The position numbers and the translations under genes are program-made. From Terriglobia bacterium (GTDB lineage: Bacteria; Acidobacteriota; Terriglobia; Acidiferrales; UBA7541), in assembly GCA_020072765.1 (NCBI GenBank), contig JAIQGD010000033.1, positions 35,557 to 99,556 of the forward strand: a DNA stretch of 64,000 nucleotides. The letters run 5' to 3'. Positions 1 to 64,000 of this stretch are shown piece after piece; the first letter of the stretch is position 1, and every line of letters begins with the position of its first letter. The notes beneath the pieces were generated by a model. That model was not told where the DNA came from. It made no database searches and saw nothing but the letters and a program-made list of their open reading frames with translations.

Positions 1-1
1 C

Positions 2-163
2 AAGGAAAAGCAGGTCGTGCACTTGGAAGAGTATCTGCGGCCGTTTCGGGTCTCGGTCGTGTCCCTGAAAGCATCGAGTGTTCTGGAGCTCCCCACGCAC
101 ACGATTTATCGCACGGGGACCAAAGTGGGAGACCGTCTGGAGATCGCGCGCTTGAGCCAATAG
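2..163 (+). CDS. C-terminal end of an unidentified protein (partial, runs off left edge)
   Basis: Open frame from window start reads ...KEKQVVHLEEYLRPFRVSVVSLKASSVLELPTHTIYRTGTKVGDRLEIARLSQ and stops at TAG 161-163. Confidence 0.4.
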   Translation, partial: KEKQVVHLEEYLRPFRVSVVSLKASSVLELPTHTIYRTGTKVGDRLEIARLSQ

Positions 164-387
164 TTGTGCTTCGCCAAAATTCTATCCGCTCCGAAAATGG
201 CGCGATTCTTTCTCCCCACAGCATGAAAACTCTGAACTCGACCAAGAATTGTCTTGAGGAGTGCGATGATTCTCTTTGACGGGAACCCGTGCGCGCGCGT
301 GTGGTCGTAGTGTCGGTAGTGTCCAGACTTTTTCGCACATTGGTTGAGGCATAGGCCTGGTGGTGCTCGGCTCCCCCGGCATTCCGA

Positions 388-1053
388 CTAGGCGATGCCT
401 TCCGGCGCGAGGTGCGCGATCTTGCATTGGCTGCACTGCTCTACGTGCCGTTGCATTTTCGTGGTCTCAAAAAATCCGCCCATCAGTTCAAGCCTCCCTG
501 TGTGTCTCCCATCCCTTTCGCAAGGCTCCAGTTCTGGGCCGTTTCGAGCTTCTGTTTGACGTAGTCGCCAGCTTCCTCGCCCCAGGCGTCCGCCATCAGG
601 CTGACCGTCGCGTTCGCGAAGACATTCAGCCAGCCAGGTCGCCGATGCGCTGGATTGCGTAGCCGATCGCGCGCGCGATTGCCGTGGCTTGCTGCTCCGC
701 GAGTTCCTCGCCGCGCTTGTCTTGATCTTTTTCCTTGCGGTGTCCGCAGATGGTTGCGGCTCCAGTGGCTCGGGCATCTGTCTACCGGAAGAGTAGATTC
801 GGTATTCCGACGCATTGCCACGCAGCAGGGCGTGTTGCTGCCGCTGTGCCGCCAAGGCATCGGGACCCGCCGGAATCCATTGCCCGGCATGGTAATTGTA
901 ATAGTTGCCCTCCGGGTGTTTCTCTTCTTTGCCTCCGACCAATACCAGATCAGGTTTGACTGTGCGGTTGGCGTAGAGCGCGGCGCGACAGTAGCGCCAA
1001 GAGCCGCCCTTGAATCGCACATACTTATAGAGAGTGTATTTCGGTTGGGCCAT
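388..1053 (-). pseudogene. Degenerate integrase-like gene (N-terminal region intact, downstream frameshifted)
   Basis: MAQPKYTLYKYVRFKGGSWRYCRAALYANRTVKPDLVLVGGKEEKHPEGNYYNYHAGQWIPAGPDALAAQRQQ resembles N-termini of acidobacterial site-specific integrases (from memory). Protein-like continuation moves to other frames (RKEKDQDKRGEELAEQQATAIARAIGYAIQRIGDLAG, then WLNVFANATVSLMADAWGEEAGDYVKQKLE). Confidence 0.5.
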
Positions 1054-1141
1054 AGCAAATCCTCGAAAACTAATACTGGGTTTTCGAGATTTCTTAGGAT
1101 TTGCTCTTGGGATGGAGCCTAAGCCACTGATTCTAAAGAGT

Positions 1142-1216
1142 TGGCTGGGAGGCCTGGACTCGAACCAGGATAATCAGATCCAGAATCTGATGTACTGCCA
1201 ATTGTACGACCTCCCA
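1142..1216 (-). tRNA. tRNA-Gln (CTG anticodon), encoded CCA
   Basis: Minus strand TGGGAGGTCGTACAATTGGCAGTACATCAGATTCTGGATCTGATTATCCTGGTTCGAGTCCAGGCCTCCCAGCCA folds as a cloverleaf; anticodon loop TTCTGGA gives CTG. Confidence 0.95.
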
Positions 1217-1400
1217 GCCGAGGGGAGACAACAAAAAAGGCCGCAGGCGCGACCTGCATCTACTTTACTGGCCGACGATGCTTTCGTCAACCGTGCAAAA
1301 GGCCTGCCAAAAATGTCCGCGCGATTCCTGCGCCAAACATGACCGGCCTGGTTCGCGGATGACGAGCCGCGCATGCGGCGATTTTTTGCGGGACGCGATC

Positions 1401-2600
1401 CTAGGAATGGCGCGGCGGGGCCGGCACCAGGCGCTTGGCGCGGACGTAAAATTCGCGGTCGCGCCAGTGGATGCGCTGCGGAAAAAAGCTGGCCAGCCAC
1501 ACCACGAAGGCAAACGCGTCGCGCAGCGGTAGCATCCACATCCTCGACCGCGCGAGATTGTCCCGCATCCCCCGCACCCCGGTCACCGAGGCCACGGCGG
1601 CGCGCAGCAGCGCGTAGCCCGCGAGGTAGCCCGCGGCTACGGCCCAGGAGGGGGCGAGGGCCGCCGCGAGCAGTGCCCACGGCAAGCCCTGGGCGAAAAT
1701 CAGGCCGAAATGTCCCGCCGGGCGCGAGTAGCGGATGCTCAAATTCCAACGCAACTGATGGCGAAAGGCGTCGCGCAACGTCTCGCGCGGATAGACGATG
1801 TCCACGGGGAAGCGGCTCAGCTCGACGCGGCCTCCGCGCGCGGCGATGCGGTTGCCCAGCTCGTAGTCGTCGCAGAAGAAGTCGGCCAGTGATTCGAAGC
1901 CGCCGATTTCGGCCAGATGCCTCTTGGTTGTGGCCATCACCGCGCCGAGCATGAAATTCAGGCTGCCGCCCAGCCCGGCCACCAGGACCCCCGGCGCAAA
2001 ATCGGTGGTGTTGCCCAGCGCTTCGAGATCGGCGGCGAACGATCCGTCGGTGAGCCCGCGATACAGGCACGTCACCCCGCCGACCTGCGGATCGCGGAAC
2101 GGCGCGACCACCGCGCGGAGAAAACCCGGCTCGACGCGCACGTCGCTATCGCTCACCAGCACGATGTCGTGCCGCGCCTCGCGCACCATCCGGCAGAGCT
2201 TGTTGACTTTGTCGCTGGCCCCCACGGGCTCCGAGCCGGTCAGCAGGCGAATCGAGCGACGAGGAGCCTCGCCTCCGGAAAAATCGTGCATGACTTGCCG
2301 GATCACCGGAATGGCGGGATCGCTCGCGTCGGTCACGCAGAACAGGATTTCGAACTCGGGATAGTCCTGGCGGCAGAAACTGGCGTAGTTCTCGTAGGTC
2401 TCGCGGTCGAGCCCACGGATGGGTTTCAGAATGCTGACGGGCGGAGTGAAAGTAGAGGTAGCGCCGGAGGGAAGGCCCTCGGAAGCGGAAGCGTTGCCGC
2501 GAAAGAACCGCGCAGCGGCGATGAGGGCGATGCAGTAGTACGCCAGCGGCGCGAGCGCCAGAGCCAGCACTGCGTCGCGAACTGCGGTCCAGGCGGTCAT
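1401..2600 (-). CDS. hpnI: Hopanoid biosynthesis-associated glycosyltransferase HpnI (family 2, ceramide glucosyltransferase-like)
   Basis: MTAWTAVRDAV...PPVSILKPIRGLDRETYENYASFCRQDYPEFEILFCV...VSDSDVRV...FFCDDYELGNRIA...HQLRWNLSIR; neighbour of HpnJ. Confidence 0.85.
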   Translation of the reverse strand: MTAWTAVRDAVLALALAPLAYYCIALIAAARFFRGNASASEGLPSGATSTFTPPVSILKPIRGLDRETYENYASFCRQDYPEFEILFCVTDASDPAIPVIRQVMHDFSGGEAPRRSIRLLTGSEPVGASDKVNKLCRMVREARHDIVLVSDSDVRVEPGFLRAVVAPFRDPQVGGVTCLYRGLTDGSFAADLEALGNTTDFAPGVLVAGLGGSLNFMLGAVMATTKRHLAEIGGFESLADFFCDDYELGNRIAARGGRVELSRFPVDIVYPRETLRDAFRHQLRWNLSIRYSRPAGHFGLIFAQGLPWALLAAALAPSWAVAAGYLAGYALLRAAVASVTGVRGMRDNLARSRMWMLPLRDAFAFVVWLASFFPQRIHWRDREFYVRAKRLVPAPPRHS

Positions 2601-2620
2601 CCCGCTATCCTCTGTCCCGC

Positions 2621-2995
2621 TTATCCCTTGCCAAGGAACACGAGTGTAACACCGATGCAGACGAGCAGAACGCCGATCCAGCGCTGGGGCGTCACGCGCT
2701 CGCCCAGAAAGAGCCTGCCCCCCAGAGCGCCCGCGGCGTAGCTCAGCGCCGTTGCCGGGAACACGAAGCTGACCTTGGCGAGCGACAGCATGCCCAGCAG
2801 CGCAAAGAACGCCACGGCCATCATGGAGACGCCCATCCACATCCGGGGAAGCAGCAGCGCGCGGCCCACCACGCGTGCGATGGCGTGCGGGCGAAAATCC
2901 GTCACCTCGCCCACCATCTTCATGGCGCGCGAGACGCACAGCTCGCCGCCCGTGCCCAGGAAAACGATCAGGAGATAGAGCACGAATCCGGTCAT
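2621..2995 (-). CDS. Small EamA/SMR-like membrane protein (half-transporter 1)
   Basis: 124 aa, about 4 TM segments, ...FVFPATALSYAAGALGGRLFLGERVTPQRWIGVLLVCIGVTLVF; typical EamA C-terminal motif. Confidence 0.8.
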   Translation of the reverse strand: MTGFVLYLLIVFLGTGGELCVSRAMKMVGEVTDFRPHAIARVVGRALLLPRMWMGVSMMAVAFFALLGMLSLAKVSFVFPATALSYAAGALGGRLFLGERVTPQRWIGVLLVCIGVTLVFLGKG

Positions 2996-3414
2996 GGGGC
3001 GGGGTGCTCCGTGGTGCGAGGATGCGTGTGGCCCACCACAAACACGCCCGTGCAGATCACCAACACGCCGGCCCAGCGCGTCGGCGAGATCGTCTCATGC
3101 AGCACGAAATGCGCCATCAGCGCGATCAAGCCATAGGACGCCGCCGAAGCGGGCTGCACGTAGCTGTAGTCCGCCCAGGAAAGCACCACCAGGTAGGCGA
3201 CAAAAAAGGTGAGCAGGAGGCTGATGCCGACCCACACCGTGCCGGTCGTGAAGGCGCGGAAGAAGAAATGAAACAGCGCGGCCGGCGCCCATCCCGCCAT
3301 GGCGCCCACTTGCTTCATCCCTTTGCCGAGGAAAACGTCGCCCAGCGGGGCCACCGAGATCATGATCAGAATCAGGACGACGGTTTTGAAATGCAGGTGT
3401 TTGGCCAGCGTCAT
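2992..3414 (-). CDS. Small EamA/SMR-like membrane protein (half-transporter 2)
   Basis: 140 aa, ...YVQPASAASYGLIALMAHFVLHETISPTRWAGVLVICTGVFVVG; overlaps the next gene. Confidence 0.8.
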   Translation of the reverse strand: MTLAKHLHFKTVVLILIMISVAPLGDVFLGKGMKQVGAMAGWAPAALFHFFFRAFTTGTVWVGISLLLTFFVAYLVVLSWADYSYVQPASAASYGLIALMAHFVLHETISPTRWAGVLVICTGVFVVGHTHPRTTEHPAP

Positions 3415-4973
3415 GCGCCTTGCGACTCGCCGGCGACTTCCGCTGCGGAACCCGAGCCCATGGCCGGCACGGCGACTTCCGGTCCGGAAGCGGTGTGGAT
3501 CGCCGGAACGGCGACGACGGCTTTCTTCCCCACGCCCTTGCGCGCCACTTTCCGGCGGTCGGCGCGCAGCTTCAGGAAGTCCACCGCCTCGTGGAACAGG
3601 CGCTTGCGCTCATGGCTGTCCCAGAGCGATTCGCGGACGATGCGCCAGGCCACGCGCGGCCGGAAGTAGTAGCTGTCGTAGAAGCGGTTGACGGCCTCGA
3701 CCATGTATTCCTTGGACAGGCCGGGATACTGGAGGTGCGGCAACTGGTGGCCGCCGTCATCGGTGATGGCTTCGCCGGCCAGGAATCCCTCGCGCGTGCC
3801 CCGGTCATAGAGTTCGGTGCCGGGATAGGCGTGCGCCATGGAGACCTGAATCGTCTCGCAATCCAGATCCTTGGCGAAATTGATGGTCTTCTCGATGGTG
3901 TCCTTGGTTTCGCCGGGCAGCCCGATGATGAAATCGCCGTGGACGTGAATGCCGACCTTCTTGCAATTCTTCACGAACGTCCGGCCCATCTCGACGGTCT
4001 GGCCCTTCTTGATGTTTTTCAGGATTTGTGGATCGCCGGATTCAAAGCCCACGATCAGCAGGCGGCAACCGGCGTCGGCCATGGCCTTCAGTGTTTCGTA
4101 GTCGCCGTGCACGCGCGACGTGCAGGACCACCGGAATCCCACGGGCTGGAATTCCTTGCACAGGGCCACCACGCGCTCCTTGCGGATGTTGAACGTGTCG
4201 TCATCGAAGAAAAATTCCTTGGCCTGGGGAAACATCTTGTGGGCCTGACGGAACTCCCGCGCCACGTTTTCCACCGAGCGCGTCCGCCAGGCGTGGCCGG
4301 AAAGCGTCTGCGGCCACAGGCAGAAGGTGCACAGCGCCGGGCATCCGCGCGTGGTGTAAAAGGAAACGAAGGGGTGCAGCAGGAACGGCACGTTGTATTT
4401 CTCGATGGTCAGGTCGCGCTGGTAGACCTCGGTGGCAAACGGCAGCGCGTCCAGCTCCTCGGTCTGCAGCTGCGGGCGCGACGGGTTGTGCACCACTTTC
4501 CCGTCCTTCAGGTAGCTGGCATTGCCGATTTCCGCCAGCGGTTTGCCCTGCGCGTACTCCACCACGGCATGGTCGAATTCGCCGCGCACGATGAAATCGA
4601 TGTCCGAGCTGGCCAGCAGGCTCTCCGCTGGCTTGATCTGCACGTGCGGCCCCACAAAGGCGATCTTCAAGTCCGGCTTGGCTTCCTTCATCCCCCGCGC
4701 CATGCGCAGGTCGCTGACGAAGCCTACGGTCGAGGTGAACAGCACGACGAATTCATAATCCCGCGCGATGCGCACCACTTCGGCCGGGGAAATGTGGTGC
4801 GGCGGGCCGTCCAGCAAGCGGCTGCCCGGCAGCATCCCCGCGGGATAGGCCAGCCAGACCGGATACCAGTAGGATTCGATTTCCCGCGTGGCGGGCCAGC
4901 GAGAGCCCGCTCCTCCGTCGAACTTCTCGAAGCTCGGGGGATTCAGAAACAGGGTTTTCATCACGGACGGCAT
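3411..4973 (-). CDS. hpnJ: Hopanoid biosynthesis B12-binding radical SAM protein HpnJ
   Basis: Radical SAM motif CPALCTFC, N-terminal B12-binding-like region, overall HpnJ-like sequence; next to hpnI. Confidence 0.88.
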   Translation of the reverse strand: MPSVMKTLFLNPPSFEKFDGGAGSRWPATREIESYWYPVWLAYPAGMLPGSRLLDGPPHHISPAEVVRIARDYEFVVLFTSTVGFVSDLRMARGMKEAKPDLKIAFVGPHVQIKPAESLLASSDIDFIVRGEFDHAVVEYAQGKPLAEIGNASYLKDGKVVHNPSRPQLQTEELDALPFATEVYQRDLTIEKYNVPFLLHPFVSFYTTRGCPALCTFCLWPQTLSGHAWRTRSVENVAREFRQAHKMFPQAKEFFFDDDTFNIRKERVVALCKEFQPVGFRWSCTSRVHGDYETLKAMADAGCRLLIVGFESGDPQILKNIKKGQTVEMGRTFVKNCKKVGIHVHGDFIIGLPGETKDTIEKTINFAKDLDCETIQVSMAHAYPGTELYDRGTREGFLAGEAITDDGGHQLPHLQYPGLSKEYMVEAVNRFYDSYYFRPRVAWRIVRESLWDSHERKRLFHEAVDFLKLRADRRKVARKGVGKKAVVAVPAIHTASGPEVAVPAMGSGSAAEVAGESQGA

Positions 4974-5080
4974 GGATGTGGCTCTCCCTCAGGCACGGTT
5001 CCGAAACGGCACCACGCAGTGCAATCAGGTTATTTTACTTGATTTTCCCGCGGCGCCCAAGCTTTCTCGCGGCGTGGTGC

Positions 5081-6415
5081 TTACGGAAAAAGTTTCGCCA
5101 GTTGCCCGGTGGCTTGCAGCAGGGTGAGGTGCGCCTGCTCGCGGGCGAAATCGGCTTCCAGAAAGCTCACCCACTTGTCGCTTTCGTCCAGGCGGGCCTG
5201 CTCGATTTCCTGCAGCGTGGCGCGCCCCTGGTCGAATTTGGCCTGCGCCAGCTGGAGCGTTTCCTGGGCCAGGCGCAGGTCCAGGCGCGCCACCTCGCGC
5301 ACGGCCTCGCGTTCGCGCACGCTGCGCGCCTTCTGCTGCACGTCCAGGCGGACTTCCTGGCGCTTGTTGCCGAGCAGCAGTTCGGCGGCGTTCAATTGGC
5401 TTTTGGCCAGCGCCACGTTGGCCGAAGTTTTCGCGGCGAACAGCGGAATGGTGATCTGCAGGCCGACGTTGACGTTGTTGCGCTCGAAGCGCTTGTAAAA
5501 CTCATCGTAATTGTTGAATTTGCTCAGCACGCTGTACTGGCCCACCAGGTCCACGGTGGGGAAGTAGCTCCAGCGCGCGCCGTGCAGGAGATGTTCGCGC
5601 GCGGCCCGCTCGTTTTCCGCTTCGGCGATGCCGCGGTCGTTTTGCAGGGCCAGGCTCACGATCTCGGTGTCGGGCTGGTTGGTGGCCAGCGCGGCGTCGA
5701 ACGACGCGGCATCGGTTTCCACCTCGAGGGCCTGGCCTTCGGGAATCTGCGTCAGGTCGCGCAACTGCGCCACGAGCGTTTCCTCGCGGTCTTCCAGCCG
5801 GATGATGCGCTCCTGGACGCGCGCCACCAGCAATTCGCTGCGCGTCACTTCGATGGGGAGTTCCTGGTTGGCGGCCAGGCGCGCGCGGACCACTTCGAGG
5901 ATTTTGGCCCCGCTGGATTGTTCGCTGCGGAGCAATTCCAGCGAGTGCCGCACCTTGCTCAGATCGAGATAGACGCTGGCCGCGCGGACGATGACGTCGT
6001 CCCGCATGCGGTCCATCTCGAGTTTCTGGTTCTTGGCCCGTTCCTCGGCGGCGTGCTGCTCGCCCTTGAGCAGGGGATTGAACAGCGTCTGCGAATAGTC
6101 CAGTTGAAAGAGCGAGGGGGCCTGGCCGCCGGGCAGCGAGGGGAAGCCGTGCGTGTAGGCCGCGCCCGCGCCGGTGTAGAGATTGGGGCGGAAGGCCGCG
6201 CGATCCACGCGCGCTTCGCCCAGCGCCACGTTGTACTGCACGCGGGCCAGCTTGAGGTCGCGGCTGTTCTGCAAGGCCAGCGTCACGGCCTGCTGCAGCG
6301 TCAAGGTTCCCGCGTCCTGGGCGCGCGCCGGCGCCGCCAGCAGCAGCGCCAGCATCCCGGCGACCGCCGGCCAGCGGCGGCTCCGGAGTAGTTTTCGATG
6401 CGCGGATCTATTCAT
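5081..6415 (-). CDS. TolC family outer membrane efflux protein
   Basis: Signal peptide, LTLQQAVTLALQNSRDLKLARVQYNVALGEARVDRAAFRPNLY; two TolC-type repeats. Confidence 0.9.
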   Translation of the reverse strand: MNRSAHRKLLRSRRWPAVAGMLALLLAAPARAQDAGTLTLQQAVTLALQNSRDLKLARVQYNVALGEARVDRAAFRPNLYTGAGAAYTHGFPSLPGGQAPSLFQLDYSQTLFNPLLKGEQHAAEERAKNQKLEMDRMRDDVIVRAASVYLDLSKVRHSLELLRSEQSSGAKILEVVRARLAANQELPIEVTRSELLVARVQERIIRLEDREETLVAQLRDLTQIPEGQALEVETDAASFDAALATNQPDTEIVSLALQNDRGIAEAENERAAREHLLHGARWSYFPTVDLVGQYSVLSKFNNYDEFYKRFERNNVNVGLQITIPLFAAKTSANVALAKSQLNAAELLLGNKRQEVRLDVQQKARSVREREAVREVARLDLRLAQETLQLAQAKFDQGRATLQEIEQARLDESDKWVSFLEADFAREQAHLTLLQATGQLAKLFP

Positions 6416-7712
6416 GGCGAAGCGCTTCCGTCGGTTGGAGTTGGGCCGCCCGGTTTGCCGGGAGATAGCCGAACACCAGCCCTGTGGAGCAGGATACTAC
6501 AAACGCCAGCACCACCGAGATCCACGAGACGGGCACGCGGAGATCTCCGGCCTCGGGAAACATCGCGATCAGGAGATTCAGGAGTCCGGGGATGGAAATG
6601 GCGATCAGGATGCCGGCCAGCGCTCCGGTTCCGCTGATCAGTAGCGCTTCGATGAGGAACTGATAGCGGATGGCATCGTGCGACGCGCCGATGGCCTTGC
6701 GGATGCCGATCTCGCGCGTCCGCTCGGTCACCGTGACCAGCATGATGTTCATGATCCCGATGCCGCTGATGGCCAGCGCGATCAGCGCCACCAGGATCAG
6801 AAAGGCCGTCAGCGCCGTGGCGATGCTCCGCGCCGTCTCCAGAATCCCGGTGAGATTTTCCACCTGGTACTTGGCGCCCGCGCGGTGGCGGCCCTGCAGG
6901 ATCTCCGTCACCTGCCGCGTCACCGTGGGGACATCCTCGGGGCGATCGGCCCGCGCGTATAGGGTCGTCAGCGCGTCTCTCCCCGTGTAGTAGTGCAGCA
7001 GCGAGAAGGGAATCAGCGCGGATTCCCGCGTGATCTCCGTTTCCCCGAACGTCGCCACGCGCTCCCGGAACACGCCGATCACCGTGAAATGCAGCTCGCC
7101 CAGGCGAATCGTCTTGCCCGTCGCGCTGCCCGAGGGGAACACGCGCCGGGCCAGTTCCTGGGTGATCAGGCAAACCTTGCTGCGCGAACGCAGGTCGTCC
7201 GAGTCGAAATAACGCCCCCGCAGGATCTCGAGGTTGCGAACCCCTTGGAAGTCTTCGGTGGCGCCCACCAGATTGATGGGGCGCTCGTGGCTCTCGACCA
7301 CCGCCGTCATGGGAACGGTGCCCGTCCCGGCCGCCGCCGTCACCAGTGCCGGGAGCCCTTCGCGAATGGCGGCGAGGTCGGCGGGCGTGATTTCATCCGC
7401 CAGCGTCGAGCTCCCCGGTTCGTCGGAATGGATCAGGTGGGCATAGACCAGGTTGGCGCCCACGCCCTCGATCTGCGCCAGGACGTACTGCTTGCCCGCC
7501 AGCGCGACCGTCACCACCAGGACAATCGAGCCGCTCCCGATAATCACGCCGACCATGGTCAGCAGGGCCCGCAGCTTATTGGCGCGCAACGCCTGAATCG
7601 CCAGCCACCAGATCTCGCCCCACAAGGCCGAACTTTTCCGCGCGTCCTTCCGGCGGGCTGGCTCCAGCGGACCCAGGCCGCCCGGCGAGATCGAGTTGCG
7701 AGCCGAGTCCAT
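6408..7712 (-). CDS. MacB/FtsX-type ABC transporter permease (no NBD)
   Basis: LRANKLRALLTMVGVIIGSGSIVLV...GIMNIMLVTVTERTREIGIRKAIGA...PANRAAQLQPTEALRHE. Confidence 0.9.
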   Translation of the reverse strand: MDSARNSISPGGLGPLEPARRKDARKSSALWGEIWWLAIQALRANKLRALLTMVGVIIGSGSIVLVVTVALAGKQYVLAQIEGVGANLVYAHLIHSDEPGSSTLADEITPADLAAIREGLPALVTAAAGTGTVPMTAVVESHERPINLVGATEDFQGVRNLEILRGRYFDSDDLRSRSKVCLITQELARRVFPSGSATGKTIRLGELHFTVIGVFRERVATFGETEITRESALIPFSLLHYYTGRDALTTLYARADRPEDVPTVTRQVTEILQGRHRAGAKYQVENLTGILETARSIATALTAFLILVALIALAISGIGIMNIMLVTVTERTREIGIRKAIGASHDAIRYQFLIEALLISGTGALAGILIAISIPGLLNLLIAMFPEAGDLRVPVSWISVVLAFVVSCSTGLVFGYLPANRAAQLQPTEALRHE

Positions 7713-7718
7713 GCGTCC

Positions 7719-8750
7719 CTACGGAGATGTCTTCCGAGACAATCGCTCGAGGCGCGCGCGCGCTTCCTTGCGCTGGGGATCCAATTGCAGGGCGGCGCGG
7801 TATTGCTCGGCCGCCTCGCCGCGTTTTCCCTGGGCTTCGTACAAGCGCCCCAGCCATTCGCGCCCGGCCGCGTGCGGGGGCCAGTTGCTGCGCTCCGGCG
7901 TGCTGGCCAGATAGGACTTCAAGTCCTGCTCCGCGTTGGCCAGATCGGCGTGCGCGAGCACCCCGGCGACTCCCCGGTAAAACGGAAGGCGTGCATCGCC
8001 CGGGCTCACCAGCGCGGCGGCCTGAATGGCGGTAGAAACCTCGGCGGCTTTGCCCTGGCTGCGGTAAAAATCGGCGGCTTCCAGATACGGCTCGATACGG
8101 TTCGGCTTCGCCGCCAGCACCTCGCGGTATTCGTTCTCGGCCTGATCAGGCCGCTTCAGCCCTTCCTGAAAGTAGATGGCGCGGGCCAGATGGCCTTCGA
8201 CGGGATCGATGGCCGCGATGGCGTTGACCTGCTGGAGGGCTTCGTCCTTGCTGCCGCCCACGATCCACGGGGCATCCACGCAGAACTCCGCCAGGTCTCG
8301 CCGGGCCGCCAGATTCGAGGGGTTCAGGCTGACCGCCTGCTGAAATTCTTTTTTCACTTTGCGCGCGAGGAAGAAACTCCGCTCGCGGTCGGCCTTGCCG
8401 CCGTAGGCGCGGCCCAGCCACTGGTGGTAAATGGAATTACGGGCGTCCAGCGCCACCGCTCGTCCCAGTTGCGCGATGGCGTTGTCGTAATCGCGGAGTT
8501 CGTAGTAGCTGCGCCCCAGCCAGTAATACGCTTCGGGGTTCGACGCGTCTCGCGAGGCCGCCGGTTGCAGCGTGGCAATTGCCGCGGTGTAATTGCCGGC
8601 ATGGAACTGGCGTTGCGCCGCCTGAATCGGCGCGGCATCATCGGCGCGAGCCGCCCGTGCCGGCGCTGCGTGGGCCCCGGGCGCGGCGGGCAGCGAGAAG
8701 ATTCCCGCGCACAGAACCGTGAAAACGATCCGGGGCAGCGCGTGCTTCAA
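7719..8750 (-). CDS. Tetratricopeptide repeat protein, secreted
   Basis: TTG start overlapping the HlyD stop; signal peptide; repeated YYWLGRSYYELRDYDNAIAQLGRAVALD / YRAALQLDPQRKEARARLERL. Confidence 0.82.
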   Translation of the reverse strand: MKHALPRIVFTVLCAGIFSLPAAPGAHAAPARAARADDAAPIQAAQRQFHAGNYTAAIATLQPAASRDASNPEAYYWLGRSYYELRDYDNAIAQLGRAVALDARNSIYHQWLGRAYGGKADRERSFFLARKVKKEFQQAVSLNPSNLAARRDLAEFCVDAPWIVGGSKDEALQQVNAIAAIDPVEGHLARAIYFQEGLKRPDQAENEYREVLAAKPNRIEPYLEAADFYRSQGKAAEVSTAIQAAALVSPGDARLPFYRGVAGVLAHADLANAEQDLKSYLASTPERSNWPPHAAGREWLGRLYEAQGKRGEAAEQYRAALQLDPQRKEARARLERLSRKTSP

Positions 8751-9982
8751 TCGGCCTCCATGGGTCGCACTTCCATCCCGTCCTTCAGTTCCTTTTCCGC
8801 GGGCAGGGCCACGCGGTCCTTGGCCGCCAGCCCGGAGAGCACTTCGTACTTGGACGCGCTGGCCACCCCGACGGTGATGTCGCGGCGGCGCACTTTGCCG
8901 TCCACCAGCAGGAAAACGTAATGGCGCCCGCGGTCGTCGCGGACGGCCTCGCGCGGCACCACCAGCGCTCCGCGCCGCTCGCGCACCAGAATCCGCACCT
9001 GCACGTTGACGTTCGGCAGCAGCTCCAGCCGGCCGTTGTCGATCGTGCACAGCACTTCGCCCACGCTGCGCATCCCGCGCGCCACGGCCTGCTTGGGCAC
9101 CTGGCCGGTGTGGCCCGTCCACATGTGGTCGGGCCGCGCATCCCAGGTCACCTCGACGTCCTGGCCCGCTTCCAGCGCGCCCAGGTCCGGCTCATCCACA
9201 AAGGCACGCACCTGTACGTGCTTCAGATCGGCCATTTCGGCCAGCGTGTCCCCGACCTTCACATAATCGCCGGCCTTCACCGGCAGGGAATACAACGTGC
9301 CGTCGGTGGGAGCCACGACCGTCGCCGATCGCACCTTCTCTTCCAGCGAGCGCACCAGTTCCTGCGCCTGGCTGACGTGCAGCCCGGCGCTTTCCACGGT
9401 CACCGCCGACTGCTGGGTGCGCAGCTGCTTCTTCGCTTCCAGGGCCTTCAAATTCCCGCGCGCCTTGGCCAGCCGGGCCTGCTGTTGCACCAACTCTTCC
9501 GGGGTGGCGGCGTGCTGGGCCACCAGATTTTCCAGCGCCTGCTCATCATGCTCCAGGTTGGTCACTTCCAGCCGCGCCGCCTGCAGATCGCTTTCGAACT
9601 GCGCCACTTCGTCCGGCGGGCCGCCCGCGCGCGCATGTTGCAGATCGGTTTGCGCGCCCAGCAGATCGGCGCGCGCCTGCGCCAGCTGCGACCGGACGTC
9701 CGCCGCGTCCAGCGTCACGATCAACTGTCCGCGCCGCACGGCCTGCCCCTCATGGGCCGCCACCCGGCTCACGAATGCCGGGAAGCCGGCGCGGGCCACC
9801 GTCGCGGCCACCGGCTCGACTTTGCCGTTGCTGGTGATGGTGGCGCTCAGGTCCTCGCGCACCACCTCCTCGAAGGGCACCAGCGGCGCCTTCTTGCGCA
9901 GCGAAAACACGGCGACGATCAGGACGATGATCACCGCCGCTAGAATCAGGATGTTCCTTTTTCGTTTGCCGTTTTCCGCCAT
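8747..9982 (-). CDS. HlyD/MacA family periplasmic adaptor
   Basis: MAENGKRKRNILILAAVIIV...VPFEEVVREDLSATITSNGKVEPV...ATVVAPTDGTLYSLPVKAGDYVKVGDTLAEMAD. Confidence 0.9.
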   Translation of the reverse strand: MAENGKRKRNILILAAVIIVLIVAVFSLRKKAPLVPFEEVVREDLSATITSNGKVEPVAATVARAGFPAFVSRVAAHEGQAVRRGQLIVTLDAADVRSQLAQARADLLGAQTDLQHARAGGPPDEVAQFESDLQAARLEVTNLEHDEQALENLVAQHAATPEELVQQQARLAKARGNLKALEAKKQLRTQQSAVTVESAGLHVSQAQELVRSLEEKVRSATVVAPTDGTLYSLPVKAGDYVKVGDTLAEMADLKHVQVRAFVDEPDLGALEAGQDVEVTWDARPDHMWTGHTGQVPKQAVARGMRSVGEVLCTIDNGRLELLPNVNVQVRILVRERRGALVVPREAVRDDRGRHYVFLLVDGKVRRRDITVGVASASKYEVLSGLAAKDRVALPAEKELKDGMEVRPMEAD

Positions 9983-10119
9983 GTTTGCCCGCGCTTCCGC
10001 GCCCCGCCTGCCCCGCAAAACAACAAATTGTAACAGACCCCTTCCGGGCTTGCCTATGTTAACCCGGTCCGGGTACCCCATAGGGCATGGTCTGGACGAT
10101 GCTATACTTCCGCGGCGGG

Positions 10120-10467
10120 ATGCCCGTCGTTTTCGTGATCGCGCGTGATTGGACGCTGCGCACCGGCGTCCGCGCCGAGCTCCGCGAACAGGGTATCGAC
10201 GCGCTGGGCATGGAGTCGCCGGACGATGCGGGCCGCGCCCTGGCCGCCGGGCAGATGCCCTCGGCCCTGGTGATCGAAGTCACCGCGGAAATCGCCGGCG
10301 ACCCGGGCCTCCAACACCTGATGGCGCGGGTCCCGGCCGTTTTGGTCGCCTCGCGCACCGAAAAAATTCCCCTGCCTGCCGCGCACTCCGTCTTTTACCG
10401 GCCGGTGCGCATCGCAGATATCACGGCGCGTGTTCGCGAAATTCTCCGGCGCGGTCATGCCGCGTAG
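10120..10467 (+). CDS. Degenerate response-regulator receiver-like protein
   Basis: 116 aa alpha/beta protein; VFVIARDWTLRTGVRAELREQGIDAL...LVIEVTAEIAGD...PAVLVASRTEKIPL...FYRPVRIADITARVREIL; lacks a clear phospho-Asp. Confidence 0.55.
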   Translation: MPVVFVIARDWTLRTGVRAELREQGIDALGMESPDDAGRALAAGQMPSALVIEVTAEIAGDPGLQHLMARVPAVLVASRTEKIPLPAAHSVFYRPVRIADITARVREILRRGHAA

Positions 10468-10516
10468 CAGAGTGCTGCCAGGTTGCGGCCCTGATGATGT
10501 TAGAATTCGTTCTTCC

Positions 10517-11539
10517 ATGTCCTCGGACTCGCTGATCCACGTCGCCCATCTCTCCAAACATTTCCAGACCTTCCGCCGCCGCGAAGGCATCTGGGGCTCG
10601 ATTCAGAATCTGTTCGTGCGCGACTACCTCACGGTGAAGGCGGTGGACCGCGTGAGCTTTTCCATCGAGCGCGGGGAAATGGTCGGCTATATCGGTCCCA
10701 ACGGCGCCGGCAAATCCACCACCATCAAGATGCTCACGGGCATTCTGGTGCCGACCAGCGGCGAAATCCGCATCAACGGCTTTGTGCCGCATCGCCAGCG
10801 GCGGCACTACGTGAAGACCATCGGCGTGGTCTTCGGCCAGCGCACCCAGCTCTGGTGGGACATTGCCGTCATCGAGTCGTTCAAACTGCTGCGCCGCATC
10901 TACGATGTCTCCCAGCGCGATTTCGATGCCCGCATGGAGCGCTTCAACGAAATTCTCGGCCTCCGCGATTACCTGCACACGCCGGTGCGCAAGCTCTCGC
11001 TGGGCGAACGCATGCGCTGCGACCTGGCCGCCGCGCTGCTGCACAATCCGCCGCTCCTGTTCCTCGACGAGCCGACCATCGGCCTCGACGTGGTCGCCAA
11101 GGACCACATCCGCCAGTTCCTGCGCGCCATCAACCGCGAGTTTCAGACCACCGTCCTGCTCACCACCCACGACCTGGACGACATCGAGGAGTTGTGCCGC
11201 CGCATCATGATCATCGACCACGGCCGCGTCCTGTTCGACGGCCCGCTCGCCGGTCTCAAGGAGCGCCTGCTGCGCACCAAGCAGGTCAAATTCATCCTCA
11301 AGGACCGCGCGCAGGTGCCCCTGATCGACGCCTTTCCTCGCCACGGCCTTCAATTGGAACGCGTCGACGAGCTCACCTATCGCATCCGCTTCGACCGCGT
11401 GAAGGTTGCCACGGCCGACCTGATCCGCCATATCCTCGCCGCCGTCGAGGTCCGCGACTTGCTCATCGAAGACGAGCCCATCGAGGAAATCGTCAAGCGC
11501 ATCTACGCCGGCGAAGCCTCCCTGGAAACGCCCGCCTGA
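10517..11539 (+). CDS. ABC transporter ATP-binding protein (partner type of two-permease ABC-2 systems)
   Basis: Walker A GPNGAGKSTT, signature LSLGERMRCDLAAALLH, Walker B LLFLDEPTIGLD. Confidence 0.9.
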   Translation: MSSDSLIHVAHLSKHFQTFRRREGIWGSIQNLFVRDYLTVKAVDRVSFSIERGEMVGYIGPNGAGKSTTIKMLTGILVPTSGEIRINGFVPHRQRRHYVKTIGVVFGQRTQLWWDIAVIESFKLLRRIYDVSQRDFDARMERFNEILGLRDYLHTPVRKLSLGERMRCDLAAALLHNPPLLFLDEPTIGLDVVAKDHIRQFLRAINREFQTTVLLTTHDLDDIEELCRRIMIIDHGRVLFDGPLAGLKERLLRTKQVKFILKDRAQVPLIDAFPRHGLQLERVDELTYRIRFDRVKVATADLIRHILAAVEVRDLLIEDEPIEEIVKRIYAGEASLETPA

Positions 11540-11635
11540 CCGGCGCGGCCGGCTCCCCCGGCGACATCGGGAACAATCTCCGGTACCATAGCGGCTTCGC
11601 ACCGCACGTCCCGGCGAGGGGCAGGCAAACCGACG

Positions 11636-12475
11636 ATGACATCCGTCTCCAGTGAGCTTCATCCCAGCGCGTCGAAAGTTTCCGCGGCCGTTCAAACTCT
11701 CGAGTTGACACGGAAGTTTGAAGATCTCGTCGCCGTCGACCATCTTTCCTTTTCCACCGCGAGCGGCTCGATCTTCGGCCTGCTCGGCCCCAACGGCGCG
11801 GGCAAAAGCACGCTGATCAAGATGCTGACGACGCTTCTGCCTCCCAGTGGAGGCACCGCCCTGGTAGCCGGCTTCGACGTCGTGCGCCAGCCCCGCGAAG
11901 TGCGCCGAAGAATCGGATACGTCTCGCAGATGTTGTCGGCGGACGGCGACCTGACCGGCTACGAAAATCTGCTCATCTCTGCGAAGCTCTACGGAATCCG
12001 CCGGCCGGAGCGAACCCAGCGTATTGCCCAGGCCCTCGAGTTCATGGAGCTCACCCAGGCCGCCGGAAAGGTCGTGCGCCACTACTCCGGCGGGATGATC
12101 CGCCGCCTCGAGATTGCCCAGTCGATGCTCCATCGCCCGGCCATCCTGTTCCTCGACGAGCCCACCGTGGGACTCGACCCGGTCGCCAAGCAGGCCGTCT
12201 GGCACCGCATCCAGGCGCTGCGCGGCGAATTCGACACCACCATCTTCATGACCACCCACGACATGGAAGAAGCCGATCAGCTCTGCGACGTCGTGGCTTT
12301 CATGCACTCCGGCCGTCTGCTCGCCCAGGGACCTCCGGCTGATTTGAAAGCTCGCCTGGGTCCCGACGCGAGCTTGGGCGACGTCTTCATCCACTACGCG
12401 GGCGCCTCTATTGCGGAAGAAGGAGAATGGACCAATGTCGCACGCACACGAAGCACCGCTCGCCGCCTGGAGTGA
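11636..12475 (+). CDS. DrrA-like ABC transporter ATP-binding protein
   Basis: GPNGAGKSTL, YSGGMIRRLEIAQSMLHRPAILFLDEPTVGLDP. Confidence 0.9.
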   Translation: MTSVSSELHPSASKVSAAVQTLELTRKFEDLVAVDHLSFSTASGSIFGLLGPNGAGKSTLIKMLTTLLPPSGGTALVAGFDVVRQPREVRRRIGYVSQMLSADGDLTGYENLLISAKLYGIRRPERTQRIAQALEFMELTQAAGKVVRHYSGGMIRRLEIAQSMLHRPAILFLDEPTVGLDPVAKQAVWHRIQALRGEFDTTIFMTTHDMEEADQLCDVVAFMHSGRLLAQGPPADLKARLGPDASLGDVFIHYAGASIAEEGEWTNVARTRSTARRLE

Positions 12476-13253
12476 CGCGGGATGGTTCGGGTTTCTGCGC
12501 CAGACCTCCGCGGTGGCCGAAGCGGATATCCGCAAGCTGCTCCACGACCCGATGGAACTCCTCACGCGGATGGTGCAGCCGGTCTTGTGGCTGGCGATCT
12601 TCGGTCAGGTATTTTCGCGCACCCGCGCCATTCCCACCGGCGGGCTCCGCTATCTCGATTTCATGACCCCCGGAGTCCTGGCGCAAAGTGTGCTCTTCGG
12701 CGCCATCTTCTACGGCATCTCCTTGATCTGGGAGCGCGACCTCGGCATCGTCCACAAGTTCCTGGTCAGTCCCACGCCACGGGCGGCTCTCGTGCTGGGC
12801 CGGGCGGCGTCTTCGATGGCGCGCAGCCTTTGCCAGATGACGCTGGTTTACCTCCTCGCGTTCCTGCTCGGCGTTCAGCTTCGTTTTGGGATCGGGGCGT
12901 TCGCGGGCGTCGCGGCGGCCGTCATGCTGGGCTCCGCGATCTTCTCGACGTTCTCGCTGATCGCCGCCTGCATCGTGAAATCGCGCGAGCGCTTCATGGG
13001 CATCGGCCAGGTCCTGACCATGCCGCTATTCTTCGCCAGCAACGCCATCTACCCGCTGAGCATGATGCCCGGCTGGCTGCGGTCGATCGCAGTCGTCAAC
13101 CCGCTCACCTATCAGGTCGATGCCTTGCGGGCCCTGATGATCCAGGGCGGGACCAGCATGTTTGGCTTGCGCATCGATTTTGCCGCGCAACTCTTCGCCT
13201 TCGCCGTTCTGGTGGCCATCGCGACGAAACTCTATCCCAAGATCATCACGTAG
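12435..13253 (+). CDS. DrrB-like ABC-2 type permease
   Basis: MSHAHEAPLAAW...MTPGVLAQSVLFGAIFYGISLIWERDLGIVHKFLVSPTPRAALVLGRAASS; overlaps the ATPase gene. Confidence 0.88.
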   Translation: MSHAHEAPLAAWSDAGWFGFLRQTSAVAEADIRKLLHDPMELLTRMVQPVLWLAIFGQVFSRTRAIPTGGLRYLDFMTPGVLAQSVLFGAIFYGISLIWERDLGIVHKFLVSPTPRAALVLGRAASSMARSLCQMTLVYLLAFLLGVQLRFGIGAFAGVAAAVMLGSAIFSTFSLIAACIVKSRERFMGIGQVLTMPLFFASNAIYPLSMMPGWLRSIAVVNPLTYQVDALRALMIQGGTSMFGLRIDFAAQLFAFAVLVAIATKLYPKIIT

Positions 13254-13281
13254 GACCTGGCCGGTCCCCGCGCGGCCCCAT

Positions 13282-13295
13282 GTGACGCCAGTCAC
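13282..13295. promoter_or_regulatory. GTGA-N6-TCAC palindrome (CRP/FNR-family-like operator candidate)
   Basis: GTGACGCCAGTCAC about 100 bp upstream of the start at 13397. Confidence 0.4.
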
Positions 13296-13396
13296 GCGCA
13301 CCTGTGATCGGCTTCCTATCCCCGCGGCGCGCGCGTCTGCGACCCTTGCCTTGCAGACACGAGGCAATCCCATTCGCGATGTTCCCGGAGAACCGT

Positions 13397-15655
13397 ATGC
13401 CAGTCGAAATGGAACGAGAAGGAGCGCGGCATCCTCATCGCGCGCGGTGCGTCCTGCTGGGAGTTCTGCTCCTGGCGTTCGCGGCGCTCCCGACGCGGGC
13501 CCAGCAAGCGGGTCTCGGCTGGCCGCGCACCATTCAATCGGATAGCGAGCAGATCCAGATCTACCAGCCGCAGGTGGACAAGTGGGAGGGCGGAAAGCTC
13601 GAGGCCCGCGCCGCCATCGTCATTACCCGCCAAGGGCTGGAGCAGCCGATCTACGGAGTGGTCTGGCTCGCGGCGCGCACCACGCTGAATCAGGCGCAGC
13701 GCCTGGTCACTTCCTACGACATCGATGTGACCAAGGCGGAATTTCCCGCCGCCAGCCCCAAGGAGTCCAGTTACGTCGCCAGCGCCACCGCCGCCCTGGC
13801 GCAGTGGAGCTTCACCATCGCGCTTGATCGCCTGCTCGCCGATCTGGCCATCACGCAGAGCGAGGCCAAGACCCGCGGCGAGCCGCTGGGCACGGCGCCT
13901 CCGAAAATCTTTGTCCGCAAGGACCCGGCCGTCCTGATTCTGATCGACGGCGAGCCGGTGCTGCGAAAAGTGGAAGGCACGAGTCTCATGCGCGTGATCA
14001 ACTCCCCGGCGCTGATCGTGCTCGAGCCCGGTACGGCCCAATACTTCCTGCGGGGTGACGGCTACTGGATGACCGCTCCCAGCCTGACCGCCTCCTGGAC
14101 CAAAGCCCTCCATCCTCCCGCGGCGCTCGCCTCTGTCCTCCAGGAGGAACAGGCCGCTGGCGCCGCCACGGCGGCCCCGAAGCCGGGCGAGGCTCCTCCC
14201 GAAATCATCGTCAGCACGGAACCCGCCGAGCTGATTCAGCTGCGCGGCGAAGCGCAGTTCTCGCCCATCAGCGGAACGAACCTGCTCTACGTGACCAACA
14301 CGGACAGCGATCTGTTCATGAGCGTGCCCGATCAGCGCCATTACCTGCTGCTTTCCGGCCGGTGGTTCCGCAGCCAGACCCTCGACGGCCCCTGGGAATT
14401 TGTTTCCGGGTCGGGGCTCCCGCGGGATTTCGCCCGCATTCCTCCCGAGCACGCCAAAGCCTCGGTGCTGGCCAGCATTCCCGGCACACCGCAGGCGCAG
14501 GATGCGGTGGTGGCGGCGCAGGTTCCCCAGACGGCGACCGTCAACCGCAAGCAGGTGCAGTTCGCCGCCACCTACGACGGCGAGCCGCAGTTCAAGCCCA
14601 TCGAAGGCACGGACATGTCCTATGCCATTAACTCGCCCGACGACATCATCCTCGTCGGCGGCAAATACTACGCCGTGAGCGATGGGGTGTGGTTCGTGGC
14701 GGATAATCCCCTGGGCCCCTGGCGGGTCTGCGATTTCGTCCCGCCGGGAATCTATTCCATCCCGCCCAGTTCGCCCCTGTATCACGTGAGATACGTCTAC
14801 GTGTATGACGCGACCCCGGATTTCGTCTACGTCGGCTATCTGCCGGGATATTTTGGCGCGTTCATTTGGGATGGCGTCGTGGTGTACGGCACGGGATTCT
14901 GGCATTCCTGCTGGGCCTACGACATCTGGTATCCGTGCCCGTGGACCTGGGGCTTTGGCTGGCACTACGCGTACTGGGGATGGGGTTTTCACTGGCGCTC
15001 CTGGTACCCGTCCCGCTGGTATTGGCATGGCTGGCGCGGTATGCCTCGTGGGTTCCCACGTTGGAATCAGCGCATGATGTACAACCGCTCGATCCAGCGA
15101 ACTCCGGCCCCCGCCCGTCTGCAGAACCGAAGCGTGTACGACCGCTGGAAAGCGCCCGGAGTCATCAGCCACCATCCGGTTCCTCTTCGCGCCCCCGCGA
15201 GAGTAACGCCGCCTCCTCGGCCAATTACCAGGCCGCCGGGCACCCCCAGGCGCGATATCTACGCCGGACCCGATGGGCGCGTCTACGAGCATCAAAAAGA
15301 CGGCTGGTATCGCCGCGATGGCCAGAAATGGGAGCGAATCGAGCCGGGGCAGCGGCAGCCGGAAGCGAGACCTCCGGCCCAGCCACCTGCCAGGCCACCA
15401 CAGCAGGTGCCTCCGCGAGCGGCACAGCCCCCCAGCAGCGTCACGCAGCAGCTGGAACGCCAGCGCCAGGCCCGCATCCAGGGAGCCAGTCGCGAGGCTC
15501 AGTCCCATCGCGCCGCGCCTCCCCCAGCGGCCAGGCCTCCGGCGCAAGCCAGACCTCCGGCTCAGCCGAGGCCGTCGGCGCCCGCTCGACCTCCATCAGG
15601 CGGCAGGGGTGGCGGAGGCGGCGGGGGAGGCGGCGGCCGCCCCCGGATCGTTTAG
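13397..15655 (+). CDS. Secreted protein with three internal repeats, a W/Y/G-rich segment and a Pro/Gln-rich, Gly10 C-terminus
   Basis: Signal peptide; repeats KDPAVLILIDGEPVLRKVEGTSLMRVINSP / TEPAELIQLRGEAQFSPISGTNLLYVTNTD / FAATYDGEPQFKPIEGTDMSYAINSP; WHSCWAYDIWYPCPWTWGFGWHYAYWGWGFHWRSWYPSRWYWHGW; ends GGRGGGGGGGGGGRPRIV. Confidence 0.85.
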   Translation: MPVEMEREGARHPHRARCVLLGVLLLAFAALPTRAQQAGLGWPRTIQSDSEQIQIYQPQVDKWEGGKLEARAAIVITRQGLEQPIYGVVWLAARTTLNQAQRLVTSYDIDVTKAEFPAASPKESSYVASATAALAQWSFTIALDRLLADLAITQSEAKTRGEPLGTAPPKIFVRKDPAVLILIDGEPVLRKVEGTSLMRVINSPALIVLEPGTAQYFLRGDGYWMTAPSLTASWTKALHPPAALASVLQEEQAAGAATAAPKPGEAPPEIIVSTEPAELIQLRGEAQFSPISGTNLLYVTNTDSDLFMSVPDQRHYLLLSGRWFRSQTLDGPWEFVSGSGLPRDFARIPPEHAKASVLASIPGTPQAQDAVVAAQVPQTATVNRKQVQFAATYDGEPQFKPIEGTDMSYAINSPDDIILVGGKYYAVSDGVWFVADNPLGPWRVCDFVPPGIYSIPPSSPLYHVRYVYVYDATPDFVYVGYLPGYFGAFIWDGVVVYGTGFWHSCWAYDIWYPCPWTWGFGWHYAYWGWGFHWRSWYPSRWYWHGWRGMPRGFPRWNQRMMYNRSIQRTPAPARLQNRSVYDRWKAPGVISHHPVPLRAPARVTPPPRPITRPPGTPRRDIYAGPDGRVYEHQKDGWYRRDGQKWERIEPGQRQPEARPPAQPPARPPQQVPPRAAQPPSSVTQQLERQRQARIQGASREAQSHRAAPPPAARPPAQARPPAQPRPSAPARPPSGGRGGGGGGGGGGRPRIV

Positions 15656-15706
15656 CAGGATACTGAAAAACGCGGAGAGCTTTGTGGGTCGCGGCTTCAG
15701 CCCAGC
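15653..15706 (+). repeat. Dispersed repeat family B, copy 1
   Basis: tagcaggatactgaaaaacgcggagagctttgtgggtcgcggcttcagcc; inverted near-copy at 29067-29130. Confidence 0.75.
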
Positions 15707-16169
15707 GGCCAAGCCTCGTCGTCCGCCCCGGCGGACGCCGAGGCCCCCCGGCGTATTGCAACACCGCAGACGTCTCCGCTGTCGCCGCCCCACTGTGAAC
15801 TGTAGACTGTCAACTGTCGGCCGTCTGGCTGCCCCCGCCCCTCGCCCCCACCATCCCTCGCCCCTTCTTCCTGTCCACAGACTCTCATGCTTGCATTTTG
15901 CGCCGGGTCTCCTAAGATCGGAGTGTGATGCTTGGTACAAGATTCGGTTCTCGCGGTTGGGGTGGCAGGCTCAGCGAGTTGCCCGTTCGTCGCCCCTCGC
16001 CCTCACCCCTCACGCCTCACCCCTCACCCCTTATCTCCGCCCGTCTAATCGCAACACATGCGGAAACAGAATTCGTTCTAACTCATTGGAAACAAAGGGC
16101 GGGTGGCTGTTCTAATCGCAACACTTTGCGGATGTCCGCAACATTGCAAAATTGCGAGGTGGCGGACTC

Positions 16170-16982
16170 ATGAGCGCCTTGGCCGAGTCGCTCGGGCCCT
16201 ATGTGGAATTTGCCCGCGTCGGCTTCGTGAACATTCTGGCGTTCCGCCTGCGCTACTTCACCGGCATCATCACTTATTTTCTGAACGTGACCGTTTACTA
16301 CTTCATCTGGACCGCCGTCTACCGCTCGGGAAATTCGATTGCCGGCTACGACCTGGCGCAGATGATCACCTACGTCAGCGTCGGCTGGATCATCCGCTCG
16401 TTTTACTGGAACACGATCGACCAGGAAATGGCTTACGAAGTGATCGAAGGAAAAATTTCGATGGACCTGATCAAACCGGTGTCCATCGAGTGGATGTGGA
16501 TTTTTCGCGCCATGGGCGAATCGGCGTTTCGCCTGGGCTTGCTCACGCTGCCGACCGCCCTGGTGGTGGCGTTTGTGTTTCCCGTGCAGGCGCCGGCCTC
16601 GCTCGTGAATTTCGCGATCTTTCTCGCCGCCGTGCTGGGCAGTTTTTTCCTGATGGGCGCGATCAACTTCATGATCGGGACCTGCGCGATTCCGCTGAAG
16701 TCGATTCTGGCGCTGATCCGCGCGAAATACTGGCTGGTCGAGATGCTTTCCGGTCTGCTGATTCCGATGGCTTTTTTTCCGGAGCGCGCGCAAAAGGTGC
16801 TGGCATGGCTGCCCTTCGAGCACATCGCCAACACGCCGCTGCAAATCTATCTCGGCAAGCTGGCCGGCGCGCAGGCGCTGCGCATGCTGGGGATCCAGTG
16901 GTTCTGGGTAGTGGCCCTGCTCTGGGCCGCGCAGCTGTGGTGGAATCGCTCGCTGCGCAACATCACCATCCACGGCGGATGA
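16170..16982 (+). CDS. ABC-2 family permease (DUF990-like), subunit 1
   Basis: FVNILAFRLRYFTGIITYFLNVTVYYFIWTAVYRSG...MITYVSVGWIIRSFYWN...IEGKISMDLIKPVS. Confidence 0.85.
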   Translation: MSALAESLGPYVEFARVGFVNILAFRLRYFTGIITYFLNVTVYYFIWTAVYRSGNSIAGYDLAQMITYVSVGWIIRSFYWNTIDQEMAYEVIEGKISMDLIKPVSIEWMWIFRAMGESAFRLGLLTLPTALVVAFVFPVQAPASLVNFAIFLAAVLGSFFLMGAINFMIGTCAIPLKSILALIRAKYWLVEMLSGLLIPMAFFPERAQKVLAWLPFEHIANTPLQIYLGKLAGAQALRMLGIQWFWVVALLWAAQLWWNRSLRNITIHGG

Positions 16983-17824
16983 CCATGCAACCAGCCAAGG
17001 AAAAATCGGGCCTGGCCGCGGCGGTCACATCCGCCGGGCGCCATGCCATGCTCCTGGCCGAGTATTTCATGCAGTACGCCAAGGTGCGCGTGAGCTACCG
17101 CGGCGATTTTTTCATCAGCCTCGCCACCAGCTTTGCCGCGACGATCTTCGCGCTGGCCTTCGTCGTGGTGCTGTTTCAGAAAGTGCCGCAGCTGGCCGGG
17201 TGGCGCTTCGAGGAAGTGCTGTTCCTCTACGGCTTTTCCCTGGTTCCCTATGGCCTGTTCAACGTGCTCAGCCTGAACCTCTACGATTTCGGCAACGACT
17301 ACATCATCGAGGGGAAATTCGACCGCGTCCTGCTGCGTCCGGTGTCGTCGCTCTTTCAAGTGCTGTTCCAGACCTTTCGCATCGAAGCGCTGCAGGAAGT
17401 AGCCACGGGTGTGTATTGCATGGGATGGGCGGCGCACCGCCTGCATCTGGCGTGGACGCCGGGAAAAGTGGCGCTGCTTTTGTTTTTTGGTCTCTGTGCG
17501 GCGGTGATCTACGTGTCGGTGTTCCTGATTTTGACCACGGTGTCGTTCTGGTTCGAGGACCGCATCGGAATCCATCCCCCGGTGTGGAACCTGATCGCCT
17601 TTGGCCGCTACCCGCTGTCGATCTATAGCGGCGCGGTGCAGTTCTTTCTCTGCTGGGTGATTCCGTTCGGGCTGGCGTCGTTCTACCCCAGCGTGCGGCT
17701 GCTCGGCCGCACGGTGACGCCGGAATATACGGCGTTCGTGCCCGTGGTGGCGGCGGCGTTTCTGACGCTGGCCATCGCCCTGTGGAATTTCGGCTCGCGG
17801 CACTACGCCTCGACCGGTTCATGA
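16979..17824 (+). CDS. ABC-2 family permease (DUF990-like), subunit 2
   Basis: MTMQPAKEKSG...VRVSYRGDFFISLATSFAATIFALAFVVVLFQKVPQLAGW...IIEGKFDRVLLRPVSSLFQVLFQ; start overlaps upstream stop. Confidence 0.85.
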   Translation: MTMQPAKEKSGLAAAVTSAGRHAMLLAEYFMQYAKVRVSYRGDFFISLATSFAATIFALAFVVVLFQKVPQLAGWRFEEVLFLYGFSLVPYGLFNVLSLNLYDFGNDYIIEGKFDRVLLRPVSSLFQVLFQTFRIEALQEVATGVYCMGWAAHRLHLAWTPGKVALLLFFGLCAAVIYVSVFLILTTVSFWFEDRIGIHPPVWNLIAFGRYPLSIYSGAVQFFLCWVIPFGLASFYPSVRLLGRTVTPEYTAFVPVVAAAFLTLAIALWNFGSRHYASTGS

Positions 17825-17825
17825 C

Positions 17826-18383
17826 ATGCGTATGGGAGAGACATCCATGAGGAAACAGACTCGCCGCAGCCGCCGGACACTCGCATCCGCGCTCGCAACG
17901 GTATTCGTTCTGCTTGGCGGCGCGTTCCTGTTCGCGCTCGCCGCCGCTCCCCGCGCGGTTTCTGCCGCGCAGCAGGTGAAACCTGCGGCCGAAAAGGCGC
18001 CCGATCTCAAATCGTTCACGGGCACGTGGAAGGCCAGTTTTCAGGGCGAGGTGTTCGCCATCCTCATCCTGAAGGAGAAGGGCGGCGACCTGACCGGCAC
18101 GTTGAATAATTTCGATATCAGTCTCGACAAGGAAGGAAATCTTGCGCCCGGCACGCACAAGGACCAGGGCGACGCGCCGCTGCTGAATGTGCGCTTCAAA
18201 TCGGGGGCGCTCTATTTCGTGGCCATCCAGAAGGATCAGTACAATCCCTCGACCGAATGGAAATTCGTGCCCACCAGCGCCCAGGAGGCCGAGCTCACCC
18301 AGCTGATCGATAACCAGCCGTACGCGACCAACGGCGTGCCCGCCAAGCCCATCCGCATGCTCCGCGAGCACGCCAAGCCGTAA
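17826..18383 (+). CDS. Secreted hypothetical protein
   Basis: Signal-peptide-like N-terminus; DLKSFTGTWKASFQGEVFAILILKEKGGDLTGTLNNFDI. Confidence 0.7.
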   Translation: MRMGETSMRKQTRRSRRTLASALATVFVLLGGAFLFALAAAPRAVSAAQQVKPAAEKAPDLKSFTGTWKASFQGEVFAILILKEKGGDLTGTLNNFDISLDKEGNLAPGTHKDQGDAPLLNVRFKSGALYFVAIQKDQYNPSTEWKFVPTSAQEAELTQLIDNQPYATNGVPAKPIRMLREHAKP

Positions 18384-18421
18384 CTTCGGCGGATGCTTTT
18401 GCGGGAAGGGAAGTGCCGCGG

Positions 18422-19153
18422 CTAGGAAGGACTGCCGTGGGCGTGGGCGCGGGCGATTTCGTCGGCGAGCAGAATCGCTTCGGCGACGTCCTTCATGGAC
18501 TTGTGGCGCTCGCGGCTTTCGGTCTGCAGGATGTGCGCCGCCTCGGCGTCATCGATGCGCAGGTTGTGGCGCAGAATTCCTTTGGCGGTTTCGACCACCA
18601 GGCGCGCCTCGGAGAGTTCGAAGGAGGTGGTCCGGGCTTCGATGCGCGCCAGTTCGATCTCGGGGCCGACGAGGAATCCGACGGTCGAGATGAGGCGGAT
18701 TTCGTGCCGGCTGTGGGCGTGCGGCTCGCGGTGCTGCACGTTGATGACCCCGACCAGATTGTCGCGGCACAGCACGGGCACGGAGAGGAAGGCCTCGAAG
18801 CGGTCTTCGGGCAGCTCCTGGAACGACTGGAAGCGCGGGTCGAGCGCGGCGCCGTGGGCGATGGCCACGGGCTTTTTGTGTTCGGCCACCCAGCCGGTGA
18901 TGCCCTGGCCCATGCGCAGCTTCAGGCGGTCCACGACTTCGGCGTGCGGATTTTTCGAGGCCCGCAGAATCAGCTCGTTTCCTTCCATCACGTAGACAAA
19001 ACAGGAATCACACTTCACGACGGTGGAAACGAAGTCCACGACGAGTTTCAGAATCATGTGGAGGGGATTGGCGGCCGCGATGCGCTCGCCGATCTCGTGC
19101 AAGACATCAATCTCCTGATGTTCACTTAACGGGAAATAGGTTTGCGTGTCCAT
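18422..19153 (-). CDS. GAF domain protein with C-terminal ANTAR-like domain
   Basis: MDTQTYFPLSEHQEIDVLHEIGERIAAANPLHMILKLVVDFVSTVVKCDSCFVYV (GAF); SEARLVVETAKGILRHNLRIDDAEAAHILQTESRERHKSMKDVAEAILLADEI (ANTAR). Confidence 0.82.
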   Translation of the reverse strand: MDTQTYFPLSEHQEIDVLHEIGERIAAANPLHMILKLVVDFVSTVVKCDSCFVYVMEGNELILRASKNPHAEVVDRLKLRMGQGITGWVAEHKKPVAIAHGAALDPRFQSFQELPEDRFEAFLSVPVLCRDNLVGVINVQHREPHAHSRHEIRLISTVGFLVGPEIELARIEARTTSFELSEARLVVETAKGILRHNLRIDDAEAAHILQTESRERHKSMKDVAEAILLADEIARAHAHGSPS

Positions 19154-19304
19154 ACCCCCACTGTAGAGAGCTCCCGGCAGAACACGCCAATCCAAAATCG
19201 GGTTCGATGCCATCAGGATTTGTAATCCGGCGGACCGAGTCATCAGCCATACACCCGAGCTGCAAGGCGCACACGGCAGCGGCCATGCCGGCGACCTAAG
19301 CCTA

Positions 19305-19340
19305 GTGACAGCGGTCACTGGAGAACGTGATTCCGCTCAC
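19305..19340. promoter_or_regulatory. Two GTGA-N6-TCAC palindromes, 22 bp apart
   Basis: GTGACAGCGGTCAC at 19305-19318 and GTGATTCCGCTCAC at 19327-19340, between divergent genes. Confidence 0.5.
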
Positions 19341-19472
19341 CGCGTTCCACAGGGACAGGCGCGGAAGATAGAGGTGGAAAAAGGTCGGACTACGGCTGAC
19401 AGAGGCAGGCGTGCGAGCTTGCTTTTCATGCGCATGGCCGAGCATCCCAGTCCGGCGCAGGAGGAAACGGCG

Positions 19473-20132
19473 ATGAAGATCTTCAAGGTAGTTCTGGTTG
19501 TTCTCACGATCTTGGTGGTCGCCGGCATGATGGCCGTGCCGGCCCAAGCCCAGCGATGGGACAAAGACACGAAAGTCACATTCAGTCAGCCCGTGGAAAT
19601 CCCCGGCAAGATTCTCTCTCCGGGGAGCTATCGGTTCCGGGTGCATCCCTTGGCCACGGCGCGGAATGTCGTGCAGATCTGGAATGAAGACGGCACCCAG
19701 CTGATCACAACTGTGTTGTGCATCTACGACTATCGCCTGGAACCCGCGGGCGAAACGGTGATGGAATTCCATGAGAGGCCCACGGGAAGGCCCGTGGCGC
19801 TCCGTGCGTGGTTCTATCCGGGCCACCACTATGGGCACGAGTTTGTGTATCCCAAGACGCGAGCGGTGGAGCTGGCCAAGGAAACGCATGAAATCGTACC
19901 GGCCGAAACCGTCGAACCCACGGAACAGACCTTTGCAACCGTCCCGCTGGTGGCCGTGACTCCGGAGGCGAAAGAAGTGCCCGTGGCACAGGCGATCGAA
20001 ACGACTCCCAGCCGCGAGGTGGCGCAGCAATTGCCGAAGACCGCCAGCTCGATGCCCTTGATCGCGTTGTGCGGCTTGGCGGCGATGGGTCTGGCCATCG
20101 GTCTGAGGCTAGCTGCAAGACGGTTTTCTTGA
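19473..20132 (+). CDS. Secreted protein with LPXTG-like cell-wall sorting signal (LPKTA-TM-RR)
   Basis: RBS gcaggaggaaa; MKIFKVVLVVLTILVVAGMMAVPAQAQ signal peptide; C-term LPKTASSMPLIALCGLAAMGLAIGLRLAARRFS. Confidence 0.85.
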   Translation: MKIFKVVLVVLTILVVAGMMAVPAQAQRWDKDTKVTFSQPVEIPGKILSPGSYRFRVHPLATARNVVQIWNEDGTQLITTVLCIYDYRLEPAGETVMEFHERPTGRPVALRAWFYPGHHYGHEFVYPKTRAVELAKETHEIVPAETVEPTEQTFATVPLVAVTPEAKEVPVAQAIETTPSREVAQQLPKTASSMPLIALCGLAAMGLAIGLRLAARRFS

Positions 20133-20170
20133 CCTTTCGCCAGATGGGCGCCGCGGAAAGTAGCGGGAAG

Positions 20171-21211
20171 ATGGCGCATGGCGGCGCCAAGGAAGCGGCC
20201 GTGATTGTCATGCAGCAATCACGCAACACGGGGCGGTGGGGACGCGCTCGGGTCCTCGCCGCCCTTTTCGCAGGATGCGTGCTCGGGGTGGGGCCGCAAC
20301 TATGGTTGCCTTGGTCCACCAGGGCTTTCGCGGCGGCGGGGCAAGCCAAAATCTCGGTTACGACCGAAGCGGTGGTACTCCCCGTGCGGGTGACCGATGC
20401 GAGCGGGAATTGCGTGCGGGGCCTGACGCAGGATGATTTTCGCGTCTACGAAAACGGGAAAGAGCAAAAGATCGCTTTCTTTCAGCATGCGGACACTCCC
20501 ATTACGGCGGGCCTGATCGTGGACCACAGCGGGAGCATGAGGCCCAAGCTGCGGCAGGTGGCCGCCGCGGTGTACGAGTTTGCCCAGACCAGCGACGCCC
20601 AGGACGAAATGTTCGTGGTGAACTTCAGCGACGACGTGTGGCTGCAGCCGCTGGATGGAAAGCCGTTCACCAGCGATGCGCACGTGCTGGAACGCGCCGT
20701 GACGGCCGTGGGCGCCGCCGGGCAAACGGCGCTGTACGACGCGATCGTGGAAGGGCTGCGCCATTTGCAGCTCGGGACGCTGAACAAGAAGGCGCTGGTG
20801 ATCGTGAGTGACGGCGGAGACGACGCCAGCGACCACACCTACGCGGAGGTGCTGGAGCTGGCCCGAAGGTCGCAAGCGGTGATCTACGCGATCGGCCTGG
20901 TGGGCGACTCACACGAAGAAGAGAATCCGGGCCTGCTGCGGCGCCTGGCGAAGAACACGGGCGGGATCGCTTTCTTTCCGCGCTCGGTGGAATCCGTGGT
21001 GGACATTTCCAAGCAGATCGCCGCCGATCTGCGCGAGCAGTACACGCTGGGCTACGTTCCGGAGGGGCGCGCCGTCGACACGTTGTTCCACAAGATCGCG
21101 GTGAAGATCACGGCGCCCGGCGGAGGGCGGTGGCACGTCCGGACCCGGTTGGGCTACTCGCACCCAGCCGAAGGCGACGCGCCGGGCGCGCCGGGGGAGA
21201 AAGCGCCATGA
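20171..21211 (+). CDS. VWFA-related (Acidobacteria type) secreted von Willebrand A domain protein
   Basis: VVLPVRVTDASGNCVRGLTQDDFRVYENGKEQKIAFFQ; MIDAS DHSGSM; LREQYTLGYVPEGRAVDTLFHKIAVKI. Confidence 0.88.
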   Translation: MAHGGAKEAAVIVMQQSRNTGRWGRARVLAALFAGCVLGVGPQLWLPWSTRAFAAAGQAKISVTTEAVVLPVRVTDASGNCVRGLTQDDFRVYENGKEQKIAFFQHADTPITAGLIVDHSGSMRPKLRQVAAAVYEFAQTSDAQDEMFVVNFSDDVWLQPLDGKPFTSDAHVLERAVTAVGAAGQTALYDAIVEGLRHLQLGTLNKKALVIVSDGGDDASDHTYAEVLELARRSQAVIYAIGLVGDSHEEENPGLLRRLAKNTGGIAFFPRSVESVVDISKQIAADLREQYTLGYVPEGRAVDTLFHKIAVKITAPGGGRWHVRTRLGYSHPAEGDAPGAPGEKAP

Positions 21212-21822
21212 ATCACACGGATTCCGCCCACGCGGCGCGCGGGATGGTGGCGTGCGCTCTTCGCACGGCGTCGGGGGTGCTGCTGCTGATCGGACTGGCC
21301 GCCGTGGGATACGCGGCGTATGTGATCGAGTACGCGCGAACCTACCAGGCGGTTCAGGAGCGCATCTTGGAAGCCGCGCCCGCCAGCGTGGCGCCGCGCA
21401 TCGCGGAGCCTCCTGCGGAAGGCAGCACACTGGGGCGGCTGCAGATTCCGCGGCTGGGGCTGCGAGTCATCGTGGTGCAGGGAGACTCGCCCCAGATTCT
21501 GAAGCGCGCTGTGGGGCACCTGCCAGAAACCACATTGCCCGGCGAAGACGGCAACGCCGCACTGGCGGGCCACCGCGATACGCTGTTTCGTCCGCTGCGA
21601 GGGGTTCGTGCGGGGGATGCGATTACGTTCGAAACGCCCTCGCGCGTGGTGCGCTATCAGGTGGAATGGACGCAGGTGGTTGCGCCCACGAGTATCGAAG
21701 TGCTGCGATCGTCGGGCGCGCACGAGCTGACGCTGATTACCTGTTTCCCGTTCGATTTCGTGGGGTCGGCGCCCAACCGGTTCATCGTCCGCGCGCGGGA
21801 AGTCGATCAAGAGCCGCGATAG
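21208..21822 (+). CDS. Class D-like sortase
   Basis: LGRLQIPRLGLRVIVVQG...LPETTLPGEDGNAALAGHRDTLFRPLRGVRAGD...HELTLITCFPFDFVGSAPNRFIVRA; catalytic H (AGHRD), C (TLITC), R; ATGA overlap with the VWA gene. Confidence 0.92.
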   Translation: MNHTDSAHAARGMVACALRTASGVLLLIGLAAVGYAAYVIEYARTYQAVQERILEAAPASVAPRIAEPPAEGSTLGRLQIPRLGLRVIVVQGDSPQILKRAVGHLPETTLPGEDGNAALAGHRDTLFRPLRGVRAGDAITFETPSRVVRYQVEWTQVVAPTSIEVLRSSGAHELTLITCFPFDFVGSAPNRFIVRAREVDQEPR

Positions 21823-22043
21823 CCGGGCAGTTCAGTGGCGCGGGCATACACGATCCCAGTGGAGTTCCGTGAACAGGGGAGAATCCAGGTGTGGCTGATC
21901 GGCTGGCCGGCCGGTGTTGCTGCTCCGAGCGCGCAAAAGAATCCGGCGAGGGAAGAGGCATGGCAGGCGGTTTTTCCGTATCGCTCCCGGAGGAGCTCGG
22001 CGAGATCAGTCGCGGTCTCCGGCTGCGCTTGCCGGGCCGTCAT
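21807..22043 (-). CDS. Small hypothetical protein (78 aa)
   Basis: Strong RBS (GGAGGAGAAC) before ATG; MTARQAQPETATDLAELLRERYGKTACHAS...; GTGA-N6-TCAC 74 bp upstream. Confidence 0.4.
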   Translation of the reverse strand: MTARQAQPETATDLAELLRERYGKTACHASSLAGFFCALGAATPAGQPISHTWILPCSRNSTGIVYARATELPGYRGS

Positions 22044-22116
22044 GTTCTCCTCCGCGCGCTATTGCCTCAAACCCTCACCGGCACTTACTTTATACGCCGG
22101 CGCGGACGCAAAGACA

Positions 22117-22130
22117 GTGATCCGGGTCAC
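22117..22130. promoter_or_regulatory. GTGA-N6-TCAC palindrome
   Basis: GTGATCCGGGTCAC in divergent intergenic region. Confidence 0.4.
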
Positions 22131-22351
22131 ATTCGATAACAAAAAACATGGAAGGCGAGGCAGCCACACGCGGCGTTTGGCTACAGGCCGCCCGGCGTCC
22201 GGCCGGCCGACGGTTCCCGCAAATCCGAGTTCGCGGCCGACGACTCTGATGTAGATTCTCTCAGTCGTCTGGTACAAACTCGCGCTGTGGTCAATGCGGT
22301 TAGTGGAAACCACGGGACCGTGCGCTTTGGTACCGAAAGGAGATGCGTGTG

Positions 22352-22867
22352 ATGAAGAAAGTCCTAGCTGGCGTCGTTGTGCTTTTGTTTGTGGCAATGC
22401 TGGGCCACCGTGCCGCGGCGGGAGGGAACGATTCACAACGAGAAGCTCAAGACCGAGCGCAGATCGAAAAGCTGATGTGGCGGTACACTCGTGCTCTGGA
22501 CACGGAGAACGCGGATGCGTACGCTGCCGCATTCGCGCCGGATGGTCAATTCAGCAGCGGCGGCAACGCGATCAAAGGGCACGAGGCGCTCAAGAAAATG
22601 ATTGCCGATCTTCGGCAACGCACCGCCGACGCCGAAGCCAAGAGTGGAGAAAAGAGGCCGGCCATGTACCACATGAGCGCGAACAGCTACCTTGAATTCG
22701 TCGATAAGGATCACGCGCGCGTGGAGGCGTACTGGATGACGGTGTTCGGTCAGGCCGGCCCGAATGTGCCGGTGCGCGTCGCGGCCGCCGGGCGCGAAGT
22801 CAACGAACTCGTGCGCGTAAACGGGCAGTGGCTTATCAAGACGCGGGACGTTACACCCAAGGACTGA
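22352..22867 (+). CDS. SnoaL/NTF2-like secreted protein
   Basis: RBS gaaaggag; signal peptide; RAQIEKLMWRYTRALDTENADAYAAAFAPDGQFSSGG...GHEALKKMI. Confidence 0.82.
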   Translation: MKKVLAGVVVLLFVAMLGHRAAAGGNDSQREAQDRAQIEKLMWRYTRALDTENADAYAAAFAPDGQFSSGGNAIKGHEALKKMIADLRQRTADAEAKSGEKRPAMYHMSANSYLEFVDKDHARVEAYWMTVFGQAGPNVPVRVAAAGREVNELVRVNGQWLIKTRDVTPKD

Positions 22868-22902
22868 GCGAAGCGGGCCCGGTGCTTCGCGCGAAATTCA
22901 CC

Positions 22903-23378
22903 GAGGTGGTTAGACGGAACGATTGGGCAAACTGGGACTCCAGCAGCCTACCCGAGGGTCAGAGCGCGGCGCTCTTGCGAGCGTTGCGCATACGGGCTGG
23001 GCCAGCCCTCCCCTCCTATTTGGCCTTGCACCACGCGGGGTTTTCCGTGCCCCGGATGTTGCCACCCGGGCGGTGGGCTCTTACCCCACCTTTTCACCCT
23101 TACCAAATGCGCGGAACCCAATCCGGCGGGCCCTTGGTTTTGCCGCGGGCCTGCCGCCGAGGTAACCGTCACACCGGCGGTTTATTTTCTGTGGCACTTT
23201 CCGTAGCCGCGCTGCCGGGATGCCCTTGCGGGCGCCCTGCCGCGCAACCCCCTGGCGTTACCAGGCGCGTTGCCCTTCGTCGTGGGCCCTTGCGAGCCGG
23301 CGACGATTGGTGTCCGGACTTTCCTCCCGCAGGCGCCGTTTGCACGGAACCCGCCGGCGATCACCCGTCTCACCCGCC
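22903..23378 (-). ncRNA. rnpB: RNase P RNA, bacterial type A
   Basis: Minus strand contains GAGGAAAGTCCGGACACC near 5' end and GGTAAGGGTGAAAAGGTGGGGTAAGAGCCCACCG; ends ...CCGTCTAACCACCTC, which can pair with the 5' GGCGGGTGAGACGG. Confidence 0.95.
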
Positions 23379-23385
23379 AATTACA

Positions 23386-23391
23386 ATTATA
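23386..23391 (-). promoter_or_regulatory. Putative -10 box of rnpB
   Basis: TATAAT on minus strand 8 bp upstream of the rnpB 5' end. Confidence 0.5.
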
Positions 23392-23464
23392 GCTTATTTA
23401 GGGGCTAAAGGGTTTGCGCGGCAAGCCGGGCGGGGAGAAAGCTGAATCAAAAGTTCCTTGCATG

Positions 23465-23535
23465 ACCACCGAGCTTCAGGGGCTAAAGCCCCGTGAAAAC
23501 AAATGCGTCAACGCCGGGGCTGAAGCCCCGGCCTC
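23465..23535. repeat. Hairpin repeats with TAAA/TGAA loops
   Basis: ggggcTAAAgcccc and ccggggcTGAAgccccgg in tandem. Confidence 0.65.
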
Positions 23536-23642
23536 CTAAAGACGATGCAATGAGATTACGACTCAGGACACTCGTGTGCTGTTCCAGGCGTCGCTGGCAA
23601 AGCTCGCGGCCGGGCAGGGCGCAGCCCCGATTGAGTTCATCG

Positions 23643-23747
23643 GGGCGCAGCAAGCAGCGCCCCTATAGAGGGTTTGGAGACGCGGCGCTGGAGGCGGGCA
23701 CGGCCCCGACTGCTGTCCGGGGCGGGCGTGCCGTGCCCCTACGGAGA
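23643..23747. repeat. Family A dispersed repeats (..gcagcgcccctatagagg; ..gccgtgcccctacggag)
   Basis: Same consensus as 27979-28006, 35528-35556 and 40811-40840. Confidence 0.65.
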
Positions 23748-23796
23748 AAGGGCGATCAGGACTCCGAGGGCAGAGAGTAGGGACGGGGCGGGGCCG

Positions 23797-26833
<3,037 letters not shown>

Positions 26834-26862
26834 TGGGTCGAGCTTCCTGACAGGAAGGGTCC

Positions 26863-27897
26863 ATGGAACCGTTCACCCATGCGTTTACGTCGCTGGCGCT
26901 GGCGCGCGCCGGAGGGCGGCGGCTGCCGCGATTTGGTACGGCGATGCTGATTGCCTCGGGGCTGGCGGCGGACCTCGATTACGCGAGCTATCTGAGCGGG
27001 CCGGGCGCTTTCCTGCGCTATCACCGCACCGTGTTGCACTCGCTGGCGGGGTCGGCGCTGATGGCCGGCGCGATCGCCGGCGCATGCTGCGCGCTCGATA
27101 AGAGATTTCCTGCGAACAATCCGGTGCAAGGGAAGACGTGCGCGCCGTTGAAGTTTGCGCCGGCGCTGGCGGTGTGCGCGGCGGGCGCCGCCGGGCATCT
27201 GCTGCTGGACGTGTGCAGCGGCGTGGGCGTGCAATTGCTTTGGCCGTTTCGCGCGCGATGGACGGGATGGGATCTCAGCGCGAATTTCGATCCTTGGATT
27301 TTGCTGTTGCTGGTGGCGGGATTTCTGCTGCCGCTATTGTTCGGGCTGATCGGCGAAGAGGTGGGCGAGCGGAAGAAGGGGCCGCGGGGGAGCCGGGCGG
27401 CGGTGGTCACGCTGGCGCTGCTGGCCGCGTATTTGGGGGCGCGCGCGAATCTGCGGGGCCGGGCGGTGACGCTGCTGCTGTCGCGCGAATATCACGGCCG
27501 GGTGGCATTGTCCGCCGGGGCGTTTCCCGAATCGGCGACGCCGCTGGACTGGCGCGGCGTGGTGGTGACGGACAATACGATTGAGGAAGTAGATGTCCCG
27601 TTGGGTCCGGGAGCCGCATTTGATCCGGACCGCAGCCTGACGCACCACAAGCCCGAGGATTCTCCGGCACTTGATGCCGGGCAGAAGACGGCGGCTGCGG
27701 AGGAGTTTCTGGGCTACGCGCGGTTTCCGCTGGCGAGCGTGGGGCGGCGGGAAGACGGCTATCGCGTGGAAGTGCACGATCTGCGCTTTGCGTCCGGCGA
27801 TACGGAGCCGGCCAACGTCTTCGTGCGCATCGATCTGGACAGCGGTTTGCAGGTCAAACAGGAAGAGTTCCAGTTCGCCGCATCTCCGAATCCGTAG
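26863..27897 (+). CDS. YdjM-like membrane-bound metal-dependent hydrolase
   Basis: MEPFTHAFTSLALARAG...LASGLAADLDYASYL..YHRTVLHSLAGSA; multi-TM. Confidence 0.8.
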   Translation: MEPFTHAFTSLALARAGGRRLPRFGTAMLIASGLAADLDYASYLSGPGAFLRYHRTVLHSLAGSALMAGAIAGACCALDKRFPANNPVQGKTCAPLKFAPALAVCAAGAAGHLLLDVCSGVGVQLLWPFRARWTGWDLSANFDPWILLLLVAGFLLPLLFGLIGEEVGERKKGPRGSRAAVVTLALLAAYLGARANLRGRAVTLLLSREYHGRVALSAGAFPESATPLDWRGVVVTDNTIEEVDVPLGPGAAFDPDRSLTHHKPEDSPALDAGQKTAAAEEFLGYARFPLASVGRREDGYRVEVHDLRFASGDTEPANVFVRIDLDSGLQVKQEEFQFAASPNP

Positions 27898-27978
27898 CCA
27901 GACCGGCTCGCAGGGGGCTCAGTGAAAAGCGAAATGACGCATAGGGGTGCGCCAGATTCGCGGTGATGCGCTGAAGGC

Positions 27979-28006
27979 GGGCACGGCGTGCCGTGCCCCT
28001 ACGGAG
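27979..28006 (+). repeat. Family A hairpin repeat
   Basis: gggcacggcgtgccgtgcccctacggag. Confidence 0.7.
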
Positions 28007-28208
28007 AAACGGCAGCAATAGCGCAGTCCATAAGCCAACTGTTCGTTGTGACTCTGCCGAGTGTGTTGCGCGAAGGAGCAAGGAAGGCACGCAGTACATG
28101 ATGGCGACGCTGAGATTCTTCTCGCATCCTGGCCGGATGCGCTCAGAATGACGCGCGGAGTGTGATTTGCATTTGTCCGATGCGGCTGTCCGCTTGGAGA
28201 AATGTCGG

Positions 28209-28808
28209 CTAATGGGTTGCCGGCGAATCGCGGAACAGCCAGCGGCTGGCGAGATAGAGCAGGAGAAGAACGGCCAGGATGGCTAGCGCGAGCGTTCCGC
28301 CGTGGGCCATCATAACGTGGAGGGCGCCTTCACCATAGCGCACCGCCAGAATCCCCTCGGCGAAATAGCGCAGCGTGCGGCTCAGAAGAATCGCAAAGAT
28401 GAAGGTTCGCAGGGGAACCTGAAAGACGCCTTCGGCCAGGACGAAGATTTTAAATGGGGAGGGCGGCGGCAGAATGCCGGGGATGAACACGCTCAGAAAG
28501 GCGTGCCGCTGCACCCACTGCTTGGCTTTGTTGGCGCGGCCGCGGGCGTGGCGATGGAAGAAGGCTTCGCCGCCCTTTTTGGCGAGCAGATAGAGCCAGA
28601 TGCAGCCGGAAAGGGAACCGAGCGCGGCCATGGCGCAGTAGTAGGGCATGCGCGCGGGCTTCTGCAGCGAGAGGCCGATGACGAGCGCGTCGGTGACGAA
28701 GGGAAAGGACAAGACGGAGGAATCCAGGAAGGCGACGAGGAAGATTCCGCCGCCGCCCATCGTCGCGACGGCGTTTTGTAACCAGTGTGGCAACCGCGGC
28801 TGCTTCAT
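28209..28808 (-). CDS. VTT/DedA-like membrane protein
   Basis: FLVAFLDSSVLSFPFVTDALVIGLSLQKP...IPGILPPPSPFKIFVLAEGVFQVPLRTFIFAILLSRTLRYFAEGILAVRYG. Confidence 0.82.
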   Translation of the reverse strand: MKQPRLPHWLQNAVATMGGGGIFLVAFLDSSVLSFPFVTDALVIGLSLQKPARMPYYCAMAALGSLSGCIWLYLLAKKGGEAFFHRHARGRANKAKQWVQRHAFLSVFIPGILPPPSPFKIFVLAEGVFQVPLRTFIFAILLSRTLRYFAEGILAVRYGEGALHVMMAHGGTLALAILAVLLLLYLASRWLFRDSPATH

Positions 28809-28934
28809 GTCCGGTGCGCGCTCTCCAGGGAAACAGAAATTGTAGCAGAGTTCTCGCAGGGCTCGGGCGGTCCTGCGCCTGTCGCAGGGCCGATGCGGCA
28901 TGGCAGAACAGCTTGAGGAAAAAGTCAAAACCGG

Positions 28935-29130
28935 CGCTTCAGGGGTTAAAACCCCTGATGAGAAGGCGTGGCTTATGTCGGAGCTAAAGCTCCGACCCCC
29001 TAACAGGGTGCTGAAAAAGAAGCCTAAGGGAACTTCAGCGGCTAAAGCCGCTCACATTTTGCGGGACTTATGTCGCGGCTGAAGCCGCGACCCACAAAGC
29101 TCTCGGGGTTCTTCAGCATCCTGCTAAAAG
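28935..29130. repeat. Cluster of TAAA/TGAA-loop hairpins plus repeat family B (inverted copy)
   Basis: aggggtTAAAacccct, cggagcTAAAgctccg, gcggcTAAAgccgc, gtcgcggcTGAAgccgcgac, then cccacaaagctctcggggttcttcagcatcctgctaaaag. Confidence 0.75.
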
Positions 29131-29157
29131 GGCACCTTGTTCCGCGAGTTGAGGGGT

Positions 29158-29184
29158 GGACAGGCAGGAGTGCCTGTCCCACGA
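29158..29184 (+). repeat. Family A-like hairpin
   Basis: ggacaggcaggagtgcctgtcccacgaa. Confidence 0.55.
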
Positions 29185-29285
29185 AAGGCCGACGGGCGGG
29201 CCAACGGGCCGGCGAGGGTTCGGAATGGAAAATTGCTGAATCGGACTGCGTCGGATAGAATTCGCACTTGAGCCATTCCCCACAG

Positions 29286-31535
29286 ATGACATCACTTCTC
29301 CACGAGCTGAACGAGCGGCAGCGCGAAGCCGTGCTCGAAACCGAAGGGCCGGTGCTGGTGCTGGCGGGCGCGGGGACGGGCAAGACGCGGGCGATCACCT
29401 ATCGCGTGGCGCATTTGATCGAGAAGGGCGTGCCGCCGGGCGCGATTCTGGCGGTGACGTTCACCAACAAGGCCGCCGGCGTGATGAAGGAGCGCATCGG
29501 CGAGTTGCTGCGCGCGGGCGGGCGCGACGCTTCGGAAGTGTGGATTTCGACGTTTCACTCGTTTTGCGCGCGGCTGCTGCGGCGCGAGGCGCAACATCTG
29601 GGGCTGCCGCGCGATTTCGCGATTTACGACGACGACGCGCAGACCTCGGCGGTGAAGCGCGCCCTGCAGCAGCTGGGATTTTCCGCCGAGGATTATCCTC
29701 CGCGCAGCCTGCGCGCGCAGATCAGCCACGCCAAAAATCACGGGATCACGCCGGACGAGATGCAGGCCGAGGCGGCGCAGGCGCACGACCGCAGCCGGAA
29801 GGACGTGGCCAGCGTGTTCCGGGTGTACAACGAAATTCTGCGCAAGGCCGCCGCGCTCGATTTCGACGATCTGCTGCTGCGCGCGGTGGATCTGCTGCGC
29901 GAGCATCCCGAGGTGCGCGCCGCGTGGAACGCGCGGTTGCAATACCTGATGGTGGATGAATTTCAGGACACGAACCGCGCGCAGGAAGAGCTGGTGCGGC
30001 TGCTGGCGGGCTCGCGAAAGAATATTTGCGTGGTGGGCGACGAGGATCAGTCGATCTACGGCTGGCGCGGCGCGCAGGCCGGGAACCTGAAGCGCTTTAC
30101 CGAGGATTTTCCCGGGGCGAAGGTCATCCGCCTGGAGGAAAACTACCGCTCGACGCAGACGATTCTGGATGCGGCCGCTGCGGTGGTGGAAAACAATCCG
30201 GGCCGTCTGGGCAAGCAGTTGCAGGCGACGCTGGGGGCGGGCGAGCGGCTGCGTTTTTTCGAGGCGCCCGATGCGATGGCCGAAGCGGAATACGTCTGCG
30301 GGGAAATCGCGTCGGTGATGCGCAACGATCCGGACGCGCGCGTGGCGGTGCTGTACCGCACGGGGGCGCAGTCGCGGTCGTTCGAGGAAGTGCTGCGGCG
30401 GCTGGGCATTCGCCATCGCGTGGTGGGCGGGTTCAGCTTTTACGAGCGGGCCGAGGTGCGGAACGCGCTGGCCTACGTGCGCTTGCTGTTTCATCCCGAA
30501 GACGACGTGGCGCTGTTGCGCGTGCTCAACGTGCCGCCGCGCGGAATCGGGGCCGCCACGGTGGCTGCGATCGAGGCGGGCGCGCGGGAAAGCGGGAAAT
30601 CGCTGTGGGACGCGATACGCGCGGGGCAATTCACCGCGGGCAAGAAATTGGCGGGCGCGCTCGCGAGCTTCGGCGAAATGATCGCCGCGCTGCAGGAGGA
30701 GTGCCGCGAATTGCCGCCCGCGGAGCTGCTGGAGCGCATTCTGGACCGCACGGGCTTTCTGCTGTGGGTCGAGCAGCAGGATAATCTGGAGCACACCTCG
30801 CGCGCGGACAATCTCCGGGAACTATCGAATGCCATGGCCGAGGCGGCCGAGCAAGGGCAGACGCTCGAGGATTTGCTGGACCACGCGGCGCTGGTGAGCG
30901 GCACGGACGAATACGACGAGACGATCGCCGTGTCGCTGATGACGCTGCACAGCGCCAAGGGGCTGGAATTCGACGCCGTGTTCCTGGCGGGACTCGAGGA
31001 GGGGCTGCTGCCACACAGCCGGTCGTTCGACACGCCCGCCGAACTCGAGGAGGAGCGGCGGTTGTTCTACGTGGGCATGACGCGGGCGAAGCAACGGCTG
31101 GTGCTGTCGCGCGCGGTCTACCGGCGGACGTACGGCGAAGAGCGGTTGCGGGCTTCGATGCCTTCGCGGTTTCTGGCGGAGATTCCGCCCGACCTGATCG
31201 AAGCGGCGGCGGGATCGCAGTCCGAGCCGGGCGAGACGCGGCGCTACGAGGCCGATCCGGAATACTCCGAGGGCTATGCGTACCGAAGTCCGCGGCAGGC
31301 GTACGGAAAGACGGGCTACGGGCGGCCCGCTTCCAGTGGTGCTGCCCGGGGGGCGCGCGCGCCGCGTGGGTCCAAGAATCCGCTGATCGGCACGCGGGTG
31401 CGGCATGCGAAGTACGGCGTGGGCACGATCATCGAGGTGGAAGGCGAAGGGGAAGACCGCCGGTTTACGGTGAGCTTTCAGGATTACGGGCCGAAGAAGC
31501 TGGTTGAGAGGTATGCGAATTTGCAGTTTGCCTAG
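29286..31535 (+). CDS. pcrA: UvrD/PcrA-type ATP-dependent DNA helicase
   Basis: LNERQREAVLETEGPVLVLAGAGTGKTRAITYRV...VVGDEDQSIYGWRGA...TLHSAKGLEFDAVFLAGLEEGLLPH; C-term VRHAKYGVGTIIEVEGEG. Confidence 0.95.
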   Translation: MTSLLHELNERQREAVLETEGPVLVLAGAGTGKTRAITYRVAHLIEKGVPPGAILAVTFTNKAAGVMKERIGELLRAGGRDASEVWISTFHSFCARLLRREAQHLGLPRDFAIYDDDAQTSAVKRALQQLGFSAEDYPPRSLRAQISHAKNHGITPDEMQAEAAQAHDRSRKDVASVFRVYNEILRKAAALDFDDLLLRAVDLLREHPEVRAAWNARLQYLMVDEFQDTNRAQEELVRLLAGSRKNICVVGDEDQSIYGWRGAQAGNLKRFTEDFPGAKVIRLEENYRSTQTILDAAAAVVENNPGRLGKQLQATLGAGERLRFFEAPDAMAEAEYVCGEIASVMRNDPDARVAVLYRTGAQSRSFEEVLRRLGIRHRVVGGFSFYERAEVRNALAYVRLLFHPEDDVALLRVLNVPPRGIGAATVAAIEAGARESGKSLWDAIRAGQFTAGKKLAGALASFGEMIAALQEECRELPPAELLERILDRTGFLLWVEQQDNLEHTSRADNLRELSNAMAEAAEQGQTLEDLLDHAALVSGTDEYDETIAVSLMTLHSAKGLEFDAVFLAGLEEGLLPHSRSFDTPAELEEERRLFYVGMTRAKQRLVLSRAVYRRTYGEERLRASMPSRFLAEIPPDLIEAAAGSQSEPGETRRYEADPEYSEGYAYRSPRQAYGKTGYGRPASSGAARGARAPRGSKNPLIGTRVRHAKYGVGTIIEVEGEGEDRRFTVSFQDYGPKKLVERYANLQFA

Positions 31536-31674
31536 GCCGAGGCGGAGCTGCCACACGCTCACCGCAGAGACGCGGAGGGCGCGGAGAGTACTCGCCGACG
31601 CGGGTGAAGGAGCGGTTGCGCTGAGGGCGGGCGCAGGGTAGAGTTTTTTCCAGGTTGCACGGGGAAGGTGGCGA

Positions 31675-33237
31675 TTGGACGCGCAGCTGTTCCGCACCAA
31701 GAGCATCGACCGGCTCATTGCCAGCTCCGAGAGGCCCGAGAAGCAACTTCGGAAGTCGCTGGGGTGGCTGAGCCTGACCTCGCTGGGCATCGGCGCGGTG
31801 ATCGGCTCGGGCATTTTCACGGTGATCGGGACGGCGATTGCGGGCCAGAAGCTGCAGGTCAAATCCATCCTCAATGCGCCGCTGCTGGAATATCTGATTT
31901 ACCATTCCGCGTCGTTCGGGCGGCCGGGCGCGGGGCCGGCCATCGCGCTGTCGTTCGCCCTGGTGGGAGTGGTGTGCTGCTTTGCGGCGCTGTGCTACGC
32001 GGAGCTGGCGGCCATGATTCCGGTGGCGGGCAGCGCCTACACCTATACCTATGCGACAATGGGCGAGTTGATTGCCTGGATCATCGGGTGGGACCTGATC
32101 CTGGAGTACGCGGTATCGAACATGGCGGTCAGCGTGGGATTTTCTGCGCACGTGGTGGACCTGCTGGACTGGTTCGGGCTGCATCCCAGCCTGCGCTGGA
32201 TTACGCCGGCGTATCTCCCCGCCGGGCTCACGGACTTCGAGGGCAAGACGCTGTATGATCCGGGCTGGCACCTGGGGTTCAACTGGCCGGCGTTTGTGAT
32301 CGTGATGCTGCTGAGCGTGCTGCTGGTGCGCGGCATCCGGGAATCGGCGGGCGCCAACACCCTGATGGTGCTGCTGAAGATTTGCGCGATCCTGATCTTC
32401 ATCGGATTTGCGGCGCGGTTCGTGCATCCGGCCAACTGGCATCCGTTTGCGCCGAACGGGTGGCCGGGCATCCTGACGGGCGGGTCGATCATCTTCTTCA
32501 CGTACATCGGATTCGACTCGGTATCGACGGCGGCGGAGGAATGCCGGAATCCGCAGCGGGACTTGCCGATCGGGATCATCGTGACGCTGGTGATTTGTTC
32601 GTTACTGTACATTGGCGTGGTGGTGGTGCTGACGGGGCTGGTTCCATGGCAAACTCTTCTGGACGACGCGGCGCCGGTGGTGAATACGATGAAGCGGCTG
32701 CATTTCGGCAATGTGCGGCTGGCAGTGCTGCTCGGTGCGCTGATGGGCATGATTTCGTCGCTGCTCGTGTTTCAGCTGGGGCAGGCGCGGGTGTGGTTCG
32801 CGATGTCGCGCGACGGGTTGCTGCCGGGGATATTCAGCCGGGTGCACGCGCGCTATCGCACGCCGGATTTTTCGACCTGGGTGGCGGGATTGGTGGTGGG
32901 AATTCCGGCGGGGCTGTTCGATATCGGGACGTTGGCTGATTTGTCGAACATCGGGACGCTGTTCGCGTTTGCGCTGGTGGCGGGCGGAGTGCTGATTCTT
33001 CGCTACCGCGAGCCGGACCGGCCGCGGGCGTTCCGCGCGCCGGGCGGATTGCTGGCGCCGGTGGTGACAATTCTGACGTGCCTGCTGCTGATGGCGGGGC
33101 TGCCGATCATGAACTGGATCCGGTTTTTCGTCTGGTTGCTGATCGGCCTGTGCATCTATCAGTTTTATGGCCGCAAGCACAGTGAGCTGGCCACGGCGAA
33201 GGTGGAGCCGGTGGCTGGGAAGGGAGGATTCCGCTGA
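31675..33237 (+). CDS. APC family amino acid permease
   Basis: SLGWLSLTSLGIGAVIGSGIFTVIGTAIAG...AGSAYTYTYATMGELIAWIIGWDLILEYAVSN; TTG start. Confidence 0.93.
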   Translation: MDAQLFRTKSIDRLIASSERPEKQLRKSLGWLSLTSLGIGAVIGSGIFTVIGTAIAGQKLQVKSILNAPLLEYLIYHSASFGRPGAGPAIALSFALVGVVCCFAALCYAELAAMIPVAGSAYTYTYATMGELIAWIIGWDLILEYAVSNMAVSVGFSAHVVDLLDWFGLHPSLRWITPAYLPAGLTDFEGKTLYDPGWHLGFNWPAFVIVMLLSVLLVRGIRESAGANTLMVLLKICAILIFIGFAARFVHPANWHPFAPNGWPGILTGGSIIFFTYIGFDSVSTAAEECRNPQRDLPIGIIVTLVICSLLYIGVVVVLTGLVPWQTLLDDAAPVVNTMKRLHFGNVRLAVLLGALMGMISSLLVFQLGQARVWFAMSRDGLLPGIFSRVHARYRTPDFSTWVAGLVVGIPAGLFDIGTLADLSNIGTLFAFALVAGGVLILRYREPDRPRAFRAPGGLLAPVVTILTCLLLMAGLPIMNWIRFFVWLLIGLCIYQFYGRKHSELATAKVEPVAGKGGFR

Positions 33238-34079
33238 TGCGTCATCGGATGGTGGCCGGGCTGGCGGGCTGCTTGCTGGTGCTGTTTCTGGCGCTGCCGT
33301 CGTCGTTTGGCTGGGGAGAAAACGCGGAGCGGCTGATCACGAACAAGGCGGTGGATACGCTGCCCGATGAAATGCAGGGATTCTTCGGCGCGAACCGGCA
33401 GTTTCTGGTCCACCACGTCACCGATCCGGTGGAATCGCTGGGCAAGAATCCCTCCGAGGGGCGCAACAGCAGTTTCATCCAACTGGACCACTACGGGCAA
33501 TATCCGTTCGCCAGCCTGCCGCACTCCTACACCGCCGCGGTGGCCAAGCACACCAAGAAGACCATCGAAACCTATGGGCAGCTTCCGTGGCAGGTGGGCC
33601 TGTACAGCCAGAAGCTGACCGAAGCGCTGCGCGCGCGCAACTGGGAGGAGGCCAAGCTTTCGGCCGCCATCCTGGCGCACTACGTGATCGCGGCGCACGA
33701 TCCGTTCAACACCACGGTGAACAACGACGGAAGGCTTTCCGAACAGCCGGGCGTCAACGACCGGTTTAGCGTGGGGCTGGTGGACCGCTACCAGCTGTTC
33801 TTCTTTGTAAAGCCGAACGAGGCGACGTTTATCCGCGACCCGACCGACCGGGCGTTCGAGATGTCGTTCAGCGCGCATGCGTGGCTGGAAAACGTGCTGC
33901 TGGCCGATCGCCGCGCCCATGAAGGTTTGCCGGCTTACACGGATGAATACTACGACCGGTTCTACGCGCAGGCGGGAGCCATCCTGATCCGCCAGCTTTC
34001 CGATGCGGCCACCGATGTGGGGTCGTATTGGATGACGGCGTGGATCAACGCCGGGCGTCCGCAACTGCCTTCGTCCTGA
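33237..34079 (+). CDS. Secreted S1/P1 nuclease / Zn-phospholipase C-like protein
   Basis: Signal peptide followed by GWGENAERLITNKAVDTLP; HHVTDP, LDHYGQYP, LAHYVIAAHDPFN. Confidence 0.6.
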   Translation: MRHRMVAGLAGCLLVLFLALPSSFGWGENAERLITNKAVDTLPDEMQGFFGANRQFLVHHVTDPVESLGKNPSEGRNSSFIQLDHYGQYPFASLPHSYTAAVAKHTKKTIETYGQLPWQVGLYSQKLTEALRARNWEEAKLSAAILAHYVIAAHDPFNTTVNNDGRLSEQPGVNDRFSVGLVDRYQLFFFVKPNEATFIRDPTDRAFEMSFSAHAWLENVLLADRRAHEGLPAYTDEYYDRFYAQAGAILIRQLSDAATDVGSYWMTAWINAGRPQLPSS

Positions 34080-34085
34080 ACCGAC

Positions 34086-35132
34086 GTGTCCTCCCATCCC
34101 ATGCGGCAATCCACGGTTGTTGACCCGCTCCCCAAGGCGGAACTGCACCTGCACCTGGAAGGCTCGATTCGTCCGGGCACAGCGGTGGAGCTGGCGGCGC
34201 GTCACGGCGTGCGGCTGACGGGCGAGGAAGTCCGCGCGCGCTACCAGTACTCGAACTTCGCCGGTTTTATCGAAGCCTTCAAGTGGGTGACATCGTTCTT
34301 GCGCGACCCGGAAGATTATGCGCTGATCACGCGGAGACTTCTGGAAGAGCTGATCGGCCAGAACGTGGTCTACACGGAGATCACGATTTCGGCGGGCGTC
34401 ATGCTGTTCCGCGGGCAGAGCATGGAGGCCAACTTCGCGGCCATTCGCGAGGCGGCCGGCAGCGCGGAGCTGGGGCGGTTGCGGACGGCGTGGATTTTCG
34501 ATGGCGTGCGGCAATTCGGCGGGGAAGCGGTGATGGCGGCGGCGCGCTGCGCGGTGCGGCTGGCGGGTTCGGGAGTCGTGGCGTTCGGCATGGGCGGCGA
34601 CGAACTGGCGCGTCCGGCCGCGGAGTTTCGTGCGGCGTTCGATTTGGCGCGGGATGCGGGACTGCGCATCGTGTGTCACGCCGGGGAGACCGGAGGGCCG
34701 GAGTCGGTGCGCGAGGCGGTCGAGATCTTGGGGGCCGAGCGCATCGGGCACGGGATCGCGGTGATGCACGATGAAGCCCTGGCGGAATCGCTGGCGGCGC
34801 GGGGCGTGGCGCTGGAGAATTGTCCCACGAGCAACGTGTGCACGGGATCGCTGGCGCGGCAGACGGGCAAGACGGACGCCACGCTGGCGGACCATCCGCT
34901 GGCGCAGCTTTTGGAGCGCGGCTCGCGAGTGACACTTTCAACCGACGACCCGGCCATGTTTCACACCGACTTGCTGACGGAATATTCCCGCGCGGCATCG
35001 CTGGGCCTTTCGGACGCGCAGTTGGTGCGGCTGGCCGAACAGAGTTTTCGCGCCGCGTTTTTGCCGCCGGCGGTGCGGCAGCGTTTTCTCGACGATTTTC
35101 ATGCGGCCGCGAAATCGGCGGGCCTGTTATAA
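34086..35132 (+). CDS. Adenosine deaminase family protein
   Basis: PKAELHLHLEGSIRPGT, CHAGETGGPESV, ERIGHGI, STDDPAMFHTDL; GTG start. Confidence 0.93.
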   Translation: MSSHPMRQSTVVDPLPKAELHLHLEGSIRPGTAVELAARHGVRLTGEEVRARYQYSNFAGFIEAFKWVTSFLRDPEDYALITRRLLEELIGQNVVYTEITISAGVMLFRGQSMEANFAAIREAAGSAELGRLRTAWIFDGVRQFGGEAVMAAARCAVRLAGSGVVAFGMGGDELARPAAEFRAAFDLARDAGLRIVCHAGETGGPESVREAVEILGAERIGHGIAVMHDEALAESLAARGVALENCPTSNVCTGSLARQTGKTDATLADHPLAQLLERGSRVTLSTDDPAMFHTDLLTEYSRAASLGLSDAQLVRLAEQSFRAAFLPPAVRQRFLDDFHAAAKSAGLL

Positions 35133-35204
35133 TTGGCGGCGTAGAGCGATTCATTGCCGGGCGCCGATCGCCGCGCCCACTCCGACATTCGATGGAAAGG
35201 CGCC

Positions 35205-35447
35205 ATGAAAGCACACGTCTGGGTGATGCTGAAGTCCACCGTTCTCGATCCGCAGGGGCAGACCATTCAGCGCGCGCTGGGCTCGCTGGGCTACGACAAG
35301 GTGAAGGAAGTGCGGCAGGGGAAATTTTTCGTGCTCGATCTGGGCGCGCTGAGCCGCGACGAAGCGACCAAGCAGGCCGAGCGCATCGCGAAGGACGTCC
35401 TCACCAATCCCGTCATTGAAGAGTTCCGTTTCGAAATCCTCGATTGA
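35205..35447 (+). CDS. purS: Phosphoribosylformylglycinamidine synthase subunit PurS
   Basis: MKAHVWVMLKSTVLDPQGQTIQRALGSLGYDKVKEVRQGKFFVLDL..TNPVIEEFRFEI. Confidence 0.93.
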   Translation: MKAHVWVMLKSTVLDPQGQTIQRALGSLGYDKVKEVRQGKFFVLDLGALSRDEATKQAERIAKDVLTNPVIEEFRFEILD

Positions 35448-35500
35448 TTGCGGCGCGCGCTCACATTCCCGGCGCTTCGGGCAAATTGTGCCAAGAAGAG

Positions 35501-35556
35501 CGCAGGCAAGAGTGCCTGCGCCACGGCCGGGCACGGCATGCCGTGCCCCTACGGAG
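35501..35556 (+). repeat. Two adjacent family A hairpins
   Basis: cgcaggcaagagtgcctgcgccacgg and ccgggcacggcatgccgtgcccctacggag. Confidence 0.7.
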
Positions 35557-35682
35557 TGTTCGTTTACGTCCTTTTCCCCTTCTGCGTACTCTATCTCATG
35601 TCGTTGAGTTCGCACTCGACCTGAACCGGGGTGTGTGAGAAGCTTAGCCGTTCCGCGGGGAAAATTCCGGGTGGAGGAAACG

Positions 35683-37569
35683 ATGATGAAGGCGTGGATG
35701 CGCGCGAGCGCGCTCTGGATTGCGGCGGGAGTGGTCTTGCTGGCGGCGGCGCCGGCGCGCGCGGATGGACCGGACATCCTGCCGAAAGCGCCCGGCGAAG
35801 CGGTCTATGACCGGAGTTGCGCCTCCTGCCACGCGAGTGCCAACACACAGGGGCGCGTACCCGATCTGAAAGCCCTGATGGAGTTGGCGCCGGAAGCCAT
35901 CTATGCCCAACTGACGGGCGGCGTGATGGTCGTACCGGCGCAGAAGCTGACGGACGAGGAAAAGCGGGCCGTGTCGGAGTATCTGGGGGGACGGCCGCTG
36001 GACCTGACGCGCTCGGGCAGCGCCAAGAAAATGCTCAATCACTGCGCCAGCAATCCTCCGCTGGGTGATCCCGCCGCCGGCGTTTCCTGGAACGGCTGGA
36101 GTGCGGATCAGGCGAATACGCGCTTCGCGCCCGCGGCGACCGCGGGACTTTCCGCGGAGCAGGTTCCGCACCTGAAGCTGAAATGGGCGTTTGGCTTTCC
36201 CGGCGGGGGAACCGCGTACGGGCAGCCGACCGTGGTGGCGGGGCGGGTGTTTGTGGGCAGCGACAACGGTTACTTTTATTCGCTCGATGCGGCGAGCGGG
36301 TGCGTCTACTGGTCGTTTCAGGCGAAAGTCGGCGTGCGCACGGCGCCGGTGATCGGCCCGGTGAAGGGGCACGGCGGGACGAAATACGCGGTGTACATCG
36401 GCGACATGCGCACGAACGTGTACGCGCTCGATGCCGCGACGGGCAAGCAGCTCTGGACGGCGCGGGCCGATGACCACATGACGGCGAAGATCAGCGGCGC
36501 GCCGGCGCTGTACCAGGGCCGGCTGTACGTGCCCATCTCGTCGAGCGAGGAAGTGGTGGCGCCGCTTTCGTCGTACGGATGCTGTACGTTCCGCGGCAGC
36601 ATTGTGGCGTACGATGCCGGCACCGGACGCCAGATTTGGAAGTCGTACACTATTCCCGAGGAACTCAAGCCGACGAAGAAGAATGAGAGCGGCGTGCAGT
36701 TGTGGGGGCCGGCGGGCGGCGCGGTGTGGAATTCGCCGACGATCGATACCAAGCGCGGCGTGCTGTACATCGGAACCGGCGATGCGTACACGGAGCCGGC
36801 GAGCAAGACGACGGACGCCGCCGAGGCGATGGACCTGAAGAGCGGAAAGATTCTGTGGTCGTTCCAGACGCTGGCGGACGATGCCTGGATCCTCGGATGT
36901 CCTTCGCCGACGCCCAACGCGAATTGCCCGAAGAACCTGGGACCGGACCACGACATTGGCGCATCTCCGATTTTGGTGAATCTGGCGGATGGCCGATCGA
37001 TCGTGGTGGTCACACCGAAGAGCGGGACGGTGTTTGCGCTGGACCCGGACCGCGGCGGCGCGCTGATCTGGAAACTGAGCCTGACGGACCAGAAGGCCGC
37101 CACGAACGGACTGATCGCACTGGGAGGGGCGTCGGATAGCCGCAACGTCTATCTGGGGCTCGAGGACGGCACGTTCGTCGCCATCGATCTGGCGAAGGGA
37201 CAGAAGCTGTGGACGACGCGGCTGGAATCGCTTGAAGAGCTGGGTCCCCCGAACGCGATCGGCGAGCCGCGCACCAAGGCGGGCCTGCGTTTCGGGCAGT
37301 CCGCGGCAGCGACCGGCATTCCCGGCGTGGTCTTTACGGGCGGCTGGGACGGCATCTTCCGGGCGCTTTCCACCAGCGACGGCAAGGTGATCTGGCAGTT
37401 CAATACGGCGCAGGAGTTCAAGGCCGTGAATGGTGTGACGGCGCGCGGCGGGTCGATGGGCGGCCCGGGCGCGACGGTGGTGAAGGGAATGGTCTACGTG
37501 CCGTCGGGATACGTGATGTTTGGCGGCGCGATGCCCGGCAATGTGCTGCTGGCGTTTGCGGCGGAATAG
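35683..37569 (+). CDS. PQQ-binding beta-propeller protein with N-terminal cytochrome c domain (PVADH-like quinohemoprotein dehydrogenase) 1
   Basis: Signal peptide; heme motif CASCH; FVGSDNGYFYSLDAASG, vicinal CC (YGCCTFRGS), WSFQ/QLWT propeller repeats. Confidence 0.88.
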   Translation: MMKAWMRASALWIAAGVVLLAAAPARADGPDILPKAPGEAVYDRSCASCHASANTQGRVPDLKALMELAPEAIYAQLTGGVMVVPAQKLTDEEKRAVSEYLGGRPLDLTRSGSAKKMLNHCASNPPLGDPAAGVSWNGWSADQANTRFAPAATAGLSAEQVPHLKLKWAFGFPGGGTAYGQPTVVAGRVFVGSDNGYFYSLDAASGCVYWSFQAKVGVRTAPVIGPVKGHGGTKYAVYIGDMRTNVYALDAATGKQLWTARADDHMTAKISGAPALYQGRLYVPISSSEEVVAPLSSYGCCTFRGSIVAYDAGTGRQIWKSYTIPEELKPTKKNESGVQLWGPAGGAVWNSPTIDTKRGVLYIGTGDAYTEPASKTTDAAEAMDLKSGKILWSFQTLADDAWILGCPSPTPNANCPKNLGPDHDIGASPILVNLADGRSIVVVTPKSGTVFALDPDRGGALIWKLSLTDQKAATNGLIALGGASDSRNVYLGLEDGTFVAIDLAKGQKLWTTRLESLEELGPPNAIGEPRTKAGLRFGQSAAATGIPGVVFTGGWDGIFRALSTSDGKVIWQFNTAQEFKAVNGVTARGGSMGGPGATVVKGMVYVPSGYVMFGGAMPGNVLLAFAAE

Positions 37570-37589
37570 GCCTCGAGGGGAAAACGAAA

Positions 37590-39482
37590 ATGAGAGACAG
37601 GAAGCGGCATCTGCTCTGGCTGTGTGTTTTGACGTGCGCGTGCGCCGTGATGGCGCCGCGTGGCGCCGCGCAGGGGCAGCAGGAGACGCAGCCCGCGCCG
37701 GCGGCGCCGCTCGGCACGGAGTTCGGCTACAGTATTTTCCAGACGAAGTGCACCTCCTGCCACGGCAACCGAGCTTCCACGAACCGCGCCCCGGACCCCG
37801 CCGCGCTCAGACAAATGACGCCGGAAGCTATTTATGACGCGCTGAGCACGGGGTCCATGGCCCCGGTGATCGGCAAGACGCTCAGCGACGAACAGAAGCG
37901 CCGGGTGGCGGAGGCGTTGAGCGGCCGTCCGCTGGGAAGCGCCGCACTGGGCGATGCGAAGACGATGTCGAATCGGTGCGCGAGCAATCCGCCGTTCGAT
38001 GTCCTGGCCGGGGCGGCGTGGAACGGCTGGGGCGTGGACGTGGAAAACACACGCTATCAGACGGCGAAAGCGGCCGGGCTGACGGCCGGCCAGGTGCCTC
38101 ACCTGAAGTTGAAATGGGCGTTCGGTTTTCCCGGGGGCGTGTCGGCCTACGGGCAGCCCACGATGGTGGGCGGGCGCGTGTTCGTCGGGAGCGACAACGG
38201 TTATGTGTACTCGCTCGATGCGCGCACGGGCTGCGTGTACTGGTCGTTCCAGGCCAAGGCGGCCGTGCGCAACGCGATCACCATCGCGCCGATCCATACG
38301 GACGGTTCGGCCAAGCATGCGGCGTACTTCGGGGATTTGAAGGCCAACGTGTATGCGGTGGATGCCGCGAATGGGAGTCTGCTGTGGACGCGCCGCGTGG
38401 AGGAGCATGTGGCGGCGCGCATCACCGGCGCGCCGGCGGTATCGGGTGGCCGTGTGTTCGTTCCCCTCTCGGCGTGGGAGGGTTTTTCGGGATCGAACGA
38501 GGACTATCCGTGCTGCACGTTCCGCGGCAGCGTGCTGGCGCTCGACGCGAATACCGGGCGGCAGCTCTGGAAGCGCTACATGGTTCCGGAAGAGCCGAAG
38601 CCGGTGAGGAAGAATTCCAAGGGCACGCAACTCTGGGCCCCGGCCGGCATTTCCGTTTGGAGCACGCCGACGGTGGACGTCAAGCGTCATGCCATCTACT
38701 TCGGCACCGGCGACGCGGAGACGGAGCCCGTACCGAAGTATTCCGATGCGATCATGGCGCTAGACATGACGAGCGGGAAGATCCTCTGGTCGTTCCAGGG
38801 CCTTGCGAATGACGCGTTCCTGGGGGATTGCGCGGAGGACAACCCCCATCGTTCGGAAAACTGCCCGAAGCACCTGGGGCCGGATTGGGATTTCGGATCG
38901 TCGCCGATCCTGCGCACGCTGCCGAACGGGCACCGGATTCTGGTGGCCGGGCAGAAGAGCGGCACGATTTTCGGGTTCGACCCGGACCGCAAGGGCGCGC
39001 TGGTGTGGAAAACGAACCTGCTGGCGGCCAGTGACCCGGTGCCGGACTCGCTCGGGCTGATCGTGTTCGGGGGAGCCGCCGACGAACAGAATGTTTACTT
39101 CGCGCTGCACAGCGGGGGCATGGTGGCGGTGCGCCTGGCGACGGGAGAACGCGTGTGGTTCACGCCGCTGCTCGCCGCCGGACGCAAGCCGACCGATCAG
39201 GACGCGGGACAGTCCGCGGCCATCAGCATGATTCCGGGCGTGGTCTTCAGCGGCGGCTTTGACGGCAGATTGCACGCCCTGGCGGCCGAGGACGGAAAAA
39301 TCCTGTGGCAATTCAATACCGCCCGGGAGTTCCCGACGGTGAATGGCGTGCATGCCCACGGCGGCGGGATGGGCTCAGCGGGCCCGACCATCGCCGGAGG
39401 GATGCTCTTCGTTGGTTCCGGATACGCGGTGCTCAGCGGGGCGCAGGCAGGAAACGTGCTGCTGGCCTTTTCCGCCGAATAG
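37590..39482 (+). CDS. PQQ-binding beta-propeller protein with N-terminal cytochrome c domain (PVADH-like) 2
   Basis: Tandem paralog of the previous gene; heme motif CTSCH; YPCCTFRGS; FVGSDNGYVYSLDARTG. Confidence 0.88.
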   Translation: MRDRKRHLLWLCVLTCACAVMAPRGAAQGQQETQPAPAAPLGTEFGYSIFQTKCTSCHGNRASTNRAPDPAALRQMTPEAIYDALSTGSMAPVIGKTLSDEQKRRVAEALSGRPLGSAALGDAKTMSNRCASNPPFDVLAGAAWNGWGVDVENTRYQTAKAAGLTAGQVPHLKLKWAFGFPGGVSAYGQPTMVGGRVFVGSDNGYVYSLDARTGCVYWSFQAKAAVRNAITIAPIHTDGSAKHAAYFGDLKANVYAVDAANGSLLWTRRVEEHVAARITGAPAVSGGRVFVPLSAWEGFSGSNEDYPCCTFRGSVLALDANTGRQLWKRYMVPEEPKPVRKNSKGTQLWAPAGISVWSTPTVDVKRHAIYFGTGDAETEPVPKYSDAIMALDMTSGKILWSFQGLANDAFLGDCAEDNPHRSENCPKHLGPDWDFGSSPILRTLPNGHRILVAGQKSGTIFGFDPDRKGALVWKTNLLAASDPVPDSLGLIVFGGAADEQNVYFALHSGGMVAVRLATGERVWFTPLLAAGRKPTDQDAGQSAAISMIPGVVFSGGFDGRLHALAAEDGKILWQFNTAREFPTVNGVHAHGGGMGSAGPTIAGGMLFVGSGYAVLSGAQAGNVLLAFSAE

Positions 39483-39502
39483 CAGGAAGCGGTCCGGAAC
39501 GG

Positions 39503-40003
39503 CTATTTCGTGGCCGTTTTTTTGCCGATGAGGATGTTCTTCAGCGCGTCGGGGTCGTTCTTGAGCGGTTCGGTCCCCGCCGGGTAGCTGTTGGATTGCA
39601 GCATGAAGGCGACGATGCCCAGATAGGCGTCGGGGGTGAGGCTGCCGGGTTTGTCCTGCGGCATGCTGGTTTGCGTGAGATCGTACAAATCAAATACCGT
39701 GCGGCCGTCCCAATACTGTCCGAAGGAGTCGCCGACCAGCGGGGGAGCTTGTCCGCTGCCGCTCAAATCCTCCATGTGACATCCGCTGCAGCTTTCGCTG
39801 TAGGCGGTCTTGCCTTGCGCGGCCTGCGCGGCGGTGTAGACGCCATCCTCGGCGCTTTTGGGGGCGGCGGCGGCGCGCGCGGTGCCGATGGCACCACCGG
39901 CGTACCAGGTGATGGCGCCGGCCATCAAGAGGCCCACGAGGAGCAATCCGCCGAGGCCGGAAATTCTGCTGCTGAACCCACAACTCTTCTTCCCTGCGTT
40001 CAT
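39503..40003 (-). CDS. Membrane-anchored monoheme cytochrome c
   Basis: N-terminal TM, YSESCSGCHMEDLSGSGQAPPLVGDSF...TSMPQDKPGSLTPDAYLGIVAFML. Confidence 0.9.
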   Translation of the reverse strand: MNAGKKSCGFSSRISGLGGLLLVGLLMAGAITWYAGGAIGTARAAAAPKSAEDGVYTAAQAAQGKTAYSESCSGCHMEDLSGSGQAPPLVGDSFGQYWDGRTVFDLYDLTQTSMPQDKPGSLTPDAYLGIVAFMLQSNSYPAGTEPLKNDPDALKNILIGKKTATK

Positions 40004-40220
40004 AGTGTGGTGGTCTCCTGAAATTTAGACGCGATCACAGCGCCAAACGTTACGATGATACCAGAGGTCCGCAGAGATTTCCTCGGGGGGCGGCGATCGC
40101 GGATGCTGGCGGGATTGCGGCTGGGCGAGGGTATTCCAATCGTTGAATCGGTACTTGACACCGAGGGACCTGGCCGAGCAAGCTCTGCAGTTTGGAAGAG
40201 GTCTGGGAGGAGGGGACACG

Positions 40221-40763
40221 ATGAGACTGCTGGAATGGGCGAGCAAGGTGTCGCGGCGCGGCTTCCTGGCGGGCGGCGCGGCGACCATCGCGGCTGTCGC
40301 GGTGAGCGGGACAGCCATCCTGACGGACTCGCAGGCAGCGGCGGCGGCCGGGACTCCGGGGTTGACGCCCGAAGAAGTGCGCACTCTGGTGAAATTCGTG
40401 CGCGACCTTTTCCCCCATGACCGGCTGGAGGATGCGTTCTATGCGAATGCCGTTGCGCCTCTCAATGAGGAAGCGGCGAAGAGCAGGTCGGCCAAACAGC
40501 TGCTGGCCGATGGGATCGCCGAGCTGAACCGGCTGGCGGGCGCGGGCGGTGGCAAGGGGTACGCCGCTGTGGCGGACGAGAAGGCGCGCGTGGCGGCGAT
40601 CAAGCAGATCGAAAATGGCGCGTTTTTCAAGAAGGTGTACGGCACGACCGTCGTCTCGCTGTACAACCAGCCGGCGCTGTGGCCGAAGTTCGGCTACGAG
40701 GGGCCGTCGTCGCTGCTGGGTGGCTACCTGCACCGCGGGTTCAACGATCTGGATTGGCTGTGA
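40221..40763 (+). CDS. Tat-exported small subunit of a GMC dehydrogenase (gluconate 2-dehydrogenase subunit 3-like)
   Basis: Twin-arginine SRRGFLAGGAATIAAVAVSG; gene precedes GMC oxidoreductase; ...YEGPSSLLGGYLHRGFNDLDWL. Confidence 0.65.
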   Translation: MRLLEWASKVSRRGFLAGGAATIAAVAVSGTAILTDSQAAAAAGTPGLTPEEVRTLVKFVRDLFPHDRLEDAFYANAVAPLNEEAAKSRSAKQLLADGIAELNRLAGAGGGKGYAAVADEKARVAAIKQIENGAFFKKVYGTTVVSLYNQPALWPKFGYEGPSSLLGGYLHRGFNDLDWL

Positions 40764-40810
40764 AGCGAGGGTGGCGTTCCGAAAAGGCCTCGCAAATCTT
40801 ACTGCCAGGC

Positions 40811-40922
40811 AGGGCACAGCAAGCAGCGCCCCTACAGAGGATTGCGAGCGGCAAACTATGGGCTGCAACACGGACTCGAACATTGAAAGCGGTTCGGGTT
40901 TTTCAGCACGCTGCTGGGGAGG
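40811..40922. repeat. Family A repeat (40811-40840) and inverted family B core (40897-40922)
   Basis: agggcacagcaagcagcgcccctacagagg; gttcgggtttttcagcacgctgctgg. Confidence 0.6.
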
Positions 40923-40928
40923 CAGGAA

Positions 40929-42497
40929 ATGGGCGCCAAGTTTGATCTGAACGATTCGTCGGTGGTGGTCATCATCGGCTCGGGCGCCGGCGGCGGGACG
41001 CTGGCCAACGAGCTGGCGCAAAAGGGCGTTCCGGTGGTGGTGCTGGAAGCCGGGAAGCGCATCGAGATGAATGAGTACAAGAACGACGACAGCGCGGCGT
41101 TCGGCGCGTTTACGTGGCTCGACCCGCGGACCACGACGGGCAGTTGGTCGGTGGCGACGTCGTGGCCGGATCTGCCCATCTGGATTTGCAAACTCGTGGG
41201 CGGATCGACGAACCACTGGGGCGGGGTGGCGCTGCGTTTTCAGGAACACGAATTCAAGACGAGGACGGAGTACGGCGACGTCGCGGGCGCGGACCTGGTC
41301 GACTGGCCGGTGGACCTGAAGGAGATGGAGCCCTATTACGATCGCGCCGAATTAAAGATGGGCGTGAGCGGGACGCACGGGATTCCGCTCCTGCCCGTGA
41401 GCAACCACGGCAAGGTACTGTTTGCGGGGGCGAAGAAGGTCGGCTACACGAAGTACGGCGTGCCGACGATGGCGATCAATCCGTCGCCGCGCGACGGGCG
41501 CGCGGGATGCCAGCAGACCGGGTTCTGCGTGCAGGGATGCACGTTTGGCGCGAAGTGGGCGACGCTCTACACGGAAATTCCGCGGGCGGAGGCCACCGGG
41601 AAAGCCGAGGTCCGCGCCGAAGCGCAGGCGATCCGCATCGAGCACGACGCAGCGGGCAAGGTGACCGGCGTGGTGTACGCGGACGGCAGCGGTACGCTGC
41701 AACGGCAGAAGGCGCGGCTGGTGGCCGTCGCGGGCAATGCCATTGAAACCCCGCGGCTGCTGCTGAATTCCCAATCGAGCCGGTTTCCGCAGGGCCTGGG
41801 GAATTCCTCCGGGCATGTGGGGAAATACTACATGCGGCACACCACGGGAACGGTGTTCGCCGTGTTCGAAAAGCCGGTGCATATGTACCGGGGCACGGCG
41901 CAATCCGGGATCATCATGGACGAGGCGGCGCACAATCCGAAGCGGGGCTTTGCCGGCGGGTACCAGATGGAGCTGCTGCCGCAAAGCTTTCCGGGCTTCG
42001 CGCAGAATGTGGCGGGGGGTTGGGGGCGCGACCGGGCCTCGATCGTCGAGAAGTACGCGAATGCCGCGGGCGTGTGGATCATCGGCGAGGACCTGCCGCG
42101 CGGAACCAACCGGATCACCCTGCACGCGGAACGGAAAGACCGCTTCGGCATGCCCATCCCGAATATTCACTGCGACGACCATCCCAACGACGTGGCGATG
42201 CGGAACCACGGTTTCGCGCAGGCCGAAGCCGTCTACCACTCGATCGGCGCGAAGAGGACCGTGCGCGTCCCGCCGTTTCCCTCGACGCACAACATGGGCA
42301 CGGCCCGCATGTCGGAAAAGCCGCGGGACGGCGTGGTCAATCGCTTCGGGCAGGCGCACGATGTCAAGAATCTGTTCGTATCGGACGGGAGCCAGTTCCC
42401 ATCGAGCGGCGGCGAGAATCCGACGCTGACGATTGTGGCTCTGGCCATCCGGCAGGCGGAGTACATCGCCGGGCAGATGGCCAAGGGCGAGATCTAA
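40929..42497 (+). CDS. GMC family oxidoreductase
   Basis: VVVIIGSGAGGGTLANELAQKGVPVVVLEAG; GGSTNHWGGVALR; THNMGTARMSEKPRDGVVNRFGQAHDVKNLFVSDGSQFPSSGGENPTLTIVALAIRQAEYI. Confidence 0.93.
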   Translation: MGAKFDLNDSSVVVIIGSGAGGGTLANELAQKGVPVVVLEAGKRIEMNEYKNDDSAAFGAFTWLDPRTTTGSWSVATSWPDLPIWICKLVGGSTNHWGGVALRFQEHEFKTRTEYGDVAGADLVDWPVDLKEMEPYYDRAELKMGVSGTHGIPLLPVSNHGKVLFAGAKKVGYTKYGVPTMAINPSPRDGRAGCQQTGFCVQGCTFGAKWATLYTEIPRAEATGKAEVRAEAQAIRIEHDAAGKVTGVVYADGSGTLQRQKARLVAVAGNAIETPRLLLNSQSSRFPQGLGNSSGHVGKYYMRHTTGTVFAVFEKPVHMYRGTAQSGIIMDEAAHNPKRGFAGGYQMELLPQSFPGFAQNVAGGWGRDRASIVEKYANAAGVWIIGEDLPRGTNRITLHAERKDRFGMPIPNIHCDDHPNDVAMRNHGFAQAEAVYHSIGAKRTVRVPPFPSTHNMGTARMSEKPRDGVVNRFGQAHDVKNLFVSDGSQFPSSGGENPTLTIVALAIRQAEYIAGQMAKGEI

Positions 42498-42544
42498 TCG
42501 CGGCAAGGACCGATACCAAGACCCATACGGGCGGGAGACGAGAC

Positions 42545-43575
42545 GTGATCAGGCGCGCACTGGGAAATTCAGGGCTGGAAGTGGGCCCGCTGGCCTTTGG
42601 AGGAAACATCTTCGGATGGACCGCCGACGAGCCGACCTCGTTCAAATTGCTCGATGCGTTTGTGGCGGCGGGGCTGAATCTGATCGATACGGCCGACGTC
42701 TACTCGCGGTGGCTTCCGGGGCACAAGGGCGGCGAGTCGGAAACCATTATCGGCAACTGGCTGCAGCAGCGCGGCGGCCGAGAGAAGGTGGTGATCGCCA
42801 CCAAGGTCGGCGTGGAGATGGGCCCCGAAGACAAGGGGCTGTCCCGGGCCTACATCCTGCGGGCCGTGGACCGGTCGCTGGCGCGACTGAAAACGGATTA
42901 CATTGACCTGTATCAGTCCCACCGGGACGACGCGGAAACGCCGCTGGAAGAAACGCTGGAGACTTATGGGCAATTGATTCGCGCCGGAAAAGTGCGCGCC
43001 ATTGGCGCGTCCAATTACAAGGCGGGGCGTCTGGCGGAGGCGCTTCGGGTCAGCGCCGCGAAGGGCCTGCCACGATATGAGACGCTGCAGCCCTGGTACA
43101 ACCTCTACGACCGCGCGGAGTTCGAGGGAGAGCTGGCGAGTCTTTACCGGCGTGAAAATCTCGGCGTGATCAGTTATTTTTCGCTGGCCAGCGGATTTCT
43201 CACAGGAAAATATCGCTCGGCGAAGGATCTGGAGGGCAAGGCGCGCGGCTATCGCGTGAAGGATATGATGAACGAGCGCGGCTTCGCGTGAAGGATATGA
43301 TGAACGAGCGCGGCTTCCGCATCCTGGCCGCGCTGGATATCGTGTCGAAGGATCTGGGCGCCACGTTGGCCCAAGTGTCGCTGGCGTGGCTGGTGGCGCA
43401 CGGGGTCACCGCGCCCATCGCCAGCGCCACGAGTCTCGATCAACTGCAGGAATTGATTGGGGCGACGAAGCTGAAGCTGAGTCCCGACGCTGTACGCCTG
43501 CTGGATGATGCGAGCAAGGCCGATCCGGCCGCCGCCGAGCGAGAGGTTCGGACGCCCCCTCCGAGCGCGAGATAG
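42545..43575 (+). pseudogene. Aldo/keto reductase interrupted by a 32-bp tandem duplication
   Basis: IRRALGNSGLEVGPLAFGGNIFGWTADE...LNLIDTADVYSRW...IGASNYKAGRL; frame ends at TGA 43289-43291; the remaining C-terminus lies in the next frame (43288-43575). Confidence 0.85.
43254..43317 (+). repeat. Perfect 32-bp tandem duplication
   Basis: gcgtgaaggatatgatgaacgagcgcggcttc at 43254-43285 and 43286-43317. Confidence 0.97.
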
Positions 43576-43636
43576 AGAGCGCTTTCGGCGCGGGATGCAC
43601 CCGCATCGCCGAAGCCGCCCGTCTTTCGGTTGCTTG

Positions 43637-45310
43637 CTAGTGGCGCGCCATGAGCAGGTGCAGCTCCGGGGGCAGGGGCGCGAGGTCGATTGCCACGTTG
43701 ATGCAGGCCGGCTTGCCGCTGGCGAACGCGGCCTTGATGGCGGGCCCGAGATCCTGAATCTTGGTGACGTGCTGGCCGTGGCAGCCGAAGGCCGCGGCGA
43801 CATCGTGATACCGGACGTCCCGCAGGGTTGTAGCCGTCACGCGATTGGCTCCTGACACAATTTCCTGAAAGTGCTGGGACGCCGCCCAGCTGTGATTGTT
43901 CATCACCACGGCCACGATGGGCAGTTGATGGCGCATCATGGTGTCGAATTCCGTGATCGTGAAACCGATGGCGCCATCTCCGACCAGGCACAGAACCTGC
44001 CGCTTCGGATTCGCGGCCTGGGCACCAAGGGCCAGGCCCAGGCCGAATCCCACCGCTCCCAGAAAACCGTGAGTGATGTAGCTTCCCGGATGGTTCTGGC
44101 GGATCACTTCGTTCATCCAGTGATAGGCCTCGGCGCCGTCGCCGACGACGATGGCGTCTTCGTTGATGTTGTCCACGATCGCCGCCACCGCCTGCAGCGG
44201 ATGAATGGGCGAGGTCGTGCGATTCAGGTCGGCCTGGGCGCGCTTGCGGCGCTCGGCCTTGGCATCGCGAATAATCTGCTGCCAGCCCGTGTAGTCCCGC
44301 CACTTTTGCGATTTGGCGCGCGCGTTCATGGCGCGCAGAGTTTCCCGCGAGTCGGCGACGATGGGAACCGCCACCTGCCGCAGCCGGCCGATTTCCTTGG
44401 GGTCGACTTCCACGTGGATGATTTTGGCGGCCAGGGGGACGACCATGTCGCTCATGCCCAAGGTGAAAAGGCCGAAGCGGACGCCCAGGGCGAGGATCAC
44501 GTCCGGACGCTGATTGGGCGCGGAAAGATCAGCCATCTTGTGGAACGTGCCGCCGTACAGTGGGTGATTACTGGGCAACAGCCCGTGCGCCTGGAAATCG
44601 GAGAAAACGGGAATGCCGGTGGCGTCAACGAAGGCCCGCAACTCCTCGCCCGCGCCGCATTGATAGGCGCCGGCTCCCACCATGATGGCCGGGCGCGCCG
44701 CGCCCGCCAGCAATTCGATGGCGTGTTCGACGGCTTGCGCGTGCGGCTGCGGCGTAACGTCGACGAGCACATTTTCCGGGATGGGGCACGAGGTTTCTTC
44801 GATCTGCGCCGTCAACACGTCCATGGGCATGTCCAAAAGGACGGGGCCGGTGGGTCCGGAGGTCGCCAGGCGGATGGCCTGGGCGACGAGGCGCGGAATC
44901 TGGTTCGCCACGGTGATGCGATGGACCCATTTCGTGATGGGTGTCGCGACGGCCACCTGATCGAAGCCGGATTGCAGGCTGTTGGTCTCGGCTTCGTTTA
45001 GTCCGGCCGAGCCGGTGATGTAGAGCACCGGCGTGCGGTCCAGATAGGCGTTGGTGATCGAGGTGATGATGTTGGTGAAACCGGGACCGGCGGTGGCCAT
45101 GGCCACGCCCAGGCCGCGGGTGCAGCGAGCGTAGGATTCGGCGGCGTGACCCGCGGCCATTTCGTGGCGCGTGTCGATCAGCCGGATGTGGTGGTCCAGG
45201 CAGGATTGGAAGATGGTCTCCAGGTGGGCGCCGTGGAGCGCGAAGATGTTTGTCACGTTTGCCTTGAGCAAGGTCCGAACCAGAAGCTCTCCGCCGCTAA
45301 CCATGGCCAT
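43637..45310 (-). CDS. Thiamine pyrophosphate-dependent enzyme (acetolactate synthase / oxalyl-CoA decarboxylase-like superfamily)
   Basis: FALHGAHLETIFQSCLDHHIRLIDTRHEMAAGHAAESYARCTRGLGVAMATAGPGFTN; TPP motif LVGDGAIGFTITEFDTMMRHQLPIVAVVMNN. Confidence 0.88.
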   Translation of the reverse strand: MAMVSGGELLVRTLLKANVTNIFALHGAHLETIFQSCLDHHIRLIDTRHEMAAGHAAESYARCTRGLGVAMATAGPGFTNIITSITNAYLDRTPVLYITGSAGLNEAETNSLQSGFDQVAVATPITKWVHRITVANQIPRLVAQAIRLATSGPTGPVLLDMPMDVLTAQIEETSCPIPENVLVDVTPQPHAQAVEHAIELLAGAARPAIMVGAGAYQCGAGEELRAFVDATGIPVFSDFQAHGLLPSNHPLYGGTFHKMADLSAPNQRPDVILALGVRFGLFTLGMSDMVVPLAAKIIHVEVDPKEIGRLRQVAVPIVADSRETLRAMNARAKSQKWRDYTGWQQIIRDAKAERRKRAQADLNRTTSPIHPLQAVAAIVDNINEDAIVVGDGAEAYHWMNEVIRQNHPGSYITHGFLGAVGFGLGLALGAQAANPKRQVLCLVGDGAIGFTITEFDTMMRHQLPIVAVVMNNHSWAASQHFQEIVSGANRVTATTLRDVRYHDVAAAFGCHGQHVTKIQDLGPAIKAAFASGKPACINVAIDLAPLPPELHLLMARH

Positions 45311-45471
45311 GCGCACTCACCTCTTTTTTTCGCCAGTATGGTATATATCGAGCGCGACCCGTTCCCGCCCGGTCGCTCCGTCGAACAATATACGAGTTTG
45401 CGGGCGCAATCCAGCATGTGTTGAGGCACTCCGGCGCGTGGGGCGACTCTAGAGTTTGTGGCGGGTCGCTT

Positions 45472-45485
45472 GTGACCGAAATCAC
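45472..45485. promoter_or_regulatory. GTGA-N6-TCAC palindrome
   Basis: GTGACCGAAATCAC, 91 bp upstream of the 45576 start. Confidence 0.45.
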
Positions 45486-45575
45486 CGAGTCGGGTGAGGC
45501 GGCTCACAAACGGCGCCCTGCGAATCGAGAGAAGATGCCTGCGGGTGCCATCAGAGGCCTTGGGGGCGTGCGGCC

Positions 45576-48500
45576 ATGGGGATACGAGTCGGTCTTGACG
45601 TCGGAAGCGTGAGCGTCAAGCTGGCAGCGGTAAGCGCAATTGATCGGTTCGAGGGTTGTGCTGGGCCGGTCGCGGAAGTGAAGAACTTCCATGTTGTTTC
45701 TCCCGAATTGGTACGGCACACAGGCCTGAACCTTCTCATCTCCGACTACCTCCGCACTTTTGGCAATCCCACGCAAGCTGCCCAGGATTTGCTCGCTGGA
45801 TTTCAGGCCGCCTTCGGAGATGTGGACAGCCAGCAAATACGCGTGACCGGCATGTGCGGGCGGAAAGTGGCGGAACTGCTGGGCATCGCTTACGAGAACG
45901 AATTCAAGGCCATAGCCAGGGGAACGTCGGTGTTTTATCCCGGCGTGCGCACGATCTTCGAGATGGGAGGGGAGAGCTCGAAGTACATGCTATTGGACAA
46001 CCCCGGGGCTGAATGCAGCGCCGCGGCGCACCCGCGAGAACGATTCGGCGGAGGCATACTGGATTACTCGACCAGCGGCGAGTGCGCGGCGGGAACGGGT
46101 TCGTTCATCGACCAGCAGGCTTCGCGGCTGCGGTATCGCGTGGAAGAAATCGGCGCGATCGTGTCGCAGGCGAAGACGGCCGCGCGGATTGCGGGGCGGT
46201 GCTCCGTCTTCGCGAAGTCGGACATGATTCACGCGCAGCAGAAGGGCTATGCCACCGATGAAGTGCTGAAGGGACTGTGCGAGGCGGTGGCGCGGAATTT
46301 CAAGAGCAACATTGTGCGGGGCAAGAAGGTAGTCCCGCCGGTGGCGTTTGTGGGCGGCGTATCGCAGAACGCCGGGGTGACGCAGGCTCTGGCGGAGGCA
46401 TTTCATCTCGGCCCGGCGGAAATCCTGGTGCCGGAATTGTACGCGTGGCTCGGCGCCATCGGCGCGGCGTTGCTGGAAGAGGCCGCGTGGCGCAGCGAAG
46501 CGTCCGGGCCGAGAGTCGTGTCGACGGGAGGCGTGGTTGGCGGGCGTGATGCCGCCGCTGCGTCCGCACATGAGCCGCTCGGGCTGGGGAATGTCCTGCT
46601 GCTCCGCGATCGTAGCGAGGCATCGAGGACCGAGCCCTTGCCCGCCGGGAGTGAGCAAAGACTGCCTGTGTTTCTTGGGATTGACGTCGGCTCGGTGAGC
46701 ACCAATCTCGCCGTGCTGGACGAAGCGGGGCGCCTGCTGCACGGCATCTATCTGCGAACGGCGGGACGGCCGATTGAAGTGGTGCAGGACGGGCTGCGGG
46801 AAATCGACCAGCTTTTGGGCTCGCGCATTGATGTGCGCGGCGTGGGCACGACGGGCTCAGGCCGCGAGCTGATTGGAGAATTGGTCGGGGCGGACACCGT
46901 GAACGACGAGATCACCGCGCACAAGACCGGAGCGGTCTATGTCCACGACACGCTCGTGCTGGGGCGCTCGGGCGCGGACGGGGGTAATGCGGGCAACGCT
47001 CTCGGCCCGGTGGACACGATCTTCGAAATCGGCGGCCAGGATTCGAAATTCATCTCGCTCGACCGCGGAGTAGTGGTGGACTTCGCCATGAACGAAGCCT
47101 GCGCCGCGGGCACCGGCTCGTTCCTGGAGGAGCAGGCCGAGCGCATGGGGATTCAAATCAAGGATGAATTCGCGCGCCTGGCGCTGTCCTCGGGCGCTCC
47201 CGCGCGGCTGGGGGAGCGCTGCACGGTGTTCATGGAGCGCGACGTCACCGGCGCGATGCAGCGCGGTGCGAAACTCGAAGATCTGACGGCCGGGCTGGCG
47301 TACTCGGTGGCGTTGAACTATTTGAACCGCGTCGTGCGGGGCCGCAAGATCGGCAACGTGATCTACTTTCAGGGCGGCACGGCATACAACGACGCGGTCG
47401 CGGCGGCATTCTCCCGGCTTCTTGGAAAGCGCATCATTGTGCCTCCGCACAACGGGATCATCGGCGCCATCGGGATGGCGTTGATCGCGCAGCAGGTGAT
47501 GCGAACCCGAACCCGCGCGCACGCCACGCAGGATAACGGCGCACGGCGCGGGCTCGATCGGCGGCAGGGGATTTCGACGTTCCGCGGCTTCGATCTGGAG
47601 CGCACGCCCTTTGAAACGCGCGAATTCGTGTGCAAGGCCTGCTCGAACTACTGTGACATGAAGGAGATCACGGTCGAGGGCCGGAAGACGTATTGGGGCG
47701 ATAAATGCTCGGACAAGTTCCGCAAGCGCGTGCGCACCGACCGCCAGCCGGTGATCGCGGATCTGCTGGCGTTTCGCGATGAAGTGTTGCGCGACGGCCA
47801 TCGGGCGGGGCCGGAAGGCAATGGAGCCCGCGCGCCCTCGCGATCGATGCGCATCGGCGTTCCGCAGGGGATGTATTTCTACGACCGGTTTCCGTTCTGG
47901 CGCGCCTATCTCGAGACGCTGGGATTTGAAGTGGTGGTCTCCGAGCCGACCGACCGGCATATCGCCACCCGCGGCGCGGAGTTGAGCGTGGCGGAGCCGT
48001 GTTTTCCGGTGCAGATCACCCACGGGCACGTGCAGAGGCTGCTCGAGGAAAAACCAGGAGATCGTCCTCTGGACTATGTGCTGTTGCCGAATGTGGTGGA
48101 CATGGAAGCGCCGGCGTCTCCCATCGCCTCGCAACTGTGTCCCTGGAACCAGACCCTTCCGTTCGTGGTGCGATCGGCTCCGGCAATTTTCCCGTGTGCG
48201 CAGAAAGTGCTGGCGCCGACCATCCATTTTCGGCTGGGCCGCGAGCACGTGAAGCGCGAACTGGCGGACTGCTTCGCGGGCCTGGGCGTGAGCCGCAGGG
48301 AGAGCAACGCAGCCGTGGATATTGCCTACCAGGCGCAGGCAACGTTCACCCAGCGGCTGCTCGCGGCGGGACGCGAGGCCTGCGCTGTGCTCGACGAGAC
48401 GCGCGAGCCCGCGATTCTGGTGGTCGGCCGGCCGTACAACATCTACGACCGCAGCAGCAATTGCGATATTCCCCGGAAACTGCGCGACCTGTATGGCGTG

Positions 48501-48818
48501 AACGTGGTGCCGCTGGACTTTCTCCCGCTGGATGAGCATGCCAGCGACGACCTGCATCCCAACATGTTCTGGAATTCGGGGCGGCGGATTCTGGAGGCAG
48601 GGCGCTTCGCCCGCCTCCACGCGAACTTTCATATTCTCTACGTCACGAACTTCAAGTGCGGGCCCGATTCCTTCATCAAGCACTTTCTGCGCGATGTGGC
48701 CGGAGCTCCTTTTCTCGTGCTGCAATTCGACGGGCACGGCAACGATGCCGGCTACTTGACGCGCTGCGAGGCCTATCTCGACAGCAAGGGGGTCTTGCGA
48801 TGTTCTTCTCCCAACTGA
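45576..48818 (+). CDS. Fused tandem BadF/HgdC-type activase (two ASKHA domains) + DUF2229/COG3580-like domain
   Basis: GLDVGSVSVKLAAV and GIDVGSVSTNLAVL; GECAAGTGSF/GRCSVFAKSD and EACAAGTGSF/ERCTVFMERD cluster Cys; CKACSNYC motif; C-terminal RIGVPQGMYFYDRFPFWRAYLETLGFEVV...PCFPVQITHGHV. Confidence 0.9.
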   Translation: MGIRVGLDVGSVSVKLAAVSAIDRFEGCAGPVAEVKNFHVVSPELVRHTGLNLLISDYLRTFGNPTQAAQDLLAGFQAAFGDVDSQQIRVTGMCGRKVAELLGIAYENEFKAIARGTSVFYPGVRTIFEMGGESSKYMLLDNPGAECSAAAHPRERFGGGILDYSTSGECAAGTGSFIDQQASRLRYRVEEIGAIVSQAKTAARIAGRCSVFAKSDMIHAQQKGYATDEVLKGLCEAVARNFKSNIVRGKKVVPPVAFVGGVSQNAGVTQALAEAFHLGPAEILVPELYAWLGAIGAALLEEAAWRSEASGPRVVSTGGVVGGRDAAAASAHEPLGLGNVLLLRDRSEASRTEPLPAGSEQRLPVFLGIDVGSVSTNLAVLDEAGRLLHGIYLRTAGRPIEVVQDGLREIDQLLGSRIDVRGVGTTGSGRELIGELVGADTVNDEITAHKTGAVYVHDTLVLGRSGADGGNAGNALGPVDTIFEIGGQDSKFISLDRGVVVDFAMNEACAAGTGSFLEEQAERMGIQIKDEFARLALSSGAPARLGERCTVFMERDVTGAMQRGAKLEDLTAGLAYSVALNYLNRVVRGRKIGNVIYFQGGTAYNDAVAAAFSRLLGKRIIVPPHNGIIGAIGMALIAQQVMRTRTRAHATQDNGARRGLDRRQGISTFRGFDLERTPFETREFVCKACSNYCDMKEITVEGRKTYWGDKCSDKFRKRVRTDRQPVIADLLAFRDEVLRDGHRAGPEGNGARAPSRSMRIGVPQGMYFYDRFPFWRAYLETLGFEVVVSEPTDRHIATRGAELSVAEPCFPVQITHGHVQRLLEEKPGDRPLDYVLLPNVVDMEAPASPIASQLCPWNQTLPFVVRSAPAIFPCAQKVLAPTIHFRLGREHVKRELADCFAGLGVSRRESNAAVDIAYQAQATFTQRLLAAGREACAVLDETREPAILVVGRPYNIYDRSSNCDIPRKLRDLYGVNVVPLDFLPLDEHASDDLHPNMFWNSGRRILEAGRFARLHANFHILYVTNFKCGPDSFIKHFLRDVAGAPFLVLQFDGHGNDAGYLTRCEAYLDSKGVLRCSSPN

Positions 48819-50075
48819 GCCGCGGCGGCGCCCCGGCGCCGCCTGGGCCGCTGGCCGGAAAAAAACTGTGGTTGCCGCCGATGTCCGATGCTCCCGCGCG
48901 CGCCCTCGCCGCCGTGTTCCGGTCGCTGGGCGTGGATGCGGAATGCACGCCGCGGTCGGATGCGCGCACCCGAGAGCTCGGCGCGCGCCACACCAACGGC
49001 GACGAGTGCTATCCAACCAAGGTCACCATGGGCGATTATTTGAAAGTGCTGGAGCGGCCGGGAACCGACCCGCGGAAAACCGCCTTCTTGATGGCCACGG
49101 GGCAGGGCCCGTGCCGCTTCGGGCAGTATCTGCCGTACCTGAGATCGGTCCTGGAGACGCTGGGCTACCGCGACGTCACCCTGCTTTCACCCTCGTTCGA
49201 GAATGGCTACAGCGACCTGGGAGAGAATTCCACGCACTTCGTGAGGAGCGGGTGGCGGGCGATTGTCTCTTCGGACATTTTGCGCAAACTGCTGCTGAAG
49301 GCGCGTCCGTATGAAGCCATTCCCGGCGCGGCGGATGCGGTCCATGAGGAATGTGTGCGCGACCTGTGCCGTGTCCTCGAATGTAATCATGGCGGCTATG
49401 GCGCGCAGATGGAACGTCTTCGCGAATGCCTGCTCCGCGCCCACGGGCTGTTCCGCATGCTTCCGAGGCGCAACGGTTATGTGCGTCCCTTGATCGGGAT
49501 CGTGGGGGAGATCTTTTGCCGGCTGAATACGTTCAGCAACGAAGATCTGGTGCGGCGGTTGGAAGAGGCCGGAGCTGAAGTGTGGATGAACGATATCTCC
49601 GAGTGGATCTGGTACACGAACTCCGAGGCGTCGCGCATGTTCCGGCTGCAGGGAAGCCGGTATTCGAAAACGGCGCTGGCGTCATGAGCACGACCTGGTG
49701 TCTCTGTTTCGCGACGAGTTTCGCGGATATGAGGAGCCCGAGGATATTCAGGAGTTGCTCGACTACGCCGAGCCGTATCTTCCCGCGATGAGCACTTCGG
49801 GCGAGATGGTCGTGAACATCGGGAAGACCGTGTATTTTGCCCGCAAGGGCCTGGACGGAGTGATCGACATCAGCCCGTTTACGTGCATGAACGGGATTGT
49901 CTGCGAGGCCATCTATCCGCGCGTCAGCCGCGATAACGCCGGAATTCCGATCCGCAATTTCTACTTTGATGGGACGCAATCGGACCTCGACCGCGACATC
50001 GGCATCTACCTCGAACTGGCGCGCAGTTACCAGCAACGCAAACCCTGGCCCCGGGTTCATTCCTCGGCCGCCTGA
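48800..50075 (+). pseudogene. HgdB/COG3581-like double-cubane protein in two frames (48800-49687 and 49698-50075)
   Basis: NGDECYPTKVTMGDYLK, GQGPCRFGQYLPYLR in frame 1; SLFRDEFRGYEEPEDIQELLDYAEPYLP...ISPFTCMNGIVCEAIYPRVSRDNAGIPIRNFYFDGTQSDLDRDIGIYLELARSYQ in frame 2. Could also be two expressed ORFs or a sequencing error. Confidence 0.75.
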
Positions 50076-50225
50076 CGGCTCGGCCCGCCGGCGATTCGTG
50101 CTGTGCGCACGGATGGCCGGCCCGTCTCTCCCGTACGTTCGCCGTTCCGTTTTACGGTGCGGAACGAGTGCGGTACACTCGGCCATTCTGACGAGGCTTT
50201 AGCAGGGAAGACGGGAGTGCGAATC

Positions 50226-50978
50226 GTGGGCCTACTCGAGGAAAAGATTGCGATTGTCACGGGAGCCAGCCGCGGCATCGGCAGAGCGATTGCCGAGGCG
50301 TTTGCGCGCGAGGGCGCTCGGGTGGTGATCTGCGGGCGAAAGCAGGAAACGCTCGACCAGGTGGCGCGGGAGATTGGTCCGGCGGCGAAGCCCATGGCAT
50401 GCCACGTCGGCCGGCTGGAGGAGATCGAGAGCATGGTGGCAGCGGCCACGCGCGAATTCGGGCGCGTGGACATTCTGGTGAACAACGCCGGAACGAACCT
50501 GGCGCACGGGCCGTGCCTCGATATGGACGAGACGCAGTTCGACAAGATGGTGGACGTCAATCTGAAGAGCGCGTTTCGCTTGGTGAAGCTGGTGGCTCCG
50601 GGAATGTGCGCGCGCGGCTCCGGGTCGATTATCAACATCGCTTCGATGTCGGGCCTGCGCCCGCAACATCACAGCCTGCTCTACAGCATGACCAAGGCCG
50701 CTCTGATCATGATGACGCAGTCCTACGCGCTGGAATTGGGGCCCCAAGGGGTGCGCGTGAACGCAATTGCGCCCGGCCTGATTCAGACCTCGCTGAGCGA
50801 GTATTACTGGAAGGACGAGCAGCGCAGCGCGGAGGTGTTTGCGCGGCAGCCCATCCCGCGCATCGGGCAGCCGCGTGAAATTGCCGACGTGGCGTTGCTC
50901 ATGGCGAGCCACCAAGGCTCGTACATGACCGGCCAGACCGTCGTGGTCGACGGCGGCTTTCTTCTATCCTCGCTGTAA
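50226..50978 (+). CDS. Short-chain dehydrogenase/reductase
   Basis: IAIVTGASRGIGRAIAEAFAREGARVVICGR; NNAGTN; YSMTKAA; IAPGLIQT; GQTVVVDGGF. Confidence 0.95.
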   Translation: MGLLEEKIAIVTGASRGIGRAIAEAFAREGARVVICGRKQETLDQVAREIGPAAKPMACHVGRLEEIESMVAAATREFGRVDILVNNAGTNLAHGPCLDMDETQFDKMVDVNLKSAFRLVKLVAPGMCARGSGSIINIASMSGLRPQHHSLLYSMTKAALIMMTQSYALELGPQGVRVNAIAPGLIQTSLSEYYWKDEQRSAEVFARQPIPRIGQPREIADVALLMASHQGSYMTGQTVVVDGGFLLSSL

Positions 50979-51049
50979 CGGCAGGCGTCTGGTGGCGCCT
51001 GCCAATGCGCGATGACTTTCCCGCGCTGGAAGCCGCATCTGCGAGGAGA

Positions 51050-51550
51050 TCAGCCTTGCAGGTGCGCCTCCAGGAACCACAAGTCCTTGTCTGCGGCACG
51101 CACGATCTCAGTGAACAGATCCGATGTGCCCTGATCGCCGAGTTCGGCCGTGCGGTTGATCGCCGTTCGCGCCGCATTAGCCAGTTGTGCCAATCCCTTG
51201 GACAGCGCCCGGACATGCTGCTCGCCACTCGTGGCGTTCAGGTCATACTCGGGCAGGCTGGATGTGGCCGCCACCAGCCGGGTAGTGCCGAGGGCTATTC
51301 CTCCCAGCGCCGTGATGCGTTCAGCGACGAGATCGGCCTGATCGTCGAGGTGAGTGGCCATGCTGTCGAACAGCGGATGCAAGGAAGCGAAGTTCATCCC
51401 TTTCACGTTCCAGTGGGCTTGCTTGGCCTGTGTCTTCAGGTCGATGGTGTCCGCCAGGCGAGCATTGAGAATGTCGATGACCTCGTTCCGCGCCTTCTCC
51501 ATAAGGTTGACGCTCGTTCCGAATGTACGATGTTGAGTTGCAGCACGCAT
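51050..51550 (-). CDS. dps: Dps-like ferritin family DNA-binding/starvation protein
   Basis: QAKQAHWNVKGMNFASLHPLFDSMATHLDDQADLVAERITALGG; RBS AGGAGGAGAA. Confidence 0.93.
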   Translation of the reverse strand: MRAATQHRTFGTSVNLMEKARNEVIDILNARLADTIDLKTQAKQAHWNVKGMNFASLHPLFDSMATHLDDQADLVAERITALGGIALGTTRLVAATSSLPEYDLNATSGEQHVRALSKGLAQLANAARTAINRTAELGDQGTSDLFTEIVRAADKDLWFLEAHLQG

Positions 51551-51679
51551 TGCAGATTCTCCTCCTTTCCGAAGTGCCGGATGAAACCGGGCCTTGCAAA
51601 TTGCTGCGACCCGAGGCACGGTAGTGGCTCAATTCACACTACCTAGAACCAGTCTAAGTACTGCCCCCTCACCGCTGCA

Positions 51680-51693
51680 GTGATCTGCGTCAC
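51680..51693. promoter_or_regulatory. GTGA-N6-TCAC palindrome upstream of dps
   Basis: GTGATCTGCGTCAC. Confidence 0.5.
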
Positions 51694-51817
51694 AGTGCTG
51701 GCCGCCGGCGAAGATAATGAACACGTGATGCGCCATTCACTTTTCTATTGGATCAAGGAAAGAGAAGGGGCAGGGAGCCCGCAAACGTTGCCACGGCCTT
51801 TGTGATCCCGGTTTTGT

Positions 51818-51853
51818 GAGCCAGGTCACGTCCTTCAGTGACAGGGGTCATAC
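51818..51853. promoter_or_regulatory. Two GTGA-N6-TCAC/T sites, 22 bp apart
   Basis: GTGAGCCAGGTCAC (51818) and GTGACAGGGGTCAT (51840), 55-90 bp upstream of the HlyD start. Confidence 0.5.
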
Positions 51854-51907
51854 GGTTAACCGCGCCACTCGGCTATTTGTATAGGGAGCCTTACAAGGAA
51901 AGAGAAT

Positions 51908-53101
51908 ATGAAAGGTCCGGCGATCGACCAGGACTCCACGATCCCGAAGACGGCGGCTGAGGAAGCGCCAGCCCCGGGGTCTGGAGGGGGAACCAGACCG
52001 AAGAGGTGGGTGCAAACTCTACTGATCGCAGGGGTTGCGGAGGCAGCGTTGATCGGACTGTCGCTGCGCATTTTACCGGGACTACTTCGAAAGCCGCCCC
52101 GAGACGTTATCGTCGCCAGTGGAAGAATCGAGGGACGCGAAGTCACTCTGGCCCCCAAAGAGATTCAGGGACGCGTCAAGAGCCTGCGCGTAGACGAGGG
52201 TTATACCGTCAAGAAGGGGCAACTCCTGGCGGAATTGGAATCCGACCAGCTCGACGCGCAGCTCGCGAGTGCCCATGCCAGCGTCGCGACTCTGGATGCG
52301 CAGATCAAGCAAGCCTCGATCGACGTGGCTTACACCACCAAGAACACAGCTGCTTCCGCAGCCGCCGCCGAGGCGGCTGTGAGCAGCGCGAAGGCCCGTC
52401 TCGCGCATTCGAAAGCTGTGCTGACCAACACGAGCGCGGAATATCAGCGCGCGCTGGGCCTCTACAATCAAGGCGTCGTTTCCAAGAGCGCCTTGGACGC
52501 GGCGACGATGAACTACCAGACAAGCCAAGCCGATGTCGAGGCATCCGAAAAGGAACTCGCGCAGGCGGAAGCGAATCTCAAGGTCGCAGAGGCCGCGAGG
52601 GACACGGTGGAGCTGAAGGTTCAGCAACTGCGGGCGTTGCAACAGAGCCGTCAATCGGCCCTGGCACAGCTCGGTGTAGCTCAGGCCAACATCGCGGAGC
52701 GCAATATCTACGCTCCGGCGGACGGGACGATACTTGCGAGGCCGGTCGAAGTGGGCGATGTCGTCACTCCGGGTGCTCCGCTTTTCGTGATGGTGGATAT
52801 GAACCGGCTGTACGTGAAGGTCTACATTCCCGAGCCCGATATCCCGAAGATTAAGTTGGGAGACCGAGCGGAAGTGACCGTGGACGCTTTTCCTGGCAGG
52901 AAATTCGAGGCGCGGGTCACCAAAGTCTACCAACAGGCTGAATTTACTCCGAAGAATGTGGAGACCAAGGAAGAGCGCGTAAAGCTCGTGTTCGGCGTCG
53001 AGCTGACATTTGTGAACCCGGAAGGAATTCTTAAGCCGGGGATGCCCGCCGATGGCGCCATCCATTGGAAGGCGGTGCCGCCCCAGCAAGGATCGAAATG
53101 A
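51908..53101 (+). CDS. HlyD family secretion protein (YhiI/YbhG-like)
   Basis: VASGRIEGREVTLAPKEIQGRVKSLRVDEGYTVKKGQLLAELESDQLDAQLASAHASV...IYAPADGTILARPVEVGDVVTPG. Confidence 0.92.
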   Translation: MKGPAIDQDSTIPKTAAEEAPAPGSGGGTRPKRWVQTLLIAGVAEAALIGLSLRILPGLLRKPPRDVIVASGRIEGREVTLAPKEIQGRVKSLRVDEGYTVKKGQLLAELESDQLDAQLASAHASVATLDAQIKQASIDVAYTTKNTAASAAAAEAAVSSAKARLAHSKAVLTNTSAEYQRALGLYNQGVVSKSALDAATMNYQTSQADVEASEKELAQAEANLKVAEAARDTVELKVQQLRALQQSRQSALAQLGVAQANIAERNIYAPADGTILARPVEVGDVVTPGAPLFVMVDMNRLYVKVYIPEPDIPKIKLGDRAEVTVDAFPGRKFEARVTKVYQQAEFTPKNVETKEERVKLVFGVELTFVNPEGILKPGMPADGAIHWKAVPPQQGSK

Positions 53102-55014
53102 CGCCGGAATCTCAGCCGGTTATTGACGTCAAAAGACTGGGGCGATTTTATGGGCGCCGCAAGAGGGTGCAGGCGATCCGAGACGTTTCGTTCGAGGTTG
53201 GCCGCGGGGAAATTTTCGGCCTGATTGGTCCCGACGGAGCCGGTAAGACCAGTATCATTCAGATCCTGGCGGGCGTGCTGAGCGCCGATCAAGGCTCGGT
53301 GGCGGTGGGTGGAGTCGACGTTGTCGCCGATCCTGAGGCGGTGAAAAGCCGAGTCGGCTACATGCCCCAAGGGCTCGGCGTGAACCTTTATGAAAGCCTC
53401 TCGGCCGCCGAGAACATCGACTTCTTCCGGGATTTGCGAAAACTGCCCGAAGACGCCTACCGAAGGAATCGCGCTGATCTTCTGAGCATGACCCGCCTCG
53501 AGCCCTTCCTGAGCCGGCGCGCGGGCAATCTTTCCGGCGGGATGCGCCAAAAGCTCGCTCTGATCTGCACGCTGATCCATTTGCCCGACTTGATTCTTCT
53601 GGACGAGCCCACGACAGGTGTGGACCCCATTTCCCGGCAAGATTTCTGGCACATCATCCGGCGACTGGTGGAAGAGCGACAGGTGACCGTACTGCTCAGC
53701 ACGTCTTACATGGACGAGGCCGAACGTTGCCATCGGATCGGACTGCTTCACTCGGGCGCGATCCTCTGGCAAGGGACGCCGGGGGAAATCAAACAGAAGG
53801 CAGAAGGACGCTACGCCAGGATCACCGCGGAACCACAGACGGCCGCCCTCCATATTCTTCGCAACCGGAGCGATGTGACGTCCACGGAAGTCTTCGGGGA
53901 AGAAATCCACATCCGATTTGGGGGGGATTTGAAGGAGATGGAAGCGGGTTTGAGTGCCGAAAAGATCGACGTTCGCCAAATCTCACCTCTGGAACCGACT
54001 CTCGAAGACGTCTTCTTGCAGCTTCTGACCACGGGAAAATCGCAAGCACCCAGGCTTCCTCTTCCTCCGTCACGCGAACGCATCAGTCCGGTCACGATTG
54101 AATGCCGCGGGCTGACTCGCCGGTTTGGCGAGTTCGTGGCCGTGGACAACGTCGACCTTCACGTCGAACGGGGAGAGATTTTTGGTCTGCTCGGCCCGAA
54201 CGGGGCGGGCAAGACCACTGTGATCAAAATGATGTGCGGACTGCTGGGGCCGACCGCCGGTGTAATTCGCGTGGCCGGATTGGACATCAAGACGGAGAAG
54301 GAGCGCGTGTGGACGCAGATCGGTTACATGTCGCAGCACTTTTCGCTGTATCGGGATCTGAGCGTGAAGCAGAACTTGCGGCTGTACGCGGACCTGTACG
54401 GCGTGCGGGATGTGAAATTCAGCGACGTGACGGCGTCCCTGGGGCTCGAACCGTTCGAGTCGCGGCTGGCGGGAGACCTGCCTGCCGGGCTACGGCAACG
54501 ATTGTCCTTGCTCTGTGCCGTGCTGCACAGACCCCCCGTGCTGTTTCTGGACGAGCCTACCTCGGGCGTTGACCCTCCGGCGCGCCGGACTTTTTGGGAT
54601 CTGATCTATTCGCTGTCGCGCGAATCATCCGTCACCGTGCTGGTATCGACGCACTACATGGACGAGGCCGCGCACTGCGATCGGCTCGGCCTGATGGATC
54701 AAGGGCGTTTGATCGCGGTGGATTCGCCGCCGGCGCTCAAACAGGCATCGGAGCGCCATTCCGGGAAGATGCTCGCGATTCGCGCGCCGAAGTTACGAGT
54801 GGCGTTCGACGCCATTGTGTCCGGTTTTCCTATGGCTGTCCTTTACGGGGATAGCATTCACGTGCGAAGCCTCGATCCCGTGGTCGACGAGCGGAAGGCT
54901 TTGTCGTTGTTGAGCCGCTCCGGCATCACGGGCGCGGAGATCAGTTCACCGGCTCTCTCGATGGACGAAACGTTCATCGATTTCATCCGCCGTGGGGAGA
55001 GGGTCCATGCATAG
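53098..55014 (+). CDS. ABC transporter with two fused ATP-binding domains
   Basis: Two Walker A (GPDGAGKTS, GPNGAGKTT), LSGGMRQKLAL and LPAGLRQRLSL, LLDEPTTGVDP and FLDEPTSGVDP. Confidence 0.94.
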   Translation: MTPESQPVIDVKRLGRFYGRRKRVQAIRDVSFEVGRGEIFGLIGPDGAGKTSIIQILAGVLSADQGSVAVGGVDVVADPEAVKSRVGYMPQGLGVNLYESLSAAENIDFFRDLRKLPEDAYRRNRADLLSMTRLEPFLSRRAGNLSGGMRQKLALICTLIHLPDLILLDEPTTGVDPISRQDFWHIIRRLVEERQVTVLLSTSYMDEAERCHRIGLLHSGAILWQGTPGEIKQKAEGRYARITAEPQTAALHILRNRSDVTSTEVFGEEIHIRFGGDLKEMEAGLSAEKIDVRQISPLEPTLEDVFLQLLTTGKSQAPRLPLPPSRERISPVTIECRGLTRRFGEFVAVDNVDLHVERGEIFGLLGPNGAGKTTVIKMMCGLLGPTAGVIRVAGLDIKTEKERVWTQIGYMSQHFSLYRDLSVKQNLRLYADLYGVRDVKFSDVTASLGLEPFESRLAGDLPAGLRQRLSLLCAVLHRPPVLFLDEPTSGVDPPARRTFWDLIYSLSRESSVTVLVSTHYMDEAAHCDRLGLMDQGRLIAVDSPPALKQASERHSGKMLAIRAPKLRVAFDAIVSGFPMAVLYGDSIHVRSLDPVVDERKALSLLSRSGITGAEISSPALSMDETFIDFIRRGERVHA

Positions 55015-56140
55015 CCGCATTCTGGCGATCGTACGCAAGGAGACGAGGGAGGTGCTTCGCGATCCGATCTATTTAGGGCTGGCGATTGCCGTGCCTGTGG
55101 TCGTCATGACTCTTCTCGGATTGGGCTTCGTGCTGGACGTTAAGAACCTGCCGGTGGCCTTTTACGATCAGGATCGGAGTTCGCTCAGCCGGGAATACAT
55201 CTATTCCTTCACCAATTCGGAGTACTTCCATCTCGTAGGGCTGGTGAACGATCCGGCCCAGTTGGACCACATGATTCGATCCGCGGAAGTGCGCGCGGTG
55301 GTTGTGATCCCGCCGGATTTTTCGCGCAAGCTGAGCGCCGGAAAGCCCGCCACGGTGCAGATCCTTGTGGATGGTTCCTTCGCCACCCGTGCGCTGGTAG
55401 TCACCGGCTATGTTGCGGCTATCGATGCGCAGTTCAACGCCCAACTGGCGGCGGACTATCTCGCGAGAAGAGGTGTGGTGGCGACGACTCTACTGCCTGT
55501 GTCCGTGGAAGGCCGGGTCTGGTACAACCCGTCGCTCGAGACGAAGAATTCCATCGTGCCGGGGTTGCTGGTAATCAACCTGATGTTCTATCCGAGCTTG
55601 CTGGCGGCGCTGGTGGTGGTGCGGGAGAAGGAACGGGGCACGATCTTCAATCTCTACTGCTCGCCCGTGCGGCGGTGGGAGGTGATTGTGGGGAAAGCCG
55701 TCCCGTATATCGGTGTTGCGCTGGCCGACTATTTTCTTCTTTTTGCGCTCAGCATGGTGGTGTTCCAGGTGAGATTCGTCGGGAACTTTTTCGTGCTGAC
55801 TCTGGCGGCGCTGCTTTACATTTGTTGCTGCGTCGGGCTGGGGCTGGTCATCTCCGTCCTGTGCCGGACGCAAGTCGCCGCCATCTTGATAACGTTCGTG
55901 GGCTTGATGACTCCTTCGATGCTGTTTTCAGGGATGCTCACTCCCATCGCAAGCATGGATCGTTCGGCGCAAATGATCAGCCGTGTGATTCCGGCGTCGT
56001 ACTTCATGGGCATGGCGCGCGGCGTGTTCTTGAAAGGGCTGGGGTTTTACTACTACATCCCGGATTTTCTTACGCTGTGCGCGTTCGCTTTCGTGGTCTA
56101 TGGGATTGCGATCATCGCCTTCCGGAAGAAGGTGGGCTGA
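55007..56140 (+). CDS. ABC-2 type permease 1 (YhhJ/YbhS-like)
   Basis: ILAIVRKETREVLRDPIYLGLAIAVPVVVMTLLGLGFVLDVKNLPVAFYDQD...VREKERGTIFNLYCSPVRRWEVIVGK. Confidence 0.92.
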   Translation: MHSRILAIVRKETREVLRDPIYLGLAIAVPVVVMTLLGLGFVLDVKNLPVAFYDQDRSSLSREYIYSFTNSEYFHLVGLVNDPAQLDHMIRSAEVRAVVVIPPDFSRKLSAGKPATVQILVDGSFATRALVVTGYVAAIDAQFNAQLAADYLARRGVVATTLLPVSVEGRVWYNPSLETKNSIVPGLLVINLMFYPSLLAALVVVREKERGTIFNLYCSPVRRWEVIVGKAVPYIGVALADYFLLFALSMVVFQVRFVGNFFVLTLAALLYICCCVGLGLVISVLCRTQVAAILITFVGLMTPSMLFSGMLTPIASMDRSAQMISRVIPASYFMGMARGVFLKGLGFYYYIPDFLTLCAFAFVVYGIAIIAFRKKVG

Positions 56141-56141
56141 G

Positions 56142-57275
56142 ATGCTGCGCCGGTTGAGCGGTTTGATTCGGAAGGAATTCGTTCAGATCTTCCGGGACCG
56201 TGCGCTGGTCATCATTCTGCTTTGGGCATTTACGGCCGCCATTTTCACATCGGGACGCGGCAGGGCGATGGAGATTACGAACGTGCCGGCCGTGGTATAC
56301 GACTTGAGCCGAAGCCCGGCCAGCCGCGAGTTCCTGAGCCACCTGCAGCTGCCCTATTTCAAAATCGTGGCATACCTCAATCGGGATCAAGAAATCGCCC
56401 CGTGGCTGGACAGCGGCAAAGCGTCCATTGTGGTCGTGATTCCTCCGGACTTCCAGCGAAGAGTCGATGGAGCGGGACAAGCGCAAGTCCAGGTGATTAC
56501 CGATGGCGCTCTCGCCATGCCTGCGACCATCGCGGTTGCCTACATCGCGGAGATTTCCAGCGACTACTCCATTTCCGTTCTGGAACGGCGCGCCAGCGCC
56601 GCCGGATTCAGCCTGAGCAGCCTTCCCAGCATCGATCAGCGCGTGCGCGTGCAATTTAACCCGAACATGCTCAGCTCGTGGTTCAGCAGCCTGCTTGAGC
56701 TGTTCAACATGTTCACCATGGTGTCCTTGCTGCTGACCGCAGCCGATTTGGTGAGGGAGAAGGAGCACGGCACGCTTGAGCAATTGCTCGTCAGCCCGGC
56801 GCGTTCCATAGAAATCTTTCTGGCGAAGATTATTCCTACCGTCGTGCTGGTGCTCGGCCTTTCTGTGCTCAGCTTTGTCCTGGTCTTGAGACCTGTATTC
56901 CACGTTCCGATCCGTGGGAGTCTCGTGCTGTTTTATAGCGTCGCTGCGCTCTACGTGTTCGCCATGACGAGCATGGGAATCGCCATTGCGGTCGTGGCGC
57001 GGAACCTGGCGCAGGCCATGATGATCATGCTGCTGATCCTGCAGCCCATGATTTTTCTATCGGGAGCGTGGAATCCGCCGGAGGCCATGAGCCGCTGGAT
57101 GCGCTGGCTCAGCCTGATCTCTCCGTTGCGGTACTTCATTGATTTCGGTTATGGAGTGATTTTGAAAGGTAACGGGCTTTCGTTTGTCGCGTGGGACATC
57201 GTCGGCATCGCCGTTCTGGGAACGGCCCTTTTCGGGTTCTCGGTCTGGTGGTTTGAACGAAGTCTCTCACGATGA
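56142..57275 (+). CDS. ABC-2 type permease 2 (YbhR-like)
   Basis: SGLIRKEFVQIFRDRALVIILLWAFTAAIF...VREKEHGTLEQLLVSPARSIEIFLAKIIP. Confidence 0.92.
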   Translation: MLRRLSGLIRKEFVQIFRDRALVIILLWAFTAAIFTSGRGRAMEITNVPAVVYDLSRSPASREFLSHLQLPYFKIVAYLNRDQEIAPWLDSGKASIVVVIPPDFQRRVDGAGQAQVQVITDGALAMPATIAVAYIAEISSDYSISVLERRASAAGFSLSSLPSIDQRVRVQFNPNMLSSWFSSLLELFNMFTMVSLLLTAADLVREKEHGTLEQLLVSPARSIEIFLAKIIPTVVLVLGLSVLSFVLVLRPVFHVPIRGSLVLFYSVAALYVFAMTSMGIAIAVVARNLAQAMMIMLLILQPMIFLSGAWNPPEAMSRWMRWLSLISPLRYFIDFGYGVILKGNGLSFVAWDIVGIAVLGTALFGFSVWWFERSLSR

Positions 57276-57335
57276 GGATCTAACGCAGCCGTCCCTGCCC
57301 CAACTCCATTCTTGTAGTGCCGCAAGAATCTGCGT

Positions 57336-58580
57336 TCATGTCAGATTCGGCCGGACCGGCAAAACCGCCCCCTGTGTTTGTGGCAATTGTCCTGACGAAA
57401 TGGCAGGGAAGGGGCCGTTGGGAGGCAGCAGGGCCAGCTTCTTGCGGATGACATCCTGCGAATACTTCGCCAGGTAGTGGACAATGGTTTCGACGCGGAT
57501 GCGGATGCTTCCCGTGGGCTTGGTGGCGTCCAGATCGCCGAATTTGAAGAACAGCGTGCCCGTGGCTTCGACGATCTTCTGCGTGGGCGTGTAGGTCGGC
57601 TGGTCCATCCCGCATTCATAGCTGGAGAGGCGGATCACGCAGGTGATCCAGGGACAACGCGCGGCCACCTTGGCGCCCCACAGAATCTCATTGGTATTGC
57701 TGCTGTAGGACGACGTCCAGACATCGGAGATATCCAGCGGATGTTTGATGTGGCCGCTGCGGAGGTCTTCGGCAAACAGCCAGTTCATCAGATCGTCATC
57801 GGCGGGAAGGTATTGCAGCCAGAGGATGGGATAGCCGTGCGCCTGCAATTCGCCTTCGATGTCGTGGCCGATTCCCGTATCCATGTGATAGGGGCGCGCC
57901 AGGATCAGGATGCAGGGTTTGCTGTGTTCCGCGCACCAGGACAAAATCTCGCGGCTCCGGCTCCGGGCTTTGGCTTCAAAGTTGTCCAGCGCCTCATACC
58001 CAGCCTGCACCGCCCGCTGCGTTTCCTCGAGGTCCAGATCGAAAATATCCTTCAGGGAGGCATGAAGCTGCTCCGCCGCCATGTGCCGGTCGCCAAGGCA
58101 CACGAATGGCGCGGCGTGCGTGATCCCGTTTTCGGCGAAGACATCGCGCTCCTTCAGGAAGCCGGCCTTGGTGTTTTCCGGCCCGGCCGCTACCCGGCTG
58201 CACGTGGCCGTGTCCACCACGTGGCCGCGCAGGACGGAGGGCAGGGAGAAGATCATGGGGCTGAAGAGAACGTCGATTTTCTTTTTCTGGCCAAAGATGA
58301 GCTCCCCATAATGGCCGCTCATGCATTTGACGGGGAAGCAGCAATCCACCGTGCCGCGGCCCTTGCCGAATTCGCGGCCCTGCTCCTCGGAAGTATCCGA
58401 ACTGAAAACGATGTTTTCCGAGGATACCCCCAGTGCCTTGAGAAAACCCACCCAGAACTGGTGGGTCGTCCAGATATTGAGGACCTTGGGGATGCCGACG
58501 CGGAGCCGCGAGCGGTCCTTAGGCGGACACGCGGCGGAAGGCTTCTTTCCGAACCACGTCGGCGATATTCGGATACGCAT
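57336..58580 (-). CDS. DUF2229/COG3580-like acyl-CoA dehydratase activase-related protein
   Basis: RLRVGIPKVLNIWTTHQFWVGFLKALGV...GTVDCCFPVKCMSGHYGELI...ARPYHMDTGIGHDIEGELQAHGYPILWLQYLPADDDLMNWLFAEDLRSG; start uncertain. Confidence 0.85.
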   Translation of the reverse strand: MRIRISPTWFGKKPSAACPPKDRSRLRVGIPKVLNIWTTHQFWVGFLKALGVSSENIVFSSDTSEEQGREFGKGRGTVDCCFPVKCMSGHYGELIFGQKKKIDVLFSPMIFSLPSVLRGHVVDTATCSRVAAGPENTKAGFLKERDVFAENGITHAAPFVCLGDRHMAAEQLHASLKDIFDLDLEETQRAVQAGYEALDNFEAKARSRSREILSWCAEHSKPCILILARPYHMDTGIGHDIEGELQAHGYPILWLQYLPADDDLMNWLFAEDLRSGHIKHPLDISDVWTSSYSSNTNEILWGAKVAARCPWITCVIRLSSYECGMDQPTYTPTQKIVEATGTLFFKFGDLDATKPTGSIRIRVETIVHYLAKYSQDVIRKKLALLPPNGPFPAISSGQLPQTQGAVLPVRPNLT

Positions 58581-60861
58581 CTTTTGTCTTCTCGATTCCG
58601 GTCCGGATGACCTTCATCTCGCTGACGTCCTCGACCAGTCCCTTGGGGCAGGAATTATTCACCACCACGCGCTCCCAGCCCTCGCTGACGGGAACTTTGC
58701 TCCACGGACGTCCTTTTCCTCCCACCAACTGCACGTCGATAAAACTCCGCTGGCAGTTGACCGGGCACCAGTGGCACACCGTGTCGACCGAGGTGGTCGT
58801 CTTGTAGGACAGTCCCTCGACCGTTTCGAATCCCCGGAAGGTGGTCTGGCCTCCTCGCTCCCACCAGTCCAGCCCCACCAGGGCCGCGCCGATGGCTCCG
58901 GCCTCGCCGGAGTAGGGATGCACCACGACTTCCGCGTCGGGCACCTTGGAGAGAATGAAATCCACCTGCGTTTTCACGACGGCGAGGTTGCGATGCGTGC
59001 CGCCTTGTAGGATGTATTTCCTTCCGACCTGGCGGAGATTGTTCAGCCCGCCCGCGTAGATCCACACATTCAGGGGCAGAATGGCGCAGAGAGCGGCGAG
59101 AATTTCGTCCGCGTGCCAGCCTTTGCGCTGCTGGTTGACGATGTCGCTTTGCAGGAAGACGCCGCAGCCCATGGAAAGCTGCGGCATGGCCTGTGCCCGG
59201 AAGGCGCCGTCGGCGATTTCGTTCATGGGGATTTGAAAGCGTTCGGCGACGCCCTGCAGAAAGGCTCCATTGCCGGAGGAACACTGCGAGTTCAGGCGGA
59301 AATCGGTGACGGCGCCGTTGTTCAGAATCATGATCTTCACGTCCACGCCGCCGACATCGCAGATGCAATCCGCGTCGGGGAAATAGTGGAGGCCCGCGGT
59401 GGCGTGCGCGATGGTTTCCACCACGGGGCAATCGGCGCCCAGGATGTCTTTCAGAAGATCCTTGCCGTACCCCGTGATCGCCAGGGACAGAACCTCTCCG
59501 TCCCCCAGCGCCTCGCGAATCTGCCGGAACAGCACCTTGGCGTCTTCGATGGGATTTCCCTTGCTGAGGGCGTAACAGGAAAACACCAGCTCTTTTTCCG
59601 GCGAAATGCACACGGCCTTGGCCGTCGTGGACCCGAAGTCACAGCCGATCGAAACCGGGCCAAGCCCTTCGACGGGCTCGTCGTTGGGTATCTCGAGAAT
59701 CGCCGCCGTGCCGTTGCCGCCGCCCTGGCCGGTTCCATGGCTCCGGCCGTGGCCGTTGCCGCCCGCGTGGTTCACCTGGTCCGTCCGGCCGTAGCGGGTT
59801 TTGAAGGCATTCAATTCCTCGATGTCCTTCCACAGTCCGCCGCGGCCCATCTTTTTCTTTTCCTCGAATTGCCCTTCCTCGATCCACCACCGGAGCTTGG
59901 CCGTCCCGTTGTAGAGGGCCGCGGTCTGCGATTCGCGCCGCGCCAGTTCAATGCAGCCCTGCGCGGCGTAGTACAGCGCATCGTCCGGCACATGAATCAG
60001 GGAGGCCGGGTCCCTGCCGGCGGGGAGCTCGACGCGTCGCTCCTGCCAGAGTTGCAGCAGGTGATGTCTCCACGCCTCCTGCAAACCCAAGAAGAAGAGA
60101 TTGGGTCCGCCGAGAAGCAGGATTTCCGGCGCGGGAGTATTGCCGCGCGTGAGCGTGGCCAGATTCTGGTACACCACCGCTTCGAACAGGGAAGCGATGA
60201 TTTCCTCGACGGAGACGCCGGCCTTCAGCAGGGTGTTGGCGTCGGCTTCGGCAAAAATTCCGCACTTGCTGCTGATTTTGTGCAGCGTGCGTCCGGAGTA
60301 GGACATCTTGGCGAGTTCTTCCGGCGCAATTTCCAGCTTGCGGGCGGTCTTTTCGATGAAGGTGCCGGTGCCGCCCGAGCAGGCGCTTTGCATCAGCACC
60401 TGCTTGCTTTTGGTGTTGGCGCTTCCGGTGAAGAAGATCGTCTTCATGTCCTCCCCGCCGATTTCACTGACGAAGTGAACCGAGGGATGGAGTCTTTCGA
60501 CGGCGGCGGCGACGGCTACGACTTCCTGGATGACCTTTCCCCCCGCCAGGGGCGCGATCAGCCCCGCACCGGAGCCGGTGAAGAAGAGAAGGTCGCGGTG
60601 CGGAGTAAAGCCGTGGGTGCGTTCCAGGCCGATGAGGAATCCGAGGACCTTTTCGGCCTGTTTGGTGTTGTGGCGTTCGTAGGCCTGCGCGAGGACGTCG
60701 CCCTGGGCCGAGGCCAGCACAAACTTGCAGGTCGTGCTGCCCACGTCAATCCCGCAGAACAACTGGCCCTCCGCGCGGACGGGCGGGGTTTCCGGCACAT
60801 CGTGCGGCGCGGGTAAGCTGCCCGAGAGGGCGCCGATTTGAACTAAATTGCCGCTAGCCAT
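58519..60861 (-). CDS. Tandem BadF/HgdC-type acyl-CoA dehydratase activase (two ASKHA domains)
   Basis: GIDVGSTTCKFVLA and GCDFGSTTAKAVCI; QSACSGGTGTF/SSKCGIFAEAD and SQCSSGNGAF/MGCGVFLQSD; CHWCPVNC near C-terminus. Confidence 0.9.
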   Translation of the reverse strand: MASGNLVQIGALSGSLPAPHDVPETPPVRAEGQLFCGIDVGSTTCKFVLASAQGDVLAQAYERHNTKQAEKVLGFLIGLERTHGFTPHRDLLFFTGSGAGLIAPLAGGKVIQEVVAVAAAVERLHPSVHFVSEIGGEDMKTIFFTGSANTKSKQVLMQSACSGGTGTFIEKTARKLEIAPEELAKMSYSGRTLHKISSKCGIFAEADANTLLKAGVSVEEIIASLFEAVVYQNLATLTRGNTPAPEILLLGGPNLFFLGLQEAWRHHLLQLWQERRVELPAGRDPASLIHVPDDALYYAAQGCIELARRESQTAALYNGTAKLRWWIEEGQFEEKKKMGRGGLWKDIEELNAFKTRYGRTDQVNHAGGNGHGRSHGTGQGGGNGTAAILEIPNDEPVEGLGPVSIGCDFGSTTAKAVCISPEKELVFSCYALSKGNPIEDAKVLFRQIREALGDGEVLSLAITGYGKDLLKDILGADCPVVETIAHATAGLHYFPDADCICDVGGVDVKIMILNNGAVTDFRLNSQCSSGNGAFLQGVAERFQIPMNEIADGAFRAQAMPQLSMGCGVFLQSDIVNQQRKGWHADEILAALCAILPLNVWIYAGGLNNLRQVGRKYILQGGTHRNLAVVKTQVDFILSKVPDAEVVVHPYSGEAGAIGAALVGLDWWERGGQTTFRGFETVEGLSYKTTTSVDTVCHWCPVNCQRSFIDVQLVGGKGRPWSKVPVSEGWERVVVNNSCPKGLVEDVSEMKVIRTGIEKTKDAYPNIADVVRKEAFRRVSA

Positions 60862-62446
60862 TGCTGGCACCTCCCGTTTCGAGGGCCACGCCGGAGGGAG
60901 TTTGCCGCCGCGCTCCCGCCAGGCCGCGCCTTTGCGCGAGGTAATGGATGTAGTTCGCGGCCGCTCCCGCGTAGCCCATGTGCGGCACACGGTAGGTGGC
61001 GCGCCGGAGTTCGGGATGTTCGGCTTCGTATTCCCGGATGCGCTCGACGGTCAGGCCCGTTTTTTCGAGCGCCTCGTCGAATTCCGTCTGGGCGCGCCGC
61101 TTCGCCTCCGTCAGGATCATCTGGCAGCGGGAAAGCGCGTGCACCTCCGCGTCACCTTTGACTTCAATCGGGGCATAGAGCAGATCCGGATATTTGCCGG
61201 TGACATTGGCCATGGATCCGATCGACATGGTGTTGGGCATGCAGGAGTAGGGCGAAAGCTCGCAAATCATGTGCGCTTTTTTGTGGTGATAGGCATACAG
61301 CGCCTTGCCGATCAGCATGTGCCCTTCGCCGCCGCGCAGCTCGAAGTGGTAGTAGGGCTCCGCCAGCCGCCGGAGTTCCTCCTGGTCCGGCAACTCGGAG
61401 GGCAGATTCCCCAGCGCTTTGCGGAAGCGGTTGTAAGTGACGCGAAACAGGCGTTCCACCGCGTGCATGGCCACGTGCTCGGTCCGGGGGTGCTTGCTGG
61501 TCTGGTTGCGGTGTTCGAGCTTGCGGATGGTGGGATGCATCAGGTAGTGCAGCCACACCGCGACGGGAGGCGGCGCGACTTCCGCCTCTTCCTGTTCGAG
61601 CCAGCGCTTGATGTTGTAGTTTCCCTCGCCTTCGTGCGTCTGCAGCCAGAACTCGCCCGTGATTTTCACCCGGGGCTTGGCTTGCAGGCGGTCCACCTCG
61701 ATGGTGTCCCACTTCTTCCGGATTTCCCGGAGCGCGCCGGTGAAATAATTTCCCGCCAGGTGCCAGAGCAGCGTGTGGAACTTCCCCTTGGGAAGAGGCC
61801 TCGCGCGCAGGACTTCGTACAGGTATTCGATGCTCTCCTTTAGCACTTGCTCAGTTTTTCCCGGGACGGTCTCGTAGGGGCGGGTCATGTATTCCAGGTC
61901 CGCCAGCTGATCGGCGCAGAAGATTCCCCAGATGATGCCCAGGCTCAGAGGCAGGTTGACCTCCAGCCCGCCGCCGCCGCTCGGCCCCTGGTCCAGTTCA
62001 TCCTGGGCCAGCAGCATCATGCGAAAGTCGCGGAGGCCCAGGCCATCGAGCGCCATGGCGTAGGATTCGTGGTACTGGCCGAAGCGGCAGGGTCCGCACG
62101 CGCCGACGGTCATGTACGCGTAGTTGTCCTTCACCGCCTGCTGGCCCTCGGCGGCCACTTTCTTCTTGAGAAGATTGACCAGGCTTCCGGTGGTGAAGAT
62201 GGTGGGGCAGCAGGCGCCCACGTCGATCAGTTCCTTGCCGGCGTCGAGGTCTTCGCGCGCGATATTGGGCAGGGGTTCGGCCTTGTACCCCATGTTGTGC
62301 AGCGCGCCTTGCATCAGCCGCTCGTGCTTCCAGCTGAGTCCGCCGAACAGGATGGTGACCTTGTCGCGTTCATTGCGCGTAAAAGGTCGCGGTTTGTAGG
62401 CCCGGTAGTGGTTGATCACCGGCAACGTGGCAAGCTCGCTCATCAC
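60854..62446 (-). CDS. HgdB/COG3581-like 2-hydroxyacyl-CoA dehydratase-related protein
   Basis: DKVTILFGGLSWKHERLMQGALHNMGYKAEPLP...DVGACCPTIFTTGSLVNLL...TVGACGPCRFGQYHESYAMALDGLG...ELSPYSCMPNTMSIGSM; overlaps the activase start. Confidence 0.88.
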   Translation of the reverse strand: MMSELATLPVINHYRAYKPRPFTRNERDKVTILFGGLSWKHERLMQGALHNMGYKAEPLPNIAREDLDAGKELIDVGACCPTIFTTGSLVNLLKKKVAAEGQQAVKDNYAYMTVGACGPCRFGQYHESYAMALDGLGLRDFRMMLLAQDELDQGPSGGGGLEVNLPLSLGIIWGIFCADQLADLEYMTRPYETVPGKTEQVLKESIEYLYEVLRARPLPKGKFHTLLWHLAGNYFTGALREIRKKWDTIEVDRLQAKPRVKITGEFWLQTHEGEGNYNIKRWLEQEEAEVAPPPVAVWLHYLMHPTIRKLEHRNQTSKHPRTEHVAMHAVERLFRVTYNRFRKALGNLPSELPDQEELRRLAEPYYHFELRGGEGHMLIGKALYAYHHKKAHMICELSPYSCMPNTMSIGSMANVTGKYPDLLYAPIEVKGDAEVHALSRCQMILTEAKRRAQTEFDEALEKTGLTVERIREYEAEHPELRRATYRVPHMGYAGAAANYIHYLAQRRGLAGARRQTPSGVALETGGASNG

Positions 62447-62972
62447 ATTCTCCTCTCACTCGCTATCGGGGGCCCCGTACGCCTTTCGGGTCTCCTTCCT
62501 GCGACGATGCCAACCTGTTGCTTCCTTGGCTCCAGGGCGGCCACTGCTGCGCTGCCGGGCTGCTTGCGGCCCGTGTAGCACAATTCGTTCTTCAGGATGG
62601 GGTCCGATTCTCGAAGCCGTATCACAACGTATGAGGCCAGCGGAGCGTGCCACGCGTCCTATGTGAAATACACCTTCTGGGCACGGCTTGCAAGCGGCAA
62701 CACGCGACACCCCCCCGGGTGGCCCCGGATGTCGTGGTTTGTCGCCAGGGGGCCCTTGAAAGGGGCGGGGGAGCCGCATGGACTGCGTCACCAACGTTTA
62801 CAGACAAGTCTGGTGTCGCGTGGGGCTTTTGATGACCGACGGGGCGCACCGCCTCCAGCCGGAGGGCCAGGACCGCGACCGCGCGGACGGCTCCGCCCTG
62901 GGAAAAGAGCCGCGGCTTATCCGGTCAAGCCTGGTTGCAACTGGCTGACCGGCAGGAAGATACGAAGGGGAA

Positions 62973-63047
62973 TGGAGCCGAGGGCGAGAGTTGAACTCGC
63001 GACCTGCCGATTACGAATCGGCTGCTCTACCACTGAGCTACCTCGGC
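62973..63047 (-). tRNA. tRNA-Thr (CGT anticodon), encoded CCA
   Basis: Minus strand GCCGAGGTAGCTCAGTGGTAGAGCAGCCGATTCGTAATCGGCAGGTCGCGAGTTCAACTCTCGCCCTCGGCTCCA; anticodon loop TTCGTAA. Confidence 0.96.
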
Positions 63048-63088
63048 TAAGATCACACAAACACTGGCGTTACAGAATTACGACTGCA

Positions 63089-64000
63089 CTACTTTTGTAC
63101 AACTTGCATCAAACTTGCATTGTGAGCGACGGCTTGCTTCATGGCGTCCTTTACATCCTTTACGTCCACGATGTTGTAGCGGTGAAAGACCGAAAGCGTT
63201 TTGTGCCCAGTGATTTTCATCGCAACCTTGTCGTCCACACCCGCACGTTTGAGATTCCTGACCGCACTGCGACGTAGGTCGTAGGGGATCAGACTTTTCA
63301 ATTCTACCGCATCAGCCGCCCTGCGGAAAGCTTTGCGGAAGTTCGTGGTGGTGAAGACTTCACCAGTGCGGAACTTCTTGCGCAGCATGGCGACGAGCCT
63401 GTCGCTGATCGGCACGGGCAACGGCTCGCCATTCTTGGTGGTGTTGTCGGGAATGTAGATCATGCCTTCTTCGAGATCAACCCAATCCCAAATGATCTGG
63501 CAGGTCGCTTTCGGACGGCACCCCGTCTCGTAGTAGAAGAGGAGATACGGCTGCAAATCCTCCGGTATGGCGTTCAGGAGTTCCTCGAACTTCGCGGGTT
63601 CTACGAACCCCGTGCGCACGTTATGGGCTTCGCTGGTCATGGGGAATTTCGGCATGGCGAACCGGAGATCGTTCTCCTCGATGGCGAGGTTCATCATGCG
63701 GCGAAGTAGGGCGAGGTCACGGTTGATGGTCGTATCGTCGGGGATCACTTTGCCGTGCAGCCGCTCCTTGCGAGCTTCACGGTACTTACGGAGAACCTTT
63801 GTGTCGATCTGGCTGAGCCTCATGCCCTTGAAAAACTCGTCGAGAAATTTGATTCCCGAGTGATTCAAGGTCACGGAGCCATCGGGCAGGGTCTCGATTT
63901 TGTCGAGTGCTATTTTGTCTTCAAGGTAATTGTTGAACAGGATGGAACGCATGTCCTCGTAGCGAACTTTGTGCGCTTCGGTCGGTGACTTCTCGCCTCG
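63089..64000 (-). CDS. Tyrosine-family site-specific integrase (5' end beyond window)
   Basis: GCRPKATCQIIWDWVDLE...DLRRSAVRNLKRAGVDDKVAMKITGHKTLSVFHRYNIV; frame remains open through the right edge (RGEKSPTEAHKVRYED...). Confidence 0.92.
   Translation of the reverse strand, partial: RGEKSPTEAHKVRYEDMRSILFNNYLEDKIALDKIETLPDGSVTLNHSGIKFLDEFFKGMRLSQIDTKVLRKYREARKERLHGKVIPDDTTINRDLALLRRMMNLAIEENDLRFAMPKFPMTSEAHNVRTGFVEPAKFEELLNAIPEDLQPYLLFYYETGCRPKATCQIIWDWVDLEEGMIYIPDNTTKNGEPLPVPISDRLVAMLRKKFRTGEVFTTTNFRKAFRRAADAVELKSLIPYDLRRSAVRNLKRAGVDDKVAMKITGHKTLSVFHRYNIVDVKDVKDAMKQAVAHNASLMQVVQK

Follow-up and report, generated by a model that had tools for sequence, protein, structure and literature searches.

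A tandem-activase DUF2229 protein and its COG3581-like partner as a candidate ATP-driven low-potential reductase module

The described systems closest to this locus are reductases driven by activases of the HgdC/BadF type. In HadIBC and HgdCAB, the activase (HadI or HgdC) consists of two identical single-domain subunits, and a GGxD phosphate-2 Asp in both ATP sites is typical of such homodimeric activases. Class I benzoyl-CoA reductases (BCR; BcrABCD, BzdNOPQ, MbdONPQ) have a two-part activase, one unit of which lacks this Asp, and a heterodimeric acceptor. The acceptor of the DCCP/DCCP-R system, by contrast, is homodimeric; each double cubane needs six Cys ligands. The DUF2229 family itself (PF09989; COG3580-COG3581) is already known from Pfam, is spread over many phyla, mostly uncultured, with at least 568 confirmed matches, and its proteins carry no annotation beyond "CoA enzyme activase uncharacterised domain". 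No characterised member was found in the literature searched.

The locus described here, from a soil bacterium, shares features with all of these systems. Like other DUF2229/COG3580-COG3581 proteins, it combines tandem activase domains and DUF2229 with a B-type partner, an arrangement that occurs in split or fused form; it differs from the family at large in belonging to a split-gene clade without the phosphate-2 Asp of domain 1. With class I BCR it has in common a two-part activase with one Asp-lacking unit, a probably heterodimeric acceptor and the predicted fold of B, but here the activase domains lie in one chain with DUF2229, an extra four-Cys motif is present, B has no HGD-D Pfam match, aromatic-degradation genes are not nearby, and there is no sign of a double cubane. 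HadIBC and HgdCAB resemble it in the HgdC-type Cys pairs, the predicted acceptor fold and the three-Cys sites of each subunit. Similarity to DCCP with DCCP-R consists of activase homology (7yyl_E) and a weak match of DUF2229 to the C-terminus and CPY motif of DCCP.

Domain structure of gene A

The window, that is, the whole stretch of 64,000 nucleotides analysed, contains the following features of the locus, all on the forward (+) strand:

45576..48818, +, gene A: ASKHA1, ASKHA2, four-Cys motif and DUF2229 (Pfam/NCBIfam matches above cut-off)
45576..46490, +, activase (BadF/HgdC-type) domain 1 (PDB matches HadI, 3.4e-23, and MbdQ, 6.4e-20)
45975..45977, +, S134 in the domain 1 phosphate-2 motif EMGGESSK, where Asp is usual (column counts)
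46083..46085 and 46200..46202, +, domain 1 cysteines C170 (in CAAGTGSF) and C209 (in RCSVF)
46665..47495, +, activase domain 2 (PDB match MbdQ, 1.5e-25), EIGGQDSK motif intact
47100..47102 and 47220..47222, +, domain 2 cysteines C509 (in CAAGTGSF) and C549 (in RCTVF)
47631..47708, +, CxxCxxxC-x17-C motif (C686, C689, C693, C711; CKACSNYC holds the first three), candidate relay cluster from activase to acceptor
47808..48800, +, DUF2229/HGD-D-like acceptor module (PF09989, E 4.6e-49) with C809, C855 and C1028
48800..49687, +, gene B, 5' part: 295 codons and a premature TGA, about 45-63% identical to intact B of relatives
49684..49689, +, junction of a 29-bp deletion shifting the frame of B (seen in aligned DNA of 10 relatives)
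49698..50075, +, gene B, 3' part, read in a different frame and carrying the FTCMNG cysteine, 62-80% identical to the B C-terminus of relatives

Gene A encodes 1080 amino acids from an ATG at 45576; an earlier note had placed the start of the locus at 45472, upstream of the gene, although the open reading frame itself is present as described. Profile searches bore out the two BadF/HgdC-type ATPase domains and the DUF2229-like region named in that note. Two BcrAD_BadFG stretches (E 3.7e-59) score 200.9 bits with PF01869 (cut-off 31.5), TIGR00241 (CoA_E_activ) matches with 242.1 bits (cut-off 125.4), and DUF2229 (PF09989) covers residues 759-982 with 164 bits (E 5e-48; gathering cut-off 29.4). 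Assignment of A as an HgdC/BadF-type activase with tandem domains is well supported. The fusion of tandem activase domains to DUF2229 recurs in 90 other proteins, and the orthologues in 10 relatives are full-length and 59-69% identical.

The cysteine motifs were also found where they had been reported, and all eight residues (C170, C209, C509, C549, C686, C689, C693 and C711) are Cys in 91/91 homologues. Since the four cysteines of the activase domains are invariant and the two pairs have spacings of 39 and 40 residues, it is plausible that A forms an intramolecular pseudo-dimer around one predicted [4Fe-4S] cluster; the predicted structure of the 1080-residue chain (pTM 0.40) is not a confident model. 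The CxxCxxxC signature occurs as well in two paralogous systems of the same genome.

Examination of the ATP sites revealed an asymmetry. The phosphate-2 Asp of domain 2 (D489) is kept in all 91 proteins, whereas that of domain 1 is gone in 50/50 members of the split-gene clade, here replaced by S134, and kept in 41/41 members of the clade in which A and B are fused. Gene fission and the loss of Asp134 each map to one change on the tree. The same D-to-S/T asymmetry is observed in the P/Q pairs of class I BCR (GGQT in MbdP, GGQS in P-type subunits of relatives). Because domain 1 has lost this residue, probably only domain 2 hydrolyses ATP, and the sequences predict that each pseudo-dimer of the split-gene clade has a single working ATPase. 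The Asp loss in this clade is previously unreported.

DUF2229 and B as a probable acceptor half

Comparison of the B and DUF2229 profiles (hhalign, E 3.8e-7, 202 columns) aligned C809 with C69 and C855 with C104, and DUF2229 was detected in 28/34 B proteins. PF06050 (HGD-D) is matched by 21 of the 57 DUF2229 family members (best E 4.7e-5); in the window neither A nor B matches it above the gathering cut-off, and the HGD-D Pfam search of the B proteins gave no match for B itself. Direct hhalign comparison of DUF2229 or B with BCR acceptor profiles was weak (P-values 0.009-0.5), and by sequence alone B had no meaningful match among solved structures. The predicted model of a B orthologue (L035; pLDDT 77, pTM 0.82) yielded only four Foldseek matches with E<0.001, all to HadBC (3o3m) and BzdNO (8s02), with modest TM-scores (0.38-0.49); this fold match covers B. 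DUF2229 and B are thus homologues with links to the HGD-D/HadBC/BzdNO family, and DUF2229 with its partner is probably the acceptor half. The earlier description of the locus as having no dehydratase has to be revised, as both proteins are themselves related to the D-component family of dehydratases and reductases.

DUF2229 has three invariant cysteines (C809, C855, C1028) and B has four, of which C69, C104 and C371 (L035 numbering) are spaced (35, 267) like the BzdO [4Fe-4S] ligands Cys95/128/380 (33, 252) (PMC11971306). At the level of Cys pattern, each of the two subunits may thus offer a three-cysteine ligand site. A double cubane in either was rejected, with three and four invariant cysteines instead of six, and for the acceptor the analogy to double-cubane proteins is not supported.

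The frameshift in gene B

The gene directly following A, overlapping its 3' end, had been described as HgdB/COG3581-like. It is indeed a COG3581-like homologue with a HadB/BzdO-like predicted fold, but not one open gene: the reading frame ends at 49685-49687 and resumes in another frame from 49698, and 29 bp are absent at the junction relative to ten relatives. In 10/10 relatives B is a single intact ORF of about 425-475 aa, and with the 29 bp missing from the window a programmed frameshift is ruled out. Since dN is well below dS in A and on both sides of the frameshift, any break in B is recent. The broken B of this assembly reflects either a recent loss of function in the strain or an assembly error.

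A more general decay of the system in this lineage, in which B is genuinely inactivated by the deletion and A is being lost as well, appears improbable. The frameshift does remove the third predicted ligand Cys of B, a 32-bp duplication likewise disrupts a nearby aldo-keto reductase gene, and most genomes of the same genus lack both A and B. However, the dN/dS values confine the break to the recent past, and two frameshifting indels of about 30 bp, 6.4 kb apart in an assembly of 152 contigs, also fit an assembly error.

Genomic linkage and proposed function

Among 61 genomes, the same 11 carry A and B; B lies <200 nt downstream of A in 42/44 split loci where B was found. As had been noted, no CoA-transferase, acyl-CoA dehydrogenase or PF06050 gene adjoins the locus, which distinguishes it from HadIBC and HgdCAB. 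A survey for ordinary dehydratase genes agreed with this, with an HGD-D gene beside A in 0/90 neighbourhoods of relatives, while the positive control worked. There are no conserved operon partners across the 90 loci. Some neighbours are shared among near relatives only, namely heme-synthesis genes in four loci and an acylphosphatase in seven.

We propose, with a probability of about 0.6, that A and B as a whole are best explained as one self-contained ATP-driven low-potential reductase module. The activase domains of A would pair as a pseudo-dimer holding a [4Fe-4S] cluster on C170, C209, C509 and C549, and ATP use by this pair, in the split-gene clade probably by domain 2 only, would lower the potential of one electron supplied by a ferredoxin-like donor. 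This electron would then travel, possibly via a second cluster (C686/C689/C693/C711), to a heterodimer of DUF2229 and B with the build of HadBC or BzdNO. In each half of the heterodimer, three cysteines probably bind one [4Fe-4S] cluster, and the substrate would be reduced or activated by one of these two clusters.

Alternatively, A could serve an HGD-D-type dehydratase or reductase encoded elsewhere, and the genome does contain a BcrB/BcrC-like HGD-D pair, on contig C121, as part of a class I BCR-like cluster. This explanation is very hard to sustain: next to that pair lie P and Q activase subunits of its own (L044, 9156-10893), A and B occur in near-complete genomes that lack HGD-D genes altogether (G034, G051), and control genomes carrying DUF2229 likewise lack HGD-D.

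It is also conceivable, if rather unlikely, that the target reactivated by A is some other metalloenzyme or cofactor protein encoded elsewhere, with DUF2229 and B acting as an electron relay or docking unit and not as the catalytic site. A relay would be consistent with the additional four-Cys motif, and in the 90 relatives no conserved neighbour points to a substrate pathway. On the other hand, DUF2229 and B retain three cysteines in a ligand pattern and are homologous to catalytic subunits, and the locus is linked to no candidate client protein.

The DUF2229/COG3581 systems might tentatively be viewed as a fourth class of archerase-driven reductases, next to HAD, class I BCR and DCCP, in which a tandem activase is combined with an additional relay cluster and a HadBC-like acceptor of their own. 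The activase of the split-gene clade, as a pseudo-heterodimer within one chain and with only one ATPase at work, would be convergent with class I BCR and spend a single ATP on each electron rather than two. With DUF2229 and its partner as the probable acceptor half, an orphan activase becomes a testable two-protein enzyme, which would work at the very lowest redox potentials in biology. That gene fission coincides with the loss of one ATPase Asp offers a direct test of what determines the ATP cost per electron in archerases.

Protein A and its damaged partner gene

Locus 1 consists of gene A and its downstream partner B; their features and a broken gene upstream are as follows.

42020-43291 and 43288-43575: two ORFs of one aldo-keto reductase gene, broken by a 32-bp tandem duplication
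45576-48818, + strand: protein A, intact ORF, 1080 aa
45576-46490: activase domain 1 of A
46665-47495: activase domain 2 of A
48800 to stop 49685-49687, + strand: 5' part of gene B, overlapping the 3' end of A
49698-50075: remaining part of B, in a different frame

The earlier note had read A as two activase domains joined to a DUF2229 region, and all matches (BcrAD_BadFG in both domains, TIGR00241 and DUF2229) indeed exceed the curated cut-offs. Each activase domain matches the solved structures of HadI, HgdC, MbdP/MbdQ and the DCCP reductase. The cysteines listed in that note are present, each conserved in every one of the 91 homologues aligned: C170 and C209 in domain 1, C509 and C549 in domain 2, and C686, C689, C693 and C711 C-terminal of domain 2. 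The predicted structure of A, which bears on the putative inter-domain four-Cys site, has a low pTM of 0.40.

The adjoining partner gene was also recognized correctly, as a homologous gene lies directly downstream, but its break by a 29-bp gap had been missed. DNA alignment places the absent 29 bp at the frame break, and B is a single ORF in ten of ten close relatives. Both halves still appear conserved (dN ~0.17-0.35 versus dS ~0.9 or more), and thus the break is either recent or an assembly error. The latter is made credible by the near-perfect 32-bp duplication at 43243-43317, 6.4 kb upstream, which frameshifts the aldo-keto reductase gene; the deletion and the duplication together suggest assembly errors in this region. 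Locus 1 is an ordinary family member with a damaged partner gene.

Linkage of A and B

Of 61 genomes (that of locus 1 and 60 relatives), 11 contain close homologues of A, and the same 11 contain those of B. A scan of GTDB genomes yielded at least 568 confirmed relatives, and the neighbourhood counts below are valid for a sample of 90 loci (the 80 best-scoring of those listed plus ten close relatives), not for the whole family. In one clade, which includes locus 1, A and B are split, B lying on the same strand within 200 nt downstream of A in 42 of the 44 sampled split loci where it was found; in the other, the two are fused into proteins of ~1400 aa. Ordinary 2-hydroxyacyl-CoA dehydratase genes beside the relatives were sought by HGD-D (PF06050), which was detected in 0/90 neighbourhoods with a working positive control, and no generally conserved neighbour other than B was seen across these loci. 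Genome-wide, two near-complete genomes with A and B (G034 and G051) contain no HGD-D gene.

HemA- and HemC-like heme-synthesis genes lie near the fusion in four fused-clade loci (L094, L095, L112, L122), and an acylphosphatase-like gene lies closely upstream in seven; this proximity possibly reflects merely the synteny of relatives.

A probable dehydratase/reductase-like half within A and B

B is presumably COG3581-like, as the earlier note named it; tested here were its DUF2229 homology and fold. Aligned by hhalign, the B and DUF2229 profiles prove homologous over 202 columns (E 3.8e-7), with C809 paired to C69 and C855 to C104 (DUF2229 cysteines numbered as in A, B cysteines as in its orthologue L035). 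Pfam DUF2229 is matched by 28 of 34 B proteins, and 21 of 57 DUF2229 regions match HGD-D (best E 4.7e-5), any other family being matched by at most three. The AlphaFold model of intact L035 B (pLDDT 77, pTM 0.82) has four PDB matches with E < 0.001, two chains each of HadBC (3o3m) and BzdNO (8s02), at modest TM-scores of 0.38-0.49. The invariant cysteines are C809, C855 and C1028 in DUF2229 and C69, C104, C239 and C371 in B. The spacing in B resembles that of the BzdO [4Fe-4S] ligands, Cys95, Cys128 and Cys380 (PMC11971306). Direct profile comparison of DUF2229 and B with benzoyl-CoA reductase (BCR) acceptor subunits is weak, although in both cases the third Cys falls opposite that of the BcrC-like profile A5. 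Taken together, the homology, HGD-D matches, predicted fold and cysteine pattern argue that a dehydratase/reductase-like half is built into A and B, and the earlier statement that the locus has no dehydratase should be revised. A six-Cys double cubane in DUF2229 or B is unlikely, given only three and four invariant cysteines, respectively.

The family is already listed in Pfam/COG; the literature searched yielded no characterised A/B family member and no description of the acceptor assignment or of the asymmetry described below.

Related systems and the asymmetric activase

The same genome, which its position in the tree places in the Acidobacteriota, encodes two further DUF2229 systems and a BCR-like cluster.

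57336-62446, - strand: second DUF2229 system, gene order different from locus 1; 530-aa B-like protein with GPCRFGQY motif, 823-aa tandem activase, DUF2229 on a separate 414-aa protein
Contig C19 (L045), 3118-8878: third system; 674-aa B-like protein, then 1175-aa tandem-activase-DUF2229 protein
Contig C121 (L044), 6608-17208: class I BCR-like cluster; two HGD-D subunits, own P and Q activases, GGQS in P

The C121 cluster is the 'ordinary' system, and locus 1 is separate from it. By sequence reading, it also contains SDR, acyl-CoA dehydrogenase, enoyl-CoA hydratase, 3-hydroxyacyl-CoA dehydrogenase and amidohydrolase-like genes; likewise, 51908-57275, between the two DUF2229 systems of the window, would encode an HlyD-like membrane fusion protein, a double ABC ATPase and two ABC-2-type permeases.

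Domain 2 carries a GGQD phosphate-2 motif in 91/91 proteins. In domain 1 the Asp is kept in all 41 fused proteins and gone from all 50 split ones, locus 1 having S134 at this position. On a tree built without the phosphate-2 Asp column, one branch (SH-aLRT 100) separates the two groups, and fission and Asp change each map as a single event. Since both paralogous systems of the same genome have Asp in both domains, loss rather than gain is suggested, and it would inactivate domain 1. Homodimeric activases spend two ATP per electron. Class I BCR has the same asymmetry (GGQD in MbdQ versus GGQT in MbdP; GGQD/GGQS in four acidobacterial pairs), and there ATP is spent stoichiometrically per electron (PMC11971306).

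In the mechanism proposed for A and B, a donor electron would enter a bridging [4Fe-4S] cluster held by the activase pseudo-dimer, where an ATP-driven step would lower its potential; it would then pass to DUF2229 and B, perhaps via the CxxCxxxC..C cluster, and the substrate would be reduced at the acceptor half.
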